This document shows, piece after piece, positions 1 to 64,000 of a stretch of DNA of 64,000 bases. Within the stretch, counting starts at the first letter, position 1; each line of letters begins with the position of its first letter. Origin of the DNA: Pseudoclavibacter sp. RFBB5 (GTDB lineage Bacteria; Actinomycetota; Actinomycetes; Actinomycetales; Microbacteriaceae); NCBI RefSeq assembly GCF_002931555.1, contig NZ_PSTZ01000001.1, forward strand, positions 372,001 to 436,000, given 5' to 3'. The notes below the pieces were generated by a model. It was not told the origin of the DNA and searched no databases. It worked only from the letters and a program-made list of their open reading frames with translations. Made by a program: the position numbers and the translations under genes.

Positions 1-1542
1 CCCCGCGGCGACGACCGCTACAGCACCCGCCGAGGAGCACCCGCGCGCGGAGCAGCATCAGCGCGCGGCGGCGCTCGCGGGCGCGACGGGCAGTTCTCCG
101 ATCGCAACGAGCGCATCGACCGTCACCACCACGACGCCCTCCGCCAGTCGCATGGGCGTCAGCCGGCGGCCGGCTCGCGCGGCGACCGCAGCGCCAAGCA
201 CTTCGACCCCACGGCTCGCGGCGCGAACCAGCCGCAGCGCGGGGCGATCCAGGACTACCGCAGCCACAGCCAGTCCGTCGCGGGCCGCGCCCCCTCTCAC
301 GACGAGGACCGCGTGCTCGAGCGTCTCGCCCCGACCGCGGTCGGCGCGAAGAACGCCGACGGCCTGAGCTTCGGCGACCTCGGGCTCGGCGCCAACATCG
401 TCGACGCGCTCGCCGAACTCGGCGCACCGAGCCCGTTCCCCATCCAGGCATCGACGATCCCGGATGCGATCCAGGGGCGTGACGTGCTCGGCCGTGGCCG
501 GACCGGCAGCGGCAAGACGATCGCGTTCGGCGCAGCCCTCGTGCAGCGGCTCAGCGTCGCGCGCGGCCGCGATGCCGACGCCAGCAAGCGCAAGATCGGG
601 CGCGCGCCCCGCGCCCTCATCGTCGCGCCGACACGCGAGCTCGCCCTGCAGATCGACCGGACCATCCAGCCGATCGCCCGCAGCGTCGGCCTCTTCACAA
701 CCCAGGTGTACGGGGGCGTGCCGCAGCAGCGTCAGGTCACGGCCCTCGGGCGCGGCGTCGACATCGTCATCGGAACCCCCGGCCGCATCGAGGACCTCGA
801 GCGTCAGGGCTTCCTGCGGCTCGACCAGGTCGAGTTCACGGTGCTCGACGAAGCCGACCAGATGTGCGACCTCGGGTTCCTCGAGCCCGTGCAGCGCATC
901 CTGCGCATGACCATGCCCGGCGGACAACGCCTGCTGTTCTCGGCGACGCTCGACGCGGCCGTGCAGCGACTTGTGACGGAGTTCCTCAAGAAGCCGTCCG
1001 TGCACGAGGTGGCGGGCGAGGAAGAGCAGCACACCGACATCGACCACAGCGTGCTCGTCGTCGAGCGCGACGACAAGCGCGCCGTCATCGAGCAGCTCGC
1101 CGGCTCCGGCGGCCGCGTGCTGATCTTCACGAAGACGCGTATCGCCGCCGAGGGGCTCGCCACCGAGCTGTCGATGGCCGGCGTGCCCGCGGCTGCGCTC
1201 CACGGCGACCTCACGCAGGGGCGACGCACGCACAACCTGCGCCTGCTCACGAGTGGCAAGGTCAACGTGCTCGTCGCGACTGACGTCGCCGCGCGCGGTA
1301 TCCACGTCGATGACATCCGTCTCGTGATCCAGTCGGACATGCCGGAGGAGTACAAGTCGTACCTCCACCGCTCCGGCCGAACGGGTCGCGCGGGACAGCG
1401 CGGCACGGTGGTCACGGTCATCCCGAAGCAGCGTCGTCGCCGAATGTCCGAGCTGCTCGAGCGGGCCGAGATCGACGCGCCCATGATCCCGGCGCGCCCG
1501 GGCGGCGCCGAGCTCGACGCCTTCATGGCGTACGCAGACTAG
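1..1542 (+). CDS. DEAD-box RNA helicase, 5' partial
   Basis: ATP-dependent RNA helicase that remodels RNA or RNP in the cytoplasm. The frame is open from base 1, so the true start lies before the window; a GTG at 313 is an internal candidate but would leave the arginine-, glycine- and histidine-rich N-terminal extension (1-312) unexplained. The core is complete: Q-motif region with FPIQ, Walker A GRTGSGKT (near 495), PTRELALQ, GTPGR, DEAD box in VLDEADQM (near 847), SAT in LLFSATLD, then ATDVAARG and HRSGRTGRAG of the second RecA lobe. The protein ends soon after the second lobe, with only a short tail. RNA substrate unknown. A perfect hairpin terminator follows. Confidence 0.95.
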   Translation, partial: PRGDDRYSTRRGAPARGAASARGGARGRDGQFSDRNERIDRHHHDALRQSHGRQPAAGSRGDRSAKHFDPTARGANQPQRGAIQDYRSHSQSVAGRAPSHDEDRVLERLAPTAVGAKNADGLSFGDLGLGANIVDALAELGAPSPFPIQASTIPDAIQGRDVLGRGRTGSGKTIAFGAALVQRLSVARGRDADASKRKIGRAPRALIVAPTRELALQIDRTIQPIARSVGLFTTQVYGGVPQQRQVTALGRGVDIVIGTPGRIEDLERQGFLRLDQVEFTVLDEADQMCDLGFLEPVQRILRMTMPGGQRLLFSATLDAAVQRLVTEFLKKPSVHEVAGEEEQHTDIDHSVLVVERDDKRAVIEQLAGSGGRVLIFTKTRIAAEGLATELSMAGVPAAALHGDLTQGRRTHNLRLLTSGKVNVLVATDVAARGIHVDDIRLVIQSDMPEEYKSYLHRSGRTGRAGQRGTVVTVIPKQRRRRMSELLERAEIDAPMIPARPGGAELDAFMAYAD

Positions 1543-1565
1543 GTGCCCCGCGCGAGCTGATCGAC

Positions 1566-1610
1566 CGATGCCCCTCTGGACGAACACACCCTTCGTCCAG
1601 AGGGGCATCG
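1566..1610 (+). terminator. Perfect 19-bp hairpin terminator
   Basis: Arms 1566-1584 and 1592-1610 are exact reverse complements around a 7-base loop (CACACCC). It begins 24 bases after the helicase stop. No long T-run follows, as is common for high-GC terminators. Confidence 0.85.
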
Positions 1611-1649
1611 TCGTTCGTGCCCGCACCCGAAACGTGGATGATCGCCGCG

Positions 1650-1655
1650 TAGCGT
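1650..1655 (+). promoter_or_regulatory. -10 element of a leaderless gene
   Basis: TAGCGT ends 7 bases before the ATG at 1663 and no Shine-Dalgarno sequence lies between. The expected transcription start falls on or next to the start codon. Confidence 0.5.
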
Positions 1656-1662
1656 TGCGCGC

Positions 1663-1998
1663 ATGAGCGAACAGCAGGCGAACGACCCGCAGGCGCGGGC
1701 AGACCAGGCAAGCGCGGGCGAGGACGTCGCGGCGAACGGTGAAGGCTCCGGCGGCGAGAGCGCCGGCCACGAGAGCGCGGCGCGCATCAGCACCGAGCAG
1801 CTCGCCAACGAGCGCGCGAACGGCGACGGCCACCTCTTCCCCGACGCGGGCTCGCTCTTCGAGCCGGAGCCCGCCGACACCCCGCAGGAGCTTGAGGCTG
1901 AGGTCGAGGAAGCGGAGAAGCACGACAAGCGCTTCGCGACCGGGCCAGATGAGTGGGGCGTGGCCGAGAGCAATTTCGGGCAGAACACGAGCGAGTAG
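1663..1998 (+). CDS. Small acidic hypothetical protein (111 aa)
   Basis: I do not recognise a family. The protein is hydrophilic, rich in Glu, Asp, Ala, Gly and Ser, with no membrane segment and no cysteine. The N-terminal half (about 1-45) is low complexity and probably disordered. The second half carries SLFEPEP and a Glu-rich helix-like stretch (about 70-92), ending near DEWGVAESNFGQNTSE. Start chosen at ATG 1663 because a -10-like TAGCGT sits 7 bases upstream, suggesting leaderless translation. It lies alone between the helicase terminator and a convergent terminator. Function unknown; the codon pattern and GC-rich third positions support a real gene. Confidence 0.7.
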   Translation: MSEQQANDPQARADQASAGEDVAANGEGSGGESAGHESAARISTEQLANERANGDGHLFPDAGSLFEPEPADTPQELEAEVEEAEKHDKRFATGPDEWGVAESNFGQNTSE

Positions 1999-2028
1999 CG
2001 TCATCGCCCGACGAGGCACTGCCCTCGG

Positions 2029-2096
2029 TCTCGGGATGGGTTCCTCACTTCCAGATGGGTTGCACCCCATCCCGAGATGAGGAACCCATCCCGAGA
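2029..2096. terminator. Long inverted repeat with alternative arms (convergent terminator)
   Basis: Arms 2029-2047 and 2078-2096 are exact 19-base reverse complements with a 30-base loop. The loop (2066-2077) holds a second copy of the 12-base right-arm segment CCCATCCCGAGA (2085-2096), so the left arm can pair with either copy. It separates the convergent gene ends at 1998 and 2110, so a bidirectional terminator is the simplest role. Confidence 0.7.
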
Positions 2097-2109
2097 TTGG
2101 CGGGATCGT

Positions 2110-2976
2110 TCAGCCCAGGTGGCTCGACGCGAGCAATGCGGCCGCCGTCGCGGTCCACGCGACGGCCACGAGTGCCCAGTCGGCGGCGTCCGTGCGGAGG
2201 ATGTGGCGCTCGGTGCGCGTCGGGGCGAAGCCGAACGCGCGCGCATCCATCGAGAGCGCGACCCGGTCAGCGTGCCGCAGCGCGCCCGCGAGCAGAGGGA
2301 TCGTGACGTCGAGCTGCGAGCGAAGCCAGGCGAGCGGCCCCCGACCTCGATCGACGCCGCGCACGCGCCGGGCGGCTCGGATCACCTCGAGTTCAGACCG
2401 GAACCTCGGCACGAACCTGAAGGCGGCCATCGCGGCGTAGCCGAAGCGGTAGGGCACGTGCAGGTGCTGCACCAGGGAGCGCACGAAGTCGTCGCCCGCC
2501 GTGGCGATCCCGCCGACGAGCGACAGCAGCACGATCGCGACGAGGCGGAGCGCTGTGCCGAGTCCGGTGGCCCAGGCGGCCACCGTGAAGGGCCGGCCGG
2601 CGAGCTCGAAGATGGTCGCCGTGCCGTCGAGCGCGAGCGCGGCGAGCAGGGGAGCGGCGCTTGTCGTCTCGCCGGACACCGTCGGGTCGACCCAGACGCC
2701 GAGGGTCACCGACAGGACCGCCAGCACGACGGGCACGCCGGCGATCAGCAGCAGGGCGCTTCGGGCAGACAAGCGCGCCCCGCTCAGAATCGCGATGCCG
2801 CAGAGAACGATCAGCAGCGCTGGGCTGAAAGCGTCGCGCACCACGAACATCGCGATGATCGCGGGCAACGTCGCGGCGATCTTCACGAGCGGGGTGCGCC
2901 GGTGCAGCCAGGGCAGGCGCTCGGCGCGCGAGCGCGCGACACTGGGCCGCGAGGCGAGTGCGTCGCCTGCGCTCAC
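2110..2976 (-). CDS. ykoC: ECF transporter T component (YkoC type)
   Basis: Transmembrane coupling subunit of an energy-coupling-factor importer; it links the two ATPase domains to the substrate-binding S subunit in the membrane. 288 aa with several hydrophobic segments, a cytoplasmic region with arginine-rich coupling helices (around RRVRGVDRGRG), and the arrangement of EcfT/CbiQ proteins. Start is a GTG at 2976 overlapping the stop of the upstream ATPase gene by four bases (GTGA), so translation is coupled. Third gene of a three-gene minus-strand operon in S, A-A', T order, which matches ykoE-ykoD-ykoC (thiamine-precursor uptake) in Bacillus. Substrate assignment rests on the S subunit. Confidence 0.85.
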   Translation of the reverse strand: MSAGDALASRPSVARSRAERLPWLHRRTPLVKIAATLPAIIAMFVVRDAFSPALLIVLCGIAILSGARLSARSALLLIAGVPVVLAVLSVTLGVWVDPTVSGETTSAAPLLAALALDGTATIFELAGRPFTVAAWATGLGTALRLVAIVLLSLVGGIATAGDDFVRSLVQHLHVPYRFGYAAMAAFRFVPRFRSELEVIRAARRVRGVDRGRGPLAWLRSQLDVTIPLLAGALRHADRVALSMDARAFGFAPTRTERHILRTDAADWALVAVAWTATAAALLASSHLG

Positions 2977-4871
2977 GACGCACCGCGCAGGTTCGCCGAG
3001 GACTGGCGAGCGAGCTCAGCCTCGAGCCGAGAGATCGACGTGATGCCGCGCAGGCCTGGGTGACTGCGCACGTCCGCGAGTGCGCGCGCAAGCGGCGGCA
3101 GGCCAAGGCCCGCGGCCTCGAGCGCACCGGAGGACACGACGTCGCCGACTTCGCCGTGCGCGGCGACCACGCCACCCTCGAGAACCAGGAGGTGCGTCGC
3201 GAGTTCCGTCACGAGCTGCAGGTCGTGCGTCGCGAGCACCAGCGTGGCCCCGTCTCGGTGGAGCTCACGCAGCAGCGAGACGAGCTCATCGGCGCGCGCC
3301 TTGTCCTGCCCGAAAGTCGGCTCGTCGAGCACCAGCACGTCGGCCCCGTCGAGGAGGGCGGCGGCCACCGTGAGCCTCCGCTTCTGACCGCCGGAGAGGA
3401 GGAACGGATGCCGGTCGGCGTGCTCGGCGAGCCCGAAGCGCTCGAGCATCTCGTCGACCCGGCTCCGTGCATCCGCCGCCCCTCGCCCGATCTCGAACGC
3501 GAGCTCGTCTCGCACGGTGTGCGTGAGGAACTGGTGCTCCGGGTTCTGGAACACGTAGCCGACGCGGGCGCGGAGTTCACCCGCCCGCATCCGGGAGATG
3601 TCCTGCCCGTCGAGCAGCACGGTGCCTCGCGGCGCGCGACGCACACCCGCGAGGGCTTGCAGCAGGGTCGATTTGCCTGCCCCGTTGTGCCCGACGACGG
3701 CCGTGATCGTGCCGGGCTGGATGCTCAGGGCAACTGGCCCGAGCACTTGTGTGCGGCCGCGGGTGACGGTGAGCTCGCGGACGTCGAGGCGAGGGGAGGC
3801 CGGTTGCGTTCCGGACTGCTCGGGGGACGCGGCCGACTTCGGTGACAAGTGCTGGGTCGCAGGGGTGTCTGTGGTCGATTCGGCGCGAGTAGTCACCGAA
3901 GTTGGCCGCAGACCGATGCGCAGGTCGGTCGCTGTCGGTGAGGCCGCGTGCTCGAGGCGCCGCGCGAGCTCGGTGCCGAGCAGCGGCAGCGGTGCCGCGC
4001 CCAGATCCCAGCCGGCCTCGGTGAAGACCGCCGCAGCCTCGTGTGCGACGGGGAACCAGACGCCGAGCTCGCGGAGCCTGTCCGAGTGCTGCCCGAAGAT
4101 CTCGCGGGGCGGGCCGTCGAGCACGAGACGCCCGTCGGAGTCGAGCACGATGACGCGGGTGGCGATCGTCAGCGCCTCATCGAGGTCGTGCTCGATGAGC
4201 AGGAGGCCGTGCGTTCCCGCTCGCACGAGCTCGCCGAGCGCCAGGTAGATGGCGTGCTTCGCCGCCTGGTCGAGGTTCGCCGTCGGCTCGTCGAGCACCA
4301 GGAGCCGCGAGCCCATGGCGAGCGCGCTTGCGATGGCGAGCCGCTGCCTGCCCCCGCCGGAGAGCACATCCGGAGAGTCCTCGCGCCGCGACCACAGACC
4401 GAGCTGGGCGAGCGACGCCTCGACCCTCGTCTCGATCTCCTGGACCGGAAGACGGAGGTTCTCTGGGCCGAAGGCGACCTCATCGAAGACCTGGCCGGTC
4501 ACGATCTGCGCGTCCGCGTCCTGGAACACCATGGCGACGTACTGGCTTGCGGCGGCGACGCCGAGCTCGGCGACGTCCCGCCAGTCGGCGCCTGCCCGCG
4601 CCCCTTCCGCCCGCGCCCCGCCCGTTCCTTCTGCCTTCGACTCGTCTGCGCCGTCCGCGAGCAGCACCCTCCCGGTCACGTCTGCCCCGAGCGACTGCGG
4701 GATGAGCCCGTTCAGTGCGCGGGCGAGCGTCGATTTGCCGCACCCGGACGGGCCGAGGAGCAGCACCGCCTCGCCGCGGGAGATTGAGAACGAGACGCCG
4801 TCGGGGCGCGGAGCCGCAGCGTCGAAGTGGGTGACGGAGAGACGTTCGACCCGCAGGAGCGGGGACGTCAC
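2973..4871 (-). CDS. ykoD: ECF transporter double ATPase (YkoD type)
   Basis: Fused pair of ABC ATPases that powers the ECF importer from the cytoplasmic face. 632 aa with two complete nucleotide-binding domains. The first has Walker A GPSGCGKST (residues 40-48), signature LSGGGRQ and Walker B LLVLDEP. The second has Walker A GHNGAGKST (about 394), signature LSGGQKR and VLVLDEP. A low-complexity Thr/Ser/Pro linker near 320-360 joins them. GTG start at 4871 overlaps the ykoE stop (GTGA). A fused A-A' protein is typical of YkoD and unlike the separate EcfA1/EcfA2 of group II systems. Confidence 0.93.
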   Translation of the reverse strand: MTSPLLRVERLSVTHFDAAAPRPDGVSFSISRGEAVLLLGPSGCGKSTLARALNGLIPQSLGADVTGRVLLADGADESKAEGTGGARAEGARAGADWRDVAELGVAAASQYVAMVFQDADAQIVTGQVFDEVAFGPENLRLPVQEIETRVEASLAQLGLWSRREDSPDVLSGGGRQRLAIASALAMGSRLLVLDEPTANLDQAAKHAIYLALGELVRAGTHGLLLIEHDLDEALTIATRVIVLDSDGRLVLDGPPREIFGQHSDRLRELGVWFPVAHEAAAVFTEAGWDLGAAPLPLLGTELARRLEHAASPTATDLRIGLRPTSVTTRAESTTDTPATQHLSPKSAASPEQSGTQPASPRLDVRELTVTRGRTQVLGPVALSIQPGTITAVVGHNGAGKSTLLQALAGVRRAPRGTVLLDGQDISRMRAGELRARVGYVFQNPEHQFLTHTVRDELAFEIGRGAADARSRVDEMLERFGLAEHADRHPFLLSGGQKRRLTVAAALLDGADVLVLDEPTFGQDKARADELVSLLRELHRDGATLVLATHDLQLVTELATHLLVLEGGVVAAHGEVGDVVSSGALEAAGLGLPPLARALADVRSHPGLRGITSISRLEAELARQSSANLRGAS

Positions 4872-5431
4872 CTGGGTGCTCTGCGGTCTTCCGCGAGCCG
4901 CAGGTCACGGCCGATGCCTGCACGCTCGAGCTGCTTCGCGAGCCAGACCGCGAGCATCGTGCAGAGCGGAGGCGACACGAGGAAGCTGCCGATGAGGAGC
5001 GCCGTGCCGAGCGCGTCGTACCCGCCGCCGTCGAGGATGCGGAACGCGGCGGCGGTCATGACGAGGCCCGCGAACAGCGACCCGGCGAGGAACAGCCACG
5101 CCGACCAGCGTCGGTAGCGTGTGACCAGGAACGGCAGCTCCTGGAGCACCCCGATGCCGACGCCGATGAGGAACGCGCCGAATGCGATCGGCTGGAACGG
5201 GCTCGCGACGAGTCCGGCGAGGGCCGAGGTGATGAGGCCGACCCACGGGCGGCGGAACAGCGCCTGCGCGAGTGCCCCCGGAATGAAGTACAGGCCGATC
5301 GTGAGCCCGTACACGAGTGGGAGGAGATTCGAGACGGCGCCGCCGATGTAGGCGTTGACGGTGAACACGACTCCGCCCGCGACTCCGATCGCGGCACAGC
5401 TCATGAGCAGACGAGTGCTGACGTTTCTCAT
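4868..5431 (-). CDS. ykoE: ECF transporter S component (YkoE-like)
   Basis: Membrane substrate-binding subunit, 187 aa with about five to six hydrophobic segments. The pattern of PIAFGAF, then GVLQELPF, then TRYRRWSAW resembles YkoE proteins, which in Bacillus serve hydroxymethylpyrimidine/thiamine uptake. That substrate is known for the family and inferred here. ATG at 5431 is preceded by GTGGAG. First gene of the ykoEDC operon. No TPP riboswitch consensus is visible in the leader, so control differs from many thiamine genes; a small hairpin and a BlaI-type operator lie upstream instead. Confidence 0.78.
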   Translation of the reverse strand: MRNVSTRLLMSCAAIGVAGGVVFTVNAYIGGAVSNLLPLVYGLTIGLYFIPGALAQALFRRPWVGLITSALAGLVASPFQPIAFGAFLIGVGIGVLQELPFLVTRYRRWSAWLFLAGSLFAGLVMTAAAFRILDGGGYDALGTALLIGSFLVSPPLCTMLAVWLAKQLERAGIGRDLRLAEDRRAPR

Positions 5432-5450
5432 TGGGCTCCACGCCTTCCCT

Positions 5451-5471
5451 CAGCGGGACACGATCCCGCTG
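5451..5471 (-). promoter_or_regulatory. Leader hairpin before ykoE
   Basis: Perfect 8-bp palindrome (CAGCGGGA/TCCCGCTG) with a 5-base loop, 20 bases before the ykoE start. It lies in the probable leader or promoter. Role unknown; it is not a TPP aptamer. Confidence 0.45.
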
Positions 5472-5491
5472 GGGTCACGGGCTGGTGCAAG

Positions 5492-5506
5492 TCTACAAAC
5501 TGTAGA
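5492..5506. promoter_or_regulatory. BlaI-type operator palindrome
   Basis: TCTACA-AAC-TGTAGA is an exact 6+6 palindrome with the TACA...TGTA core known for BlaI/MecI/CopY repressors. It sits 103 bases before blaI and 61 bases before divergent ykoE, so it could control both. Repressor identity is inferred from the neighbour. Confidence 0.65.
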
Positions 5507-5608
5507 GCGACGCGCGCGACAGGCCGTGGAGCTTGATAGCCTGAAGGCTCGCGGAGATCTGGGTGACGTTCCCCACGGCAGATCCGCGTCAAGAATTGGA
5601 GCAGCACA

Positions 5609-6007
5609 ATGCCAGGAACTCGCACTCGAGCACGGGGTGAGCTCGAACTCGTCGTGCTGCGGCTCCTGTGGACCGCCGACGAGCCGCTCACGGCCCGTGA
5701 GATCCAGGACCGGTTCCCGGGCCGGGTTCCCGCGTCCACGACCATCCTCACCGCCCTCGACCGCCTGCGGGCGAAGGGTGATGTGACGCGCGTCGGCCAC
5801 GAGCAGCGCGGCATCCGCTTCGCTGCGACGCAGACCGAAGCCGAGCACGCCTCCAGGGCGATGCTGAATGCGCTCAAGACGATCGACGGCCGCGAGGCCG
5901 CGCTCCTGAAGTTCGCAGGCAACCTCGACGCCCGTGACGCAGACCTCCTTCGCGCGGCTCTGCAGCACTCGCCTGTCTCGGCTTCCGAGCCCGCATCGGC
6001 CAGCTAG
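5609..6007 (+). CDS. BlaI/MecI/CopY-family repressor
   Basis: Winged-helix DNA-binding repressor, 132 aa, normal length for BlaI. The N-terminal HTH contains LELVVLRLLW and TAREIQDRF, followed by the recognition-helix region STTILTALDRLRAKGDV and the wing around RFAATQTEAE; the C-terminal helices would dimerise. ATG at 5609 follows TTGGAG. It precedes an M56 metallopeptidase gene by 74 bases, the classic BlaI-BlaR1-like pairing in which the protease relieves repression. In actinobacteria such pairs often control respiration, copper or antibiotic stress rather than beta-lactamase; no beta-lactamase gene is nearby. Confidence 0.93.
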   Translation: MPGTRTRARGELELVVLRLLWTADEPLTAREIQDRFPGRVPASTTILTALDRLRAKGDVTRVGHEQRGIRFAATQTEAEHASRAMLNALKTIDGREAALLKFAGNLDARDADLLRAALQHSPVSASEPASAS

Positions 6008-6081
6008 CCGGAGCCGGACCGGGTTCCACCATGGCTCCAAGCGGGCGTCCGGGGTTCCTGCCCGGACGCGAGTGATCCGAA

Positions 6082-6906
6082 GTGTGGATCATCCCTGCGC
6101 TCGCGTGTCTCGCGTTCGCGGTCTTCACGATGCTCGCGGCACCGTCGCTCCTCACCCGGGGCACCTGGCAGGTGCAGCATCCGCAGCTGGCTCTCGGACT
6201 GTGGCACGGCGCCGTCGTCGGCGGCTCGCTCGCGCTGCTGGCGGCCGTCGCGCTGTCGGTCGTCGCTGTGCTCACCTGGGAGCATGACGAGGGCAGCTGG
6301 CTCAGCGGCTTCGAGATCGCGCTCGCCTCGGTCGTCGCGAGCGTCGGCCTGATCGCCATGTTCGGCTGGGGGTTCATCGTCACGCGTCGTTCCGGGCGGG
6401 CTCTGGCTGACGGCAGGCGCGCGAACGACGAGCTGCGGGATGCTGCGCGCGTGCTGTCCTACAGGGATGAGCGCATCGGCGGGGCCCTCGTGCGCTTCGT
6501 CGAGTCTCCGGCACCGCACGCGCTCGCGGCGGCCGGGCCCGCTCCGGTGGTCATCGTGTCGAGCGGACTCGAGCAGCTGCTGACGCGCGAGCAGCTGGAA
6601 GCGGTCGTCGCGCATGAGCGCTGTCACCTGGTCAGGTTCCACGCCCTCGCCCAGCGGCTCGCCGAGGTCAACGAGGCGTGCCTCCCGCGGTACACGGGCG
6701 CGAAGAACCTGTCGCGCGCGACGGCGCTGCTCATCGAGCTGATCGCGGATGACGCGGGTGCGAAGGCGGTGGGCGCGGATGCGCTTGCCGGCGCGCTCCA
6801 GGCGCTTGCGGGTGCGGGTGCCGGATCGGACGATGACGTGCTGCGCCAGCGGGCGAGAAGACTCCACGCTCGTCCGGGAGGCATCAGCTCGACGTGGCAG
6901 GCTTGA
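6082..6906 (+). CDS. M56-family (BlaR1-like) membrane metallopeptidase
   Basis: Integral membrane zinc peptidase, 274 aa, with three N-terminal hydrophobic segments (about 2-22, 38-64, 78-100) and a cytoplasmic domain. The catalytic motif is HERCH (residues 178-182), an HExxH zinc site; an acidic IADDAG stretch downstream may supply the third ligand. It lacks the penicillin-sensor domain of BlaR1, as do other actinobacterial M56 proteins paired with BlaI. Start is a GTG at 6082 without a clear ribosome site. Probable role: cleaves or inactivates the upstream BlaI-type repressor in response to an unknown signal. Confidence 0.88.
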   Translation: MWIIPALACLAFAVFTMLAAPSLLTRGTWQVQHPQLALGLWHGAVVGGSLALLAAVALSVVAVLTWEHDEGSWLSGFEIALASVVASVGLIAMFGWGFIVTRRSGRALADGRRANDELRDAARVLSYRDERIGGALVRFVESPAPHALAAAGPAPVVIVSSGLEQLLTREQLEAVVAHERCHLVRFHALAQRLAEVNEACLPRYTGAKNLSRATALLIELIADDAGAKAVGADALAGALQALAGAGAGSDDDVLRQRARRLHARPGGISSTWQA

Positions 6907-6909
6907 GGC

Positions 6910-7392
6910 ATGCCTGATTCCCCTTCGTACGAAGAACCTCGCCCGGGCTACGACGTGCCACGTGCAGCAGAGCCTGAGCGGTCGCTCACCCCGGCGCGCG
7001 TGTCGAGGCTCCGGCGGCTCACGATCCTCCTCGCGGTCATGGTCGCGGCCGGTGCGCTCGCGAACTGGCAGCAGGAATCCGAGTTCCGGTCGGCGAGCAT
7101 CCTGAGTGTCGTGGTCTCGATCGTGGTCATCGTCGTCGGCTACGGCGCGATCTGGAAGATCCTCGGCTCACCCAAGCGGAAGCGGGCGGAGGGCGCTCGG
7201 ACTGCGGGCAGCATCCTCTCCGTGCTCGCGGTCACGGGTCTTCTGCTGACGGGTGTGCTCGCGATCACGGGTGCGAGCGCGAACGGCGCGGTGCAGCTGG
7301 TCGTCGGGCTCGGCTCGGCGATCGTCGGAGCCATCTGGCTGCACGCCGCCTGGCGCCGTCTCCCCGCCGAGCCGACCGGCCTGCTCGACTGA
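6910..7392 (+). CDS. Four-helix membrane protein, unknown function
   Basis: 160 aa. A Pro/Arg-rich N-terminus (1-36) is followed by four hydrophobic segments (about 38-55, 60-80, 95-118, 124-145), consistent with an integral membrane protein. I recognise no family motif. It starts 3 bases after the M56 peptidase stop, so it is probably cotranscribed with blaI and the peptidase. It could be a target or accessory of that system, or a remnant association; nothing in the sequence decides. Confidence 0.8.
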   Translation: MPDSPSYEEPRPGYDVPRAAEPERSLTPARVSRLRRLTILLAVMVAAGALANWQQESEFRSASILSVVVSIVVIVVGYGAIWKILGSPKRKRAEGARTAGSILSVLAVTGLLLTGVLAITGASANGAVQLVVGLGSAIVGAIWLHAAWRRLPAEPTGLLD

Positions 7393-7442
7393 CACGTTCG
7401 CGTGCCCCGCGACGCGCGCGCGTGGAATGTCGGGGGCTGCGC

Positions 7443-7448
7443 CTAGCC
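7443..7448 (+). promoter_or_regulatory. -10 element of a leaderless gene
   Basis: TAGCCT ends 8 bases before the ATG at 7457, with no Shine-Dalgarno between; this fits leaderless transcription of the histidine kinase gene. Confidence 0.5.
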
Positions 7449-7456
7449 TTGAGCCC

Positions 7457-8899
7457 ATGATCTCGTCACCGCGCGGCAGCGATCTCTGGCAGCGACTCCA
7501 GGGCCTCGATGCCGAGCATCCGTCCGACTGGCAGCGACCCGGCCCATCTCGGCGTGCGCTGCGCACCGACATCATCGTGGCGCTCATCGCGGTCGGCCTC
7601 ATGGTGTTCTCGAACTGGGCGGTGCTCGAGCTGCGCAAGGGGGCCGACCCCTCTGAAGTCGGCGCCCTGCTCCACGACGAAGATCCGGCTGCAGCGCTGG
7701 TCGGCATGGTCCTCGTGCCCGCGATGTACGGCGTCGCCATCGCGTTGCGCCGCCGATTCCCGTTGTGGATGCTCGTGCTCAGCACGGTCGCGTTCGTGTC
7801 GGCGTTCGCCTTCACGTACCTCGACACCGTCGTCACGCAGATCGGGTACTTCCTGCTCATCTTCACGGCGGGTGCCTGGAGCAACCAGCGGGTGATGGTG
7901 ACGCTGCTGCGCATCGCCATCACGGTCGGCATGACCGTGTGGGCCGTCGTCGACGCCTTCACTCGTGCGACGCTCCTCTTCGCGTTCTCGGAGTCGAGCG
8001 ACAGCGAGAACTGGATCTCGAGCGTCTTCACGGCCTACACGCTGCTCATCAACGTGCTCTACTTCATCGGCGCCTTCTGGTTCGGCAACTCCGACTACCG
8101 GCGGGCGGGGCAGCGCGCCGCGCTCGAGGAGCGCACGCGTGAGCTGGAGGAGTACGCGGAGGCGCTGGCTGACGAGCGCAAGCGCGTGGGAGAGCAGGCG
8201 ATCCGCCTCGATCGTGTCCGTATCGCGAGAGAACTCCACGACGTGGTCGCGCATCACGTCTCGCTCATGGGCCTGCAGGCGGCCGCGGCTCGGCGCACCG
8301 CAGAGACTTCGCCAGAGAAATCGCAGCAGGCTCTGCTCGGTGTCGAGCAGAGCGCACGCGTCGCGATCGAGGAGCTCCATTCGCTCCTCACGACGCTGCG
8401 CAGCGCGGATGCGGACGACGCCGACGGTGCGCCGGCGCCCGACGACGGCGCACCGGGAGTGCAAGCAGGAGCATCCGCGCCTTCGACGCACACCGTCGAG
8501 CAGGTGCCGGCGCTCATCGAGGAGCTGCGCGGGGCCGGCATGCGGGTTGAATTCAGCACATTCGGGGAGCCGCGGCCGGTGTCGCCGCTGACCGGCATCG
8601 CGGTGTACCGCGTGCTGCAGGAGGCGCTGACCAACACGCGGAAGCATGCCGGCCCCGAGGCTCCCGCCGACGTCCGGCTGCGCTATCTGGAACGCGGAAT
8701 CGAACTCGATGTGACCGACGACGGGCCAGCATCCTTCGCCCACGCCGCTGCCGCGAAGCACACGAACAGCGCCGGCGGGCTCGGGCTCGTGGGCATGCGG
8801 GAACGAGCCCGCGCGGCGGGAGGCGAGGTCACCACCAGCAAGCGCGGTGGCGGAGGTTTCCGGGTTCTCCTCCGGGTGCCCTATGACCGGCAGGTGTGA
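7457..8899 (+). CDS. NarL-type sensor histidine kinase
   Basis: Membrane sensor kinase of the DesK/LiaS-like HPK7 class, 480 aa. Several hydrophobic segments occupy about residues 35-205, then a coiled linker (ALEERTRELEEYAEALADERK) leads to the HisKA_3 box RELHDVVAHH with phospho-acceptor His261. The HATPase domain has NTRKH (N box) and DDGPASF, then GLGLVGMRERA. Start set at ATG 7457, after the preceding gene ends at 7392 and 8 bases after a -10 element; the frame is open further upstream but overlaps the previous gene. Its partner regulator lies directly downstream. Signal unknown. Confidence 0.93.
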   Translation: MISSPRGSDLWQRLQGLDAEHPSDWQRPGPSRRALRTDIIVALIAVGLMVFSNWAVLELRKGADPSEVGALLHDEDPAAALVGMVLVPAMYGVAIALRRRFPLWMLVLSTVAFVSAFAFTYLDTVVTQIGYFLLIFTAGAWSNQRVMVTLLRIAITVGMTVWAVVDAFTRATLLFAFSESSDSENWISSVFTAYTLLINVLYFIGAFWFGNSDYRRAGQRAALEERTRELEEYAEALADERKRVGEQAIRLDRVRIARELHDVVAHHVSLMGLQAAAARRTAETSPEKSQQALLGVEQSARVAIEELHSLLTTLRSADADDADGAPAPDDGAPGVQAGASAPSTHTVEQVPALIEELRGAGMRVEFSTFGEPRPVSPLTGIAVYRVLQEALTNTRKHAGPEAPADVRLRYLERGIELDVTDDGPASFAHAAAAKHTNSAGGLGLVGMRERARAAGGEVTTSKRGGGGFRVLLRVPYDRQV

Positions 8900-9003
8900 C
8901 GACGTGCCCCTGGACTCCAGCGCCACTCGGACAACTCCCGGTAACCTCGCCCGCATACGGTCACGAGAACGACACCGCTGCTGCGGGTGCCAAAGGAGGC
9001 CAA

Positions 9004-9735
9004 GTGTCTGAACAGATCCGCGTGGTGCTGGTCGACGATCACCAGCTCGTGCGCATGGGCTTCAAGCTGATCCTCGAGTCCGAGGCCGATATCGTCGTCG
9101 TCGGCGAGGCGACAGACGGGCGCGAAGCCGTCGCCGTCGTCGAGCGGCTCAAGCCAGACCTCGTGTGCATGGACGTGCAGATGCCCGTGCTCGACGGCAT
9201 CGCAGCGACCCGCGAGATCATGCAGCTCGGCGACGCCGCCCCGCGTGTGCTCATGCTGACGACCTTCCGCGACGAGGCCGCCGTCCGCGACTCGCTGCGC
9301 GCTGGAGCGAGCGGATTCGTGCTGAAGAACTCGCCGCCGGAGACGCTCGTCGAGGCCGTGCGGGTCGTCCACTCAGGCGATGCCCTGCTCGATCCTCAGG
9401 TCACACGTGGCGTCATCGCCGGCATGCTCCACGACGCCCCGGAGTCGGCCCCGACGCAGGTCGCGGATGCGCTGCAGGCCGGCGTGCACGAAGAGGGCAC
9501 GTCGCTGGCACCCACCCAGCATCCTGCGCTCGCGAGCCTCACCGAGCGCGAGAGCGAAGTGCTGGCCCTCATCGCGGAGGGTCTCAGCAACGCGGACATC
9601 GCGGCGCGTCTGTTCGTGTCCGAAGCCACCGTGAAGACGCATGTCTCGAACCTGCTCGCGAAGATCGGGGTGCGCGACCGCATCCACGCGGTCATCTTCG
9701 CCTACAACGTGGGCGTCGTCGCGCCCGTCGAATAG
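9004..9735 (+). CDS. NarL/FixJ-family response regulator
   Basis: DNA-binding regulator, 243 aa, phosphorylated by the upstream kinase. Receiver domain with acidic pair D11-D12, phospho-acceptor D57 in CMDVQMP and conserved K108. A variable linker (about 137-172, rich in Ala, Pro and Glu) precedes a C-terminal LuxR-type HTH with LTERESEVLALIAEGLSN and ATVKTHVSNLL. GTG start at 9004 is fixed by a strong AAAGGAGG Shine-Dalgarno (8992-8999). It sits between the kinase and an ABC exporter, whose expression it probably controls. Confidence 0.95.
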   Translation: MSEQIRVVLVDDHQLVRMGFKLILESEADIVVVGEATDGREAVAVVERLKPDLVCMDVQMPVLDGIAATREIMQLGDAAPRVLMLTTFRDEAAVRDSLRAGASGFVLKNSPPETLVEAVRVVHSGDALLDPQVTRGVIAGMLHDAPESAPTQVADALQAGVHEEGTSLAPTQHPALASLTERESEVLALIAEGLSNADIAARLFVSEATVKTHVSNLLAKIGVRDRIHAVIFAYNVGVVAPVE

Positions 9736-9895
9736 CGCCCCTCAGGCCGAGCGACCACCACCTCACCCGAGCGGATGAAGCGGCAGAGCTCGAGTTCCGT
9801 CGCGCGGCCGATCCCTCGACCCGCCGTTGTCCGTAGCGTCTTCTGCATACCCAGAGACGGTGCGGCGTCGGACGTCGCGCGAGACAGGAGGGGTG

Positions 9896-10780
9896 ATGCT
9901 CGAGATCCAGAACATCTCCAAGACCTACGGCGACCGCAAGGTGCTCGACGATGTGAGCTTCTCCGTGGAGCCGGGCAAGCTCACGGGCTTCGTCGGCGGC
10001 AACGGCGCGGGCAAGACCACGACGATGCGCACGATCCTCGGCGTCGTGAAGCCGGATGCCGGAGTCGTCACGATCGACGGCCGTCCCGTCGTCGTGACCG
10101 ACCGGGCCCGCTTCGGGTACATGCCGGAAGAGCGTGGCCTCTACCCGAAGATGAAGGTGAAGGAGCAGGTCACCTACTTCGCCGAGCTGCACGGACTCAG
10201 CGCCAAGGAGGCGGCCAAGAACGCCGACCGCTTCCTCGATGACCTGGGGCTCACAGAGCGGGCAGACGACAACGTGGAGGACCTCTCGCTCGGCAACCAG
10301 CAGCGGGCGCAGATCGCCGCGTCGCTGGCGCACGAGCCCGAGATGCTCATCCTGGACGAGCCGTTCTCCGGACTCGACCCGCTCGCCGTCGAGGTCGTCC
10401 TCGAGACGCTGCAGGGCTTCGCGGCCCGCGGCGTCCCCGTGCTCTTCTCCAGCCACCAGCTGGACGTCGTCGAGCGGCTCAGCGACAACCTCGTCATCAT
10501 CTCCGGGGGAGCCATCAGAGCGAGCGGCGACCGACACGAGCTGCAGGAGCGCCACTCCGAGGGCATGCACCGCATCTCCGTCGCCGGAGACGCCGGCTGG
10601 CTCCGAGACGAGCCGGGCATCAAGGTCCTCGAATTCGACCGAGGGGATGCGATCTTCGTCGCCGACTCGGGGGAGACGGCGCAGCGCATCCTCCGCACGG
10701 CCCTCGACCGGGGCCCGGTCTTCGGCTTCGGTCGCCACATCGTGAAGCTCTCCGACATCTACCGGGAGGTCGTCGCATGA
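9896..10780 (+). CDS. ABC-2 exporter ATPase (NatA-like)
   Basis: ATPase subunit of an ABC-2 exporter, 294 aa. Walker A GGNGAGKTT (34-42), signature LSLGNQQ, Walker B MLILDEP and a switch histidine in SSHQLD. A C-terminal domain of about 80 residues follows, as in NatA. Two adjacent starts (GTG 9893, ATG 9896) follow AGGAGG at 9886-9891; ATG has better spacing. The stop overlaps the permease start (ATGA). NatAB pairs export sodium or drugs and related pairs export peptides; the substrate here is unknown. The preceding two-component system is the likely regulator. Confidence 0.92.
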   Translation: MLEIQNISKTYGDRKVLDDVSFSVEPGKLTGFVGGNGAGKTTTMRTILGVVKPDAGVVTIDGRPVVVTDRARFGYMPEERGLYPKMKVKEQVTYFAELHGLSAKEAAKNADRFLDDLGLTERADDNVEDLSLGNQQRAQIAASLAHEPEMLILDEPFSGLDPLAVEVVLETLQGFAARGVPVLFSSHQLDVVERLSDNLVIISGGAIRASGDRHELQERHSEGMHRISVAGDAGWLRDEPGIKVLEFDRGDAIFVADSGETAQRILRTALDRGPVFGFGRHIVKLSDIYREVVA

Positions 10781-11976
10781 CGAACACACAGGAAACCACG
10801 TCTCCCCAGCGGGCCGCAGCCGCGGCGCCGCGGCCTCGTCAATTCGGCCTCAGCTCGGCGAAGGGCATCCAGCTCATCGCCAAGCGAGAGATCCTCGTGC
10901 AGGCTCGCTCGCGCGCCCAGCAGATCTCGTTCCTCATCACCCTGCTGCTCGTCGCGGGCGGCATCGTGGCGGTCGCGCTGTTCGGTGACGCCATCGGGGG
11001 CGGATCGACGAAGGTGGCGACGGTGTCCGACACGACGTCGATCGCTTCCACGGCTGGCCTCGAGGCGACCGAGGTCGCATCCGCTGAGGCCGCTGCCCAG
11101 CTCGTGCGAGACGGCGAGGTCGAGTACGCGGTGCTGACACCGGCCGATGCTCGAGGCCTTGAGCTCTTCACGGGCGACGGGCAGCCGGCGAGCGACCTCG
11201 GTGACGGTGCGTTTGTGCTCGTCGGGCTCGACGGGGTGCCGACCGAGGACTCCATGGCCCTCGCTCAGGTGCCCCCGTCGTTCTCGCTCGAGGCTCCCGA
11301 GGTGAACCCGGCCCTCGGGTACATCATGGCCGTCGCGTTCGGCGTGCTCTACTTCATGGCCGCGATGGGCTATGCGTACACGATCGCGCAGAGCGTCGTC
11401 GAGGAGAAGCAGTCGCGCATCGTCGAGATCCTGCTCTCCACGGTCACGCCCCGCGTCATCATGGCGGGCAAGGTCATCGGCAACAGCATCCTGGCGCTCA
11501 TCCAGGTGGCGGCGATCCTCGCCGCCGCAGCCATAGCGCTCGCCGCGACGGGCCAGGGGGCGCTGTTCTCGCTCATCGGGCCGGGCTTCGTCTGGTTCCT
11601 GGTGCTGTTCGTGTTCGGCTTCGTGCTGATCGCCACGCTGTACGCGGGCGCATCCGCGATGGTGTCGAGGCAAGAGGAGGTGGGCAGCGTCACGACGCCC
11701 CTCATGATGCTCATGCTCATCCCGTACATGCTCGTGATCCTCTTCAACAGCAACGCGCTGCTCATGACGATCCTCAGCTACATCCCGTTCTCGGCGACCA
11801 TCGCGATGCCGCTGCGCGTCGTGCTCGGGCAGGCCGAATGGTGGGAGCCGATCCTGGCGCTGGTGATCCTCATCGTGACGAGTGCGGTGTCGATCATGAT
11901 CGGGGCCCGTATCTACGAGAACTCCATCCTCCGCATCGGCGGACGTGTGAAGCTCAGCGACGCCCTCAAGGGGTAG
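10777..11976 (+). CDS. ABC-2 exporter permease (NatB-like)
   Basis: Membrane permease of the exporter with the upstream ATPase, 399 aa. One N-terminal hydrophobic segment (about 46-68) is followed by an extracytoplasmic region of about 100 residues and then five to six C-terminal segments (from about 180). The motif VVEEKQSRIVEILLSTV before the third hydrophobic stretch is characteristic of ABC-2/NatB permeases. Start ATG 10777 overlaps the ATPase stop by four bases. A hairpin terminator follows at 12014-12041. Confidence 0.92.
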   Translation: MTNTQETTSPQRAAAAAPRPRQFGLSSAKGIQLIAKREILVQARSRAQQISFLITLLLVAGGIVAVALFGDAIGGGSTKVATVSDTTSIASTAGLEATEVASAEAAAQLVRDGEVEYAVLTPADARGLELFTGDGQPASDLGDGAFVLVGLDGVPTEDSMALAQVPPSFSLEAPEVNPALGYIMAVAFGVLYFMAAMGYAYTIAQSVVEEKQSRIVEILLSTVTPRVIMAGKVIGNSILALIQVAAILAAAAIALAATGQGALFSLIGPGFVWFLVLFVFGFVLIATLYAGASAMVSRQEEVGSVTTPLMMLMLIPYMLVILFNSNALLMTILSYIPFSATIAMPLRVVLGQAEWWEPILALVILIVTSAVSIMIGARIYENSILRIGGRVKLSDALKG

Positions 11977-12013
11977 GCGCAGGCCGCAACAGCCGGCATC
12001 ACCGCACATCTCT

Positions 12014-12041
12014 AGCGGGTCAAGCTAACGCTTGGCCCGCT
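12014..12041 (+). terminator. Hairpin terminator after the exporter
   Basis: A 12-bp stem (12014-12025 with 12030-12041, one G-U pair) closes a TAAC tetraloop, 37 bases after the permease stop. Confidence 0.8.
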
Positions 12042-12169
12042 GAGTTGTATGAAGTGTGCAATTCGGGGGGTTCTGGCGCGCAGAATCCTCGTGCCCTCCC
12101 ACCGGGAAATGGCGAGTGTCGGTGGCCCGTCCTAGCGTGGAGGCATCCCAACGTTGCAAAGGAGCATCC

Positions 12170-14263
12170 GTGTCTGACATCAGCATCAACGATCCGGAAC
12201 TCGACGAGCCTGTTGCTCTCGAGCAGAGCCGCATCGATGTCGGCTGGCTGTCGCAGCAGCTGCTCGGCACCTGGCCGGAGGAGCGCCTGCGCGCACGAGC
12301 GAACTCGGCTCGGCCCGAACTGTGGCACGACCCGGCCCTTGCCATGCCGGAACATCGCGACCGTGTGATGGGCCAGTTGCACATCCTCGTCGAGGAAGGC
12401 GCCGTCAACCTGGCGTTCCCGAAGCGCCTCGGCGGTGAGGCGAACCACGGTGGGAACATCGCTGCCTTCGAGGAGCTCGTGGTCGCCGACCCAAGCCTCC
12501 AGATCAAGGCCGGCGTGCAGTGGGGACTCTTCGGCTCTGCCGTCATGCACCTCGGCACCGACTACCACCACGACACGTTCCTCCCGGGCATCATGAGCCT
12601 CGAGGTGCCCGGCGTCTACGCCATGACGGAGACGGGCCACGGCTCCGACGTGGCGTCGATCGGCACGACGGCGACGTACGACGAAGCCACGCAGGAGTGG
12701 GTCATCAACACCCCGTTCCGCGGGGCGTGGAAGGACTACCTCGGCAACGCGGCGCTGCACGGCAAGGCGGCGGTCGTGTTCGCGCAGCTCATCACGAAGA
12801 ACGTGAAGCATGGCGTGCACGCGTTCTACGTCCCCATCCGCGACGACAGCGGCCACTTCCTGCCGGGCATCGGCGGTGAAGACGACGGCGTCAAGGGTGG
12901 CCTCAACGGCATCGACAACGGGCGCCTGCACTTCACCCAGGTGCGCGTGCCTCGACGCAACCTCCTTAATCGCTACGGCGACGTCTCGGAAGACGGCACG
13001 TACACCTCGCCCATCAAGAGCCCGGGGCGACGCTTCTTCACCATGCTCGGCACCCTGGTCCAGGGGCGAGTCTCGCTCGACGGCGCCTCGGTGGCCGCAT
13101 CGAAGGTCGCGCTCAAGATCGCCATCACCTACGCCAACGAGCGGCGGCAGTTCGCGGGCGGTGACGGCGAAGAAACGGTGCTGCTCGACTACGGGATGCA
13201 CCAGAAGCGGCTCATCCCGCGTCTCGCGACGACCTACGCGCTGAGCTTCGCGCACGAGAACCTGCTGAAGCAGTTCCACGGCGTCTTCTCCGGCGACCTC
13301 GACACCCCGGAGAACAGGGAAGACCTCGAGACGCTCGCGGCCGCCCTCAAGTCCCTCTCCACCTGGCACAGCCTCGACACGCTGCAGGAGGCACGAGAGG
13401 CGTGCGGCGGGGCCGGGTTCCTCGCCGAGAACCGCATCACGCAACTGCGTCACGACCTCGACATCTACACGACCTTCGAAGGCGACAACCACGTGCTGCT
13501 GCAGCTCGTCGGCAAGCGACTCCTCAGCGACTACGCCGAGCAGTTCAAGGGTGCCGACCGGGGCGAGGTCACGCGCATCGTCGCCGAGCAGACGGCCGAA
13601 CGCATCTACTCGGGGTCCGGCCTTCGCGGCATCGGCCAGATCGTCCTCGACCGGGGCAGCCGAGCCCGGTCGGTCGGCTGGCTGCGACAGCCCGCCACGC
13701 AGCACGAACTCCTCACCGCGCGGGTCGAGACCCTCGTCTCCGAGATCGCCGCGAAGCTGCGCAACGCCAAGAAGCTGTCCAAGTCCGAAGCGGCCGCGCT
13801 CTTCAACCGCCACCAGCCGACCCTCATCGAGGCGGCGCGGGCACACGGGCAGCTGCTGCAATGGGAGGCGTTCACCGACGCGATCGCGGCTATGCCTGAA
13901 GGCAAGACGCGCCAGGTGCTCACGTGGCTGCGCGACCTCTTCGGTCTCGGCCTCATCGAGGAGAACCTCGCCTGGTACCTCATGTCGGGTCGCCTCTCCG
14001 TGCCTCGCGCGCAGGCCGTCTCCGCATACCGAGAGCGGCTCATCGCACGACTGCGCCCGCACGCTGGCGACCTGGTCGACGCGTTCGGCTACGGGCCCGA
14101 GCACATTCGAGCGTCCATCGCCTCCGGTGCGGAACGCGAACGTCAGGACGAGGCACGCGCCTACGTGCGAGCGCAGCGTGAATCGGGTACTGCTCCCGTC
14201 GAGGAGAAGGCCATGCAGGCAGAGGAGAAGCTGAAGCAGCAGAAAGCGGGCGCCAACGCCTGA
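12170..14263 (+). CDS. Acyl-CoA oxidase
   Basis: FAD enzyme that oxidises acyl-CoA to trans-2-enoyl-CoA, probably passing electrons to oxygen. 697 aa, the length of acyl-CoA oxidases rather than the roughly 390 aa of acyl-CoA dehydrogenases. The middle domain has YAMTETGHGSDV and TTATYD, close to the oxidase consensus; the alpha-helical domain has ANERRQF, EACGGAGF and TTFEGDNHVLLQL, followed by the extra C-terminal ACOX domain. GTG start at 12170 is set by AAAGGAG at 12158-12164. The next genes encode an FAD reductase and a flavodoxin, so a flavodoxin-linked redox role is possible. The C-terminal Lys/Gln/Glu-rich tail (about 670-697) looks disordered. Confidence 0.88.
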   Translation: MSDISINDPELDEPVALEQSRIDVGWLSQQLLGTWPEERLRARANSARPELWHDPALAMPEHRDRVMGQLHILVEEGAVNLAFPKRLGGEANHGGNIAAFEELVVADPSLQIKAGVQWGLFGSAVMHLGTDYHHDTFLPGIMSLEVPGVYAMTETGHGSDVASIGTTATYDEATQEWVINTPFRGAWKDYLGNAALHGKAAVVFAQLITKNVKHGVHAFYVPIRDDSGHFLPGIGGEDDGVKGGLNGIDNGRLHFTQVRVPRRNLLNRYGDVSEDGTYTSPIKSPGRRFFTMLGTLVQGRVSLDGASVAASKVALKIAITYANERRQFAGGDGEETVLLDYGMHQKRLIPRLATTYALSFAHENLLKQFHGVFSGDLDTPENREDLETLAAALKSLSTWHSLDTLQEAREACGGAGFLAENRITQLRHDLDIYTTFEGDNHVLLQLVGKRLLSDYAEQFKGADRGEVTRIVAEQTAERIYSGSGLRGIGQIVLDRGSRARSVGWLRQPATQHELLTARVETLVSEIAAKLRNAKKLSKSEAAALFNRHQPTLIEAARAHGQLLQWEAFTDAIAAMPEGKTRQVLTWLRDLFGLGLIEENLAWYLMSGRLSVPRAQAVSAYRERLIARLRPHAGDLVDAFGYGPEHIRASIASGAERERQDEARAYVRAQRESGTAPVEEKAMQAEEKLKQQKAGANA

Positions 14264-14377
14264 CGATCGCCACCTGACCGGCGGCCGGCCTCCAACCTGA
14301 AGCAGCGGCTCGGGCCGAGGTGCGATACTCGGCGGAGCGTTTCCCGCGCCCCCGCAAGTCGAGGAGAGCACCACTGC

Positions 14378-15733
14378 ATGACCGTTGAACCCCGCCGTGC
14401 CGTCGCGATCATCGGCAGCGGCCCCTCGGCTTGCTATACGGCGCAGGCGCTGCTCAAGCTGAGGCGCGACGTCGATATCACCATGTTCGAGCGCCTGCCC
14501 GTGCCTTACGGCCTCATCCGCTACGGCGTCGCACCGGACCACGTCGGGACCAAGGCTGTCACCCGCCAGTTCGATCGACTCTTCACCCGTTCGGGTGTGC
14601 GCTTCCTCGGCAACGTCGAGGTGGGGCGCGACGTCGACCTCGAGTCGGTGCGAGGCGCGTTCGACGCAACCGTCGTCGCGACGGGGCTGCACGCCGACGC
14701 GCACCTGCCGCTCCCGGGGTTCGACGACGCGCGAGTCGTCGGCGCTGGACGATTCATGCGCATCCTGAACCAGCACCCCGGCGACGAGGTGTCCCTTCCC
14801 TCGCTCGGCGCTCGCGTCGCGGTCGTCGGGAACGGCAACGTGGCGATCGACATCGTGCGGCTGCTCGCGAAGCACGAGACGGACTTCGAGGGGTCCGACG
14901 TGCACTCGCCGCTGCTCGAGCAGGCCTCGGGTGAGCTGCGGACCATCGAGGTGCTCGGACGATCCCTCGTCGACCAGGCGAAGTTCACCCCCTCGCTGCT
15001 CGCAGAGCTCGGACGCATCGACGATGTCCGCTACGAGGTTGTCGGCGTCGAGGCCTCGTCGCTCGAAGATTCTGCGGAGAGATCGGGGCAGGCGGCTGCG
15101 CTCGCGGCGCTGCTCGCCCGCGACCAGCCGACCACGCCTCGCATCACGGTGCGCCTCCGGTTCGGCGTCGCGCCCGTCGCGCTTGCCGCTGAGTCCGAGG
15201 GAGGCTCGCCCCTCCGGCTCTCGGTCGCCGGCCCCGGCTCCTTCGAGCCCCAGGGTGCTTCGACGGTCGCCGAGCCCGCGTCTCTCGACGTCGACTCGGT
15301 CGTTACCGCCGTCGGCTTCCACCGCGGTGACGCGCACCTGCTGCATGCGCTGCTCGGTCACGAGCGGGATGTCTTCGCGGCAGGCTGGGCGAGGCGCGGC
15401 CCGCAGGGCACCATCGCCGAGAGCCGCGCCGAAGGGCAGACGGTCGCGCGCGAGGTCGAGGAGTGGCTTGCATCGGCGGATGTGAAGCCCGAGGGTGAGC
15501 GGGCGGCCCTGCTCGCACGCCTCGACGAGGTCTCGGTGAGCTTCGCCGAGTGGAACGTCATCGACGAGCACGAGCAGCGTCAGGCTGGCCCCGGCCGCGT
15601 GCGGGCGAAGGAGCAGGACACCGAGAGTCTCCTGCGCATTGCTCGAAGCTCATCCGGGTCCTCGGCCGCGGTTGCTCCGCTAAGCTCCCACCCGTCCGTG
15701 CCAGAAGCCCCAACCCCCGACAGTGACAACTAG
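14378..15733 (+). CDS. Ferredoxin/flavodoxin-NADP reductase (FprA/adrenodoxin-reductase type)
   Basis: FAD flavoprotein that moves electrons between NADPH and ferredoxin or flavodoxin, 451 aa, as in mycobacterial FprA. FAD-binding GSGPSACYTA (about 13-22), the family motif PYGLIRYGVAPDH, an NADP-binding VVGNGNVAIDIVRLL and a C-terminal AGWARRGPQGTI matching the family GW.+RGP.G block. A weak Shine-Dalgarno (GAGGAGAG) precedes ATG 14378. Nine bases downstream is a flavodoxin, its likely partner. About 55 C-terminal residues (from about 400) are Ser/Ala-rich and beyond the usual fold. Confidence 0.9.
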   Translation: MTVEPRRAVAIIGSGPSACYTAQALLKLRRDVDITMFERLPVPYGLIRYGVAPDHVGTKAVTRQFDRLFTRSGVRFLGNVEVGRDVDLESVRGAFDATVVATGLHADAHLPLPGFDDARVVGAGRFMRILNQHPGDEVSLPSLGARVAVVGNGNVAIDIVRLLAKHETDFEGSDVHSPLLEQASGELRTIEVLGRSLVDQAKFTPSLLAELGRIDDVRYEVVGVEASSLEDSAERSGQAAALAALLARDQPTTPRITVRLRFGVAPVALAAESEGGSPLRLSVAGPGSFEPQGASTVAEPASLDVDSVVTAVGFHRGDAHLLHALLGHERDVFAAGWARRGPQGTIAESRAEGQTVAREVEEWLASADVKPEGERAALLARLDEVSVSFAEWNVIDEHEQRQAGPGRVRAKEQDTESLLRIARSSSGSSAAVAPLSSHPSVPEAPTPDSDN

Positions 15734-15742
15734 GAGCAGTTC

Positions 15743-16204
15743 ATGAGCATCGTCATCCTCTACGGAACGGAGTCCGGAAACGCGGAGATGGTCGCCGGCG
15801 ACCTTGCGGACGCCATGCCCGACCGTGAGGTCACGGTCGAGGACATGTCCGTCTTCGAGCCGGAGGAGCTCGAGGAAGGCACGTTCTACCTCTTCGTGTG
15901 CTCGACCCACGGTGACGGTGAGCTGCCGAGCGGGGCTCTGCCCTTCTGGGAGGAGCTCGACGCCATCCGCCCGGCACTCGACGGCTACCGCTACGGCATG
16001 TTCGGAATGGGTGACACCACCTACTCGGACACGTACAGCCAGGGCAGCGAGCACATCGACCGGCTCATGACCGAGCTCGGGGCGCAGCGGGTCGGTGAGT
16101 ACGGGCGGCACGACGCCAGCTCGCGCCAGACCGCGAGCGACGCGGCACTGGCCTGGCTCCCAGGCCTGCTCGCAGCGCTCGAGGCCGCCGGCATCGACGC
16201 GTAG
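15743..16204 (+). CDS. Flavodoxin
   Basis: FMN-binding electron carrier, 153 aa, short-chain flavodoxin related to MioC and sulfite-reductase flavodoxin domains. Phosphate loop YGTESGNAEM (8-17), 60s-loop STHGDGELPSG and 90s-loop GMGDTTYSDTYSQG are all present. ATG 15743 follows GGAGCAGTTC. It is 9 bases from the upstream reductase, so the two form a transcription unit; reduction by that enzyme is the natural inference. The final electron acceptor is not encoded in the window. Confidence 0.92.
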   Translation: MSIVILYGTESGNAEMVAGDLADAMPDREVTVEDMSVFEPEELEEGTFYLFVCSTHGDGELPSGALPFWEELDAIRPALDGYRYGMFGMGDTTYSDTYSQGSEHIDRLMTELGAQRVGEYGRHDASSRQTASDAALAWLPGLLAALEAAGIDA

Positions 16205-16240
16205 CGCAGGGAGCTGTGCCCTCGGTCGTGGTGGCCAGGG

Positions 16241-16708
16241 TCAGTCGCCTGCGGGCGGCGAGTGTCGGATGGCCGTGGACAGGGAGAGTGAGGTCACGGT
16301 GTTCTTGACGCCCGGGATGGCGGCGATGCTCTCCCAGACCTCCTTGATGCGCTCGACCGAGCGGGCCTCGAGGAGCACGAACAGGTCGTAGTCGCCGGTC
16401 AGGATGTCGCATCTGATCACCTCGGGGACCTCCGCGAGCGTTGCGAGGACATCGGCCCCGCGCATCCGGTCGGCGCGGTAGACGAAAAGTACGGCGGAGA
16501 TCGGGTGGTCGTGGGTGTCGGCGTCGCTGCCCCGCACGAGGGTGTAGCCCTCGATGACCCCGTCTCGTTCGAGGCGCTCGATGCGCTGCTTCACCGCGTT
16601 GCGTGAGAGTCGGACCCGGTTCCCAAGTGCGACGAGCGGGATGCGCGCGTTCTTGGTCAGCTCTCGCAGGATCTGCGCGTCGATCTCGTCTCGTGGCCGC
16701 ATCGTCAT
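16241..16708 (-). CDS. Lrp/AsnC-family regulator
   Basis: Feast/famine regulator, 155 aa. N-terminal HTH with LRELTKNARIPLVALGNRVRLSRNAVKQRI (described here in two parts: helix near 15-30, recognition near 33-45) and a C-terminal RAM/ACT-like sensor domain containing CDILTGDYDLFVLLEA. Start ATG 16708, with a second ATG two codons in; GGAGGG lies about 8 bases upstream. Divergent from the cyclase-family gene at 16814, which it probably controls together with other genes of the amino-acid island. The effector is probably an amino acid. Confidence 0.92.
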   Translation of the reverse strand: MTMRPRDEIDAQILRELTKNARIPLVALGNRVRLSRNAVKQRIERLERDGVIEGYTLVRGSDADTHDHPISAVLFVYRADRMRGADVLATLAEVPEVIRCDILTGDYDLFVLLEARSVERIKEVWESIAAIPGVKNTVTSLSLSTAIRHSPPAGD

Positions 16709-16729
16709 TGCTGCACCCCCTCCATGCGT

Positions 16730-16763
16730 GTGACATTAGCACTATGACATGGTTATATTGCAT
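16730..16763 (+). promoter_or_regulatory. Promoter of the cyclase gene with shared TATATTGCAT motif
   Basis: -35 GTGACA (16730-16735) and -10 TATATT (16754-16759) are separated by 18 bases. The ten bases TATATTGCAT (16754-16763) recur exactly at 22385-22394, before the other plus-strand operon of this island. Confidence 0.5.
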
Positions 16764-16813
16764 AGGGCGTGGAACGACGACGACGCGATGACGCGTCACA
16801 GGAGAGGAACACG

Positions 16814-18001
16814 ATGGTTCTCAGGACAACGGTTCGAAGCAGGATCCGGGTGTACTGGCCAGTGCAGCCGGCCACGTTCGCCGAGGTCGTCGCCGGCAAC
16901 GTATCGGTCTTCAGGGAGAGTCCCGACGTGCGCCCACTGCGCGACGTGCTCGCGTCGTTCTCGGAGGTCGGTGACTTCGGTGACTACAAGACGGTGACCG
17001 AGGTGTCGATCGGCTTCGAGGGCTTCACCGTGGGGTCAGGAGCTCAGCCGACGCTCGGGTCCGCTGGCGAGCGGACGATTTCGCCCACGCTCGCGGTGAC
17101 GACGCACGTCGACGACGCACTCGGCTCTGCTCGGCTCACCGAGATTCTCGAGCGCATCGTCGAGGTGCATCCATGGGAGGTGCCCGTGATCGAGGTGACC
17201 GAGGGGGTGACGCTCGTCTCGCGGGGGAAGGGGACGAGCGCGCTGGCCTCGAGCGGCGCCAGCTCGAGTGATGCCTGGTCGCAGCTGAGCGCTGCGCTCG
17301 AGGGGCGCGTCTACACGGATCTCACGCACGCCTTCCACGCCGGGCAACCCCATTTCCCGGCGTTCCCGGACGAGGAGCGTGAAGAGCTCTTCTCCCTGGA
17401 GCGTGGAGACGGATTCACGGCGCACCGGTACTCGCTCATCGGACAGTGGGGCACGCACGTGGACCCGCCATCGCACTTCGCCGCCGGAGGGCGGGCTGTC
17501 GACGAGCTGCCAGTCTCCGAGATGATCCTCCCGCTGGTCGTCCTCGACATCAGCGAACGTGCGGCGAGCGACGCGGATGCGACGCCGGTGCTCCGGGATG
17601 TCGAGCGCTGGGAGGCGGAGCACGGACGGATCCCCGCTCGCGCCTTCGTGGCGCTCCGCACCGATTGGAGCCACCGCTGGCCCGACGCCGCAGCCATGGC
17701 CAACACGGACTCGGACGGTGTGAGCCACACGCCCGGATGGTCGCGCGAGGTGCTCACCTTTCTGATCGAGGAGCGTGACATCGCGGGTGTCGGTCATGAG
17801 CAGACCGACACGGATCCGGGTGTCGCGACCTCCGCTGGCGACTTCAGCCTCGAGCGATTCCTGCTCGAGCGGGATCGGTGGCAGGTTGAGCTGCTCGCGA
17901 GTCTTGATCGCGTGCCGGCGGCCGGCGCAGCGGTCGTCGCGACCTGGCCGAAACCGCAGGGCGGAAGCGGATTCCCCGCTCGAGTCTTCGCGATCCACTG
18001 A
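16814..18001 (+). CDS. Cyclase-family metal-dependent hydrolase with extra N-terminal domain
   Basis: Putative amide/lactone hydrolase of the cyclase (kynurenine formamidase/isatin hydrolase) superfamily. The C-terminal domain (about 165-395) has the metal motif GTHVDPPSH with H215, D217 and H221, and VGHEQTDTDPG downstream. Family members are usually about 210-260 aa; this one is 395 aa. Residues about 10-130 contain QPTLGSAGE and HPWEVPVIEV, which resemble the CutA/YqfO-like domain (QPFLG...G, HPYEEPAY), giving an apparent fusion. ATG 16814 follows AGGAGAGG. Divergent from the Lrp regulator and followed by an IclR gene. Substrate unknown; a formamide or a lactone are both possible. Confidence 0.8.
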   Translation: MVLRTTVRSRIRVYWPVQPATFAEVVAGNVSVFRESPDVRPLRDVLASFSEVGDFGDYKTVTEVSIGFEGFTVGSGAQPTLGSAGERTISPTLAVTTHVDDALGSARLTEILERIVEVHPWEVPVIEVTEGVTLVSRGKGTSALASSGASSSDAWSQLSAALEGRVYTDLTHAFHAGQPHFPAFPDEEREELFSLERGDGFTAHRYSLIGQWGTHVDPPSHFAAGGRAVDELPVSEMILPLVVLDISERAASDADATPVLRDVERWEAEHGRIPARAFVALRTDWSHRWPDAAAMANTDSDGVSHTPGWSREVLTFLIEERDIAGVGHEQTDTDPGVATSAGDFSLERFLLERDRWQVELLASLDRVPAAGAAVVATWPKPQGGSGFPARVFAIH

Positions 18002-18008
18002 CCCTCGC

Positions 18009-18014
18009 TAGGCT
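18009..18014 (+). promoter_or_regulatory. -10 element of a leaderless gene
   Basis: TAGGCT ends 7 bases before the GTG at 18022; no Shine-Dalgarno is present between the element and the start. Confidence 0.5.
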
Positions 18015-18021
18015 GGCGAGC

Positions 18022-18786
18022 GTGGAGTCGAATTCGAGCATGGGGCGTGCCCTCGACGTGCTCACCACGCTCGCCCAGCTGACGCGGACACCTCCGCACC
18101 GTGCGACGGTGGCTCAGGTCGCGGGTGCGCTCGACCGTGATCGCTCGCAGGTCTCGCGAACGCTGAAGCACCTTGCCGAGGATGGCTCGGTCCTGAGGCG
18201 CGATGACCGGAGCTACGAGCTCGGATGGCGCGGCTACGCGACCGCTCAGGAGCTCACGGAGCGACGCCTGAGGATCGATGGCCTCACGCTGCTCGAGGGG
18301 CTCGCGCGGGACACCGGCGAGGCCTGCTTCATCGGCGTCCTGAGCGGTGACAGCACGGTGACGATCGTGGAGGCACTGCCGAGGGACGCTCGCATGATCG
18401 GCTCCTGGCTGGGCCGCCCGTATCCGGCGTTCTGCTCGGACGCAGGGCAGGGGACGCTCTGGGATGCCGACGACGACGAGGTGGCCGCCGTTCTCGCGGC
18501 AGCGGACTTCCGGGCGTCAGGGCCGAATGCTCCGGTCGATGTCGGCGACTTCCTCGAGCGCCTGGAGCGCGCGCGTCGGCGCGGGTACTCGATCGTGGAT
18601 GAGGAAGCAGAACCGGGGCTCTACTCGGTCGGCGCTCCGATCTGGGACTTCCGCGGCGAGGTGATCGCCGCCGTGCAGATCGTCGGCGCCCGTGCGGAGA
18701 TGGTGCCGAAGAGCGATGAGCTCGGGGCTGCGGTGGCCCGGACCGCCGCGCGCCTCTCCGAAGTGCTGGCCGCTCCCGCCTGCTGA
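18022..18786 (+). CDS. IclR-family regulator (first)
   Basis: Transcription regulator, 254 aa: N-terminal winged HTH (SMGRALDVLTTLAQL, then RDRSQVSRTLKHLAEDG) and the IclR effector domain with GEACFIGVL, YPAFCSDAGQGTLWDAD and RARRRGYSIVDEE. GTG start at 18022 sits 7 bases after a TAGGCT -10 element and is probably leaderless; an ATG six codons later is the alternative. Convergent with a second, only distantly similar IclR gene; just three bases separate their stops. Likely controls the amino-acid catabolic genes on either side. Confidence 0.9.
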   Translation: MESNSSMGRALDVLTTLAQLTRTPPHRATVAQVAGALDRDRSQVSRTLKHLAEDGSVLRRDDRSYELGWRGYATAQELTERRLRIDGLTLLEGLARDTGEACFIGVLSGDSTVTIVEALPRDARMIGSWLGRPYPAFCSDAGQGTLWDADDDEVAAVLAAADFRASGPNAPVDVGDFLERLERARRRGYSIVDEEAEPGLYSVGAPIWDFRGEVIAAVQIVGARAEMVPKSDELGAAVARTAARLSEVLAAPAC

Positions 18787-18789
18787 CGC

Positions 18790-19548
18790 TCAGCTGTTGG
18801 AGGTGGCGAGTGTCGTGATGCGCGCGGCCGCGGCCTTCATCGCCGCGATCAGGCCGGGGGTCTCGGCTTCCGGGAGGGCTTGGGAGACGCAGCTGAGCGA
18901 GGCCACGATGACCTCGCCCTCGCCTCGCAGGGGGACAGCGAGATCGCTCGACTCATGTTCGAACTCCTCGAAGGCGTCGACGTGACCGCTTGACCGATCA
19001 CGGTCGATTCTGGCGGCCAGCTCGGCGATCGAGTAGGCGGCGCGGGGTCCGCCGACGCCGACGAACTGCGCGTTGCCGAGGAGCTGCTCTAGCGTGCCGA
19101 GCGACGAGTCCCAGAGGAGCGCACGCCCGGCCCCCGTGCACCAGATCGGGGTGACCATGCCGGGGCGCAGCGACGCGGTCGTCCCCGACGTCGGCGACTC
19201 GAATCGAAGGAGCAGTGCGCGGTCGCCGAGTGACGCCGAGATGCGCGCATCCACGGGGAACCGGGCGACCAGGGAGCGCAGTTCGCTTCGTGCCGCTCGC
19301 AGCCACGGGGTGTGGCGGGCGGCGGCTACCTGGAAATGGCGAGGTCCTGGCCGGAAGACCAGCTCCTCGTTCTTCTCCAGCATCCGCAGCTGGACGAGTT
19401 CTTGCGTGAGGCGCGACACCCGGCTGCGTTCGATCCCGGTGTGGTCGGCGAGCCTCGACACCGTGAAGGCGGAGCGGCCGGTGGCCTCCCTCTGCGTCGC
19501 TGCGGTCAGGAGCGACAGGCCCTGCGCCAGCGAGGACTGCTGCTGCAT
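18790..19548 (-). CDS. IclR-family regulator (second)
   Basis: 252 aa IclR-type regulator with an N-terminal HTH (FTVSRLADHTGIERSRVSRLTQEL split over about 28-50) and effector domain containing PIWCTGAGRALLWDS and a C-terminal VASLSCVSQALPEAE. ATG 19548 is preceded by GAGGAG. It lies directly upstream of the racemase-permease pair on the other side of a 64-base gap, on the same strand but downstream of them. Having two IclR and one Lrp regulator within 3.5 kb is unusual and suggests more than one inducer. Confidence 0.88.
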   Translation of the reverse strand: MQQQSSLAQGLSLLTAATQREATGRSAFTVSRLADHTGIERSRVSRLTQELVQLRMLEKNEELVFRPGPRHFQVAAARHTPWLRAARSELRSLVARFPVDARISASLGDRALLLRFESPTSGTTASLRPGMVTPIWCTGAGRALLWDSSLGTLEQLLGNAQFVGVGGPRAAYSIAELAARIDRDRSSGHVDAFEEFEHESSDLAVPLRGEGEVIVASLSCVSQALPEAETPGLIAAMKAAAARITTLATSNS

Positions 19549-19612
19549 GGTGCGATCTCCTCGGAGTCGAGCTCTCTGCGTGTCACCTCGGATGTCGGCG
19601 ACGGTGGGGGCT

Positions 19613-20779
19613 TCAGCGTACTGCGAGCGCGGGCCGACGGGCGGCGCTGCCGACCGCGAATCGGGGGAGGATACGCCCCCAGGCGGTGTAGAGGTCTGCG
19701 GCGATCTGCGTGTTGGCGAGTTCGAGGTCGTGGCTCGTCACCTCGCCTCCGCCCTGCCTGCCGTAGAGCACGACATCGTCCCCCGGGAAGACGCCGTGGA
19801 CCTCCGTGACGTCGATGATCAGGCAGTTCATGCCGGGCAGGTCGATGACGGGCGCGCGCTTGCCGCGGATGAGCACCTGCGCGCGACCGCCCAGGCTCCG
19901 ATGGAAGCCGTCCCCGTAGCCGACCGGGACCGAGGCGAGCACGGAGTCGCGTTCGAGCACGTGGGTGCGTTCGTAGCCGACGGTCTCGCCGGCGGAGTAT
20001 CCGTTGACGGCGGCGACGCGGGATCTGACGGTCATCGCCCTCCGGAAGCGCTTAGGGTCGGCCGCGGTGTCGCCGTAGAGGGCGGCCCCGATGCGGACGA
20101 GGTCGAGTCGGGACTCGGGCACGGTCAGGCCCGCGTACGAGGTGGCGCAATGGCGGTCGATCCGCGAGGTGGCACCCTGCTCTCGCAGCACGCTCGTGGC
20201 GGTCTCGGCCTCGTCGACGAACCGGGCCGTGCCGGCTCTGATGTCCTGCTGATCCTCGAGGGGGAAGTGCGTCGCGATGCCGCGCACATCGAGTCCGGGG
20301 AGGGATGCGAGCGCCCGAAGCTCTGCGAGGCCTGCGGGGCGTGACACGTCGATGCCCTCCCGCGTGATGCCGGTCGAGTTCACGGACAGGTGAACGGGAA
20401 TCGATCGACCGGAGGCGGTGGCGATGGCCGAGGCGGTTGTGGCGTGCGGGAAGCCGCCGATCCACTCCTCGATGTTCCAGTGGACCCCCGCCTGCATCTC
20501 CTGCGGCTGCGCAGAACGCAGCCGCAGGAGACGCCCCGTGAAGCCAAGGGCGCGGAGTTGGGCGGCTTCACGGTTACTCGAGATGCCGAGCATCTCGATG
20601 TTCTTGGCGATGACGACGGGGCCGAGCAGGTCGATGCCGTGCCCGTAGGCGTCCGCCTTGAGGACGATGCAGAGCGTGCTGCGTCCGGCGAACTCCCGCT
20701 GGATCTCCTGGAGATTGTGCTCGATGGCGTCGAGATCCACCTCGACCCAGACGGGTTCCGTCGTCATCCGCGTGCTCAC
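19613..20779 (-). CDS. Alanine racemase-like amino-acid racemase
   Basis: PLP enzyme of the alanine/broad-specificity racemase family, 388 aa from GTG 20779 (384 aa from the ATG at 20767). PLP lysine lies in LKADAYGHG (K41 from the GTG), the second catalytic tyrosine in TVGYERTH, and [14 protein letters not shown] and MNCLIIDVT are typical C-terminal motifs. The GTG overlaps the permease stop (GTGA), so I prefer it; no good Shine-Dalgarno supports the ATG. Linked to a permease rather than to cell-wall genes, which points to catabolic interconversion of an imported amino acid. A perfect 15-bp hairpin lies inside the gene (20497-20531). Confidence 0.88.
20497..20531. repeat. Perfect 15-bp hairpin inside the racemase gene
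   Basis: Arms 20497-20511 and 20517-20531 are exact reverse complements with a 5-base loop (CAGAA). The stem is entirely coding sequence. It has the shape of a terminator or RNA-processing site. Confidence 0.75.
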
Positions 20780-22317
20780 TGCTCTGCGCTTCTCTCCGGT
20801 GAGCGCCCACGCCCGGTCTCGGTCGCGGTCCCATCCGGGGCGGCGACGGGTGCCTCCTCGTCGATGAGGAGCCTCGGCTTCGCGCCACGGCGGGTGTAGC
20901 GCCACCAGAAGATCACGTAGCAGGCGATGACGAACGGCACCCCGAAGTAGAGGGCTGCGATCTGGTTCGGGTCGAAGGCGATCGCCACGATCGAGACGCT
21001 CAGCAGCACGAACGCCAGGATGGGCACGAACGGGTACAGCGGCGTGCGGTAGGCCAGCGTGCGCACGTCGCCACCGCTGCGCACGAACTTCCGGCGGTGG
21101 AAGAACTGCGAGGCGACGATCGACATCCACACCGCGACCACGGCGAAGCCCGCGACGGAGACCAGCACGAGGTAGACCGTCTCCGGTGCCATGACGCTCG
21201 AGATGAGCGACGCGAGCCCGCCGAGCATGCTGACGCTGAGGGCCACAAGGGGGATGCCGCGGCGGGTGAGCTTCGTGAAGACCTGGGGCGCGTGGCCTTC
21301 CTCGGCCAGCGAGAAGAGCATCCGAGCGCAGGAGAACAGTCCGCTGTTGCCCGCGGAGAGCAGCGCCGTGATGATCACGAAGTTCATGATGTCGGCGGCG
21401 AACGGGATGCCGATGTACTCGAAGACCGTCACGAACGGGCTGTCGGTGACGCCGGTCTCCTCGTACGGGACGATCGCTGCGATCACCGTGATCGCGCCGA
21501 TGAAGAAGATCACGAGGCGCAGGACCGTCGACTTGAGCGCCTTGGGGATGTTCTTCGCAGGGTCCTTGGTCTCGCCGGCGGCGACACCGATGAGCTCGGA
21601 GCCGCTGAACGCGTAGAACACGGCGAGGGCGGTGACGAGGACACCGGAGATGCCGGTGGGGAAGAGCCCGTCAGGCGTGTCGAAGTTGCTGAACAGCACG
21701 GGGCCGCTTTCCGCCGCCTGCCCGCCGAACGGGGCGAAGCCGAAGATCGCCGCACCGCCGAGGATGATCAGCACGATGATCGCCGTCACCTTGATCAGGG
21801 AGAACCAGAACTCCGACTCTCCGAACACTCGCGCCGAGATGGCGTTCATGCCGAAGAGCGCCGCGGCGAAGACGAGGCACCAGATCCAGACGTCGACGCC
21901 GGGGAACCAGCGCTGCATGAGGATGCCGGCGGCGGTGAACTCGGAGCCGAGCGCGACCGCCCAGCACAGCCAGTAGAGCCAGGCCGTCGTGAAGCCGGTG
22001 GCGGGGTTGATGCTTCGCGCGGCGTAGATGTGGAAGGCCCCGGACACTGGGTACGCGATGGCGAGCTCGCCGAGGCAGGTCATCACGAGGTAGACCACGA
22101 CCGCGCCGATGCCGTAGGCGAGGACGGCGCCGAGCGGTCCCGCCTGCGAGATCGTGTATCCGGAGCTCAGGAAGAGGCCGGAGCCGATGACCCCGCCGAG
22201 GGCGATCATCACCAGGTGGCGTGCACCCATCGATCGCTGCAGCTTGCGCAATGGCACCTGCGTGGAGGTGGTGTGGGGGAGCGAGTTGTGCAGCTCGGTA
22301 TGCGTTGAAGGGGACAT
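20776..22317 (-). CDS. Amino-acid permease (APC superfamily, AAT family)
   Basis: Proton-coupled amino-acid importer, 513 aa with about twelve membrane segments. The first has the family motif [16 protein letters not shown] and is followed by [38 protein letters not shown] is also typical. ATG 22317 follows AAAGGTGAG. It is first in an operon with the racemase (GTGA overlap), so it probably imports the racemase substrate or product. Relatives carry GABA, D-serine, D-alanine, lysine and others; the substrate cannot be read from the sequence. The C-terminus (about 485-513) is hydrophilic. Confidence 0.9.
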
Positions 22318-22384
22318 GGCTCACCTTTGAGTTCTGTGTCGTGACCAGGATGCTGCGAGTGCTACATAGTCACGTGGTGGTGTC

Positions 22385-22394
22385 TATATTGCAT
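22385..22394. promoter_or_regulatory. TATATTGCAT motif shared with the cyclase promoter
   Basis: Exact copy of the ten bases at 16754-16763, inside the 254-base divergent region between the permease and the homoserine-dehydrogenase-like gene. TATATT could be a -10 element, and GCTACA 18 bases upstream a weak -35. The rest of this divergent region shows no stable hairpin. Confidence 0.4.
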
Positions 22395-22571
22395 CTCTCT
22401 GGGATATTTCCCAAGTATGCATCCGCCACCGGGTTCCACAAGCCCCTACGACGAGGGCAGGCGAAACGGCAGTCGCACCGCCGAAACGTCAGGCGACAGC
22501 GGCGAAAAGACAGCATCGGCCTGACGCAGGTGCCGCCCAAGCTGAGGTCACCTCGACCAGAAGGAGACACC

Positions 22572-23660
22572 GTGAGAACGTACGACCTGGCCCTCATCGG
22601 ATTCGGCGGCGTCAGCCGCGCACTCGCAGAGCTCATCAGCAGTGACGCTGAACGACTCACCCGACAGCTCGGCTTCAGCCTCAGGGTCGTCGCCATCACC
22701 GACCTCGCCTTCGGATCGCTTGTGCAACCGGACGGCATCGACCTCGCCGCAGTGCTGGCCATGCCGCGCGGGGCGGACTTCAGTGCGCTCCCAGGAGGAA
22801 GCGCCGACCCACGCAACCACGACGTCATCCAGGACTGCCCTGCCGACATCGTCGTCGAGGCGACCTTCACCAACCCCGTCGACGGTCAGCCCGCCGCCTC
22901 ACACGTCCGGTGGGCGCTGGAATCCGGCAAGCACGTCACCACGACCAACAAGGGCCCGGTGGCGCTGCACGCCCGAGCGCTGACGGCGCTCGCCGAGGAA
23001 CGCGGCCTGTCCTTCGAGTTCGAGGGGGCCGTGCTCAGCGGCACGCCGATCCTCCGGTTCGCGCAGCAGATGCTGCCAGGGCTCACGACGACGTCCGTCG
23101 AGGGCATCCTCAACGGGACCAGCAACTACGTGCTCGGGCGACGCGAAGCAGGCGCGACACTGGAGGCGGCCATCCGCGAGGCGCAGGAGCTCGGGTACGC
23201 GGAGGCGGACCCGACCGCCGACATCGAGGGCTCGGATGTGCGGCTCAAGGTCGCGATCCTCGCCCAGCAGGTGCTGGGCGTCGACGTGTCCCTCGCCAGC
23301 ATCGACACGCAGGGCATCTCCGGCATCAGCGACGCCGACATCCGCGAGGCCAGCGAGCAGGGGCTTCGATGGAAGCTCATCGGATCGGCGACGAGAACGG
23401 ATGACGGGGGCGTGACAGCTGCGGTGAGGCCGGTCGCGCTGGGCGAAGAGCACCCGCTCGCCGGCATCGCGGGGGCCACGAACGCTGTGACGTTCACGAC
23501 CGACCTCCTCGGACAGGTCACCGTCTCGGGCCCAGGAGCTGGTCGTGTCGAGACGGCGTACGCGTTGCTCTCCGACATCATCGCCATCGACGCCGCCACG
23601 CGCACGAGCGAACGAGCCGCGGCTGCAGAGCTCGTCGACCTCGTCGGGGTCACTCTGTGA
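22572..23660 (+). CDS. Homoserine dehydrogenase-like oxidoreductase
   Basis: NAD(P)-dependent enzyme that interconverts homoserine and aspartate semialdehyde, 362 aa without the C-terminal ACT domain of biosynthetic enzymes. Nucleotide-binding IGFGGVSRA (9-17), VTTTNKGPVA, NGTSNYVLG, and the catalytic block GYAEADPTADIEG followed by SDVRLKVAILA are intact. GTG 22572 is fixed by AAGGAGAC. The stop overlaps an aldehyde dehydrogenase start (GTGA), and divergent genes encode a permease and racemase. No threonine-pathway gene (thrC, thrB) follows, so a catabolic role is likely: homoserine to aspartate semialdehyde. Confidence 0.85.
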   Translation: MRTYDLALIGFGGVSRALAELISSDAERLTRQLGFSLRVVAITDLAFGSLVQPDGIDLAAVLAMPRGADFSALPGGSADPRNHDVIQDCPADIVVEATFTNPVDGQPAASHVRWALESGKHVTTTNKGPVALHARALTALAEERGLSFEFEGAVLSGTPILRFAQQMLPGLTTTSVEGILNGTSNYVLGRREAGATLEAAIREAQELGYAEADPTADIEGSDVRLKVAILAQQVLGVDVSLASIDTQGISGISDADIREASEQGLRWKLIGSATRTDDGGVTAAVRPVALGEEHPLAGIAGATNAVTFTTDLLGQVTVSGPGAGRVETAYALLSDIIAIDAATRTSERAAAAELVDLVGVTL

Positions 23661-25081
23661 CCGCCCGGCTGTCCGTCGTCGGACATGCGCCGGGTCTGGT
23701 CGCCACCGGGGAGGAGCTGGTCGTCACGAATCCCGCAGACGGAGCGGTCGTCGGGCACGTGCGCCAGCATTCCGCGGAAGACCTCCCCGAGATCATCGAG
23801 CGAGCCCGATCAGGGAGCCTCGTCGCCCGCGCGCTGTCACGCCACGCTCGCGCGACTGTCCTGGAGAACGCCGCCGCCCTCCTCGGCCAGCGGTCGGACG
23901 AGGTCGCTCGACTGATCGTCGCCGAAGCGGGCAAGACCATCGTGCAGGCGCGAAAGGAAGTCGCGCGCTGCCAGAACACCCTCAAGCTGTCCGCGGTGCA
24001 AGCACGAAGCAACGCAGGCGAAGTCGTTCCATTCGACGCGTTCGAAGGATCGGAGACGCGAACCGGGTGGTTCACGCGCGAACCGCTCGGCATCATCCTC
24101 GCGATCACGCCGTACAACGACGCGCTGAACCTGGTCGCGCACAAGATCGGTCCGGCGATCGCCGGCGGCAACTCCGTCATCCTCAAGCCCTCGCAGCTCA
24201 CCCCGCTCACGGCGAGGCTCCTCGTCGACCTGCTGGTCGAGAGCGGCCTGCCCGCCGAGGTCATCACCACGGTGCACGGCAACCGACTGCTCTCGCAGGC
24301 ACTCGTCTCCGCGCGCGAGATCCGGATGGTGTCCTTCACCGGCGGCTTCCGCACTGGTGAGGCGATCGCAGCGGCCGCGGGCATCAAGAAGGTCTCGATG
24401 GAACTCGGCGGCAACGCCCCGGTCCTCGTCTTCGGCGACGCGGATCTGACCACGGCAGTCGCGCGCTGCGTGTCCGGGTCCTTCTGGGCCGCAGGCCAGA
24501 ACTGCATCGGCACGCAGCGCATCATCGTCCATGAGTCGGTCGCGGATCGGTTCCGGAACGAGTTCGTCGCGGCCACGTCGAGGCTGACGACCGGGGACCC
24601 CTCGAAGGAGTCGACGGATGTCGGCCCCATGATCAGCGAGGCCGCCGCGGACTCGGCACAGCAGTCGGTCGAGGCCGCCGTGGCCGCCGGCGCGCGGCTC
24701 CTCGAAGGCGGGCGCGCCGACGGCGCGTTCTTCCCGCCGACGGTGCTCGCCGACGTGCCGCGCAGCCAGTGCGTGTGGGCCGATGAGGCGTTCGCGCCCA
24801 TCGTCGTCATCGAGACGTTCTCCTCGTTCGAGGAAGCCGTCGACCTGGCCAACGAGCCCGAGTACGCCCTCCATGCGGCGGTCTTCACGAGCAGCCTGAG
24901 CACCGCGATGCGGGCGACGCGTGAGCTCGAGGCCGGGGCGGTCATGGTCAACGACTCCTCCGACTACCGCTTCGACGCCATGCCGTTCGGCGGCGCCAAG
25001 TACGGCAGCATGGGTCGCGAAGGGGTCCGGTTCGCATACGAGGACATGACGCAGACGAAGGTCGTGGGCATCCTCGAGTGA
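23657..25081 (+). CDS. Aldehyde dehydrogenase (NAD(P)-dependent)
   Basis: Oxidises an aldehyde to its acid, 474 aa, normal ALDH length. Catalytic Cys283 in AGQNCIGTQR, general base Glu249 in SMELGGNAP, cofactor loop FTGGFRTGE. The pattern ITPYNDALNLVAHKIGPAIAGGN and the charged VQARKEVARC resemble the lactaldehyde, phosphonoacetaldehyde and non-phosphorylating GAPDH branch. GTG 23657 overlaps the preceding stop, so it is translationally coupled to the homoserine-dehydrogenase-like enzyme. The natural substrate by context is aspartate semialdehyde, giving aspartate; this is inference. Confidence 0.9.
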   Translation: MTARLSVVGHAPGLVATGEELVVTNPADGAVVGHVRQHSAEDLPEIIERARSGSLVARALSRHARATVLENAAALLGQRSDEVARLIVAEAGKTIVQARKEVARCQNTLKLSAVQARSNAGEVVPFDAFEGSETRTGWFTREPLGIILAITPYNDALNLVAHKIGPAIAGGNSVILKPSQLTPLTARLLVDLLVESGLPAEVITTVHGNRLLSQALVSAREIRMVSFTGGFRTGEAIAAAAGIKKVSMELGGNAPVLVFGDADLTTAVARCVSGSFWAAGQNCIGTQRIIVHESVADRFRNEFVAATSRLTTGDPSKESTDVGPMISEAAADSAQQSVEAAVAAGARLLEGGRADGAFFPPTVLADVPRSQCVWADEAFAPIVVIETFSSFEEAVDLANEPEYALHAAVFTSSLSTAMRATRELEAGAVMVNDSSDYRFDAMPFGGAKYGSMGREGVRFAYEDMTQTKVVGILE

Positions 25082-25223
25082 CGAGGGCGAACCGGACGGC
25101 CCGGTGCCGTGTGGTGAGAAGCGGATGCGGCGAGCGGATGCGGCGCGAGCTGCGTCCGCTCCCCGCCCGGCCTCATTTTGGGCACGCTCTCGCGTCGAGG
25201 CCCACGCCCGCCGTGCAGCGGAG

Positions 25224-25229
25224 TAGATT
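25224..25229 (+). promoter_or_regulatory. -10 element of a leaderless gene
   Basis: TAGATT ends 6 bases before the ATG at 25236 with no ribosome site between. Preceding bases 25082-25223 show only a small 5-bp hairpin (ACCGG/CCGGT near 25090). Confidence 0.5.
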
Positions 25230-25235
25230 TCGCGC

Positions 25236-26135
25236 ATGACTTTCAACGAGAACGCGAAGCTCGACACGAGCGGCGTGCAGAAGCGCGGCCGGGGGGCCAA
25301 GACGGCCGCGATCGGCGGCGGCTCGATCGGGTTGCTCATCGTGGCGTTCCTCGCCTCGCAGTTCCTCGGCGTCGACCTGACGGGAATCGTCGGCGGCGTC
25401 GACCAGGGCCAGCAGTCACAGCAGGAGGAGGTCGAGGGTGGCGGGCTCGCCGAGGAGTGCCAGACCGGTGCCGACGCGAACGCGCAGATCGACTGCCGCA
25501 TGGTCGGCGTCCAGAACTCGCTCGCCGACTTCTGGGAGACGGAGAGCGCGGCCGTGGGCGTCACGTACGAGCAGCCCGGGTTCATCCTGTACGAGGGCCA
25601 GACGAGCTCGGCGTGCGGGACCGCATCCAACGCGGTCGGCCCGTTCTACTGCCCAGGCGACTCCTCGATGTACGTCGACACGTCGTTCTTCCAGCTGCTC
25701 ACCTCGCAGCTCGGCGCGCAGGACGGCCCGCTCGCCGAGATGTACGTCGTCGCACACGAGTGGGGCCACCACATCCAGCATCAGATGGGCGTCTTCGACA
25801 CCACGAACCGCACCGACACCGGGCCCACGTCTGACGGCGTCCGCATCGAGCTGCAGGCCGACTGCTTCGCCGGTGCCTGGCTCGGCGAGGCCGCGACGAC
25901 CGAGACCGCCGAAGGTGTGACGCTCCTCGAACCGCCCACGCGCGATCAGGTGGACGTGGCGCTCTCGGCCGCGTCCGCCGTCGGCGACGACCACATCCAG
26001 GGCCAGCAGGGCCAGGTGAACCCGGAATCGTTCACGCACGGCACCAGCGAGCAGCGCGTGAACTGGTTCGTGACCGGCTACGAGCAGGGCACGGGCGCCT
26101 GCGACACGTTCGCCGTGAGCGGCAACGAGCTGTAG
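25236..26135 (+). CDS. Neutral zinc metallopeptidase, membrane-anchored (YpfJ/KPN_02809 family)
   Basis: 299 aa with a short cytoplasmic N-terminus, one membrane segment (about 26-46) and an extracytoplasmic peptidase domain. Zinc motif HEWGH (H174-H178) in VVAHEWGHHIQHQMG, followed by ELQADCFAGAW containing the third ligand. The linker (56-70) is Gln/Glu-rich. A cysteine pair near C75 and C87 and others at about C127 and C139 suggest disulfides outside the cell. Family function is poorly known. Leaderless start at 25236 is supported by a -10 element. Monocistronic, closed by a strong bidirectional terminator. Confidence 0.9.
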   Translation: MTFNENAKLDTSGVQKRGRGAKTAAIGGGSIGLLIVAFLASQFLGVDLTGIVGGVDQGQQSQQEEVEGGGLAEECQTGADANAQIDCRMVGVQNSLADFWETESAAVGVTYEQPGFILYEGQTSSACGTASNAVGPFYCPGDSSMYVDTSFFQLLTSQLGAQDGPLAEMYVVAHEWGHHIQHQMGVFDTTNRTDTGPTSDGVRIELQADCFAGAWLGEAATTETAEGVTLLEPPTRDQVDVALSAASAVGDDHIQGQQGQVNPESFTHGTSEQRVNWFVTGYEQGTGACDTFAVSGNEL

Positions 26136-26172
26136 CGCTGAAGCGGTCCCCGCCGCCGCCGCGAGCACAGGA

Positions 26173-26220
26173 TTGTGGCCCGGTGCTGTTCATCCGTCGA
26201 TGAGCAGCACCGGGCCACAA
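26173..26220. terminator. Perfect 16-bp bidirectional terminator
   Basis: Arms 26173-26188 and 26205-26220 are exact reverse complements, beginning TTGTGG and ending CCACAA. The 16-base loop contains a nested CATC/GATG pairing. It lies between convergent genes ending at 26135 and 26281. Confidence 0.85.
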
Positions 26221-26280
26221 CTCTCTGCCGTCGCTGCGCTGAGGGCCGGAACGGGCAGGCCCGAGCGCGAGGCCTGGGGG

Positions 26281-27114
26281 CTAGAACTCCTCGTGGGTGT
26301 CCGGGTCCTGGTCCCAGATGCGTCCGCGCTCGAGGCCGGAGAGCGCATCCACCTCTGCCTGGTCGAGCTGGAAGCCGAAGATGTCGAGGTTCTTCGCCTG
26401 GCGCTCGGTGGAACGCGACTTCGGGATCGGCACCGAGCCGAGCTCGACGTGCCAGCGGAGGATGGCCTGCGCGGGCGAGACGCCGTGCGCGGCAGCGACC
26501 TCGACGACGACGGGATGCTCGAGCAGCTCGCCGCGACCGAGCGGGCTCCAGGCCTCGGTCACGATGCCGTGCTCCGCGTGGAACTCGCGCAGCGCGGCCT
26601 GCGGGAAGAACGGGTGCAGCTCGACCTGGTTGACGGCGGGTGTGACACCGGTCGCGTCAACGATCTTCGTCAGGTGCTCCGGGGTGAAGTTCGAGACGCC
26701 GATCGACCGCACCCGGCCGTCCTTCTGCAGCTGCACCAGTGCGCGCCAGGTGTCGACGTACTTCTCGAGGCGCGGCAGCGGCCAGTGGATGAGCAGCAGG
26801 TCGAGCTGTTCGAGGCCGAGGCGCGCGATCGACTCGTCGAAGCCGGTGAGCGTCTCGTCGTAGCCGTGGAAGCGGCCGGGGATCTTGCTCGTGACGACGA
26901 TCTCGGAGCGCGGTACGTCGGACGCACGGATGCCCCTGCCGACGGCTTCCTCGTTGTCGTAGCTGATGGCGGTGTCGAGGAGTCGGTAGCCGAGCGAGAG
27001 CGCCTCGCGTGTGGGTCCGGCGGAGTCCTCGCCGGCGTGCGGGAAGGTGCCGAAGCCGATCGCGGGGATCGTGGTGCCGTCGTTGAGTCCGAGTTCAGGA
27101 ACGTTGCTGGTCAC
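26281..27114 (-). CDS. Aldo/keto reductase
   Basis: NADPH-dependent carbonyl reductase of the 2,5-diketo-D-gluconate reductase group, 277 aa. The full catalytic tetrad is present: D47, Y52, K77 and H110 in LLDTAISYDNEEAVG, VTSKIPG and LLLIHWPLP. C-terminal GSVPIPKSRSTER binds the NADPH phosphate. GTG start at 27114 is preceded by GGAAGG. A palindrome (27132-27143) in the promoter region suggests repressor control. Physiological substrate unknown. Confidence 0.93.
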   Translation of the reverse strand: MTSNVPELGLNDGTTIPAIGFGTFPHAGEDSAGPTREALSLGYRLLDTAISYDNEEAVGRGIRASDVPRSEIVVTSKIPGRFHGYDETLTGFDESIARLGLEQLDLLLIHWPLPRLEKYVDTWRALVQLQKDGRVRSIGVSNFTPEHLTKIVDATGVTPAVNQVELHPFFPQAALREFHAEHGIVTEAWSPLGRGELLEHPVVVEVAAAHGVSPAQAILRWHVELGSVPIPKSRSTERQAKNLDIFGFQLDQAEVDALSGLERGRIWDQDPDTHEEF

Positions 27115-27131
27115 TGTTCGCCTTCCGCCAT

Positions 27132-27143
27132 TTGTTAGAACAA
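27132..27143. promoter_or_regulatory. Palindrome before the aldo/keto reductase
   Basis: TTGTT-AG-AACAA, 18 bases upstream of the start codon, overlapping the place expected for the minus-strand -10. A TetR- or MarR-type operator is possible; the regulator is not identified. Confidence 0.4.
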
Positions 27144-27217
27144 CACGACCCTAGGGCTTGTCACCGGGAGGTTTCCGACCGTGACGCAATCGGCTGGCAA
27201 GGCGGGAGACGGCCGCC

Positions 27218-28147
27218 TCAGCGAGTCCTGAGTTCCGACAGTGCCCCCGCGATCGCGTCTCTCAGCGCGGCCGGAGGCTCCTCCCGTGTGGCGAGCACGA
27301 CCTCGCGGGTGAGCGTCGCAGTATCGATGGGCAGGAACGCGACTGCATCGTCGTGCCAGGTAGCGACCGAAGCGGGGACGATGGCGACGAGCTGCCCCGC
27401 CGCGATCATCCCGAGGATCGCGGGGTAGTCGTCGGAGTGCATGCCCGTGCTCGCTTCGAAACCGGCCCGCCCGCACAGCTCGCGCGTGGCCTCGTCGAGC
27501 GTGTCGCCGCCCGATGCGCCGAACGCCCACCGGTCCTGCCGCAGCTCGGTGAACTCTCGAATGGGCTCGCTCGGCTCCGTGGTGGCGAGGGGATGCGAGC
27601 GGTGCACCGCCAGAACGAGGGGCTCAGCGAAGAGCAGCTCGGTCGTGACCTCGGCTGAGAGGGGCGTCGGCAGCCCTGGGGCCTGGAAGAGGACGGCCGC
27701 GTCCAGCTGGCCCTGCTCCAGCTGTCTAGCGAGCCGTTCGCACTCGTCGAGTGTCAGCTCGAGGCTGAGACGCGCGAGTTCCGCTCGGCGCAGGATGCCG
27801 GGGACGACGAGCGCGCCGAGGGTGGGGAAGATGCCGAAGCGCACGAGTCGCCGCTCGTCGTCGAGCCAGGCGTCGAGTTCTGTGAACGCCCTGCGGCCGG
27901 CCTCGAGCAGCTGCCTCGCGCGGACTGCGAAGACGCGGCCCGCTGCGGTCGGGGTGCTGCCACGGGGGCCGCGCTCCAGCAGCTTGACGCCTGCCTGCTG
28001 CTCGAGTCGCCGGAGATGGTGATCGACGGTCGGATGGCTCCATCCGAGCCTGTTCGCCGCCGCGGCGACGGAGCCCTCCGCGAGAACGGCGTCGAACGCT
28101 GCCAGCCCCCTGAAGTCGGGAAGATTCGGCGCCTGGCGGTGTGACAT
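27218..28147 (-). CDS. LysR-family regulator
   Basis: 309 aa. N-terminal winged HTH (about 10-70) with DAVLAEGSVAAAANRLGWSHPTVDHHLRRLEQ described here by its core AAAANRLGW, followed by the substrate-binding domain with the LTLDECERLARQLEQGQLDAAV region and LVLAVHRSHPLA. Probably leaderless: a -10 TAGACT ends 6 bases before the ATG at 28147. Divergent from the decarboxylase gene at 28223, and a 12+12 palindrome covers its own -10 and start codon. That arrangement is typical of a LysR regulator that represses itself and activates its divergent neighbour. Confidence 0.92.
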   Translation of the reverse strand: MSHRQAPNLPDFRGLAAFDAVLAEGSVAAAANRLGWSHPTVDHHLRRLEQQAGVKLLERGPRGSTPTAAGRVFAVRARQLLEAGRRAFTELDAWLDDERRLVRFGIFPTLGALVVPGILRRAELARLSLELTLDECERLARQLEQGQLDAAVLFQAPGLPTPLSAEVTTELLFAEPLVLAVHRSHPLATTEPSEPIREFTELRQDRWAFGASGGDTLDEATRELCGRAGFEASTGMHSDDYPAILGMIAAGQLVAIVPASVATWHDDAVAFLPIDTATLTREVVLATREEPPAALRDAIAGALSELRTR

Positions 28148-28172
28148 GGCTTCAGTCTACGACTGAAGCCAT
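28146..28172. promoter_or_regulatory. LysR-type operator over the lysR start and -10
   Basis: Perfect 12+12 inverted repeat (28146-28157 with 28161-28172) around TAC; core TTCAG...CTGAA. It covers the start codon and the -10 TAGACT (28154-28159 on the minus strand) of the LysR gene, 51 bases from the divergent decarboxylase. Confidence 0.7.
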
Positions 28173-28222
28173 ACCGTCAAGTTGCCATTCTCTCTTGCAA
28201 GCGACCCTGGCACGATGGAGAC

Positions 28223-29836
28223 ATGACGCACGCACCCGAGGTTCCGACGTTCGCCTACGACGACGCTGAAAACGACTTCAGTGGGGCGTCGGCGAACCCG
28301 ACTCAGAGCGCGATGTCCCTCGAGAACTCGACCGGCGCGACTCGAGACACCGCAGGGGCGCCATACGCCGCCGCGCTCGCCGTGCACGCCGCCCGCGACC
28401 CCACTGCCTTCCTCGTGCCAGGCCACGGCGCCGACGCCACCGGTCTCGGCCTGGGTCAGGCGGAGTACTTCGGCGAGCGGGTCCTCGAACTCGACGTGAC
28501 GCCACTGCTCGACGGCATCGACCTCGGCGACGGGTCACCCCGCGAGCAGGCCGAACGTCTCGCCGCGGACGCGTGGGGTGCATCCCGAACCTGGTTCCTC
28601 ACCGGCGGTTCCTCGATGGGCAACCGCATGGCTGCGCTCGCCGCGCGCGGGCTCGGCGAGGGCGTGCTCATGCAGCGCAGCGCCCACTCGAGCTTCGTCG
28701 ACGGCATCATCCTGGGCGGGTCGTCGCCGAGCTTCGTGCTGCCCGAAGTCGACCTCGAGCACGGCATCGCCCACGGGGTCACCCCCGCCGCGGTCGCGGA
28801 TGCGCTGGCCGAGCGACGCGCATCCGGCGGCGGCGACGTCGCGGCCGTCTACATCGTCTCGCCCAGCTACTTCGGCGCCGTCGCCGACGTCGCAGGCATC
28901 GCCGAGGTGGTGCATGAGGCCGGTGCCGCCCTCATCGTCGACGCCGCCTGGGGCGCTCACTTCGGGTTCCTTCCCGAGCTTCCCGATTCTCCTGTGCGCC
29001 TCGGCGCTGATCTCGTCGTCACGAGCACCCACAAGCTCACCTCGTCGCTCTCGCAGAGTGCGCTGGTGCACCTCGGGCACGGTCCCATCGCTCGGGCGCT
29101 CGAACCGCACGTCGAGCGAGCCCACCGCATGACCGCGTCGACAAGCGAGAGCTCGCTGCTGCTCGCGTCGCTGGACCTCGATCGTCGCGACCTCGTCGAG
29201 CGCCGCGACCTGCTCGAGGCGTCCTACGACGCCGTGCTCGCCGCCCGCGACATGTTCCGCGCCGACGGTCGCTTCCCGGTCGTCTCAGACGAGTTCGACG
29301 CGTACCCGTCGACGGTCGCGATCGACCCGTTCCGCATCCCCGTCGACATCCGCGCGACGGGCCTCGACGGGCACACCGTGCGGCTGCGCCTCGCCCGCGA
29401 GTTCGGCGTCATGGTCGAGATGGCCACCGTGAGCTGCGTCGTCGCGGTCGTCGGCATCGGCAAGACGCCGGATGCGCGTGTCCTGCTGGACGCGCTCGCC
29501 GCAATCGCGGCCGATGCCACCGCGGCGCCGCCCGCCACCGAGGTGCCAGGCGACGCTGCTGTCACGATCCCGCCGATGCCTGGACCGGGGGAGATGCGCA
29601 TCCGCCCCCGCGCCGCCTACCTCGCCGACGCCGAGACAGTTCCGTGGGCGGATGCGATCGGGCGCATCTCCGCCGACTCGCTCGCCGCGTACCCGCCGGG
29701 AATCCCGAACGTGCTGCCTGGCGAGGAGATCACGGTCGAAGTCGTCGAGTTCCTGCGGGCGTCGGCCGCCGCGGGCAGTCATGTGCGCGGTGCCGTCGAC
29801 AGCCCGGTTTCGGCGTTCCGAGTCGTCGTCGAGTAG
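28223..29836 (+). CDS. Orn/Lys/Arg decarboxylase-family PLP enzyme
   Basis: Fold-type I PLP enzyme, 537 aa, related to ornithine/lysine/arginine decarboxylases that lack the N-terminal receiver-like wing. Substrate loop FLTGGSSMGN, a cofactor aspartate in LIVDAAWGAHFGF, and PLP lysine K271 in STHKLTSSLSQSA. The C-terminal domain has AAYLADAETVPWADAIGRIS and PPGIPNVLPGEEI, typical of this family. Divergent from the LysR regulator, which probably controls it. ATG 28223 has GGAG only two bases away, and CACGAT six bases upstream could make it leaderless. Substrate unknown. Confidence 0.9.
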   Translation: MTHAPEVPTFAYDDAENDFSGASANPTQSAMSLENSTGATRDTAGAPYAAALAVHAARDPTAFLVPGHGADATGLGLGQAEYFGERVLELDVTPLLDGIDLGDGSPREQAERLAADAWGASRTWFLTGGSSMGNRMAALAARGLGEGVLMQRSAHSSFVDGIILGGSSPSFVLPEVDLEHGIAHGVTPAAVADALAERRASGGGDVAAVYIVSPSYFGAVADVAGIAEVVHEAGAALIVDAAWGAHFGFLPELPDSPVRLGADLVVTSTHKLTSSLSQSALVHLGHGPIARALEPHVERAHRMTASTSESSLLLASLDLDRRDLVERRDLLEASYDAVLAARDMFRADGRFPVVSDEFDAYPSTVAIDPFRIPVDIRATGLDGHTVRLRLAREFGVMVEMATVSCVVAVVGIGKTPDARVLLDALAAIAADATAAPPATEVPGDAAVTIPPMPGPGEMRIRPRAAYLADAETVPWADAIGRISADSLAAYPPGIPNVLPGEEITVEVVEFLRASAAAGSHVRGAVDSPVSAFRVVVE

Positions 29837-29882
29837 CAGCTCAGCTCGTTGGTGCTGTGGCGCATACTGCTTGGCGCCTTCG

Positions 29883-29960
29883 TGACCAACATCAGTGCAG
29901 AATCGCCGCCTGGAGTCTGCACCGAGCTCGACGGCCCGATTTTTGCACCGATGTTGGTCA
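29883..29960. terminator. Long inverted repeat between convergent genes
   Basis: Arms 29883-29899 and 29944-29960 (17 bases, one G-U) enclose a 44-base loop that contains a second copy of TGCACCGA from the right arm and ends in a short T-run (29940-29944). It lies between convergent gene ends at 29836 and 29970. Confidence 0.6.
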
Positions 29961-29969
29961 GGAGTCTTG

Positions 29970-30500
29970 CTAGCTTCGCCCGGCGTCGCCCGGGCCGCCG
30001 GCGTCGAGGATGAGCTGCAGGAAGATCACGTCGAGCCAGCGGCCGAACTTCGTGCCGACCTGGTCGAGGCGACCCGCGTGCGTGAAGCCGAGGCGCTCGT
30101 GCAGGCTGATCGATGCCGAGTTGTCTGCGTCGATGGCGGCGACCATGACGTGTTTGCCTGCCCTCCGGGCGCGGTCGATGAGCGCGAGTGTCAGTGCCTT
30201 GCCGAGCCCTCGTCCGCGGGCTTCGCCTCGCACGTACACCGAGTGCTCGACGGTGTGCCGGTAGCCCGAGAAGGTGCGGAAGTCGGCGTATGTCGCGTAG
30301 CCGAGCACGGCGCCGAGTTCGTCGACAGCGACGAGGACCGGAAGTCCGGCGGTTGCTCGGCCGGCGAACCAGGCGCGGCGGTCGTCCTCGTCGACGGTGG
30401 CGGCGTTCCAGTTGACGGTTGTCGTAAGCACGTCCTCGTTGTAGATCTCGGTGATCGCGGGGATGTCGTCGACGGTGGCGTCGCGGATGTTCGGGGTCAC
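29970..30500 (-). CDS. Phosphinothricin-type N-acetyltransferase (GNAT)
   Basis: Acetyl-CoA-dependent acetyltransferase, 176 aa. Motifs follow the PAT/Bar branch: FSGYRHTVEHSVYV, the acetyl-CoA loop ARGRGLGKAL, HVMVAAIDADN and QVGTKFGRWLDVIFLQL. Members acetylate phosphinothricin or methionine sulfoximine-like amino acids; others act on unknown metabolites. GTG 30500 is probably leaderless, with GATACT ending 6 bases upstream. Resistance function is possible but not shown. Confidence 0.9.
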   Translation of the reverse strand: MTPNIRDATVDDIPAITEIYNEDVLTTTVNWNAATVDEDDRRAWFAGRATAGLPVLVAVDELGAVLGYATYADFRTFSGYRHTVEHSVYVRGEARGRGLGKALTLALIDRARRAGKHVMVAAIDADNSASISLHERLGFTHAGRLDQVGTKFGRWLDVIFLQLILDAGGPGDAGRS

Positions 30501-30506
30501 CCGGTC

Positions 30507-30512
30507 AGTATC
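30507..30512 (-). promoter_or_regulatory. -10 element of a leaderless gene
   Basis: On the minus strand GATACT ends 6 bases before the GTG at 30500. Confidence 0.4.
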
Positions 30513-30576
30513 GCGCAGGGTTCAGGCCATCATGCGGCGGTGAGGCAGAAGCGCTGCGATCGAGCCGCCGCGAAAG

Positions 30577-31608
30577 TCAGGCCGGTGCGCTGCCGGTCGA
30601 GCCGCGCACGGCGAGACTCGTTGCAACGCGCTGCACGCGCTGGAGCTGCACGGGGTGCTGCATCCGCTCGAGGAGGAGCGTGCCGGCCTGCACTCCGATG
30701 GCGAAGTTGCCGGTGTCGACGGAGGTGAGCGACACCACCTGGAACTTCGCGAGCGGGGAGTTGTCGTAGCCCGCAACGGACAGGTCGGCGGGCACCCGCA
30801 GTCCGAGGGTGTTGGCGACCGAGAGCACGCCGATGGCGGACGCGTCGTTGAAGGCGAAGATCGCGGTGACCCGCTCGCCTTCCGGGGCCCCGAGGAGCCG
30901 TCCGGCGGCCGCATGCGCGCTCTCCTCGCTCATGCCGCCAGCCTCGACGACGGCGTGAGCGGCGAGTCCGGCTTCGGTCATGGCTCGCAGGAAGCCCTGC
31001 TCCCGCAGTTCGCTGATTCGACCGGGCCCACGGAGGTAGGCGATGCGAGTGTGGCCGAGCTCGAGCAGGTGGCGAGTGACCTGGCGGGCGCCGGCCTCGT
31101 CGTCGTTCGTGACGATGTCGACCGCGGGAAGGTCGGGGTCGAGGGTGCCGGCGAGCACGACGGGCACGTCGTCGGCGATGCGGGCGACGGCGTCACCCTC
31201 TGAGGTGGTGCCGATGACGACGATGCCGTCGACGCCCTGCTGGATGAGGGCATCCAGCGAGCTGCGCCCGATGCGCTGGTCGGTGCGGCTGTCAGTCAGG
31301 AGCGTCGCGTAGCCGGAGGCGTGGAGCGTCGCGGAGGCCCCTTCGAGGAGCTCGACGAACCAGGGGTTGCGGAGGTCGTTGACGACGAGCCCGACGGTTC
31401 GGGTCTTGGCGCGGGAGAGTCCGCGGGCGTGCGCGTTGGGGCGGTAGCCGAGTTCCGCGATCGCGGTGAGGACGGCCGCGCGGCGGGTGTCGCTCACGTG
31501 CGGGGCATCGCGCAGCACCAGCGAGACCAGCGACTTGGAGACACCGGCCCGCTCGGCCACGTCGCGGATGGTGACGGGGGTCGAGGCTGACTTCTGGGTC
31601 TCCTCCAC
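30577..31608 (-). CDS. LacI-family regulator
   Basis: 343 aa. N-terminal HTH with TIRDVAERAGVSKSLVSLVLRD (about 12-33, quoted by parts: DVAERAGVS, SLVSLVL) and hinge helix ARGLSRAKT; the C-terminal periplasmic-binding-like domain has GLVVNDLRNPWFVELLEG, GVDGIVVIGT and DLSVAGYDNSPLAK. GTG 31608 has a near-perfect Shine-Dalgarno GGAGGTGA. Divergent from two Gfo/Idh dehydrogenases and a sugar ABC importer, so it most likely represses that operon until a sugar or polyol binds. Confidence 0.93.
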   Translation of the reverse strand: MEETQKSASTPVTIRDVAERAGVSKSLVSLVLRDAPHVSDTRRAAVLTAIAELGYRPNAHARGLSRAKTRTVGLVVNDLRNPWFVELLEGASATLHASGYATLLTDSRTDQRIGRSSLDALIQQGVDGIVVIGTTSEGDAVARIADDVPVVLAGTLDPDLPAVDIVTNDDEAGARQVTRHLLELGHTRIAYLRGPGRISELREQGFLRAMTEAGLAAHAVVEAGGMSEESAHAAAGRLLGAPEGERVTAIFAFNDASAIGVLSVANTLGLRVPADLSVAGYDNSPLAKFQVVSLTSVDTGNFAIGVQAGTLLLERMQHPVQLQRVQRVATSLAVRGSTGSAPA

Positions 31609-31765
31609 GGTGTCACCTCCTGACTGCGCTTCGGTCGAGCCACCAGCGTATGGCCTTTTCCGTCGCAGTGTGGAACTATTTGCACCGATCTATATTTGTC
31701 CAAGACACGCGAGCAAGCAGCAGCAAGCACTGCCGGGCACGCATCCGATGAGCAACGAGGGTGGC

Positions 31766-32992
31766 ATGAGCACACAGAACGCGCGCCGGCTGAGCGCAGG
31801 AATGGTCGGGGGCGGCATCGGCGCCGACATCGGCAAGACGCATCGCTTCGGGATGCGGATGGATGACCGGTACTCGCTCGACGCGGGGGTCTTCGGGCGC
31901 GACCGTGAGCAGTCGGCCGGAGTGGCCGCATCCCTCGGGGTCGCGCCTGAGCGCACCTACGACACGTACCAGCAGATGGCGGAAGCTGAGGCCGCACGCG
32001 AGGACGGCATCGACATCGCCGTCGTCGCGACGCCGAATGACAGCCACTTCGAGGTGGCCAAGGCGTTCCTCGAGCGCGGTATCAACGTCGTGTGCGAGAA
32101 GCCGCTCACGCGGGACTCCGCGACAGCTCGCGAGCTCGTCGACCTCGCGGCGGCCAACGACGTGATCCTCGCCGTGCCGCACTGCTACTCGGCGTATCCG
32201 ATGGTCAGAGAGGCGGCACGCATGGTGAGCGACGGTCGCCTCGGCCGGCTCACGTTCGTGGACGTGGAACACGCCTCCGGCTGGGCCGCGACGCCGCTCG
32301 AGCTGACCGGCCACAAGCAGGCGAGCTGGCGCACGGACCCCGACGTGGCGGGGTTCCCGAGCGTCGTCGGCGATCTCGGCACGCATGGCTACCACCTCGC
32401 TCGCTACATCACCGGCCTCGAGGCCGATCGCGTCTCGGCGCAGCTCCACACTCTCGTGCCTGGTCGGAAGGTCTTCGACAATGCGACGGTCGCACTCGAG
32501 TTCAGTGACGAGGTCCCGGGTCGGCTCTGGGCGAGCATGGCCGCGACTGGCCACAATCACGGGCTGCGCATCCGCGTCTTCGGCGACGAGGGAAGTCTCG
32601 AGTGGCAGCACGAGGACCCGCACCACCTGACCTTCCAGGACCTCGAGGGCACGACCACGGTCTTCACGCACGGCCTCGCCTCGCTCTCCGAGGACTCAGC
32701 CAGGCTCACGAGGGTCGGCCTCGGGCACCCGGAGGGCTTCCTCGAGGCGTTCGGCAACTTCTACCGCGACCTCGCCGACGAGCTCGAGGCGCGACGGGAT
32801 GCGCGCCCGTCGACCATCCGCGAGCTGTCGTTCCCGACGGGCATCGACGGTCTCATCGGTGTGCAGTTCGTGGAGGCCGTCGCTGCCTCGCACGACGCCG
32901 ATGGGGCGTGGGTCGTGCCGGCGAGCGTTGTCGATCACGAAGCCGAGGTGGCGGCCGCCGACGCTGAACTCCGTGTGGCAGGGGGCAACTGA
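31766..32992 (+). CDS. Gfo/Idh/MocA dehydrogenase (first)
   Basis: NAD(P)-dependent oxidoreductase on a sugar, polyol or inositol, 408 aa. Rossmann motif GMVGGGIGADIGK near the N-terminus, the family EKP in CEKPLTRD, and the catalytic-region GDLGTHGYHLA. ATG 31766 is preceded by GAGG at 5-base spacing; an ATG at 31748 is less well placed. It starts an operon with a second Gfo/Idh gene one base downstream and a sugar ABC transporter. A -10-like TATATT lies at 31691-31696 in the divergent region. Substrate not deducible; levoglucosan- and inositol-type systems have similar gene sets. Confidence 0.88.
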   Translation: MSTQNARRLSAGMVGGGIGADIGKTHRFGMRMDDRYSLDAGVFGRDREQSAGVAASLGVAPERTYDTYQQMAEAEAAREDGIDIAVVATPNDSHFEVAKAFLERGINVVCEKPLTRDSATARELVDLAAANDVILAVPHCYSAYPMVREAARMVSDGRLGRLTFVDVEHASGWAATPLELTGHKQASWRTDPDVAGFPSVVGDLGTHGYHLARYITGLEADRVSAQLHTLVPGRKVFDNATVALEFSDEVPGRLWASMAATGHNHGLRIRVFGDEGSLEWQHEDPHHLTFQDLEGTTTVFTHGLASLSEDSARLTRVGLGHPEGFLEAFGNFYRDLADELEARRDARPSTIRELSFPTGIDGLIGVQFVEAVAASHDADGAWVVPASVVDHEAEVAAADAELRVAGGN

Positions 32993-32993
32993 G

Positions 32994-33989
32994 ATGCAGA
33001 GATTCGCGCTCATCGGCGCCGGGTTCATCGGCGCCGTCCATGCTCAGAGCCTCGCGGCCAACCCCGATGTCGACTTCCGCTACGTGTACGACGTCGACCT
33101 CGCGAGGGCAGAGAGGCTGGCCGTCTCGCACGGCGCAGCGGCCGTGCCCTCGCTCGCGCAGGTCTTCGATGCCGCGCAGGTCGACGCCGTGCTCATCGCG
33201 TCCTCCACCAACAAGCACTCCGAGCATCTTCGGCTCGCGGCCGACGCGGGCATCGCAGCGCTCTGCGAGAAGCCCATCGACCTCGATCTCGAGCGCGCCC
33301 GGGAGACGGTGGCGTACGTCGAGGCGTCCGGCATCACCGCGATGGTCGATTTCAATCGTCGTTTCGACCGCGACTACTCCGAGGTGAAGCGAATCGTGGA
33401 TGCGGGCGAGGTCGGCGACGTCGAGCTGCTGCAGCTCTCGAGCCGCGGGCCATCCATGCCGCCGCTCGAGTACATCGCGGTCTCCGGCGGGCAGATGCGC
33501 GACCAGACGGTGCACTTCTTCGACCTCGCGACCTGGATCACCGGCCTCGATGCGGTCGCCGTGTCCGCGACGGGCAGTGCCTTGGCTGAACCCAGGGTCG
33601 CCGAGTACGGCGACGTCGACACGTCGATCGCCACCGTGCGCCTCGCGAACGGTGCCCTCGTGCAGATCGACAGCATCCGTCGCTCCGGCTACGGCTACGA
33701 CGAGCGCATCGAGGTGTTCGGCTCGGAGGGGCTGGTCGAAGCCAAGCGGCACAGGTCGGGCCAGGTGGCCAGGTATGGGAGCGGAACGGTGACGGAGTCG
33801 GGGATGCACGCTGGCTGGTTCGAGCGTGTGCAGCCCACGTACGCCGCGGCTCTCGCGGAGTTCGTCGGTGCGCTCGAGGATGCGCGTTCGCCGTCGCCGT
33901 CACTGCGCGAGGCGCTTCGCGCGCAGGCTGTCGCCGAGGCGGCGACGCGCTCGCTCGCGAGTGGCCGGGAGGAGCCGGTGCTCTCTTGA
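32994..33989 (+). CDS. Gfo/Idh/MocA dehydrogenase, inositol 2-dehydrogenase-like (second)
   Basis: 331 aa, the usual length for inositol 2-dehydrogenase relatives. Rossmann motif IGAGFIGAVHAQ (7-18), CEKPIDLDLE and the active-site QMRDQTVHFFDLATWITG (given in part: DQTVHFFD). It begins one base after the stop of the first Gfo/Idh gene, so the two are cotranslated. Two different dehydrogenases in one operon suggest sequential oxidation and reduction of one substrate, or oxidation of two epimers. A hairpin terminator follows at 34014. Confidence 0.88.
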   Translation: MQRFALIGAGFIGAVHAQSLAANPDVDFRYVYDVDLARAERLAVSHGAAAVPSLAQVFDAAQVDAVLIASSTNKHSEHLRLAADAGIAALCEKPIDLDLERARETVAYVEASGITAMVDFNRRFDRDYSEVKRIVDAGEVGDVELLQLSSRGPSMPPLEYIAVSGGQMRDQTVHFFDLATWITGLDAVAVSATGSALAEPRVAEYGDVDTSIATVRLANGALVQIDSIRRSGYGYDERIEVFGSEGLVEAKRHRSGQVARYGSGTVTESGMHAGWFERVQPTYAAALAEFVGALEDARSPSPSLREALRAQAVAEAATRSLASGREEPVLS

Positions 33990-34013
33990 GCGCGCGTCGA
34001 AACGTACCGTCGG

Positions 34014-34046
34014 ACGGCGGGTGATCGAGTCTCGGTCGCCCGCCGT
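34014..34046 (+). terminator. Hairpin terminator after the Gfo/Idh pair
   Basis: 11-bp stem (34014-34024 with 34036-34046, one G-U) and 11-base loop, 24 bases after the stop at 33989. It may attenuate rather than fully separate the dehydrogenase genes from the transporter genes. Confidence 0.7.
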
Positions 34047-34092
34047 TCTGGGGTTGAGACCGATCCGTGATGCGGTCTTCACAAGAAAAGGT

Positions 34093-34128
34093 TTGCTTAA
34101 TACACCTGTTGAGCTATTGTCATGACAA
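34093..34128 (+). promoter_or_regulatory. Promoter and operator of the sugar ABC importer
   Basis: -35 TTGCTT (34093-34098) and -10 TATTGT (34115-34120) are 16 bases apart. A perfect palindrome TTGTCATGACAA (34117-34128) overlaps the -10, so a bound repressor would block it. The following 130-base leader to 34261 shows no other clear element. Confidence 0.55.
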
Positions 34129-34261
34129 GTCAGTGACGTGCTCGTTGCTCTCGGACAAGGATGACCGAGCGAGCACACGTGGGCTTCTCAAGACGCCGTC
34201 CCCCAGCGGCTGTCTCGTCGAGCGCACAACTGACGCCATCACGGCATTCAAAGGAGTTTTC

Positions 34262-35257
34262 GTGAAGAAGAAACGTCTCATGTTCGGCCTGGCCGCACTC
34301 GCCATGGTGCCGGTCTTCGCACTCACCGCCTGCTCCTCCGCAGGTGGACGCGACACCGGAACGGCGGAGGACCCCGCAGTCGCCGGCGTCGCAGACACGC
34401 CCTCGATCAAGATCGCGATGATCACTCACGCCGCCCCCGGCGACACCTTCTGGGACATCGTCCGCAAGGGCGCCGAGACGGCGGCGGCGAAGGACAACGT
34501 CGAACTGCTCTACTCGTCTGACCCGCAGGCTCCGAACCAGGCTCAGCTGATCCAGCAGGCCATCGACCAGGGCGTCGACGGCATCGCCGTCACCATCGCC
34601 AAGGGCGACGCGCTCGAGGACTCCATCAAGGCCGCCGTCGACGCCGGCATCCCCGTCGTCGCCTTCAACGGCGGCAGCAAGGAAGCCTTCGAGTTCGGCG
34701 CCTTCACCTACATCGGCCAGGACGAGGTCGTCGCGGGCCAGGCCGCCGGTGACAAGATCACCGAGCTCGGCTACACCAAGCCCCTCTGCATCATCCAGGA
34801 GCAGGGCCACGTCGGCCTCGAAGCGCGGTGCGCGGGCATCAAGGAGAAGGTGCCAGCCACCGAGATCCTCTACGTGACCGGCACCGACATGACCCAGGTC
34901 AAGTCGACGATCTCCGCCAAGCTGCAGTCGACGCCCGACACCGACGTCGTCATCGGACTCGGAGCTCCCTTCACCCTCACGGCCATCGACTCGGTCTCCG
35001 AGACCGGCTCGAGCGCCAAGGTCGCGTCGTTCGACCTCAACGCGGACCTCGCGCAGGCCATCGTCGACGGTGACGTCGCCTTCACGGTCGACCAGCAGCC
35101 CTACCTCCAGGGGTACATGGCCGTCGACTCGCTCTGGCTGCAGAACAACGGCGAGTTCGCACTCGGCGGTGGCAAGCCCGTGCTCACCGGCCCGACGATC
35201 ATCGACGAGAGCAACGCGGCCGTCGTCCTCGAAGAGGCCAAAAAGGGCATCCGCTAA
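34262..35257 (+). CDS. Sugar ABC importer substrate-binding lipoprotein
   Basis: Extracellular binding protein of the ribose/fructose-type (Peripla_BP_4) family, 331 aa. Signal peptide with KKKR n-region, hydrophobic core and lipobox LTAC (Cys24), so it is lipid-anchored. Mature protein has IKIAMITHAAPGDTFWDIVRKG, GVDGIAVTIAKGDAL and IPVVAFNGG, all typical. GTG 34262 follows AAAGGAG at good spacing. First gene of a binding protein-permease-ATPase operon. The ligand is a monosaccharide or polyol by family; the nearby dehydrogenases probably act on it. Confidence 0.93.
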   Translation: MKKKRLMFGLAALAMVPVFALTACSSAGGRDTGTAEDPAVAGVADTPSIKIAMITHAAPGDTFWDIVRKGAETAAAKDNVELLYSSDPQAPNQAQLIQQAIDQGVDGIAVTIAKGDALEDSIKAAVDAGIPVVAFNGGSKEAFEFGAFTYIGQDEVVAGQAAGDKITELGYTKPLCIIQEQGHVGLEARCAGIKEKVPATEILYVTGTDMTQVKSTISAKLQSTPDTDVVIGLGAPFTLTAIDSVSETGSSAKVASFDLNADLAQAIVDGDVAFTVDQQPYLQGYMAVDSLWLQNNGEFALGGGKPVLTGPTIIDESNAAVVLEEAKKGIR

Positions 35258-35323
35258 CCAGCGAACCACGGTCGGGGTGGCCGCCAGCGCGGCCATCCCG
35301 ACCCCTCACAAGGAAGTGCAGTC

Positions 35324-36406
35324 ATGGTTCAAACCTCAACACCAACCGCAGCATCCCCCCGGTCGCCCAACACCGGCTCGGCCCCCGTCACCACCGACGA
35401 GCGCGTCGGCAAGCGCTCGCCGCTCTCCGTCATCCTCGGCCGGCCCGAGATGGGCGCCGTCGTCGGCGCCATCGTCGTCTTCGTGTTCTTCGCGGTCGCC
35501 GCCCCAGTCTTCACGCAGGTCACGTCGCTCGCGACCGTGCTCTACGGCGCCTCCACGATCGGCATCATGGCCGTCGGCGTCTCGCTGCTCATGATCGGCG
35601 GCGAGTTCGACCTCTCCGCCGGCGTCGCCGTCATCTCGTCGGCACTCACCGCATCCCTCTTCAGCTGGTACTTCGCCACCAACGTGTGGGTCGGCGTGCT
35701 CATGGGGCTCGTCTTCGCCCTCGTCGTCGGCTTCATCAACGGCTGGCTGCTCATCAAGACGAAGCTGCCGTCGTTCATCGTCACGCTCGCGTCGTTCCTC
35801 ATGCTCACGGGGCTGAACCTCGGCATCACCCGCCTCGTCGGCGGCGGCGTCTCCAGCCCCGCGATCGCTGACATGGACGGCTTCGCATCGGCGAAGGCCA
35901 TCTTCGCGAGCGAGATCCCGGTCCTCGGCGTCAACGTCAACGTCACCGTCTTCATCTGGATCGCCCTGGTGCTCGTCGCCACGTTCATCCTCATGCGCAC
36001 GAAGATCGGCAACTGGATCTTCGCGGTCGGCGGCGACGAGAACGCGGCCCGCGCCGTCGGCGTCCCCGTCACGGCGACGAAGATCGGCCTCTTCATGGGC
36101 GTCGGCTTCTGCGCCTGGATCCTCGGCATGCACAACCTGTTCGCCTTCAACGTCGTGCAGTCGGGCGAGGGAATCGGCAACGAGTTCCTCTACATCATCG
36201 CGGCCGTCATCGGCGGCTGCCTTCTCACCGGCGGCTACGGCTCGGCGATCGGCGGTGCCATCGGCGCCCTCATCTTCGGCATGGCCAACAAGGGCATCGT
36301 CTACGCCCAGTGGAACCCGGACTGGTTCAAGTTCTTCCTCGGCCTCATGCTGCTGATGGCCACGATCGTGAACCTCGTCGTCAAGAAGAGGGCGGAGCAG
36401 AAGTAA
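35324..36406 (+). CDS. Sugar ABC importer permease (FrcC/RbsC-like)
   Basis: Membrane permease, 360 aa with about nine to ten hydrophobic segments. Family motifs: [38 protein letters not shown] (two adjacent parts), and [14 protein letters not shown], followed by [20 protein letters not shown] 35324 follows AAGGAAG. The stop overlaps the ATPase start (TAATG). Works as a homodimer with the single-domain ATPase and the upstream lipoprotein. Confidence 0.93.
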
Positions 36407-37305
36407 TGGCAACGAATCAGGCAACAGTGACGGATGCGCAGCAGTCGGCGTCGGCAGACCAGGGCGCGCACCTGATCTCGCTCCGGGAAGCCGGCAAACG
36501 GTACGGCAACATCCTCGCCCTGCAGGGCGTCGACATGGACGTCGACCCGGGGCGCGTCACGTGCGTGCTCGGCGACAACGGTGCCGGCAAGTCGACGCTG
36601 ATCAAGATCATCGCGGGACGCCACGAGCACACCGACGGCGAGTTCCTCATCGAGGGCGAGTCGGTGCACCTCAAGTCGCCTCGCGAGGCCCTCGAACGGG
36701 GCATCGCGGCGGTCTACCAGGACCTCGCGGTCGTGCCGCTCATGCCGATCTGGCGCAACTTCTTCCTCGGCTCCGAGCTCACGAAGGGCTTCGGCCCGTT
36801 CAAGAGCCTCGACGTCGAGCAGATGAAGGACATCACGAAGAAGGAGCTGCTCGACATGGGCATCGACCTTCGCGACGTCGACCAGCCCATCGGCCAGCTC
36901 TCAGGCGGCGAACGGCAGTGCGTCGCGATCGCCCGCGCCGTGTACTTCGGGGCGAAGGCGCTCATCCTCGACGAGCCGACCGCCGCCCTCGGCGTCAAGC
37001 AGTCTGGTGTGGTGCTGCGCTACATCCTCGCGGCGCGCGACCGCGGACTCGGCGTGATCTTCATCACCCACAACCCGCACCACGCGTTCCCCGTCGGCGA
37101 CAGCTTCCTGCTCCTGAAGCGAGGCAAGTCGATCGGCTACTACGACAAGGCCGACATCACCCTCGACGAGCTCACCGCGCAGATGGCCGGAGGCGCCGAA
37201 CTCGAGGAGCTCGCCCACGAGCTCGAGCAGCTCGGCGGCTACACGCAGGACATCGCCGTCATCCGCGAAGTGGAGGACGACATCCCGGACGTGCCCGCCA
37301 AGTAG
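36406..37305 (+). CDS. Sugar ABC importer ATPase, single domain (FrcA-like)
   Basis: Cytoplasmic ATPase, 299 aa. One nucleotide-binding domain only: Walker [10 protein letters not shown] (56-64), signature QLSGGERQ, Walker [12 protein letters not shown], switch His in ITHNPHH. Ribose-type importers usually have a fused double ATPase of about 500 aa; FrcA of fructose importers is single, so this system belongs to that branch. An N-terminal Ala/Gln-rich stretch of 22 residues precedes the fold, and about 35 acidic residues follow it. ATG 36406 overlaps the permease stop. A 14-bp terminator closes the operon. Confidence 0.93.
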
Positions 37306-37335
37306 GCGCAGCGTCCGCTGCGTGGATCATGCGAG

Positions 37336-37369
37336 AACGGCCGGCACCCGCTGCGGGGTGCCGGCCGTT
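37336..37369 (+). terminator. Perfect 14-bp hairpin terminator
   Basis: Arms 37336-37349 and 37356-37369 pair exactly around a 6-base loop, 30 bases after the ATPase stop, ending in TTT. Confidence 0.85.
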
Positions 37370-37389
37370 TCGCGCGCTCAGGAGGCTGG

Positions 37390-37791
37390 TCAGCGGCGGG
37401 CGGCCGCAAACGGACCGTTGTCGCGGTCGACGACCTCCTTGCCGAGCGGCGAGAGGGAGATCGGGATCATCTTGAAATCGGCGATGCCCATGGGGATGCC
37501 GATGATGGTGACGCACAGCGCGATACCGGAGACGATGTGACCGATCGCAAGCCACCAGCCAGCGAGCACGAACCAGATGACGTTGCCGATGAAGGAGAAG
37601 GCACCGGCGTTCGGCCGTGAGACGACATCGCGGCCGAAGGGCCAGAGCGCGTACAGGCCGATGCGGAACGAGGCGATGGCCCACGGGATCGTGATGATCG
37701 GGATGCAGAGCAGCACGCCGGCCAGCATGTAGCCGCAGAAGAGCCAGAAGCCCGAGAGCAGGAGCCAGATGATGTTGAGGAGAGTGCGCAT
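37390..37791 (-). CDS. YccF-family membrane protein
   Basis: 133 aa inner-membrane protein with two copies of the YccF (DUF307) unit: PIITIPWAIASFRIGLYALWPFGR and VTIIGIPMGIADFKMIPISLSPLGK share the pattern (described by their cores IPWAIASF and IPMGIADF). About four hydrophobic segments. ATG 37791 has no strong ribosome site. Monocistronic. Family function is unknown. Confidence 0.92.
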   Translation of the reverse strand: MRTLLNIIWLLLSGFWLFCGYMLAGVLLCIPIITIPWAIASFRIGLYALWPFGRDVVSRPNAGAFSFIGNVIWFVLAGWWLAIGHIVSGIALCVTIIGIPMGIADFKMIPISLSPLGKEVVDRDNGPFAAARR

Positions 37792-37857
37792 GCGTCAAGC
37801 CTGCCGCAACTCGCGATGTATCGCGTCATCCCGGAGACTGAACTCTGCATGTGCATA

Positions 37858-37890
37858 TGTCATGACAAAAGGGCGCAGGAGGGCTATGCT
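37858..37890 (+). promoter_or_regulatory. Promoter of the UPF0303 gene
   Basis: -35 ATGACA (37862-37867) and -10 TATGCT (37885-37890) are 17 bases apart. The palindrome TGTCATGACA (37858-37867) covers the -35 and matches the core of the palindrome at 34117-34128. Confidence 0.5.
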
Positions 37891-37966
37891 CGCAGCAGGT
37901 ACGCCGTCGTGCCGAAACCCCCAGCCCATCCGCAGTCCGAGACTGCCGTGCACACCGAGGTCACCC

Positions 37967-38467
37967 ATGAGCTCCACCACCCCACCCCCGTACGCCGGCC
38001 TGCCCGCCGGCGAGATCCTGAGCATCCTGCACGCCGAGGAGCAGGAGCTCGACTTCCCGAGCTTCACGCTCGAGGATGCGTGGCAGGTGGGCACCTGGCT
38101 GCGCCACGAGTCGATCATGCGCGGCCACAGCGTCGCCGTCTCGGTCGTGCTCGGCGGACAGCGTGCGTTCCACGCCGCGACGCCAGGCTCCTCCGCGTTG
38201 AATGACGCCTGGCTCGCCCGCAAGTTCCGGGTGGTCGAGCACTTCGGTCACTCGACCCTCGCGGTCCGATACACGTACGAGGCGGACGGCGAGGACTTCG
38301 CCGCAGACTCCCTCCTGGACCCGCGCGAGTACGCCGCCGCGGGCGGCGCCTTCCCGATCCGCATCGGCGGCACCCTCGCCGGCGCGGTCGGCGTCAGCGG
38401 CCTCGAGATGCACGAGGACCACGCGCTGGTCGTCGAAGCGCTGCGCGTCCACCGAGTCCTGTCGTAG
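37967..38467 (+). CDS. UPF0303 / heme-degrading-domain (GlcG/HbpS-like) protein
   Basis: 166 aa, UPF0303 (YBR137W-like) family with the GlcG/HbpS fold. Seen: FTLEDAWQVGTWLRHESIMRG split around the conserved AWQVG, KFRVVEHFGHSTLAVRY, and C-terminal GAFPIRIGGTLAGAVGVSGL followed by H-E-D-H. Members have been linked to heme or small-molecule binding; function here is unproven. ATG 37967 follows CGAGGT. Convergent with RecQ, stops 25 bases apart. Confidence 0.87.
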   Translation: MSSTTPPPYAGLPAGEILSILHAEEQELDFPSFTLEDAWQVGTWLRHESIMRGHSVAVSVVLGGQRAFHAATPGSSALNDAWLARKFRVVEHFGHSTLAVRYTYEADGEDFAADSLLDPREYAAAGGAFPIRIGGTLAGAVGVSGLEMHEDHALVVEALRVHRVLS

Positions 38468-38492
38468 CCGCGCGACGGCCAGGGCTGCGGCG

Positions 38493-40376
38493 CTACTGGT
38501 CGGCGACGGCGTCGAGAACGTCGTCGGCGTAGCGCTCGAGCTTCGCCGCACCGACGCCGGAGATGGCGGCGAGCTGCGCGTGCTGGCGCGGCTTGACCTC
38601 GGCGATGGCGGCGAGGGTCGCATCCGTGAACACGATGTAGGCGGGCACGCCCTGCTCCTTCGCGGTCTCGGCGCGCCAGGTGCGCAGCCGCTCGAAGACC
38701 TCGCGCTGCGACTCCGTGAGGGCTGCCGCTGCCGCGCTCCCGCCGCCGGAGCGACCCGAGTACTCCCCGCGCGAGCGGCGCCCGCTCGAGCCGGCCGGCT
38801 TCGGGGGCTCCTTGCGGAACATGAGCTGCCGCTCGCCGCGGAGCACCGGGGCGGCCTCGCTCGTCAGCGCCAGCACCCCGTACTCGCCGCGCACAGCGAG
38901 CACCCCCGCGGCCAGCAGCTGGCGGATGACGCCGCGCCACTCCGTGTCGCCGAGATCCTTGCCGATGCCGAACGTCGAGAGCTCGTCGTGCTTCCACTGC
39001 GTGATCTTGTCGGTCGTCTTGCCGGTGAGGATGTCGATGAGCTGGCCGGCGCCGAACGCCTGGCCGTTGCGCTCGCGGTCGAGTCGCAGCACGGTTGAGA
39101 GCAGCTTCTGCGCCGCGATCGTGCCATCCCACGAGTCGGGCGGCGAGATGCACGTGTCGCAGTTGCCGCACGGCTCGCTGAGCTGCCCGAAGTAGGCGAG
39201 CAGCTGCACGCGGCGGCACGTGACGGTCTCGCAGAGCGCGAGCATCGCGTCGAGGTGCTGGCTCTGCGCTCGCTTGCGCTGCGCGTCTCCTTCGCCTTCC
39301 GCGATCATGCGGCGCTGCTGCACCACGTCGTTCAGGCCGTAGGCCAGCCAGGCGGTGGACGGCAGGCCGTCTCGGCCCGCGCGACCAGTCTCCTGGTAGT
39401 AGCCTTCGATGCTCTTGGGGAGGTCGAGGTGCGCCACGAAGCGCACATCCGGCTTGTCGATGCCCATGCCGAATGCGATCGTCGCCACCATGACGACCCC
39501 GTCTTCGCGGAGGAACTTCGCCTGGTGTCGCGCACGCGTCTCGGCAGGCATCCCCGCGTGGTAGCCGAGCGCGTTCACGCCCTGTCCCCGCAGCCACTCG
39601 GAGACGTTCTCGACCGACTTGCGGCTCAGGCAGTACACGACGCCGGCGTCGCCCGGGTGCTCCTCGTGAATGAGGCGCAGCAGCTGCGCCTTCGGGGTGG
39701 CCTTCGGGGAGACGCGGTACTGGATGTTCGGGCGGTCGAAGCTGGCCACGAACACCTTCGCGTCGCCGAGCACGAGCCGGTCGACGATCTCCTGCCGGGT
39801 CTCGCTCGTCGCGGTGGCCGTCAGGGCGATGCGGGGGACGCCTGGCCAGCGCTCCGCGATCATCGACAGGTTCAGGTAGTCGGGGCGGAAGTCGTGCCCC
39901 CACTGCGCGACGCAGTGGGCCTCGTCGATCGCGAACAGCGAGATGTTGGTGCGACTCAGGAGGTCGGCGGCGACAGGCAGGCGCTCGGGGGCCAGGTAGA
40001 TGAGGTCGAGCTCGCCCGCGAGGAGTTGCCGCTCGACGTCTCTCCGCTCGTCGATCGACTGCGTGGAGTTCAGGAACGCGGCGCGCACGCCGAGCTGCTC
40101 GAGCGCGCCGACCTGGTCGTGCATGAGCGCGATGAGGGGCGAGATGACCACTCCGGTGCCCTCTCGCACGAGCGCGGGCACCTGGTAGCAGAGGCTCTTG
40201 CCTCCACCGGTCGGCATGAGCACGACAGCGTCGTCGCCAGCGCAGAGGCGCTCGATGATCTGGGCCTGGTCGCCGCGGAAGTCGTCGTAGCCGAAGACCT
40301 CGCGCAGCACCCGCTGCGCTCGCTCGAGCAGGGTCCCTGACCTGGCGGGGGCTTCTGTCTCGTGCGTTGCGACCAT
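38493..40376 (-). CDS. recQ: RecQ-family ATP-dependent DNA helicase
   Basis: 3'-5' DNA helicase in recombination and repair, 627 aa. Walker [17 protein letters not shown] box [16 protein letters not shown] (with the RecQ aromatic loop), ALTATATS, and motif [12 protein letters not shown]. The RecQ zinc domain has cysteines in CETVTC, then [10 protein letters not shown] winged-helix region and a C-terminal HRDC domain (from about 555) complete it. A Ser/Arg/Gly-rich linker lies at about 530-550. Start ATG 40376 is chosen because a -10 TAGGGT ends 7 bases upstream (leaderless); the frame extends further to 40448. Confidence 0.94.
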
Positions 40377-40383
40377 GCAAGCA

Positions 40384-40389
40384 ACCCTA
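40384..40389 (-). promoter_or_regulatory. -10 element of leaderless recQ
   Basis: On the minus strand TAGGGT ends 7 bases before the ATG at 40376. Confidence 0.5.
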
Positions 40390-40483
40390 GGCGCGACGAC
40401 CGACATCCGCTTGGTCATCCACAGGCCCGGCCGCATGCATCCGCGCACCGACGCGACCGGAAAGCGGGGGCCTCAGCGTGCCG

Positions 40484-40711
40484 CTATCGGGCGGCGCCGA
40501 GGCGCGAGACCGGCGGGTAGTAGCGGAACCCGGGGATGAACAGAGGCGCAGACGCCGCCCGTATCGCGCGCCGCGGGAGGGTGCGGTCGAACGGGTCCAG
40601 CTGAGCTGCGCGGTGCTGCTGCTCGAGCTGCAGCCGAGGGTCCACGCTCGGCTGCGATGCCAGGCGGGTCGAGGCATCACGGGCGCGCGCAAGATGCCGT
40701 GGGCTGTTCAC
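40484..40711 (-). CDS. Small basic protein, unknown (75 aa)
   Basis: I do not recognise a family. Basic and arginine-rich, with no signal peptide or membrane segment. The C-terminal third (RRAIRAASAPLFIPGF, then RYYPP) contains an aromatic-proline cluster that looks conserved rather than random. GTG 40711 is preceded by GGGAG at 6-base spacing, the main evidence for translation. It lies 108 bases upstream of recQ on the same strand, and about 200 bases downstream of the rhodanese gene. Confidence 0.5.
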   Translation of the reverse strand: MNSPRHLARARDASTRLASQPSVDPRLQLEQQHRAAQLDPFDRTLPRRAIRAASAPLFIPGFRYYPPVSRLGAAR

Positions 40712-40798
40712 ACTCAGCTCCCATCGCCGGTGACTCGTCGCGCCGCAGGGCTCGCGATCTTGGGGGCTTCAACGCTAGCGAGAATCGACGCACGGCAC

Positions 40799-40859
40799 AC
40801 CCGAGATCCAGGGGAGAACTCCCCACCCGACAGGATGGCTGGGGAGGTCTGCCTCGGGT
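40799..40859. ncRNA. Structured intergenic element, possible RNA
   Basis: An outer 7-bp stem (ACCCGAG 40799-40805 with CTCGGGT 40853-40859) encloses an inner 6-bp stem (CTCCCC 40819-40824 with GGGGAG 40841-40846) and a 16-base loop; a second GGGGAG at 40811-40816 could compete. It lies in the 199-base gap between the rhodanese stop (40911) and the small gene (40711). A rhodanese terminator or a leader of the small gene are both possible. A minus-strand TATACT lies near 40881. I recognise no known riboswitch. Confidence 0.3.
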
Positions 40860-40910
40860 CGATCGGCGAAGGAATGGCGAGTATACGGCGGGCAGCCGAC
40901 CGTGGGTCGT

Positions 40911-41213
40911 TCAGTCGCGTTCGACCGTGAACCCCGACCCCGCCCATTCGGACATGCCGCCGAGCACATTCACGACCGGCTTGCCCTGCTGCTCGAGGTA
41001 CGCGGCGGCGCGTTCGCTGCGGACCCCCGCGGCGCAGATCAGGTACACGGGGCCGTCCTCCGGCACCTCGTCGACACGATCCGTGAGCTCGCTCAGCGGC
41101 ACGTTGCTGGCCCACGGGATGCGCACGGCAGAGAACTCATCGCGTTCGCGAACGTCGATGACGGTGGCCTGCTCGCCGAGTTCTGCGAGCTGCTTGGTGT
41201 CGATGGTCTGCAC
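40911..41213 (-). CDS. Rhodanese-like domain protein
   Basis: Single-domain sulfurtransferase, 100 aa. Active-site loop CAAGVRS with catalytic Cys60, plus VIDVRERDEF and the HIPGA-equivalent RIPWASNVP, here with Arg instead of His. Such stand-alone rhodaneses move sulfane sulfur in the cytoplasm. GTG 41213 follows AGGAGG at good spacing. Monocistronic and divergent from the iron-uptake operon. Confidence 0.92.
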   Translation of the reverse strand: MQTIDTKQLAELGEQATVIDVRERDEFSAVRIPWASNVPLSELTDRVDEVPEDGPVYLICAAGVRSERAAAYLEQQGKPVVNVLGGMSEWAGSGFTVERD

Positions 41214-41351
41214 GGGTGATCCTCCTGGTCGAGTCTCTGCACCGCGGGACCGCGGGCCGCGCACCACGGTACTTCAGCGCACTTCGAGAGCGCTGGCGCA
41301 CTGGCCTCGGGAGGAGTTGGGACGCCGGACGGGCTCTGACCTGAACGGAAC

Positions 41352-41404
41352 TTGGCAAATCCCCGAAGGCAGGTGTACCTTCACAAAAGGTAAGCCTTAC
41401 CTGG
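41352..41404 (+). promoter_or_regulatory. efeUOB promoter with IdeR/DtxR iron box
   Basis: -35 TTGGCA (41352-41357) and -10 TACCTT (41376-41381) are 18 bases apart. The near-palindrome AGGTAAGCCTTACCT (41388-41402) matches the core of the DtxR/IdeR 19-bp consensus and lies over the expected transcription start, so Fe(II)-bound repressor would block the operon. Confidence 0.8.
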
Positions 41405-41482
41405 CCTACCGCGTATGGACGCCTGGGCTCTGGCTGGCCCTCACGCCCGCCGGCCCGTTCTCTTCACGCCCAGGAATCCAGC

Positions 41483-42391
41483 ATGCTCGGCTCTCTCCTC
41501 ATCGGCCTCCGCGAAGGCCTCGAAGCGGCGCTCGTCGTCGGCATCCTCATCGCCTACGCTCGGCGAATCCGACGACCGGACATCGTGCGTCGCATCTGGC
41601 TCGGCGTCGCGTTCGCGGTCGTCGCCTCCCTCATCCTCGGCGCGGTGCTCACGTTCGGCGCCTACGGGCTCTCCTTCCAAGCCCAGGAGATCATCGGCGG
41701 CACGCTGTCGCTCGTCGCCGTCGCCATGGTGACGTGGATGGTGTTCTGGATGCTCCGCGTCTCGAAGACGCTCAAGCACGACCTTGAGGGGCAGGTCGAT
41801 CGCCACCTCGGGGGCAGCGGCTGGGGCATCGTCGCGGTCGCCTTCGTCTCCGTCGCGCGAGAGGGCCTCGAGACCGCGCTCTTCGTCTGGTCGACGACGC
41901 GCTCCGGTGACGGCTGGGTGCTCGGCTTCCTCGGCGCCATCCTCGGCCTCCTCATCGCGGTCGGGCTCGCCTGGGGCCTCTTCCGTGGTGTCGTTCGCAT
42001 CGACCTCTCCACGTTCTTCACCTGGACCGGCGCCCTCCTCATCGTCTTCGCCGCGGGCATCGTGGCCTACGCGATCCACGACCTCCAGGAGGCCGCGGTG
42101 CTGCCTGGACCCTTCATCGCCGCCCCCGAGACCGCACCGGCAGCACTGCAGGCCTGGTTCGGGGAGAACGCGTGGGCGTTCCGCATCCCCGAGATCATCC
42201 CGCCGGACGGGCTCCTCGGCGCGCTCCTCAAGGGCACGCTCGGCTTCACTCCCGAGATGACGAAGCTCGAGATCCTGGCCTACTTCGCGTACCTCATCCC
42301 GACCGCCACGCTCTTCGCCATCCGCACCCGCTCCGGCAGGCGGCACGCGACCACAACCTCACCCCAGCCTGCGGCGACCGCCGCGCTCTAG
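41483..42391 (+). CDS. efeU: Iron permease EfeU (FTR1 family)
   Basis: High-affinity iron permease, 302 aa with seven or so membrane segments. Both REGLE iron motifs are present (residues 10-14 and 126-130). The C-terminus (from about 285) is a short hydrophilic tail. ATG 41483 follows AGGA. First gene of an efeUOB operon behind an IdeR/DtxR box, so it is expected to be induced by iron starvation. Confidence 0.95.
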   Translation: MLGSLLIGLREGLEAALVVGILIAYARRIRRPDIVRRIWLGVAFAVVASLILGAVLTFGAYGLSFQAQEIIGGTLSLVAVAMVTWMVFWMLRVSKTLKHDLEGQVDRHLGGSGWGIVAVAFVSVAREGLETALFVWSTTRSGDGWVLGFLGAILGLLIAVGLAWGLFRGVVRIDLSTFFTWTGALLIVFAAGIVAYAIHDLQEAAVLPGPFIAAPETAPAALQAWFGENAWAFRIPEIIPPDGLLGALLKGTLGFTPEMTKLEILAYFAYLIPTATLFAIRTRSGRRHATTTSPQPAATAAL

Positions 42392-42417
42392 ACACGCGCC
42401 CTCAAAGAAGGACACCC

Positions 42418-43635
42418 ATGCACCTCAAGCCACTTGCCGCCGGACTGCTGTCGGCCGCGGCCCTCGTCTCCCTCACCGGCTGCGTGCCGAACGCGCCGGC
42501 TGACTCAGCGTCGTCGCTCGCCGTCTCGAGTACGGACTCGGACTGCACGGTCTCCGGCGCAGCCGCCGCCAGCGGGCCCATCACCTTCGACGTCACCAAC
42601 GACGGCGAGCGCGTCACCGAGTTCTACCTGCTCGCCGACGACGGCCTGCGCATCGTGGGCGAGGTCGAGAACATCGCCCCCGGCACGAGCCGCCAGCTCT
42701 CCGTCGTCGCGCAGCCGGGCAGCTACTTCACGGTCTGCAAGCCGGGCATGATCGGCGAGGGCATCGGGCAGACGGCCTTCGAGGTCTCCGGCGAGGCGGT
42801 GGAGGTCGCGGCAGACGACCAGGCCGCCTACGACGAGGCCGTCACGAGCTACACCGCCTACCTGCGCAACCAGGTCTCCGAGCTCGTGCCGCTCGTCGAG
42901 CAGTTCACCACCGCCTACAAGTCGGGCGACGACGCGAAGGCCCGCGAGCTGTTCGCCGCGGCGCGCGTGCCCTACGAGCGCATCGAGCCGACCGCCGAGG
43001 CGTTCGGCGACCTCGACCCGAAGATCGACTACCGCGAGGTCGACGCCGTCGCCGAGGGCCTCGACTGGACCGGCTTCCACCGCATCGAGAAGGACCTCTG
43101 GCAGCCGCAGCCGGGCGACAAGAACTCCGACGACACCGACGCGTTCCTCGACTGGGCGCCCTCCACGCCCGAGGAACGCACCGCCTACGCGGACCAGCTC
43201 GTCGCCGACATCCAGGAGCTCGCCGACCTCGTGAACGGCGAGGAATTCGAGATCTCCATCGAGGACATCACGAACGGCGCGATCGGCCTGCTCGACGAGG
43301 TCGCGACGGGCAAGATCTCCGGCGAGGAGGACTGGTGGTCCGGCACCGACCTCAGCGACTTCAAGGCGAACGTCGAGGGCGCAGAAGTCGCCTTCGGCAT
43401 CGTCGAGGACGTCGCCCGGTCGAAGGGAGAGGACGGCACAGCGATCGCCGACTCCATCAGCACGGAGTTCACGGCGCTGAACGACCTCCTCGGCAGCTAC
43501 GGCAGCTACGAGGAGGGCTTCACCAACTACCGCGACCTCACGCCAGACCAGGTCAAGGAGCTCTCCACGCAGGTGGATGCGCTCGCCGAGCCGCTCTCGC
43601 AGCTCACGACCACGGTGCTCGGCCTGCAGGCGTAG
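42418..43635 (+). CDS. efeO: Iron-uptake lipoprotein EfeO (cupredoxin plus M75)
   Basis: Extracytoplasmic iron-binding component, 405 aa. Signal peptide with lipobox LTGC (Cys22). An N-terminal cupredoxin-like domain (about 35-130) is followed by the M75 imelysin domain with the HxxE metal motif (H221, E224). In Gram-positives EfeO is anchored as here rather than periplasmic. ATG 42418 follows AAGGA. 26 bases after efeU; delivers ferric iron to EfeU with EfeB. Confidence 0.94.
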   Translation: MHLKPLAAGLLSAAALVSLTGCVPNAPADSASSLAVSSTDSDCTVSGAAAASGPITFDVTNDGERVTEFYLLADDGLRIVGEVENIAPGTSRQLSVVAQPGSYFTVCKPGMIGEGIGQTAFEVSGEAVEVAADDQAAYDEAVTSYTAYLRNQVSELVPLVEQFTTAYKSGDDAKARELFAAARVPYERIEPTAEAFGDLDPKIDYREVDAVAEGLDWTGFHRIEKDLWQPQPGDKNSDDTDAFLDWAPSTPEERTAYADQLVADIQELADLVNGEEFEISIEDITNGAIGLLDEVATGKISGEEDWWSGTDLSDFKANVEGAEVAFGIVEDVARSKGEDGTAIADSISTEFTALNDLLGSYGSYEEGFTNYRDLTPDQVKELSTQVDALAEPLSQLTTTVLGLQA

Positions 43636-43656
43636 CCTCTCCGAGACGCACGCCGC

Positions 43657-43725
43657 CAGTCAGGGTGACGTGGCGTCGCTGAGTGCCCTTCATCACGGCG
43701 ATGCGACCCCTCGTCACCCTGACTG
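43657..43725. repeat. Dispersed inverted repeat, GTCA-GGTGACG type
   Basis: Arms 43657-43670 and 43712-43725 are exact 14-base reverse complements (CAGTCAGGGTGACG) around a 41-base loop. The arms match those of the element at 59864-59943 except for one base, so the two belong to one family. It lies between efeO and efeB and may lower efeB transcription. Confidence 0.75.
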
Positions 43726-43805
43726 ACGGGACTCCGGTCCGTGCTCGGATTTCCGCTGGAATCTCCCGGGACGGCACCACGTGAACCATCAGCAGAAGGA
43801 GCGCC

Positions 43806-45215
43806 GTGAGCGCAGGTGAGACCGGGCGCGAACCCGACGGCGCAAATGCGCGAGCAGGGAACGTGAGGTCCGGATCGACGGCGGCACGTCGGCCAGCGGC
43901 GAGCTCCGACCCGGTGGCGGACTCCGACCCGGCGGCTCCCGCAAGTGGTGGCCTCTCTCGACGCGGGCTGCTCGGGCTGCTCGGTGCGGGCGCCGCGGGC
44001 ATCGCCGCCGGCGGTGCCGGTGGCTTCGGTATCGCGGCCGCGACCGGGGCCGGTGCCAGCACTCACGCGGGCAGCGGCACCCAGTATCCGTTCTCCGGCG
44101 ACCACCAGGCCGGCATCGTCACGCCAGCCCAGGACCGGCTTCACTTCGCGGCCTTCGACGTGCGCGAGGGCACAACCCGTGAGGAGCTCATCGAGCTGCT
44201 GCAGGACTGGAGCTACGCGTCGTCGCGGCTCGTGCAGGGCCTCGACGTCTCAGCGTCGGGCGCCGTCGGCGGCTCCCCGCTCGCCCCGCCGGACGACACG
44301 GGCGAGGCCATGGGACTGCCTCCGTCGGCGCTCACCGTCACGTTCGGCTTCGGGCCGACGCTCTTCGTCGACGGCGACGGCGTCGACCGCTTCGGGCTCG
44401 CGAGCAGGCAGCCCGTGAAGCTCACGCAGCTCCCGCGGTTCTCGGGCGACGCCCTCCAGAGCGAGCTGTCCGGCGGTGACCTGTGCATCCAGGCCTGCGC
44501 TGACGATCCCCAGGTCGCGGTGCACGCCATCCGCAACCTCACGCGCATCGGCTTCGGCCGCGTCATCCTGCGCTGGTCGCAGCTGGGCTTCGGGCGCACC
44601 TCGTCGACGTCGACGAGCCAGGCCACGCCGCGCAACCTCTTCGGCTTCAAGGACGGCACGGCGAACGTCAAGGCAGAAGAGACGAGCGCCACCGCCGAGC
44701 ACGTCTGGGTCGCCCCGGGAGACGGCCCCGACTGGCTGGCCGGGGGCTCCTACCTGGTGGCGAGGCGCATCCGCATGATGATCGAGTCGTGGGACCGGGT
44801 GCGCCTCGAGGAGCAGGAGCAGATCATCGGCCGCGACAAGCGAGCCGGTGCCCCGCTCAGCGGCGGCGAGGAGTTCACCGAGCCCGACTTCGTGGTCGAG
44901 AGCGACACGACCTTCGGGCAGCCCGCCATCGACGCGAACTCGCACGTCGCTCTCGCCCACCCCGCGAAGAACGCCGGAGCCCGGCTCCTGCGCCGCGGCT
45001 ACAACTTCGTCGACGGCAACGACGAGCTCGGCCGGCTCAACGCAGGGCTCTTCTTCCTGTCCTACCAGCGCGATCCGGAGCAGTTCATCCGCGTGCAGCA
45101 GTCGCTCAGCACCGACCTCCTGAACGAGTACCTCAAGCACACCGGCAGCGGCATCTGGGCGATCCCGCCCGGCGCGCGCGACGGCGGCTACGTGGGGGAG
45201 ACGCTCTTCTCCTGA
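43806..45215 (+). CDS. efeB: Deferrochelatase/DyP peroxidase EfeB
   Basis: Heme peroxidase of the dye-decolourising family, exported folded by Tat; 469 aa. The twin-arginine motif SRRGLLGL is at 51-58 after an unusually long Ala/Arg-rich n-region of 50 residues, followed by an Ala/Gly-rich hydrophobic core. DyP motif GFKDGT near residue 280 and a C-terminal NFVDGNDELGRLNAGLFFLSYQRDP, the latter typical of EfeB (quoted in part: GLFFLSYQ). GTG 43806 is preceded by GAAGGAG. Third gene of efeUOB, oxidising Fe(II) or releasing iron from heme. Confidence 0.93.
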   Translation: MSAGETGREPDGANARAGNVRSGSTAARRPAASSDPVADSDPAAPASGGLSRRGLLGLLGAGAAGIAAGGAGGFGIAAATGAGASTHAGSGTQYPFSGDHQAGIVTPAQDRLHFAAFDVREGTTREELIELLQDWSYASSRLVQGLDVSASGAVGGSPLAPPDDTGEAMGLPPSALTVTFGFGPTLFVDGDGVDRFGLASRQPVKLTQLPRFSGDALQSELSGGDLCIQACADDPQVAVHAIRNLTRIGFGRVILRWSQLGFGRTSSTSTSQATPRNLFGFKDGTANVKAEETSATAEHVWVAPGDGPDWLAGGSYLVARRIRMMIESWDRVRLEEQEQIIGRDKRAGAPLSGGEEFTEPDFVVESDTTFGQPAIDANSHVALAHPAKNAGARLLRRGYNFVDGNDELGRLNAGLFFLSYQRDPEQFIRVQQSLSTDLLNEYLKHTGSGIWAIPPGARDGGYVGETLFS

Positions 45216-45239
45216 CCGCGCATACTCCACGCCCAGGCG

Positions 45240-45260
45240 GCTCATAGATGCTCCATAGAA
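45240..45260 (+). promoter_or_regulatory. Direct repeats, possible response-regulator site
   Basis: GCTCATAGAT and GCTCCATAGAA lie side by side; the CATAGA cores (45243-45248 and 45254-45259) are 11 bases apart, one helical turn. OmpR-family regulators bind such tandem repeats, and the next gene encodes one, so autoregulation is likely. Confidence 0.45.
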
Positions 45261-45279
45261 GAAAGAGGAGACTGGAGCC

Positions 45280-46029
45280 ATGCCTGCAACCGATCAGTCG
45301 AGCTCGCGGCTCGGCCCGAAGCTCACGGCGGCCGACGGATCCGCCATCCGAGTGCTCGTCGTCGACGACGAGCCCTCGCTCACCGACCTGCTCCGGATGG
45401 CGCTGCGCTACGAGGGCTGGGAAGTCCGCACCGCCGCGGATGGTGCCTCCGCGATCAAGGTCGCCCGAGAGTTCAAACCCCACGCCGCAGTCCTCGACAT
45501 CATGCTCCCCGACACCGACGGGCTCAGCCTGCTGCACCGCATCCGCGCCGACGACGAAACGCTGCCCGTGCTCTTCCTCACCGCGAAGGATGCACTCGCC
45601 GACCGTCTCGCCGGACTCACAGCGGGCGGGGACGACTACGTCACCAAGCCCTTCAGCCTCGAGGAGGTCATCGCGCGCGTCCGCGGCCTCGTGCGTCGGT
45701 CCATGCTCACGCAGGGCACCGCGAACGACCCAGTACTCCGCGTCGGCGACCTCAGCCTGGACGAGGAGAGCTACGAGGTTCGCCGAGGCGACGACCTCAT
45801 CGAGCTCACGGCCACCGAGTTCGAGCTGCTCCGCTTCCTCATGCGCAACCCCCGCCGCGTGCTCTCGAAGGCACAGATCCTCGACCACGTCTGGAGCTAC
45901 GACTTCGGCGGGCGAGAGACCGTCGTCGAGCTGTACATCTCCTACCTGCGCAAGAAGGTCGACGCCGGCCGGGAGCCCATGATCAGCACGGTGCGCGGTG
46001 TGGGGTACATGCTCAAGGCCACGGAATGA
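45280..46029 (+). CDS. OmpR/PhoB-family response regulator
   Basis: 249 aa. Receiver domain with D29-D30, phospho-acceptor D73 in VLDIMLPD and lysine in DDYVTKPFS; the C-terminal winged-helix domain has LTATEFELLRFLMRNPRRVLSK (quoted in part: TEFELLRFL) and GRETVVELYISYLRKK. An N-terminal extension of 22 residues precedes the fold. ATG 45280 follows GGAG. The stop overlaps the kinase start (ATGA). Resembles the MprAB/TcrYX class of actinobacterial envelope or antibiotic-stress systems; target genes may include the MFS exporter downstream. Confidence 0.95.
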   Translation: MPATDQSSSRLGPKLTAADGSAIRVLVVDDEPSLTDLLRMALRYEGWEVRTAADGASAIKVAREFKPHAAVLDIMLPDTDGLSLLHRIRADDETLPVLFLTAKDALADRLAGLTAGGDDYVTKPFSLEEVIARVRGLVRRSMLTQGTANDPVLRVGDLSLDEESYEVRRGDDLIELTATEFELLRFLMRNPRRVLSKAQILDHVWSYDFGGRETVVELYISYLRKKVDAGREPMISTVRGVGYMLKATE

Positions 46030-47570
46030 CCTCGCCCCTCGCCGGGCAGGGAGGGCATGCCGAAGCGGCCGCCCCGCAGGGCCGCGCACCGATGACGCTT
46101 CGCCGGAGGCTCGTCCTCGGCCTCGTCGCGACGCTCGTCACCGTCACCGCCGTCATCGGCGCCGTGAGCGTCTCGCTGCTGCACAACGTGCTCGTCGACC
46201 GGCTCGACCAGCAGCTGCTCTCTGCCAGCGACCGCGGACGCGAGGGCGCATCCGGTCCCGGCGACACGGGCGGGCCGCTGTCGCTCACGCCGAACGCGAC
46301 CTTCGTGCTGAAGCTTCCCGGCCAGGCCGAGGGCACGGTCGGGGCGGTCATCGACGGCGGCGAGGTCATCTCCGCCGGCGCCCTCGACAGCCTCGGCGAG
46401 GTCGTCATCATCTCGCCGAGCACCGCGGAGTCGCTCGCGAGCGTGCCCCTGGACGGGCGGGCGCACACGGTCACCGTCGACGGCATCGGCGAGGTCAGGG
46501 CGCAGGCGAGCGAAGGGCCCGCCGGGTACGGGGTCGTCATCGCCCTCCCGCTCGGCGACGTCAACGCGACGACCACCACGCTGAGTCTCATGATCGGCCT
46601 CATCGGGCTGCTCGGCATCGCGCTCGCCGCCCTGTTCACGTCTCGCTGGATCCGCGCATCCATGGCCCCGCTCGAACGGGTCGAGCACCTCGCGACCAGC
46701 ATCTCGAAACTGCCGCTCACCTCGGGCGACGCCGCGCTCGACGTGCGCGTCGACCCCCGTGACGCCGACCCTCGAACCGAGGTCGGGCGCATGGGGCAGG
46801 CGTTCAACACGATGCTCGGGCACATCTCCCGCGCCTTCACGGCGAGGGAGGCGAGCGAAGCGAAGATGCGGCAGTTCGTCGCGGATGCGAGTCACGAGCT
46901 GCGCACGCCCCTCGCGTCGATCCGCGGCTACTCCGAACTGACACGTCGCAGCCGCGCCGACCTGCCGGAGGACACGGCGCGCGCGCTCGAGCGCATCGAC
47001 TCGGAGTCCGTCCGCATGACCGCGCTCGTCGAGGAGCTCCTCCTGCTCGCTCGACTCGACGAGGGCGTGGAGGCCACTCGCGGCAGGGTCGACCTGTCCC
47101 TCATCGCCCTCGAGACGGTCGGCGACGCGGATGCCGCCTGGCCCGATCACCGGTGGAACCTCGATATCCCCGGCGAGCCCATCGAGGTGGTGGGGGTCGA
47201 GGGTCAGCTGCGCCGCGTCGTCTCGAACCTGCTGGCCAACGCCGACGCGCACACGCCGCCCGGAACCAACGTCACGCTGACGCTCGGCGTCGATGGCCGG
47301 TTCGCGATGCTCAGCGTCCTCGACGACGGCCCGGGCATCGACCCCGCCGTGCTCGGCCACCTCTTCGAGCGTTTCGTGCGCGGCGACACGTCGCGCGCCC
47401 GCGGCGAGACCGAGGCCGGTGACATTCCGGTGACCAGGGGAACAGGTCTCGGCCTCTCCATCGTGAAGAGCGTCGTGGATGCGCACGGCGGCACGATCGC
47501 CGTCGACAGCCGACCCGGCGCCACGCGCTTCACGGTGCGCCTGCCGCTCGCTGCCCCAGCCCAGGGCTGA
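46026..47570 (+). CDS. Sensor histidine kinase (HisKA class)
   Basis: 514 aa membrane kinase. Two hydrophobic segments (about 28-52 and 188-208) flank an extracytoplasmic sensor domain, followed by HAMP, HisKA with DASHELRTPLASIRG (phospho-acceptor H290) and HATPase with N box NLLANADAHT and G boxes DDGPGID and GTGLGLSIVKSVVDAHGG. ATG 46026 overlaps the regulator stop. An ATG at residue 23 (MTLRRRL) is an alternative start. Cognate to the upstream OmpR-type regulator; signal unknown. Confidence 0.95.
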   Translation: MTSPLAGQGGHAEAAAPQGRAPMTLRRRLVLGLVATLVTVTAVIGAVSVSLLHNVLVDRLDQQLLSASDRGREGASGPGDTGGPLSLTPNATFVLKLPGQAEGTVGAVIDGGEVISAGALDSLGEVVIISPSTAESLASVPLDGRAHTVTVDGIGEVRAQASEGPAGYGVVIALPLGDVNATTTTLSLMIGLIGLLGIALAALFTSRWIRASMAPLERVEHLATSISKLPLTSGDAALDVRVDPRDADPRTEVGRMGQAFNTMLGHISRAFTAREASEAKMRQFVADASHELRTPLASIRGYSELTRRSRADLPEDTARALERIDSESVRMTALVEELLLLARLDEGVEATRGRVDLSLIALETVGDADAAWPDHRWNLDIPGEPIEVVGVEGQLRRVVSNLLANADAHTPPGTNVTLTLGVDGRFAMLSVLDDGPGIDPAVLGHLFERFVRGDTSRARGETEAGDIPVTRGTGLGLSIVKSVVDAHGGTIAVDSRPGATRFTVRLPLAAPAQG

Positions 47571-47584
47571 GGGATGCGCGGGCG

Positions 47585-49051
47585 CTACACGGCGACCGGC
47601 GGCTGGCCGGCCCGCTCGGGCGCATCCTGGAAGGCCGTCCTCGGCACGAAGCAGAGCGCAGCTGCGGCGGCCACGGCCGTCAGCCCGCACACGGTCCACA
47701 CCGTGAAGTAGCCCGTGAGGGAGCCTGCCGTGCCGTCGCCTACGGCGGGGGCATTCGCCAGCGTGCCGAGCAGGGCGATGCCGAACACGCACGACGCCAT
47801 GGCCCCGCCCAGCGTCTTCACCGAGTTGGTCAGCCCGGTCGCGACGCCCGTCTGGGTTGCGGGGGCTGCGGCCGCCGCGGCAGAAGGAAGCGCCGCGACG
47901 AGCGCGCCGGACCCGATGCCCGCGATGACCATGTTGGTGACCGCCTGCACATACCCGTCGTGGAAGGGCAGGAACAGCAGGTACCCGGTTGCGACGAGAC
48001 CGCTCGCGCCGATCAGCGCGATGCGCGGTGCGAGCAGTTTCGTGACCTGCGCGTAGAGCAGCGCGCCGGCGACCATGGAGAGCACGTACGAGCCGATGAG
48101 GATCGACGTCTGGCCAGCGGATGCGCCCAGCCCGTACCCGTAGACGCTCGGGTCGGTGCGTGCGAACGTCGAGAGCGGCGCTTGCGCGCCGAGCACGCTG
48201 ACCCCGAAGAGGCCGGCCGTCAGGAACACGGGCCAGAGCGCCGGCGACTGGAAGAGGCGCACGTCGATGAGGGGATCCGGTCGGCCGAGCTCGACGCGCG
48301 CGAAGACGGCAAGCAGGGCGAGGCCGAGCAGCACGATGCTCCACGAGAACAGGTCCGCCGGACCGTTGACGCGCAGCAGGCTGAGCCCGCCGGTGAAGGA
48401 GATCAGCGCGAAGCTCAGGAGCAGGAGGCCCGGGTAGTCGAGCCTGCCGCCGACCGGGTTCGGGGCTTCCTTCACGCCGAACAGGATCACGAAGAAGCAG
48501 AGAGCAACCGCGACGGCCGGGATCAGCAGGAGCACCGGCACGGGGAGGGTTTCGGCGAGCGCGCCAGCGCTGAGCGCGCCGGCGACGGCCCCGAGTTGCA
48601 GCGCCGCGACGAGCACACCGGCCGAGGTGCGGGTGAGGCGCGCGGAGTTCGGGCGCTCGCGCGTGCGCGACCAGATGAGCGCGATCTCGATCGGCAGCCA
48701 GATGACGTAGAAGCCCTGCAGCGCCCAGGCGACGAGGAACATCCAGAACTCCTGCGCGAACACGAGGCCGAACGACGCCAGCGCAGTGACGGCCGTCGAG
48801 ACGAGCAGCACCTTGCGCTGCCCGAGCATGTCGCCCAGCTTCGCGAGTACCGGCACGACCAGTGCCGACAGCATGAGCTGCGCCCCCTCCAGCCAGTTGA
48901 CGTCGGCGTCGTGGATGCCCAGGTGCCGCGCGATGTCGGTGAGCAGCGGGGTGTAGTAGCCCTGCAGGATCCCGCTCGTGAACTCGACGAACGCGAGGAA
49001 GCCGACGATGCCGGCGATCGAGGCGAAGCCGGCGGGGCGGAGACGGTGCAC
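47585..49051 (-). CDS. MFS transporter, DHA-type
   Basis: Major-facilitator exporter, 488 aa from GTG 49051, with about 14 hydrophobic segments (DHA2-like). Motif A region LGDMLGQRKVLLVS, and PVLAKLGD before it. I prefer GTG 49051, preceded by GAGGAAGG; the frame also opens at GTG 49213, which would add 54 Pro/Ala/Arg-rich residues. Convergent with the histidine kinase (14-base gap). Likely drug or metabolite efflux; no adjacent substrate clue. Confidence 0.88.
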   Translation of the reverse strand: MHRLRPAGFASIAGIVGFLAFVEFTSGILQGYYTPLLTDIARHLGIHDADVNWLEGAQLMLSALVVPVLAKLGDMLGQRKVLLVSTAVTALASFGLVFAQEFWMFLVAWALQGFYVIWLPIEIALIWSRTRERPNSARLTRTSAGVLVAALQLGAVAGALSAGALAETLPVPVLLLIPAVAVALCFFVILFGVKEAPNPVGGRLDYPGLLLLSFALISFTGGLSLLRVNGPADLFSWSIVLLGLALLAVFARVELGRPDPLIDVRLFQSPALWPVFLTAGLFGVSVLGAQAPLSTFARTDPSVYGYGLGASAGQTSILIGSYVLSMVAGALLYAQVTKLLAPRIALIGASGLVATGYLLFLPFHDGYVQAVTNMVIAGIGSGALVAALPSAAAAAAPATQTGVATGLTNSVKTLGGAMASCVFGIALLGTLANAPAVGDGTAGSLTGYFTVWTVCGLTAVAAAAALCFVPRTAFQDAPERAGQPPVAV

Positions 49052-49297
49052 GTTGGTGCCTTCCTCGAGGGGAGCTGGGCGGAGCATCGGGCGACTGAGC
49101 TCCGACCCCTGCGCTGGCGGGGGTGGGGCCCGGGGTGGTGCGTCGTGCCGGACGGCTGCGGTGTCGTCCGTCGTTCCGGGTGGAATCACTGTACTGCCGC
49201 CGTCGCTCGCCACCTACCAACCGGTCTGTGCAATCTGGCCCCACTTCGGGGAACTGCGGAGGCGGAGGCGCTCAGGCGCGGCCGACGAGCACGGGAA

Positions 49298-50686
49298 TCA
49301 GAGCGAGCGCAGCAGGGACTCGTGGAAGAGCTTGCCAGCGCGGAGGCTGGCGATCGAGACGCGCTCGTCGACGCCGTGGATCGACGCGCGCTGCCTGGCA
49401 TCCATGGCGAGCGGCGCGAAGCGGTAGGTCGCGGGCGCGAAGCGCTGGAAGTGCTTCGCGTCGGTGGCGGCGAGCGTGATGTAGGGCGCGGCGACGGCCT
49501 GCGGGTAGGCGCGGCGTGCGGCATCGCGCAGCCGAGCGAACTGCGCATTGTCGGTCGGGGCGAGCGCCGTCGGCTCGTTCGGATCAGTGCAGCGGATGCG
49601 CACCTGCCGGTCGCGGACCGCCCGCCGCACGTGCCGAAGCGTGGAGGCGACACTCTCGCCCGGCGCGATGCGGCAGTTGAGGGTCGCGCTCGCGCTCGCG
49701 GGGAGCACGTTGTCGGCGGTGCCACCGCTGAGGCGTGTCGTCGCGAGGGTCGTCCGCACGAGTGCGGCCGCATCACCGCCGAGGCGGGCCAGCGTCTGCG
49801 CGGCGAGCAACGGGGCCCGCGTGAACGACTCGAGGATGACCCTGCCGCGGCCCTGGGCATGCGGGATGAACGTCGCGAACATCTCGCGGGCCGCCGGAGT
49901 CAGCCGCGCGGGGAACGGACTGCGTTCCACCCTCGTCACGGCCTTCGCGATGCGGGCCGTGGGCGTCAGTCCGGACGGCGCCGATGCGTGCCCCGCGTCG
50001 CCGCTCGCCTCGAGGATGATGTTCACCGACCCCTTCTCGCCGACCCCGATCATGGCCGCTGGCACATCGATGAACGGCAGGGGAGCATCCACGACGGCAC
50101 CGCCTTCGTCGAGCACCAGCCACGGCGTGAGGCCGCGCTCGCGGAACAGGGTCGCTGCCGCCGTCGCCGCTTCCGAGCCCGTCTCCTCGTCGCCACCGAA
50201 CCACAGGTACACGTCGCGCGCCGGCGCGAACCCCTCGCCGAGCAGCGCTTCGACGGCTTCCAGGATCACGCACAGCGGCCCCTTGTCGTCGAGCGTGCCG
50301 CGGCCCCACACAGAGCCGTCGGCGACGGTGCCCTCGAAGGGCGGATGCGTCCATCCCTCCGATTCGAACGCCGGGACGACGTCGAAGTGCGCCATGAGCA
50401 CCACGGGTTCACTCGAGCTGCCGGGCCCGGGTCGACCGCCGGTCTCGGCCATCGGCCAGCGGTACAGCACGCCCCGGTCGGTGACGGGTTCCCGTTCAAG
50501 TCGCTGGTGGGCCAGCGGGTACAGCTCCTCGATCAGGGAGAGGAAGTCCTGGAGCGGGGCAGCGTCGCGCTCCGTCATGTCCGCCGAGACGGTCTTCACC
50601 CGCACCATGCGCGACAGGCGCTCGGCGATGCCGGTCGCCTCGTCCGGGAGCTCGGAGCCGCGGCCCGACGCCTGGGGAGCAGTCAT
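49298..50686 (-). CDS. M20/M25/M40-family metallopeptidase
   Basis: 462 aa di-zinc peptidase or deacylase. Metal motifs: LMAHFDVVPAF (His, Asp), WGRGTLDDKGPL (bridging Asp), GGDEETGS (Glu-Glu catalytic pair) and a C-terminal AATDAKHF with His. The lid domain lies at about 205-320. Closest to the carboxypeptidase-S/dipeptidase branch. Probably leaderless: TAGACT (minus strand, 50693-50698) ends 6 bases before ATG 50686 and overlaps the 3' end of the marR gene. Confidence 0.92.
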   Translation of the reverse strand: MTAPQASGRGSELPDEATGIAERLSRMVRVKTVSADMTERDAAPLQDFLSLIEELYPLAHQRLEREPVTDRGVLYRWPMAETGGRPGPGSSSEPVVLMAHFDVVPAFESEGWTHPPFEGTVADGSVWGRGTLDDKGPLCVILEAVEALLGEGFAPARDVYLWFGGDEETGSEAATAAATLFRERGLTPWLVLDEGGAVVDAPLPFIDVPAAMIGVGEKGSVNIILEASGDAGHASAPSGLTPTARIAKAVTRVERSPFPARLTPAAREMFATFIPHAQGRGRVILESFTRAPLLAAQTLARLGGDAAALVRTTLATTRLSGGTADNVLPASASATLNCRIAPGESVASTLRHVRRAVRDRQVRIRCTDPNEPTALAPTDNAQFARLRDAARRAYPQAVAAPYITLAATDAKHFQRFAPATYRFAPLAMDARQRASIHGVDERVSIASLRAGKLFHESLLRSL

Positions 50687-50690
50687 GACG

Positions 50691-51224
50691 TCAGTCTAGG
50701 GAAGCGCGCCTGCCGGTGCCCTCGACGGTGCCCTCGACGTCGGCGAGCCAGCGGCCGAGGATGCGGGCGAGCGCGGCCCGGTCGTCGGCGCTCACGCCGG
50801 AGAGGAGCCGCTCCTCGTTCTCGAGGTGTCGCGTGTAGGCCTTGTCGATGAGGTCGAGCCCGCGCGGCGTGAGCTGCACGACCCGGCCTCGCCCATCCGC
50901 TTCGCTGGCCCGTCTGGAGACGAGGCCAGCGCCCTCGAGCCGGTCGACCCTCTTGGTCATGGCCCCGGTCGTGACCATGGTCGACGCGGCGAGCTCGCTT
51001 GGCGTGCGCTCGAACGGTGCGCCGGCCCGGCGCAGGGTGGCGAGCACGTCGAAGTCGCCCTCGCCGAGGCCGAATTCGCGGTAGACGCGGGTGAGCTCGT
51101 CGGTGAGGTGCAGGCCGATGCGGTGGATGCGCCCGATCACACCCATCGGGGATGCGTCGAGGTCCGGACGTTCGCGCGCCCACTCGGCGAGGATCTGGCT
51201 GACGCGGTCGTCGGGGGCGATCAT
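50691..51224 (-). CDS. MarR-family repressor
   Basis: 177 aa. Winged HTH in the middle with GLGEGDFDVLATLRRAG and TPSELAASTMVTTGAMTKRVDRL, then wing DGRGRVVQLTPRGLDLID (motifs quoted by blocks). N- and C-terminal helices dimerise. Probably leaderless: -10 TATGAT (minus strand, 51231-51236) ends 6 bases before ATG 51224. Divergent from an EamA exporter with two operators between them, so it likely represses both itself and the exporter until a ligand binds. Confidence 0.93.
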   Translation of the reverse strand: MIAPDDRVSQILAEWARERPDLDASPMGVIGRIHRIGLHLTDELTRVYREFGLGEGDFDVLATLRRAGAPFERTPSELAASTMVTTGAMTKRVDRLEGAGLVSRRASEADGRGRVVQLTPRGLDLIDKAYTRHLENEERLLSGVSADDRAALARILGRWLADVEGTVEGTGRRASLD

Positions 51225-51234
51225 GGTGCCATCA

Positions 51235-51269
51235 TAGCTTCCGTGGAAGCTAGGATGGCTTCCATGGAA
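51235..51269. promoter_or_regulatory. Twin MarR operators between marR and the EamA gene
   Basis: Site 1 (51235-51252) is TAGCTTCC-GT-GGAAGCTA, an exact 8+8 repeat. Site 2 (51260-51269) is TTCCATGGAA. Their centres are 21 bases apart, two helical turns. Site 1 overlaps both the marR -10 (51231-51236, minus strand) and the EamA -10 TAGGAT (51251-51256); site 2 covers the EamA start codon. Confidence 0.75.
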
Positions 51270-52238
51270 ACTACATGGCGTTGGATGCTCATCACGGCGA
51301 TCGCACCGATCGCCTGGGGCAGCAACTACTACGTCATGGGGTCATTCCTCCCGGCGGACGCGCCGCTCTGGGGCGCCGTGCTTCGCGCGCTGCCGGCCGG
51401 GCTTGTCCTCCTCCTCTTCGCCCGGAAGCTGCCGAAGGGCGCGTGGTGGTGGCGCGCCCTCGTGCTCGGCACCATCAACATGAGCGCCTTCTTCGCCCTC
51501 GTCTACGTCGCGTCGCAGCTGCTCCCGTCAAGCATCGCGTCGATGATCATGGCCGCGTCGCCCATCGTCATGATGGTCTTCGCCGTCTCCATGCTCGGCG
51601 AGCGGCTGCGCGTCCTGCCCGTCGTGGGAGCGGCCACCGGCCTCGCCGGGGTCGTGCTCATGCTCGCGACGGGAACGGGTGCCGTCGACTGGATGGGAGT
51701 CGCCGCATCCGTCGCAGCCATGGCGCTGGCGTCCTTCGGCTTCGTCCTGGTGAAGCGGTGGGGGAGCGGCGTCGAGCTGCTGCCGCTCACGGCCTGGCAG
51801 CTCGTGGGCGGCGGGGTCGTGCTGCTCCCCGTCGCGCTGCTCGTCGAGGGGCCGATGCCGAACTACGACGGGCCCGCGCTCGCCGCGCTCGCCTACGTCG
51901 GCCTCATCTCGACGGCGCTCGCCTACCTCGCCTGGTTCGGGGGACTCAAGAACCTCACGGCGGGGACGACCGGCCTGATCGGGCTCCTCAATCCCGTCAC
52001 GGGTGTCCTGCTCGGAACGCTTGTCGCCGGCGAGGTGCTCAGCTGGCAGCAGGGCGCGGGCATGGCACTGGTGCTGCTCGGCATCCTGCTTGGGCAGCCG
52101 ATCATCCAGCCGGTCCTGCGGCGAATCCGCGCAGGCGGGCCCAGAGCGGTGCCGAATGGGGCCGCGGAGTCGGGGACCCGGGGAGCCGCGGTGTCTGGGA
52201 CCCGCGCGGCTCAGCGCGAGAGGCTCAGGAAGCGGTAG
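51264..52238 (+). CDS. EamA/DMT-family transporter
   Basis: 324 aa exporter with ten predicted membrane segments in two EamA repeats; repeat 1 contains APIAWGSNYYVMGSFLP and repeat 2 the SFGFVLVKRWG and GLINPVTG-like GLLNPVTGVLLG. ATG 51264 lies 7 bases after -10 TAGGAT and is probably leaderless; ATG 51255 is less likely. Residues about 290-324 form a hydrophilic repetitive tail whose codons overlap the end of the convergent DHFR gene by 28 bases. Controlled by the divergent MarR. Substrate unknown; amino acids or drugs are common. Confidence 0.9.
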   Translation: METTWRWMLITAIAPIAWGSNYYVMGSFLPADAPLWGAVLRALPAGLVLLLFARKLPKGAWWWRALVLGTINMSAFFALVYVASQLLPSSIASMIMAASPIVMMVFAVSMLGERLRVLPVVGAATGLAGVVLMLATGTGAVDWMGVAASVAAMALASFGFVLVKRWGSGVELLPLTAWQLVGGGVVLLPVALLVEGPMPNYDGPALAALAYVGLISTALAYLAWFGGLKNLTAGTTGLIGLLNPVTGVLLGTLVAGEVLSWQQGAGMALVLLGILLGQPIIQPVLRRIRAGGPRAVPNGAAESGTRGAAVSGTRAAQRERLRKR

Positions 52239-52819
52239 CGGATGCCCGTGCGCGACTCGAGCCAGCCGTCGAACGGCTCGCGCACATCAACGACCCAGTC
52301 GTCTCCCGACCAGTCGGGGGCGTGGGCGTCACCGTCGACGGCGAGGTCGATCTCGGTGACCTCGAGGCGGTCGGCGGTGGCGATCGCCGCCCGGTAGAGC
52401 TCGCCACCGCCCATCACCCAGGCCTCGGCGGCGGTTCCGGCGCTCGCCAGGCTGAGCGCTTCCTCGAGCGACCCTGCGCGTTCGGCGCCCTCGGCGAACC
52501 AGTCGGGCTGTCGGGTCACGACGATGTTGCGTCGCCCGGGGAGGGGTCGGAAGCGCTCGGGCAGCGAGTCCCACGTCTTGCGGCCCATGATGACGGGGTG
52601 CTCGAGGGTGACGGCCTTGAAGTGCGCGAGGTCCTCCGGCACGTGCCACGGAATGCCGCCCTCCGCGCCGATCACGCCACCGTGCGCCTGCGCCCACACG
52701 AGGCCGACCGTCAGGCCGGTGCCGTCGCCGGTGTCGGTGCCGTCGCCGGCGTCGCCCGCGCTTTCTGCCGCCGCACGCACCGCATCCGCCGCCCAGGTCG
52801 CTCCCGCTGCGTCGCTCAT
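52211..52819 (-). CDS. folA: Dihydrofolate reductase
   Basis: NADPH-dependent reduction of dihydrofolate, 202 aa. The core has [22 protein letters not shown] (quoted by IPWHVPEDL), the GRKTWDSLP cofactor motif, RRNIVVTRQ and [11 protein letters not shown]. An N-terminal extension of about 36 residues, Ala/Gly/Asp-rich with a [11 protein letters not shown] repeat, precedes the core; usual length is about 160-170. An in-frame GTG (TVGLVWAQ region) could start a core-only protein. ATG 52819 overlaps the thyA stop (ATGA), so the two are coupled. Confidence 0.93.
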
Positions 52820-53625
52820 ACGGCGATCGCCGCGCGGATCGTGGGGTGGTGCTCGTAGTTCGCGACCTCGAAGTCCTCGAACTCGTAGTCGAAGATCGTG
52901 TCGGGCGTGCGGTGGATGCGCAGCTGCGGGTACGGGTACGGGTCGCGTGTGAGCTGCTCCCGAACCTGTTCCTCGTGGTTGTCGTAGATGTGCACGTCGC
53001 CGCCCGTCCACACGAACTCGCCCGGCTCGAGGCCCGTCTGCTGCGCGACCATGAGGGTCAGCATGGCGTAGGACGCGATGTTGAACGGGACGCCGAGGAA
53101 GAGGTCGGCGCTGCGCTGGTACAGCTGGCAGGAGAGCTTGCCGTCGGCCACGTAGAACTGGAAGAGGGCGTGGCACGGGGGCAGCGCCATGGTCGAGATC
53201 TCGGCGGGGTTCCACGCGGTGACGATGTGGCGGCGCGAGTCGGGGTTCGCGCGGATCTGGGCGACGACCTGTTCGATCTGGTCGATGTGTCCGCCTTCGG
53301 GTGTCGGCCAGGAGCGCCACTGCACGCCGTAGACGGGGCCGAGGTCGCCGTTCTCGTCGGCCCACTCGTCCCAGATCTTCACGCCGCGCTCCTGCAGCCA
53401 GCGCACGTTCGAGTCGCCGCGCAGGAACCACAGCAGCTCGTACGCGATGGATTTGAAGTGCACGCGCTTCGTGGTGATGAGGGGGAAGCTCTCTGACAGG
53501 TCGTACCGCAGCTGGCGGCCGAACACGCTGCGCGTTCCCGTGCCGGTGCGGTCGGACTTGCGGGCGCCGTTCTCGAGCACGTCGCGCAGCAGGTCTTCGT
53601 ACGGGGTCAGGATCTCCGAAGTCAC
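52816..53625 (-). CDS. thyA: Thymidylate synthase ThyA
   Basis: Converts dUMP to dTMP with methylene-tetrahydrofolate, 269 aa, full length. Catalytic Cys151 in [13 protein letters not shown], with [16 protein letters not shown] and [13 protein letters not shown] start at 53625; the ribosome site is weak. Operon with the DHFR gene, which recycles the dihydrofolate it makes. A tandem repeat lies just upstream at 53646-53669. Confidence 0.96.
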
Positions 53626-53645
53626 GTCCCGAGGATACGCCCGAA

Positions 53646-53669
53646 GGCGCTCAGGCGCTCAGGCGCTCA
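53646..53669. repeat. Three tandem copies of GGCGCTCA
   Basis: Exact 8-base unit repeated three times, 20 bases upstream of the thyA start. It could be a slippage tract or lie in the thyA promoter; no other signal is obvious. Confidence 0.7.
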
Positions 53670-53713
53670 AGCGGTGCGTCATGTGACGTGGCGCCCGCTC
53701 GGGGTGGCGCAGC

Positions 53714-54523
53714 TCAGCCGCAGCCGGGTTCCCGCACGGTGAAGGTCAGGGGAGTGATCCACACGTTCGACTGGGCGGCCTGCTGCGGGTTCGACGCGCT
53801 CGCGTTGATGAGAGCGGTCACGTTCCATCCGGTGATGGGGCCCGTGTAGCTGACGTCGACGGTGCCCTGCGGCAGGTTGTTGTCGATGAGGACGGGCAGT
53901 GCGGTCGAGATGCGGGACCACGGGGATGCGGCGGTGCCGTTGCCCTCGAGGTAGCTGGGATCCCGGCGAACGCCGCTTGTCGGCGTCGGGGAGACCCACG
54001 CGCGTTCCGCGCTGCCGCCGCCGGCGATGGTCGCACCCTCGAGGTCGGCGATCGAGAACCCGAGGTCGGCGGCGGGGATCGCGGCGAAGGCGCCGCCGGA
54101 CGTGGCGCGGTACTCGAGCGCGAACGCGTAGGTGACGCTCGAGGTCACGCCCGTGCCCTCGATGGACATGCGCAGCGCCGACTGGGCGCCCGGGACGCCA
54201 CCGTACGGCTGTCCGCCGCCGAGCGTCGTCCACTGCAGGTTGTCGGTGCCGAGCGTGCCCACTCCGGTTCCCGCTGCGACGCTCGAGGTGACCCGCAGGC
54301 GCAGCTGGTCGCCGGTCGCGTAGACGTTCGACCAGGTGAAGGCGCCCTGGGATGGGCTCTGCCTGGCATAGGCGGTGCCGGTCGTCGTCAGCGTCCGGAA
54401 GCATCGAGGGGATGCCGCGACGAAGGGTGCGGCGACCCCCGCGGCGACGACCGGGGCGCTCCAGACGGCCGTCGTCAGCAGGGCGCGACGAGACGGCGAA
54501 CCGGCGGCTGTGGTGTTCGGCAT
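53714..54523 (-). CDS. Tat-exported protein of unknown function
   Basis: 269 aa from ATG 54523, which follows GGAG. The N-terminus has a twin-arginine motif SRRALLTTAV and a hydrophobic core ending near AAPFVAASP. The mature part is Thr/Ser/Gly/Ala-rich, with many beta-strand-like stretches (GDQLRLRVTSSV, VTYAFALEYRA, GTVDVSYTGPITGW), suggesting an extracellular beta-sandwich. Two cysteines near both ends of the mature chain could form a disulfide. No family recognised. An upstream ATG (54544) is possible. Confidence 0.75.
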   Translation of the reverse strand: MPNTTAAGSPSRRALLTTAVWSAPVVAAGVAAPFVAASPRCFRTLTTTGTAYARQSPSQGAFTWSNVYATGDQLRLRVTSSVAAGTGVGTLGTDNLQWTTLGGGQPYGGVPGAQSALRMSIEGTGVTSSVTYAFALEYRATSGGAFAAIPAADLGFSIADLEGATIAGGGSAERAWVSPTPTSGVRRDPSYLEGNGTAASPWSRISTALPVLIDNNLPQGTVDVSYTGPITGWNVTALINASASNPQQAAQSNVWITPLTFTVREPGCG

Positions 54524-54642
54524 CTGGGCTCCGTGGTGACGCATCTGTATGGGCGTGCCCAACGTACCGCGTCTGCGATCGAGGAAGAAGCCCTCACTGC
54601 CGGTGATCTCGCGCCCTGGGAGACCCCGCGAGCGCGCCGATC

Positions 54643-54648
54643 TACGAT
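54643..54648 (+). promoter_or_regulatory. -10 element of a leaderless gene
   Basis: TACGAT ends 6 bases before the ATG at 54655; no ribosome site lies between. Confidence 0.5.
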
Positions 54649-54654
54649 TTCGAG

Positions 54655-55506
54655 ATGAGTCTCCCGCATGCGCAGTCCTCACCTCCGGGTCGTGTCCTCA
54701 TCGCTGGCTTCGGCAAGCTCGGCTCGAGGCTGGGGGAGCGGTACCTGGCCCGCGGTGCTGCGGTCGTCGGAGTGCGACGCAGCGCGGAGGCCGCAGGCGG
54801 TGGGATAAGGCTCATCCGCGGGGACCTCGCGGACCCGACTTCCTTCCCGCCCTCCCTCCCGGACGCGGACGCGCTGGTCATCACGCTGCCTCCCCCCTCC
54901 GTCGACAGGGTGGTCGCCCCGGACGCCTACCGGCGATCCCTCGAGGCGCTTGCCGCGCGCCTGCCGCGCGTCCCCGACCGCGTCGTGTTCGTGTCGTCGA
55001 CTCGCGTCTTCGAGGGGCGGGCCGACGGCGCCGAGATCACCGAGGCCGACGCGCCGTCACCGATGTCCGACCGGGCGCGCGCGCTCGTCGACGGCGAGCG
55101 TCGCGCGGTCGAGCTGCTGGGCGCATCCGTCATCAGGCCGTCCGGGATCTACGGTCCCGGCCGGGACAGCCTCCTCAGGCGCGTCCTCGAGGGCGACCCC
55201 ATCCAGTACGCGCGTCGCACCAATCGAGTGCACGAGAGCGACCTGGTGCGGGCGATCGAGGCGATGCTGGAACGTGCCGACGCGCCCTCACTCCTTCACG
55301 CGACGGATGCGCGCCCCGCGCCGCTGGGTGAGGTCGCCACGTTCGTGGCCGGCGAGCTCGGCGTGGCCCCGCCCCCGCGCATCCACCGGGAAGAGGCCAG
55401 CGGCACGCTGCTGAGCGGCGAGCGGATGCTGCAGCTGCTCGGCACACTCGACTACCCCGGCTATCGCGAGGGCTACGCCGAGATGGTCCGCCTCCGCTCG
55501 ACCTGA
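54655..55506 (+). CDS. NAD-dependent epimerase/dehydratase-like SDR (YeeZ type)
   Basis: 283 aa extended SDR. Rossmann motif LIAGFGKLGSRLGERY (about 15-30), DADALVITLPPP, VVFVSSTRVFEG and the IRPSGIYGPGR motif with Tyr. The usual YxxxK pair is not obvious, as in YeeZ-like proteins, so catalysis is uncertain. Leaderless start at 54655. Monocistronic. Substrate unknown; relatives are annotated as sugar-nucleotide enzymes without proof. Confidence 0.85.
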   Translation: MSLPHAQSSPPGRVLIAGFGKLGSRLGERYLARGAAVVGVRRSAEAAGGGIRLIRGDLADPTSFPPSLPDADALVITLPPPSVDRVVAPDAYRRSLEALAARLPRVPDRVVFVSSTRVFEGRADGAEITEADAPSPMSDRARALVDGERRAVELLGASVIRPSGIYGPGRDSLLRRVLEGDPIQYARRTNRVHESDLVRAIEAMLERADAPSLLHATDARPAPLGEVATFVAGELGVAPPPRIHREEASGTLLSGERMLQLLGTLDYPGYREGYAEMVRLRST

Positions 55507-55573
55507 CGCCGCTCGCACCTCGCGCCTCGCGCTCGCCTCCGCGCGCCCCCTCGCCCCACGGACCGCAGCGGAG

Positions 55574-55608
55574 TTGTGGTCGTTCTCAAGCGATTTTGAC
55601 GACCACAA
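55574..55608 (+). terminator. Hairpin with TTGTGG/CCACAA ends
   Basis: A 10-bp stem (55574-55583 with 55599-55608) and 15-base loop, 67 bases after the SDR stop. The arms begin TTGTGG and end CCACAA like those at 26173-26220 and 57523-57574. Confidence 0.6.
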
Positions 55609-55692
55609 GACCGCCCTGGGCGTCCATACTGGAGACGCCCTGCTCCACCCGCGTCGCCCGGCCGCTTCCATGCGGCGCCCCGAAGGAGTCGC

Positions 55693-57465
55693 ATGTCAGA
55701 GCCAGCCGCCACCCCCGCGCGCGCCGCCACCCCCGACGTGCCCGCGGTGCCGGACGCGTTCATCCTCACTGCCGGCACAGTCGTGACGATGGATGCGCAG
55801 CTGCCGCGCGCGTCAGCCGTCGCGGTGTCTGCGGGCAAGATCGTGGCGGTCGGCACGCTCGCCGAGTGCCTTGAGGTGGTGCCGGGCGCTCCCGTCATCG
55901 ACAGCGGCGCGCCCGTCCTCATGCCGGGCTTCATCGACCCGCACAGCCACCCGTTCCTGAGCGGCCTCGCGACGCAGCTGCCCGCCTTGTCGATCGCGCC
56001 GTGGAAGGCGCCGACCTGGAGCGAGGTGCTGAGCATCTTCTCGCAGGCGATGGCCGAGCACGACGCCGACGTCCCCCTCCTCTTCAACGGCTTCGATGCG
56101 CTCCTCCACGGCCGCCCCGCCCCGACGGCCGCCGACCTCGACGACATCTTCGGCGACCGGGTCGCGGTGGTCGTAGACAACTCCGGGCACGCCTGCTCCT
56201 TCACGTCGGCGCTCATCCGCAGCCGCGGGTGGGACTCGAACCCCCCGGCCGACCCCATCGGCGGCTCCTTCGCGCGCGACGCTGATGGCGCCCTCGCCGG
56301 CATCTCGTTCGAGATTCCCGCGAACGCCGCCGTGCTCGGCCCCGTGATGCAGCAGCTCGGCGGCAACCCGCTTGGCAGCGCCGCCGAGTACTACGCCCTC
56401 ATGGCGCGGGTCGGCATCACGTCGACCTCCGACATGACGTTCTCCACCGACCTCGCCCCCGCCTACGAGGCGCTCGCGGCCATGCCATCCTCGCCGTTGC
56501 GCGTGAGCCTGTGGGAGGTGTCGACGGCTGCCGCCCCGGGCGCCGCGGCGAACTTCGACGCTGGTGAGGAGCGCCTCGTGAAGCAGGGCGTGAAGCTCTG
56601 GACTGACGGATCCCCGTGGATCGGCAACATCGCCACCTCCTTCCCCTACCTCGCGAGCGACGCGACGAAGCGGGCCGGTATCGACCCCTCGACGGCGGGA
56701 GGCGCATCCGCCATGAACTACTCGCGAGCGCAGGTGGACGCGACGCTCGATGCGTGCGCGCCGCTGGGCTGGCAGATGTCGTTCCACGCGAACGGTGACC
56801 TCGCCATCGACTTCGCGCTCGACGCCTACGAGCGCGCCCTCGCCCAGCACGGATTGCTCGGCACGGACCACCGCTGGCGCATCGAGCACGCCGGGGCCGG
56901 GCGCCGCGACCAGTTCGAGCGGGCCGCGCGCCTCGGCGTGCACGTGTCGCTCGCACCGTTCCAGTACTACTACTGGGGTGACCTGCTCGACGGGCAGATG
57001 TTCGCTCCCGAGCAGGGTGCGCGCTGGCAGGCCTTCGCCGATGCGGTGGACGCCGGGGTCGTCGTCTCGCTGCACAACGACGGCTCGGTGTCACCGCCGT
57101 CGCCCATCCTGAACGTGCAGACGGCCGTGACTCGGCGCACCAGCAGCGGGCGCATCCACGCGCCACAGCAGGCCATCTCAGTGGATGCGGCGCTCAGGGC
57201 GCACACGATCGATGCGGCGCGCACCCTGCATCGGGAGCATCTGGTCGGCTCGATCGCGGTCGGCAAGCTCGCCGACTTCGTGGAGCTGAGCGCCGACCCG
57301 TCCGAGGTGACGCCGCGCTACCTCGCTGAACGAGTGCGGGTGCTCGGGACGTGGGTGGGTGGCTCACGGGTCGACCTGCCCGAGTTCCTGGCCGCGGCGC
57401 ACGCCAGCGACCCGGCACCGCACGCGCACCACGCGGCTCGCGGTCACTCGGGTCACGGCTGCTGA
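55693..57465 (+). CDS. Amidohydrolase family 3 (YtcJ-like)
   Basis: 590 aa metal-dependent hydrolase. Metal motif PGFIDPHSHP, a FHANGDLAIDFALDAYERA block (His), RIEHAGAG (His) and SLHNDGSVSPPSP (Asp) match YtcJ-like enzymes. Near the C-terminus GSIAVGKLADFVELSADP is the typical composite domain. The last 20 residues are His/Ala-rich (AHHAARGHSGHGC) and may bind metal. ATG 55693 follows AAGGAG. Monocistronic. Physiological substrate unknown; an amide, formamide or cyclic imine is typical. Confidence 0.9.
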   Translation: MSEPAATPARAATPDVPAVPDAFILTAGTVVTMDAQLPRASAVAVSAGKIVAVGTLAECLEVVPGAPVIDSGAPVLMPGFIDPHSHPFLSGLATQLPALSIAPWKAPTWSEVLSIFSQAMAEHDADVPLLFNGFDALLHGRPAPTAADLDDIFGDRVAVVVDNSGHACSFTSALIRSRGWDSNPPADPIGGSFARDADGALAGISFEIPANAAVLGPVMQQLGGNPLGSAAEYYALMARVGITSTSDMTFSTDLAPAYEALAAMPSSPLRVSLWEVSTAAAPGAAANFDAGEERLVKQGVKLWTDGSPWIGNIATSFPYLASDATKRAGIDPSTAGGASAMNYSRAQVDATLDACAPLGWQMSFHANGDLAIDFALDAYERALAQHGLLGTDHRWRIEHAGAGRRDQFERAARLGVHVSLAPFQYYYWGDLLDGQMFAPEQGARWQAFADAVDAGVVVSLHNDGSVSPPSPILNVQTAVTRRTSSGRIHAPQQAISVDAALRAHTIDAARTLHREHLVGSIAVGKLADFVELSADPSEVTPRYLAERVRVLGTWVGGSRVDLPEFLAAAHASDPAPHAHHAARGHSGHGC

Positions 57466-57522
57466 GCTCCCGGTTTTGCCACGACGCCACGTTCGCCTGA
57501 CCTCGCGGCTCGCATCGTCGAC

Positions 57523-57574
57523 AGTTGTGGCGAAATGCGCTTGCGGCAGCAGAGAAGCGCACAGAACCACAACT
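57523..57574 (+). terminator. Two-part hairpin with TTGTGG/CCACAA ends
   Basis: Outer stem AGTTGTGG (57523-57530) with CCACAACT (57567-57574) and inner stem TGCGCTT (57536-57542) with AAGCGCA (57555-57561), joined by symmetric 5-base internal loops. It follows the amidohydrolase stop by 57 bases. Confidence 0.65.
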
Positions 57575-57603
57575 CTGCCCGTGAAGAACCCTCCGACAGG
57601 GAC

Positions 57604-57632
57604 TTGCGGCCCGGTCGCCGCATCGCTACATT
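57604..57632 (+). promoter_or_regulatory. Promoter of the first 57-64 kb operon
   Basis: -35 TTGCGG (57604-57609) and -10 TACATT (57627-57632), 17 bases apart. The LacI-type operator at 57641 lies over the expected transcription start. Confidence 0.55.
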
Positions 57633-57640
57633 AGGTGCAA

Positions 57641-57662
57641 TGGCAGCGCTACCAGTAGCGCT
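57641..57662. promoter_or_regulatory. LacI-type operator, copy 1
   Basis: TGGCAGCGCTACCA (57641-57654) is a near-perfect LacI-type palindrome with central GC. It overlaps a second palindrome AGCGCTAC-CA-GTAGCGCT (57645-57662). The same arrangement recurs at 61943-61964. Confidence 0.75.
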
Positions 57663-57724
57663 CACATGGTTCGGGCCTCCCCGGTTCGAAGCACACGCTC
57701 ACGCAACGGCGCGAAGGAGTAGCA

Positions 57725-58870
57725 GTGTCCACGAGTTCCCTTGAGACGCAGGCCGACGAGGCTCGGGCTGGCAGCAATGCCCTCCTCCCCGACAGCCCAG
57801 TGCGGGCCCGCTCCGCGAAGATCGGCGCAATCGGAGCCGGCGCCATCATGGCAGACCAGCACCTCGCCGCGTACAAGCAGGCAGGCTTCCCGGTCGTCGC
57901 CATCGCATCCCGCACGAAGGCCAACGCCCAGCGCGTCGCCGAGCAGTGGGGCATCCCAACCGTGCACGACACCCCAGAGCTGCTCATCGAGGACCCGGAC
58001 GTCGAGATCGTCGACATCGCGTATCCACCCGACCTGCAGCCCGCCCTCATCCGCAAGGCGCTCGCGCAGCCGCACGTCAAAGCCGTGCTCGCCCAGAAGC
58101 CCCTCGCGCTCACCCTCGATGAGGCCATCGCCCTGCGCGACGAGGCTGCAGCGGCCGGCAAGATCCTCTCCGTCAACCAGAACATGCGCTACGACCAGTC
58201 CATCCGCGTGCTCAAGCAGCTGCTCGACGGCGGAGAGCTCGGAGACCCCGTCTTCGTCGAGATCGACATGAAAGCCGTGCCCCACTGGCAGGGCTTCCTC
58301 GAGGGCTACGACCGTCTCACCCTCGCCAACATGAGCGTCCACCACCTCGATGTCCTCCGCTTCCTCTTCGGAGACCCCGACGAGATCATGACCGTCACCC
58401 GCACCGACCCGCGCACCCAGTTCCCCCACACCGACGGAATCGTCGTCTCCACACTCCGCTTCCCCGGCGGGCTCCTCGCCCTCTCGACCGAAGACGTCTG
58501 GGGTGGCCCGCGCGAAGAGGGCTTCGACGACGACTTCTCCATCACCTGGCGGGTGGAGGGCACACGCGGCGTCGCGAAGGGCACGATCGGCTGGCCGAGC
58601 GGCACGCCCTCGACCATCACCTACGCATCGGCGGCTCGCGATGACGGCGGCCCATCGACCGACGGCAAGTGGGTGACGCCCACCTGGGACACCCACTGGT
58701 TCCCGCACGCCTTCATCGGCGTCATGGAGCAGCTCCAGTTCGCGGTCGAGACCGGCAGTGAGCCAGCCCTCACCGTCGCCGACAACGTCAAGACCGTCGC
58801 GCTCATCGAGGCCGGCTACCGCTCCATCGCCGAGCGCCGCCCAGTGCGCCTCGACGAGTTCCAGCTCTGA
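57725..58870 (+). CDS. Gfo/Idh/MocA dehydrogenase (third)
   Basis: NAD(P)-dependent sugar oxidoreductase, 381 aa with a 34-residue N-terminal extension. Rossmann motif IGAGAIMADQHL (about 38-49); the usual EKP is QKP (in LAQKPLALT), keeping the lysine and proline; catalytic-region MSVHHLDVLRFLFG. GTG 57725 follows AAGGAG. First gene of a set with a TIM-barrel isomerase, an SDR and a DUF4432 protein. Gfo/Idh plus TIM-barrel partners are known to oxidise and cleave glycosides at the 3-keto stage; that role is only a hypothesis here. Confidence 0.88.
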   Translation: MSTSSLETQADEARAGSNALLPDSPVRARSAKIGAIGAGAIMADQHLAAYKQAGFPVVAIASRTKANAQRVAEQWGIPTVHDTPELLIEDPDVEIVDIAYPPDLQPALIRKALAQPHVKAVLAQKPLALTLDEAIALRDEAAAAGKILSVNQNMRYDQSIRVLKQLLDGGELGDPVFVEIDMKAVPHWQGFLEGYDRLTLANMSVHHLDVLRFLFGDPDEIMTVTRTDPRTQFPHTDGIVVSTLRFPGGLLALSTEDVWGGPREEGFDDDFSITWRVEGTRGVAKGTIGWPSGTPSTITYASAARDDGGPSTDGKWVTPTWDTHWFPHAFIGVMEQLQFAVETGSEPALTVADNVKTVALIEAGYRSIAERRPVRLDEFQL

Positions 58871-58943
58871 CCGCACCACCCCGCATCCACTTCACCAACA
58901 CCTCAATCGGCCAACGGCCCCTACAGAAGGAGCAAAGAAGCTC

Positions 58944-59858
58944 ATGATCCAAGTCGGCATCTTCAGCGGATACTTCCCCTACGACCTCAAGACCACCGCC
59001 CAGAAGGCGCGCGAGCTCGGCTTCAACACCGTCCAGCTCGACCTGCACTTCAAGGACCTCGACCTCACCGCAGGGCAGATCACGAAGGAGAAGGCGAAGC
59101 TCGTCGCCGACACCTTCCGCGACAACAACCTGCCCATCTCGGCGATCTCCGGCTACACGAACATCGTGCACCCCGATCCCGAGCACCGCCGCGCCAACGT
59201 CGACTACCTGAAGGAGATCATCCGCAACGCACGCTCCTTCGGCACCCCATACGTCATCTCCGAGTCGGGCACGTTCAACCCCGACAGCGAATGGGACAGC
59301 GACCCGCACAACAAGACCGAGGACGCCTACGAGCAGGTGCGCGACGTGCTCGCCGAGCTCGCGCAGGAGGCCTACGACCACGGCTCGATCTTCCTGCTCG
59401 AGACGTACGTCAACAACGTCATCGGCTCCGTGCGCGAGACCGTTCGCGTCTTCAACGACATCCGCTCGCCCGGCATCGAGCTGCTCATGGACCCGACGAA
59501 CTACTTCGACGCGTCCAACATCGACGACCAGGCCGGCGTGCTCAACGAGGTCTTCGACACGCTCGCCGACAAGGTGCGCGTCGCCCACGCCAAGGACGTC
59601 AAGCGGGCCGGCGACGACAAGAGCGAGAAGCACGCCGACATCGGTGACGACGACGCGCTCGCATCGCACACGTTCCGCGGCGTCGGCGAGATCGAGCTGC
59701 CGGCCGCTGGCCTCGGCTCGCTCGACTACGAGCTCTACCTGCAGCGCCTCGCCGAGCGCAACCCGAACGCGCCGCTCATCATCGAGCACCTCGACGAGTC
59801 GGACATCCCGCGTGCGAAGAAGTTCATCGACGACATCCTGCGCAAGTACTCGATCTAG
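58944..59858 (+). CDS. Sugar phosphate isomerase/epimerase-family TIM barrel
   Basis: 304 aa xylose-isomerase-like barrel. Metal-ligand positions are visible: E in FLLETYVNN, D in LMDPTNYFD, H/D in VAHAKDVK and E in IIEHLDESD. Preceded by AGAAGGAG and AAGAAG before ATG 58944. 73 bases after the Gfo/Idh gene and followed by a long inverted repeat. Members isomerise or epimerise sugars, dehydrate inosose, or act as 3-keto-glycoside lyases; context allows any of these. Confidence 0.9.
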   Translation: MIQVGIFSGYFPYDLKTTAQKARELGFNTVQLDLHFKDLDLTAGQITKEKAKLVADTFRDNNLPISAISGYTNIVHPDPEHRRANVDYLKEIIRNARSFGTPYVISESGTFNPDSEWDSDPHNKTEDAYEQVRDVLAELAQEAYDHGSIFLLETYVNNVIGSVRETVRVFNDIRSPGIELLMDPTNYFDASNIDDQAGVLNEVFDTLADKVRVAHAKDVKRAGDDKSEKHADIGDDDALASHTFRGVGEIELPAAGLGSLDYELYLQRLAERNPNAPLIIEHLDESDIPRAKKFIDDILRKYSI

Positions 59859-59863
59859 TCGTC

Positions 59864-59943
59864 TCTGACAGTCAAGGTGACGTGGGCGGGCAGACGCGCC
59901 GCCAAGGGGTGACGAACGTGCGCACGTCACCTTGACTGTCAGA
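59864..59943. repeat. Perfect 21-bp inverted repeat, GTCA-GGTGACG type
   Basis: Arms 59864-59884 and 59923-59943 are exact 21-base reverse complements. The 38-base loop has another GGTGACG (59908-59914) that can pair with the right arm instead. Related to 43657-43725. It starts 5 bases after the isomerase stop and probably ends or attenuates that transcription unit. Confidence 0.8.
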
Positions 59944-59989
59944 AGACCCTGAAGACCCCAGACCACAACAGGCTTCGGCCGGAGGAACC

Positions 59990-60745
59990 ATGACGGAAAC
60001 AGGTGAGAAACCGGTCGCGATCGTGACCGGCGCCGGGGGATCGCTCGGGCGGGCGACCGCGCTGCGGCTCGGACGCGACGGCTTCGCGGTCGCGGTGCTC
60101 GGGCGAGGCGGCGCGACCCTCGCGGAGACGGCCGAGGAGCTGCGTGCGGCCGGCGTGCCCACGTATGTGCTCGAGGTCGACCTGCGCGACGCGGCGGCGA
60201 TCAAGGCCGCGGTGCGCGAGGCCGAGGCCGAGCTCGGGCCGGTGCATGCGCTCATCAACAACGCCGCGATCTACCCGCCGACGCCGTTCTTCGACATCAC
60301 CGTCGAGGAGTTCGACGACGTCGTCGCGGTCAACCAGCGCGGTTACTTCGTTGCAGCGCAGGCTGCGGCCGAGCTGATGCGCGAGCGTGGCACAGGCGCG
60401 ATCGTCAACATCGGCTCCATCACCTGGAGCGGCGGCTGGGACAAGCTCGCGAGCTACGTGACGACGAAGGGTGCCGCCGTCGCCATGACTCGCGCCCTGG
60501 CGCGCGAGCTCGGCGAGTTCGGCATCCGCGTGAACCTGCTCTCGCCCGGCGCGTTCCCGACGAAGGCCGAGGAGATCCACGAGAACCCCGAGGAGTACAC
60601 GCAGTTCGTGCTCGACCACCAGTCGCTCAAGCGGCGCGGTGACCCCGACGAGGTGGCGAGCGTGATCTCGTTCCTCGTCGGCAAGGATGCGAGCTTCGTG
60701 ACCGGGCAGACGATCAACGTCGACGGCGGATGGGTGATGATGTGA
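59990..60745 (+). CDS. SDR-family oxidoreductase
   Basis: 251 aa classical short-chain dehydrogenase/reductase. Cofactor motif TGAGGSLGRA (about 11-20), NNAAIYPPTPF, and the catalytic Ser/Tyr/Lys arrangement in GSITWSG and SYVTTKGA (YxxxK). C-terminal TGQTINVDGGW is typical. ATG 59990 follows GGAGGAACC. The stop overlaps the next gene (GTGA). Likely oxidises a sugar, sugar acid or polyol; related to 3-ketoacyl-ACP reductase and glucose/2-deoxygluconate dehydrogenases. Confidence 0.93.
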   Translation: MTETGEKPVAIVTGAGGSLGRATALRLGRDGFAVAVLGRGGATLAETAEELRAAGVPTYVLEVDLRDAAAIKAAVREAEAELGPVHALINNAAIYPPTPFFDITVEEFDDVVAVNQRGYFVAAQAAAELMRERGTGAIVNIGSITWSGGWDKLASYVTTKGAAVAMTRALARELGEFGIRVNLLSPGAFPTKAEEIHENPEEYTQFVLDHQSLKRRGDPDEVASVISFLVGKDASFVTGQTINVDGGWVMM

Positions 60746-61887
60746 GCGAGCAGACAGCAGGATCAGGCGTCGATGTCTTCGGCTCGAACCTTTCGGTGGC
60801 CGAGCTCCGCAGGCGCACGGGCGACCTCTCGGCCGTCGCGGGCATCCGCCAGGTGGTGCTCGACAACGGCGTGGAGCGTGGCGTGCGGGCGATCGACCTG
60901 CGCACCTCCGCTGGCCTCGAGCTGGAAGTGCTGGTCGACAGGGCGTTCGATCTCGGTTCGATGCGCTTCCGCGGAGCCCCCATCGGGTGGCGCAGCGGCA
61001 ATGGGTTCCGCCACCCGGGCCTGCACGAGCACAACGACGAGGGCGGGCTCTCGTGGCTGCGCGCGCTCGACGGCCTTCTCGTCTCGGGCGGCCTCGACCA
61101 CACGCTCTTCGGCGGGGAGGTGGATGCGACGCGCTACAACTACCCGCCGAAGCAGACCGTGACGCACGGGCTGCACGGGCGGCTGACCGCGATTCCGGCG
61201 CGGCTACTCGAAGCCCGTGAGGTCGAACGCGACGGCCGCGTCGTACTGCGGGTGGTCGGCGAGGTGATCCAGGCCACCGCGTTCGGCGAGCATCTGCGCC
61301 TGACGCGCACGATCGAGCTCGACTTCGACGGTCGCGAGGTGCGCTTCGACGATGTCGTCGACAACCTCGGATTCGACCCGACGCCGCACATGTTCCTGTA
61401 CCACATCAACGTCGGCTGGCCGTTCCTGGATGAGGGGGCGAGGTTCGTGGCGCCGATCGCCAGGCACCTCTGGCAGTCGGACTCCGTGGCCGAGCAGGGC
61501 GCCAGCTACCGCGTCATGCCGGCCCCGATCGACGGCTTCGTCGAGCAGGTCACCGAGCACGAGCTCGTCGTCGGCGACGACGGCAGGCACCGCGTCGCGC
61601 TCATCACCGCGGGTGGCGAGCGGGGTATCGAGCTGAGCTGGGAGGCCGCGGGCATGCCGCACTTCTTCGAGTGGCAGAACCTGCGCAGTGGCCAGTACGG
61701 CATCGGCCTCGAGCCGAGCACCCATCACGTGTCGGGGGATGCGGCTTCGCGTGAGGATGGCACGGCGCTGTTCCTCGAGCACGGGGAGTCGCGCAGCTAC
61801 TCGACGACCATCCGCGTGCTCGACGGGGTCGCGGAGACGAGCGCGGTCGAGGCCGCGATTCGTGCCATCGGCGATCAGCCGGAATAG
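60742..61887 (+). CDS. DUF4432 aldose-epimerase-like protein
   Basis: 381 aa with the galactose-mutarotase-like beta-sandwich pattern of DUF4432: GLELEVLVDRAFDLGSMRFRGAPIGW (quoted by its core VDRAFDLG), VSGGLDHTLFGGE, TVTHGLHGRLTAIPAR, and YHINVGWPFLDEGA. The conserved histidines in HGLHGR and LYHINVG are candidates for catalysis. GTG 60742 overlaps the SDR stop (GTGA); an ATG at 60730 is possible. Probably a mutarotase or epimerase for the same sugar as its neighbours. Confidence 0.88.
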   Translation: MSEQTAGSGVDVFGSNLSVAELRRRTGDLSAVAGIRQVVLDNGVERGVRAIDLRTSAGLELEVLVDRAFDLGSMRFRGAPIGWRSGNGFRHPGLHEHNDEGGLSWLRALDGLLVSGGLDHTLFGGEVDATRYNYPPKQTVTHGLHGRLTAIPARLLEAREVERDGRVVLRVVGEVIQATAFGEHLRLTRTIELDFDGREVRFDDVVDNLGFDPTPHMFLYHINVGWPFLDEGARFVAPIARHLWQSDSVAEQGASYRVMPAPIDGFVEQVTEHELVVGDDGRHRVALITAGGERGIELSWEAAGMPHFFEWQNLRSGQYGIGLEPSTHHVSGDAASREDGTALFLEHGESRSYSTTIRVLDGVAETSAVEAAIRAIGDQPE

Positions 61888-61936
61888 GACTCCACGCCCG
61901 GGGCTGACGACGATGTTGGCCCCGGGCGCTCTACAC

Positions 61937-61964
61937 TTGACATGTTAGCGCTGCCAGTAGCGCA
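61937..61964 (+). promoter_or_regulatory. Promoter with LacI-type operator, copy 2
   Basis: -35 TTGACA (61937-61942) is followed directly by TGTTAGCGCTGCCA (61943-61956) and the overlapping AGCGCT-N6-AGCGCA (61947-61964), which occupy the spacer and -10 region. CCAGTAGCGC is shared exactly with copy 1. Confidence 0.75.
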
Positions 61965-61985
61965 TCCACCGAAACGAGGAACACC

Positions 61986-63416
61986 ATGAGCGGCGCAGAA
62001 GACACCAGCGAGACGCACCAGCCAGAGGCCGGTGCCGGCGGCGGAATCCTCTCCGGCATCCGCGTGCTCGACTGCTCGATCGCCATGGCGGGCCCCTTCG
62101 CGGCACAGCGCCTCGGCGACCTCGGCGCCGACGTCATCAAGGTCGAGCCGCCGGCCGGCGAGTGGCAGCGCCACGCCCCTGCGGGCGGCGCCAACGGCAA
62201 CGAGATCAACGTCTCGTTCCTCTCGCTCAACCGCAACAAGCGCTCCATCGCCCTCGACCTCAAGTCCGACGACGGCCGCCAGGTCCTGCGCGAGCTCGTC
62301 GCGACCAGCGACGTGTTCCTGCAGAACTACCGGCCAGGCGTCGCCGCTCGCCTCGGCGTCGACTACGAGACGCTGCGCGCCATCAACCCGAGCATCGTCT
62401 ACGTGTCGGTCTCCGGCTACGGCGAGGACGGTCCATACCGGATGCGGCCGGGCCAGGACCTGCTCCTCCAGGCCATGAGCGGCGCCATGCTCTCCACCGG
62501 TCGCGACGGCGAGCCCCCGCAGGCCGCCGGACAGTACCTCGTCGACGCCGTCACCGCATCCACCGCCTTCGAAGGCGTGCTCGCGGCGCTCTTCCACCGT
62601 GAGCGCACGGGGGAGGGGCAGCTCGTGACCGTCAACATGCTCGACGCCATCACGACCCTGCAGATGCAGGAGCTGTCCGTCTTCACCGCGGGGGGAGTGC
62701 CGCAGCAGCGCAGCGCCGAGCCGCACGCGCACGTCTACATCCGCTCGCCGTACGGCTCGTTCGCGACCTCCGACGGCTTCATCGTGCTCGCCATGCCAGA
62801 CCTCGAGGAGCTCGGACGCACGATCGGCGAGGACAGCTTCATCGGCCTCGACACGCTCGACGACTCGTGGCGCCTGCGCGACGAGGTCTTCGCCAAGACC
62901 GCTGCCCGGCTCGCGACGAACACGAGCGCCCACTGGCTCGACGCGTTCTCGAAGACCTCGATCTGGGCCGGCCCCGTCTACGGCTACGCCGACCTCGTCG
63001 CCGACCCGCAGATCGCGCACAACGGCACGTTCGTCGAATACGAGCACCCCACCGAGGGGCTCGTGAAGACACCCGGCTTCCCCTATAAGTTCTCGAAGAC
63101 GCCCGCTCGAATCGACCGAGGCGCCCCGCTCACGGGCGAGCACACGCGAGAGATCCTCAGAGAGCTCGGGCACGCGGCCGCCCGCATCGAGGAGCTCGCC
63201 GAGCGCGGCGCGATCGCCGTGCACGCCACCCTCGACAACGTGCGGGAGCAGCTCGGCGGCGCGGTGTCGGCCGACGGCACGGCCCTGCCCGGCGGGTCGG
63301 ATGCGGTGCTCCCCGGAGAAGGGGCGCCGGAGCCGGCCGCGGCTTCCACCCCCGGGCTCGACACCAGTTCGAGCGCTCAAACCGCGAACGTCGGCGCGAG
63401 CGCCGAACGATCGTGA
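61986..63416 (+). CDS. CaiB/BaiF-family CoA-transferase
   Basis: 476 aa family III CoA-transferase. Motifs: GIRVLDCSIAMAGPFAAQRLGDLGADVIKVEPP (quoted by AGPFAAQRLGDLGADVIKVE), LNRNKRSIALDLKS, NYRPGVAARLGVDYETL and a probable catalytic Asp in QYLVDAVTAS. About 60 C-terminal residues are low-complexity Ala/Gly/Ser. ATG 61986 follows GAGGAACACC. The stop overlaps a solute-binding-like gene (GTGA). Moves CoA between carboxylic acids; in this cluster it suggests an acid formed from the oxidised sugar is activated. Confidence 0.92.
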   Translation: MSGAEDTSETHQPEAGAGGGILSGIRVLDCSIAMAGPFAAQRLGDLGADVIKVEPPAGEWQRHAPAGGANGNEINVSFLSLNRNKRSIALDLKSDDGRQVLRELVATSDVFLQNYRPGVAARLGVDYETLRAINPSIVYVSVSGYGEDGPYRMRPGQDLLLQAMSGAMLSTGRDGEPPQAAGQYLVDAVTASTAFEGVLAALFHRERTGEGQLVTVNMLDAITTLQMQELSVFTAGGVPQQRSAEPHAHVYIRSPYGSFATSDGFIVLAMPDLEELGRTIGEDSFIGLDTLDDSWRLRDEVFAKTAARLATNTSAHWLDAFSKTSIWAGPVYGYADLVADPQIAHNGTFVEYEHPTEGLVKTPGFPYKFSKTPARIDRGAPLTGEHTREILRELGHAAARIEELAERGAIAVHATLDNVREQLGGAVSADGTALPGGSDAVLPGEGAPEPAAASTPGLDTSSSAQTANVGASAERS

Positions 63417-64000
63417 GCGAGACGCCGCCGGTCGCCGCAGAAACGCGGGGCCATCCGCTTCGCTACCGCGGGCTCACCTGGGACCATCCGCGAGGGCGCA
63501 CTGCGCTCGAGGCGGCAGGTTCGACAGCCGCCGGTGGCCGCGGGGGAATCGAGATCGACTGGGAAGCGCATCCGCTCGAAGGCTTCGAGTCGGCGCCGAT
63601 CGCCGACCTGGCCGACCGCTACGACCTCATCGTCCTCGACCATCCGCACCTCGGCGAGGCGCTCGCGAGCGGCTCGTTCAGGCCGCTCGACGACGTGTTC
63701 GACGCCGCCCTGCTCGATCGCATCGCGGCTGACGCGATCGGCCCGAGCTTCACCTCCTACTCGCTGGACGGCGCGCAATGGGCGCTGCCACTCGACGCGG
63801 CCACGCAGGTCGCGGCGGCGCGCGTCGACCTGATCGCCGCGGCCGAGCCGAGCACCTGGGACGACGTCGTCGCCCTCTCCGAATACGCCCCCGTGGCGCT
63901 GTCGCTCGCCGGCCCGCACGCGTTCCTCACATTCGCGTCCGTGCTCGCAGGGGCCGGCGCGCCGATCTCCGACAGTCCTGCCGAAGGGGCGCTCTTCTCC
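63413..64000 (+). CDS. Extracellular solute-binding-like protein without signal peptide, 3' partial
   Basis: Runs off the window; 196 residues are visible from GTG 63413, which overlaps the CoA-transferase stop. The sequence HPLRYRGLTWDHPRGRTALEAA and DLADRYDLIVLDHPHLGEAL resembles family 1 (sugar-type) ABC binding proteins, with a DH-motif near residue 80. There is no signal peptide, lipobox or hydrophobic start, so it should stay in the cytoplasm unless the start is elsewhere. Possibly a soluble sensor or substrate carrier for the CoA-transferase; function unknown. Confidence 0.75.
   Translation, partial: MSETPPVAAETRGHPLRYRGLTWDHPRGRTALEAAGSTAAGGRGGIEIDWEAHPLEGFESAPIADLADRYDLIVLDHPHLGEALASGSFRPLDDVFDAALLDRIAADAIGPSFTSYSLDGAQWALPLDAATQVAAARVDLIAAAEPSTWDDVVALSEYAPVALSLAGPHAFLTFASVLAGAGAPISDSPAEGALFS

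Follow-up and report, generated by a model that had tools for sequence, protein, structure and literature searches.

The last part of the 64,000-nucleotide stretch analysed here (the window) contains two operons that, as judged from their sequences, appear to belong to a three-operon regulon, presumably repressed by a single GntR-like LacI protein. Their genes combine enzymes of sugar oxidation with a conserved unit made up of a class III (CaiB/BaiF) CoA-transferase (CoAT), a protein resembling solute-binding proteins (SBP-like protein) and a CoA hydratase (Table 1). We read the whole, with a little under an even chance of being right, as a LacI-controlled non-phosphorylative sugar pathway in which acid sugars would be dehydrated as CoA thioesters, in the manner of CaiB and CaiD with carnitine. 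The first-pass annotation could name no pathway joining a CoA-transferase to such sugar-oxidation genes; a literature search likewise found neither a name nor a description of such a cluster.

Table 1 Operators and genes of the first two operons within the window
Feature	Position	Strand	Remarks
Operator 1, TGGCAGCGCTACCAGTAGCGCTCACA	57641..57666	.	Precedes operon 1
Gfo/Idh/MocA dehydrogenase, 381 aa	57725..58870	+	Pfam 71 bits; best NCBIfam model IolG 86 bits (cut-off 355)
Xylose-isomerase-like TIM barrel, 304 aa	58944..59858	+	Pfam PF01261 103 bits
SDR oxidoreductase, 251 aa	59990..60745	+	Pfam 193 bits
DUF4432 protein	60730..61887	+	Pfam 277 bits; 16-base overlap with the SDR gene; 60730 is the first ATG of the ORF
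Operator 2, TGTTAGCGCTGCCAGTAGCGCATCCA	61943..61968	.	Precedes operon 2
Class III (CaiB/BaiF) CoA-transferase	61986..63416	+	Pfam 365 bits; Asp187
SBP-like protein, 439 aa	63413..64000, runs to window-equivalent 64732	+	Pfam SBP_bac_8

A conserved unit of CoA-transferase, SBP-like protein and hydratase

Relatives of the SBP-like protein are encoded in at least 573 stretches of the genome collection. The best 80 were taken as the named loci, which therefore describe close relatives; 20 of 22 foreign genes (L051-L070; G295:C184 and G119:C1:4165056 were left out) were also included. The 97 distinct loci are 100 minus L083, L100 and L139, which have the same DNA as L052, L053 and L057, and they still hold identical stretches from Azospirillum brasilense (L088, L094, L099) and Sphingomonas (L146, L147). 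Counts over the 97 loci were made by tblastn, and family counts per 100 loci by a simple ORF caller, which are too low for some genes; L061, where the SBP-like gene is split over two frames, was counted as having it.

In this synteny comparison CoAT, SBP-like protein and CoA hydratase were kept together in all 97 distinct loci. Their order (CoAT, SBP-like, crotonase) was the same in 80/80 loci among the best 80 of at least 573 stretches, and in 69 of the same 80 the script-picked start of the SBP-like gene overlapped the CoAT stop, as it does here by 4 bases. The hydratase was a crotonase in 88 loci and a MaoC protein in nine; with MaoC in the place of the crotonase, this position is taken by either of two unrelated families of hydratases. 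That the three genes form a conserved unit is shown by their sequences. Asp187, the catalytic Asp of CoAT, which lines up with YfdW in the alignment, was kept in 81/81 aligned proteins and in all 16 further copies (nine MaoC-type, L178 and six plasmid loci). The crotonase kept E118 and E138, its catalytic Glu pair, in 81/81 sequences as well as in L178 and L190. There is no close characterised enzyme, the best NCBIfam model for CoAT scoring 240 bits (cut-off 750).

The SBP-like protein shares with ABC transporter binding proteins a predicted type II solute-binding fold (AlphaFold pLDDT 92.4 for the L072 homologue; Foldseek probability 1.00 to MalE-like proteins) but, unlike them, has no recognisable signal peptide. 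Neither this nor a hydrophobic leader was seen by eye in an alignment of 17 sequences, which start from a few to about 20 residues ahead of a TWDH motif. It is probably a cytosolic partner of CoAT.

Within the class of genome G356, relatives were found in one of 27 genomes, G356 itself, and in 3 of 396 in the phylum sample. In the distant genome of L178, an SMP-30-type lactonase, the SBP-like protein, CoAT, crotonase and an SDR are encoded in one operon in which the first four genes overlap by 4 bases; its FAH gene lies opposite the operon and keeps all four residues discussed below, and no IlvD/enolase-type match was found in 20 kb. Three plasmid clusters have enolase-type genes beside CoAT, SBP-like and MaoC genes, one also with a UxaA-type pair, and in Roseibium a plasmid cluster is adjoined, on the opposite strand, by genes for a thiolase and a CoA ligase. 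On Sinorhizobium pSymB the CoAT/SBP-like pair showed no crotonase or MaoC match within the 29 kb read.

A shared operator and its probable LacI regulator

A composite two-box operator, TGnnAGCGCT-N6-AGCGCnnnCA, occurs without mismatches at only three sites of the whole 3.77-Mb assembly. As AGCGCTNCCAGTAGCGC it was found exactly three times, always on contig C7 and within 19 kb: at operators 1 and 2, where the first-pass annotation had placed them, and at C7:448562, 14.6 kb downstream, ahead of a ribose-type ABC transporter. The exact sites are confined to one region; an operator spread over many unrelated genes, which would have refuted the first-pass proposal, was not observed. The 26-base form has the same three exact sites, and its next best match in the assembly has two mismatches. 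At up to one mismatch the short operator half gave 4 matches in the window against a mean of 1.43 in 100 shuffles, eight of which reached 4, and the 26-base form at up to three mismatches gave 9 against a shuffle mean of 6.35; neither is rare at these tolerances, and it is the long form without mismatches that is rare. The 17-base form also has a site with one mismatch at C1:508620, which was attributed to chance; by eye it reads as lying within an aroB-like coding stretch. The first-pass placement of the operators over one start site and in the -35/-10 space of the other operon was left unconfirmed, a consensus scan of 57400-62100 having returned no sigma-70-type promoters.

Past the window, operon 2 continues with a crotonase, an FAH protein of KDP-dehydratase type and a GntR-like LacI gene, which overlaps the FAH gene by 4 bases and closes the operon 2.9 kb beyond the window end. 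As noted from the first, no regulator gene lies beside either operator within the window; of the two places then suggested for it, outside the window or at 30.6 kb, the former is the probable one. The 30.6-kb LacI gene is a separate one and unneeded, because operon 2 has its own, whose homologues track the operator: of the 97 distinct loci, 21 have a LacI homologue (>=45%), and 19 of these have an operator close to a gene of the cluster, as do three of the 76 lacking the homologue. The two operons originally proposed do share one operator, as the three exact sites and this co-occurrence indicate, but their number rises to three with an operon for an RbsABC-type transporter, including a separate transporter SBP.

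The presumed regulator carries the LacI helix-turn-helix and sugar-binding domains and goes with a palindromic operator, as is typical of its family. Its best NCBIfam model is Pseudomonas GntR (308 bits), although the score falls below the cut-off of 400. A resemblance to the operator here is that a Pseudomonas GntR operator contains TAGCGCT (PMC5902321), but here there are two boxes, whose centres lie 12 bases from each other, and the target genes differ.

Sugar oxidation genes and a putative FAH-type dehydratase

All gene families initially assigned were recovered: Gfo/Idh, TIM barrel, SDR, DUF4432, a family III CoA-transferase and an SBP-type protein in which no signal peptide is recognisable. 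The TIM barrel sequence had no match among PDB sequences; its predicted structure (pLDDT 88.8) has sugar epimerases, YcjR and 2-hydroxy-3-keto-glucal hydratase among its nearest folds. The DUF4432 protein, similar to PDB 3ty1, a hypothetical aldose 1-epimerase (E=4e-23), is possibly a sugar mutarotase. Pairing of Gfo/Idh and TIM-barrel proteins is known from the YcjS/YcjR and levoglucosan pathways, and here too the Gfo/Idh gene adjoins that of the xylose-isomerase-like barrel. However, its product misses the levoglucosan dehydrogenase model (50 bits, cut-off 650), and, in contrast to both pathways, the CoA unit and an FAH dehydratase follow downstream. The Gfo/Idh and TIM-barrel pair may carry out either oxidation-elimination or oxidation-epimerisation. 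Pfam recognised no lactonase family among the regulon genes scanned. Nor was a semialdehyde dehydrogenase recognised there; homologues lie elsewhere in the genome (best 42-47% identity).

The FAH protein is similar to PDB 9kkt (E=1e-126), which belongs to the FAH family but has no stated function, and to 2-keto-3-deoxyarabinonate dehydratase (5e-18). Positions E114, E143, E145 and D164 of the latter were kept in 53/53 FAH proteins, and a hydrolase-type FAH (L191) is without the E114 position, which suggests a putative KDP-dehydratase activity. Homologues (>=50%) occurred in 62 of the 97 distinct loci and in none of the stretches of the other 35. An aldehyde dehydrogenase (F6) is present in 35/97 relatives and adjoins the FAH gene in relatives.

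No IlvD/enolase-type match was found in the window or in L021, and no UxaA-type one in the whole assembly; one IlvD and eight MR/MLE matches lie elsewhere in the genome, outside the regulon. Since 40/97 loci, including the nearest relatives L071 and L072, have an IlvD (one locus) or enolase-superfamily match in the stretch, a possible acid-sugar dehydratase is frequently encoded alongside the unit; 57/97 have none, and in 29/97 the FAH protein is present without any such match.

The Weimberg/Route II clusters (PMC6336799) are comparable in having a KDP dehydratase of FAH type that carries the specific glutamate, in the aldehyde dehydrogenase that adjoins FAH in relatives, and in the clustering of sugar dehydrogenases, transporter and regulator. 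They differ in that IlvD/EDD, enolase-type and UxaA-type dehydratases are absent from the regulon here, which has CoAT, the SBP-like protein and crotonase instead.

Proposed pathway and alternative explanations

The RbsABC-type transporter would import a sugar to be oxidised without phosphorylation, and the Gfo/Idh, TIM-barrel, DUF4432 and SDR proteins would convert it into a sugar acid. CoAT would then transfer CoA to this acid from a donor, perhaps succinyl-CoA, while the SBP-like protein probably holds or presents the acid. Acting on the C3 hydroxyl and the acidified C2 proton, the crotonase would dehydrate the aldonyl-CoA to a 2-keto-3-deoxy acyl-CoA, whose CoA would be handed on by CoAT to another molecule of the sugar acid, in the way that CaiB and CaiD handle carnitine. 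Once free, the 2-keto-3-deoxy acid could finally yield alpha-ketoglutarate semialdehyde via the FAH-type dehydratase.

CaiB and CaiD, with CaiC, provide the established carnitine precedent. In common with them, the unit has a class III CoA-transferase with its Asp and a crotonase with both Glu, and the genome has a gene for a CoA ligase close by. Unlike in the carnitine system, the ligase is not conserved among relatives, sugar oxidation genes surround the unit, the CoAT has an SBP-fold partner, and four own-genome queries (1e-10) for acyl-CoA dehydrogenase (CaiA) had no match in any of the 97 distinct loci. Thiolase occurred in one of these loci, and with these counts beta-oxidation of a sugar-derived acid was rejected. 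In Klebsiella michiganensis, oxidation of deoxyribonate via deoxyribonyl-CoA has been proposed, with a CoA synthetase, a dehydrogenase and a thiolase (PMC6365646). A sugar acid would be activated as a CoA ester in both cases, but the available part of that paper mentions neither a binding protein nor dehydration of the CoA ester.

As to the substrate, genes surrounding the MaoC type or located on plasmids (GH95, fuconolactonase-like, mutarotase) hint at L-fucose, a clue untransferable to the present regulon, in which the FAH protein has retained the glutamate of pentonate dehydratases. Further candidates considered and set aside were D-apiose, cyclitols and C-glycosides.

The CoA unit might instead handle a non-sugar acyl part, such as an ester-linked hydroxycinnamate, or a short acid arising from cleavage, while the sugar itself follows an ordinary pathway. 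An AMP-binding acyl-CoA ligase encoded between the LacI and transporter genes here, and also in L071 and L072, would fit this explanation, as would ligase homologues in L116 (44%), L103 (29%) and the plasmid locus L188 (26%). We nonetheless consider it unlikely: among the best 80 of at least 573 stretches the ligase occurs in four loci only (L071, L072, L116, L103), thiolase and acyl-CoA dehydrogenase are nearly or entirely missing, the binding partner of CoAT has the fold of a sugar-binding protein, and in most loci the unit lies next to genes of sugar oxidation.

Slightly less likely is epimerisation, in which the CaiB-family protein and the crotonase would invert C2, its proton being acidic in the thioester, and a separate enolase-type enzyme (F7) would dehydrate the product. 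CaiB-family alpha-methylacyl-CoA racemases are homologues, 40/97 loci have the IlvD/enolase-superfamily match, and the model closest to L071's F7-type protein is that of talarate/galactarate dehydratase (150 bits, cut-off 500). Yet the regulon itself and 57/97 loci have no such match in the stretch, the two hydratase glutamates, invariant in 81/81, are not obviously needed for epimerisation alone, and MaoC hydratases stand in for the crotonase in nine loci.

We see small prospects for a third alternative, by which a retro-aldol or hydrolytic step of feruloyl-CoA hydratase-lyase type would cleave the CoA ester made by CoAT and crotonase into two-carbon and three-carbon acids. It is consistent with the 2-hydroxyacid dehydrogenase, the P-loop protein (which reads like glycerate kinase) and the FMN dehydrogenase added in sphingomonad-type loci, and cleavage after CoA-ester formation has been proposed for deoxyribonate (PMC6365646). 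However, the extra families occur in at most 14 of 100 loci each (F18 14, F19 14, F47 7, by the simple ORF caller, which undercounts some genes), as against FAH in 62/97 and aldehyde dehydrogenase in 35/97. That the SBP-like gene is a misplaced transport gene linked to CoAT by chance, as its full solute-binding fold and SBP_bac_8 domain might suggest, is hardly credible and already contradicted by its position beside CoAT in 97/97 distinct loci, its N-terminus, which reads as having no signal peptide, and the separate transporter SBP of the regulon.

Implications

We retain dehydration on CoA thioesters as the preferred reading and advance, still more cautiously, a broader proposal: across Actinomycetota, Pseudomonadota, Acidobacteriota and Bacteroidota, a CoA-thioester acid-sugar dehydratase made of CoAT, a cytosolic SBP-fold subunit and an interchangeable crotonase or MaoC hydratase may, where sugars are oxidised without phosphorylation, take the place of the classical acid-sugar dehydratases, which use a metal or an iron-sulphur cluster. 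Plasmid records name the SBP-like genes 'extracellular solute-binding protein' or 'carbohydrate ABC transporter substrate-binding protein', and this naming as transport binding proteins hides the pathway. The three-operator regulon offers a direct handle for finding the sugar. If the proposal is true, bacteria would have a further route of sugar-acid dehydration, via CoA esters, and a transport-protein fold would have been recruited as the partner of a CoA-transferase.

A LacI-type operator and its putative regulon

The composite operator is 26 bases long and carries two AGCGCT-type boxes whose centres are 12 bases apart. Both positions reported in the first-pass annotation (57641 and 61943) were correct. 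The genome-wide search that it had called for retrieved only three exact matches to AGCGCTNCCAGTAGCGC in the 3.77-Mb assembly of Pseudoclavibacter sp. RFBB5, all on contig C7, whose bases 372001-436000 (G000:C7) form the window, and within a span of 19 kb. The 26-base form found the same three sites with zero mismatch, the next best sites carrying two, and relaxed forms are not rare within the GC-rich window. The third site is palindromic over its 26 bases save the two central ones. The original observation that one operator joins separate operons is real, with the LacI regulon comprising three of them and not two.

From spacing and strand, we infer that the genes form three transcription units. 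Successive genes of operon 2 are separated by −4, −4, 197 and −4 bases, and its last gene encodes a LacI protein, the probable regulator, which the first-pass annotation had placed away from both operators, either outside the window or at 30.6 kb. The top model for this protein was GntR of Pseudomonas (308 bits, under the cut-off of 400); the P. aeruginosa GntR operator is given as AC-N-AAG-N-TAGCGCT in PMC5902321. In operon 3, the first permease was assigned from reading of the ORF list alone. Farther along lies what reads as an acyltransferase-like gene, together with a RidA-like gene and one for an acyl-CoA ligase of uncertain membership. Sequence comparison argues strongly for a three-operon LacI regulon with a conserved CoA unit, composed of a class III CoA-transferase, a solute-binding-fold (SBP-like) protein and a hydratase. 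Elsewhere in the window, a second LacI-type gene faces ORFs reading as Gfo/Idh dehydrogenases, and the ORF translations of this region read as a separate sugar locus.

Features of the putative regulon and of related loci (window coordinates unless a contig or locus is named)
Feature	Position	Description
Operator 1	57641-57666	TGGCAGCGCTACCAGTAGCGCTCACA
Operator 2	61943-61968	TGTTAGCGCTGCCAGTAGCGCATCCA
Operator 3	C7:448558-448583	114 bases ahead of reverse-strand transporter gene
Putative operon 1	in window	Gfo/Idh, TIM barrel, SDR, DUF4432
Putative operon 2	starts in window, runs past its end	CoA-transferase, SBP-like protein, crotonase, FAH-family protein, LacI
LacI gene	window-equivalent 66938-67966	2.9 kb past window end
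Putative operon 3	reverse strand	periplasmic sugar-binding protein, RbsA-type ATPase, two permeases
Second LacI-type gene	30577-31608, minus strand	region with facing ORFs, 30577-34000
Inverted repeat	59864-59943	between TIM-barrel and SDR genes
Acyl-CoA dehydrogenase family match	13043-13525 (G000:C7:385043-385525)	weak, 35.6 bits; within 736-residue open frame
Enolase-superfamily gene	L071:2882-4027; L072:2622-3794	directly ahead of Gfo/Idh
CoA-transferase/SBP-like pair	L186:12829-15116	Sinorhizobium meliloti pSymB
SBP-like gene and two CoA-transferases	L189:8995-15330	Rufibacter plasmid (Bacteroidota)

Operator and regulator in related loci

We fetched 100 related loci (97 distinct after duplicate removal) and searched them for composite sites differing at no more than 3 of 16 positions and lying near a cluster gene. 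A LacI homologue (≥45% identity) was present in 21 of the 100 loci, 19 of which had such an operator, as against 3 of the 79 (76 distinct) without LacI. Two of these three exceptions (L075 and L080) are short loci, and the match in the third (L068) has 3 mismatches. Random sequences of equal first-order composition, standing in for all 100 loci, produced 13 such sites, every one of them with the full 3 mismatches. The operator had at most one mismatch in 16 of the 19 loci; the other three, from Azospirillum (L086, L094 and L099), had only 3-mismatch sites, ahead of LacI. Near-perfect palindromes of the form TGTTAGCGCTA-NCGN-TAGCGCTAACA were found in Streptomyces, Kitasatospora and Pseudonocardia, and two loci with LacI (L088 and L091) yielded no composite site. 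The operator and the LacI regulator thus travel together across related loci.

A conserved CoA unit

The SBP-like protein, in which reading of the sequence revealed no signal sequence, occurred in 17 of the 297 genomes of an order sample and 3 of the 396 of a phylum sample. At least 573 stretches in a named genome collection encode relatives, and the best 80 of these, from actinobacteria, proteobacteria and acidobacteria according to record titles, were kept; the nearest named relatives among the matches listed were Pseudoclavibacter terrae and Pseudoclavibacter sp. AY1F1. All 80 showed the order CoA-transferase, SBP-like protein, crotonase on the same strand. With script-picked starts, the first two genes overlapped in 69 (by exactly 4 bases in 48) and crotonase overlapped by 4 bases in 54. 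Among 20 additional loci, 11 had a crotonase and nine a MaoC-type hydratase at the same place, giving 88 crotonase and 9 MaoC units among the 97 distinct loci. In a distant member of the phylum (locus L178, genome G356), genes for an SMP-30 lactonase, the SBP-like protein, CoA-transferase, crotonase and an SDR follow in that order, the first four each overlapping by 4 bases, with an FAH gene opposite.

The SBP-like protein also matched 145 plasmid records, 90 of them from Sinorhizobium. Nine plasmid regions were examined: crotonase occurred in four clusters, three of them from Sinorhizobium and one from Variovorax, and MaoC within the stretch in four others, with no constant adjacency; neither was found in the 29 kb examined of Sinorhizobium pSymB. 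The S. meliloti pSymB pair lies ~9 kb from an amidohydrolase/IclR/ABC-transporter group. On the Rufibacter plasmid, the SBP-like gene adjoins two consecutive CoA-transferases, after which come genes for a sugar-binding protein, Gfo/Idh and MaoC. They lie in a TonB/SusD locus in which 19 kb gave no match to IlvD or to an enolase-type protein.

Key residues are conserved. Asp187 of the CoA-transferase, kept in 81/81 close and 16/16 further sequences, aligns with the catalytic Asp of YfdW, and E118 and E138 of crotonase, the hydratase glutamate pair, were kept in 81/81. The FAH-family protein, of KDP-dehydratase type, retained E197, E226, E228 and D247 in 53/53 sequences, aligned with E114, E143, E145 and D164 of 2-keto-3-deoxy-D-arabinonate dehydratase, positions with metal-ligand roles. 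All four were kept in L178, whereas a valine replaces the first of them in the hydrolase-type FAH of locus L191, which scores 407 bits against the model for 2,4-didehydro-3-deoxy-L-rhamnonate hydrolase (cut-off 500). FAH-superfamily enzymes with a specific glutamate are described as KDP dehydratases in PMC6336799. In the SBP-like protein, TWDH.RG, DHPH, DAA.QV and GQP were invariant across 17 sequences, and TWDHPRG, DHPH, GQP and others remained so across 48. The window end cuts through its SBP-like gene; the homologue in L072 gave a model (pLDDT 92.4) with a maltose-binding-protein-like fold.

A candidate route of sugar acid dehydration

In known non-phosphorylative pentose routes, a semialdehyde dehydrogenase comes after KDP dehydratase. 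The latter is itself the fourth enzyme, acting after dehydrogenase, lactonase and acid-sugar dehydratase in that order (PMC6336799). The regulon offers candidates for the first and fourth of these steps; no IlvD or enolase-type protein was found among its genes, nor any UxaA-type protein across the whole assembly. The CoA-transferase, SBP-like protein and crotonase would fill the acid-sugar dehydratase slot, most plainly in L178. Carnitine is dehydrated by a class III CoA-transferase and crotonase pair, a pairing that recurs in the regulon, and the occurrence of two unrelated hydratase families at one position points to the loss or uptake of water at a CoA ester. Of the 97 loci, one had a thiolase and none an acyl-CoA dehydrogenase, and FAH occurred without an IlvD or enolase-type match in 29. 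For all these reasons, we propose from sequence comparison, giving it slightly under an even chance, that the CoA unit may dehydrate a sugar acid as its CoA thioester.

Several observations run against this proposal. An IlvD or enolase-superfamily match lies in the stretch in 40 of the 97 distinct loci (IlvD in one), including the two closest relatives, and is lacking in 57, of which 44 are >19 kb long. Three plasmid clusters have enolase-type genes beside the MaoC version, one of them also holding a UxaA-type pair. In them the CoA unit need not serve as the dehydratase. Moreover, no FAH homologue (≥50%) was found in the stretch for 35/97 loci, and neither a lactonase nor a semialdehyde dehydrogenase was recognised in the regulon, relatives of the latter (42-47%) being encoded elsewhere in the genome. 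On a Roseibium plasmid, a thiolase and a CoA ligase adjoin the unit. The enolase-superfamily gene of the two nearest Pseudoclavibacter relatives (L071 and L072) has no counterpart in the window or in L021, and the MR/MLE proteins encoded by the assembly itself share only about 27% identity with it over long stretches; it therefore seems to have been lost or gained between close relatives.

Front end and wider meaning

Orthologues of Gfo/Idh and the TIM barrel occurred in 29 and 30 of the 97 loci, and the two thus resemble a front end specific to the substrate and set on a common core; DUF4432 and SDR were commoner (58/97 each). The TIM barrel matched no PDB sequence; the folds closest to its model (pLDDT 88.8) include SCO6571, L-ribulose 3-epimerase, UlaE, 2-hydroxy-3-keto-glucal hydratase and YcjR. 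The inverted repeat downstream of its gene (24 bases, 96% complementary, arms separated by 32 bases) is a repeated palindromic element: a 20-base arm had 17 genome sites at ≤3 mismatches, 13 of them on C7 (reversed control, 0), with six pairs of facing sites, 57-59 bases apart, accounting for 12 of the 17.

Searches of open-licence PMC papers in full text yielded no description of such a cluster, nor DUF4432 together with a CoA-transferase, aldonyl-, xylonyl-, arabinonyl-, gluconyl- or fuconyl-CoA, the Weimberg pathway combined with CoA-transferase, enoyl-CoA hydratase and gene cluster, or the combination of sugar acid, CoA-transferase, solute-binding protein and CaiB. A sugar-acid route via a CoA ester has been proposed for deoxyribonate (PMC6365646), with chemistry that differs from that proposed for the regulon. 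We propose that dehydration by the CoA unit would represent a new form of non-phosphorylative sugar oxidation, the oddest part of which would be the solute-binding-fold protein linked to the CoA-transferase.
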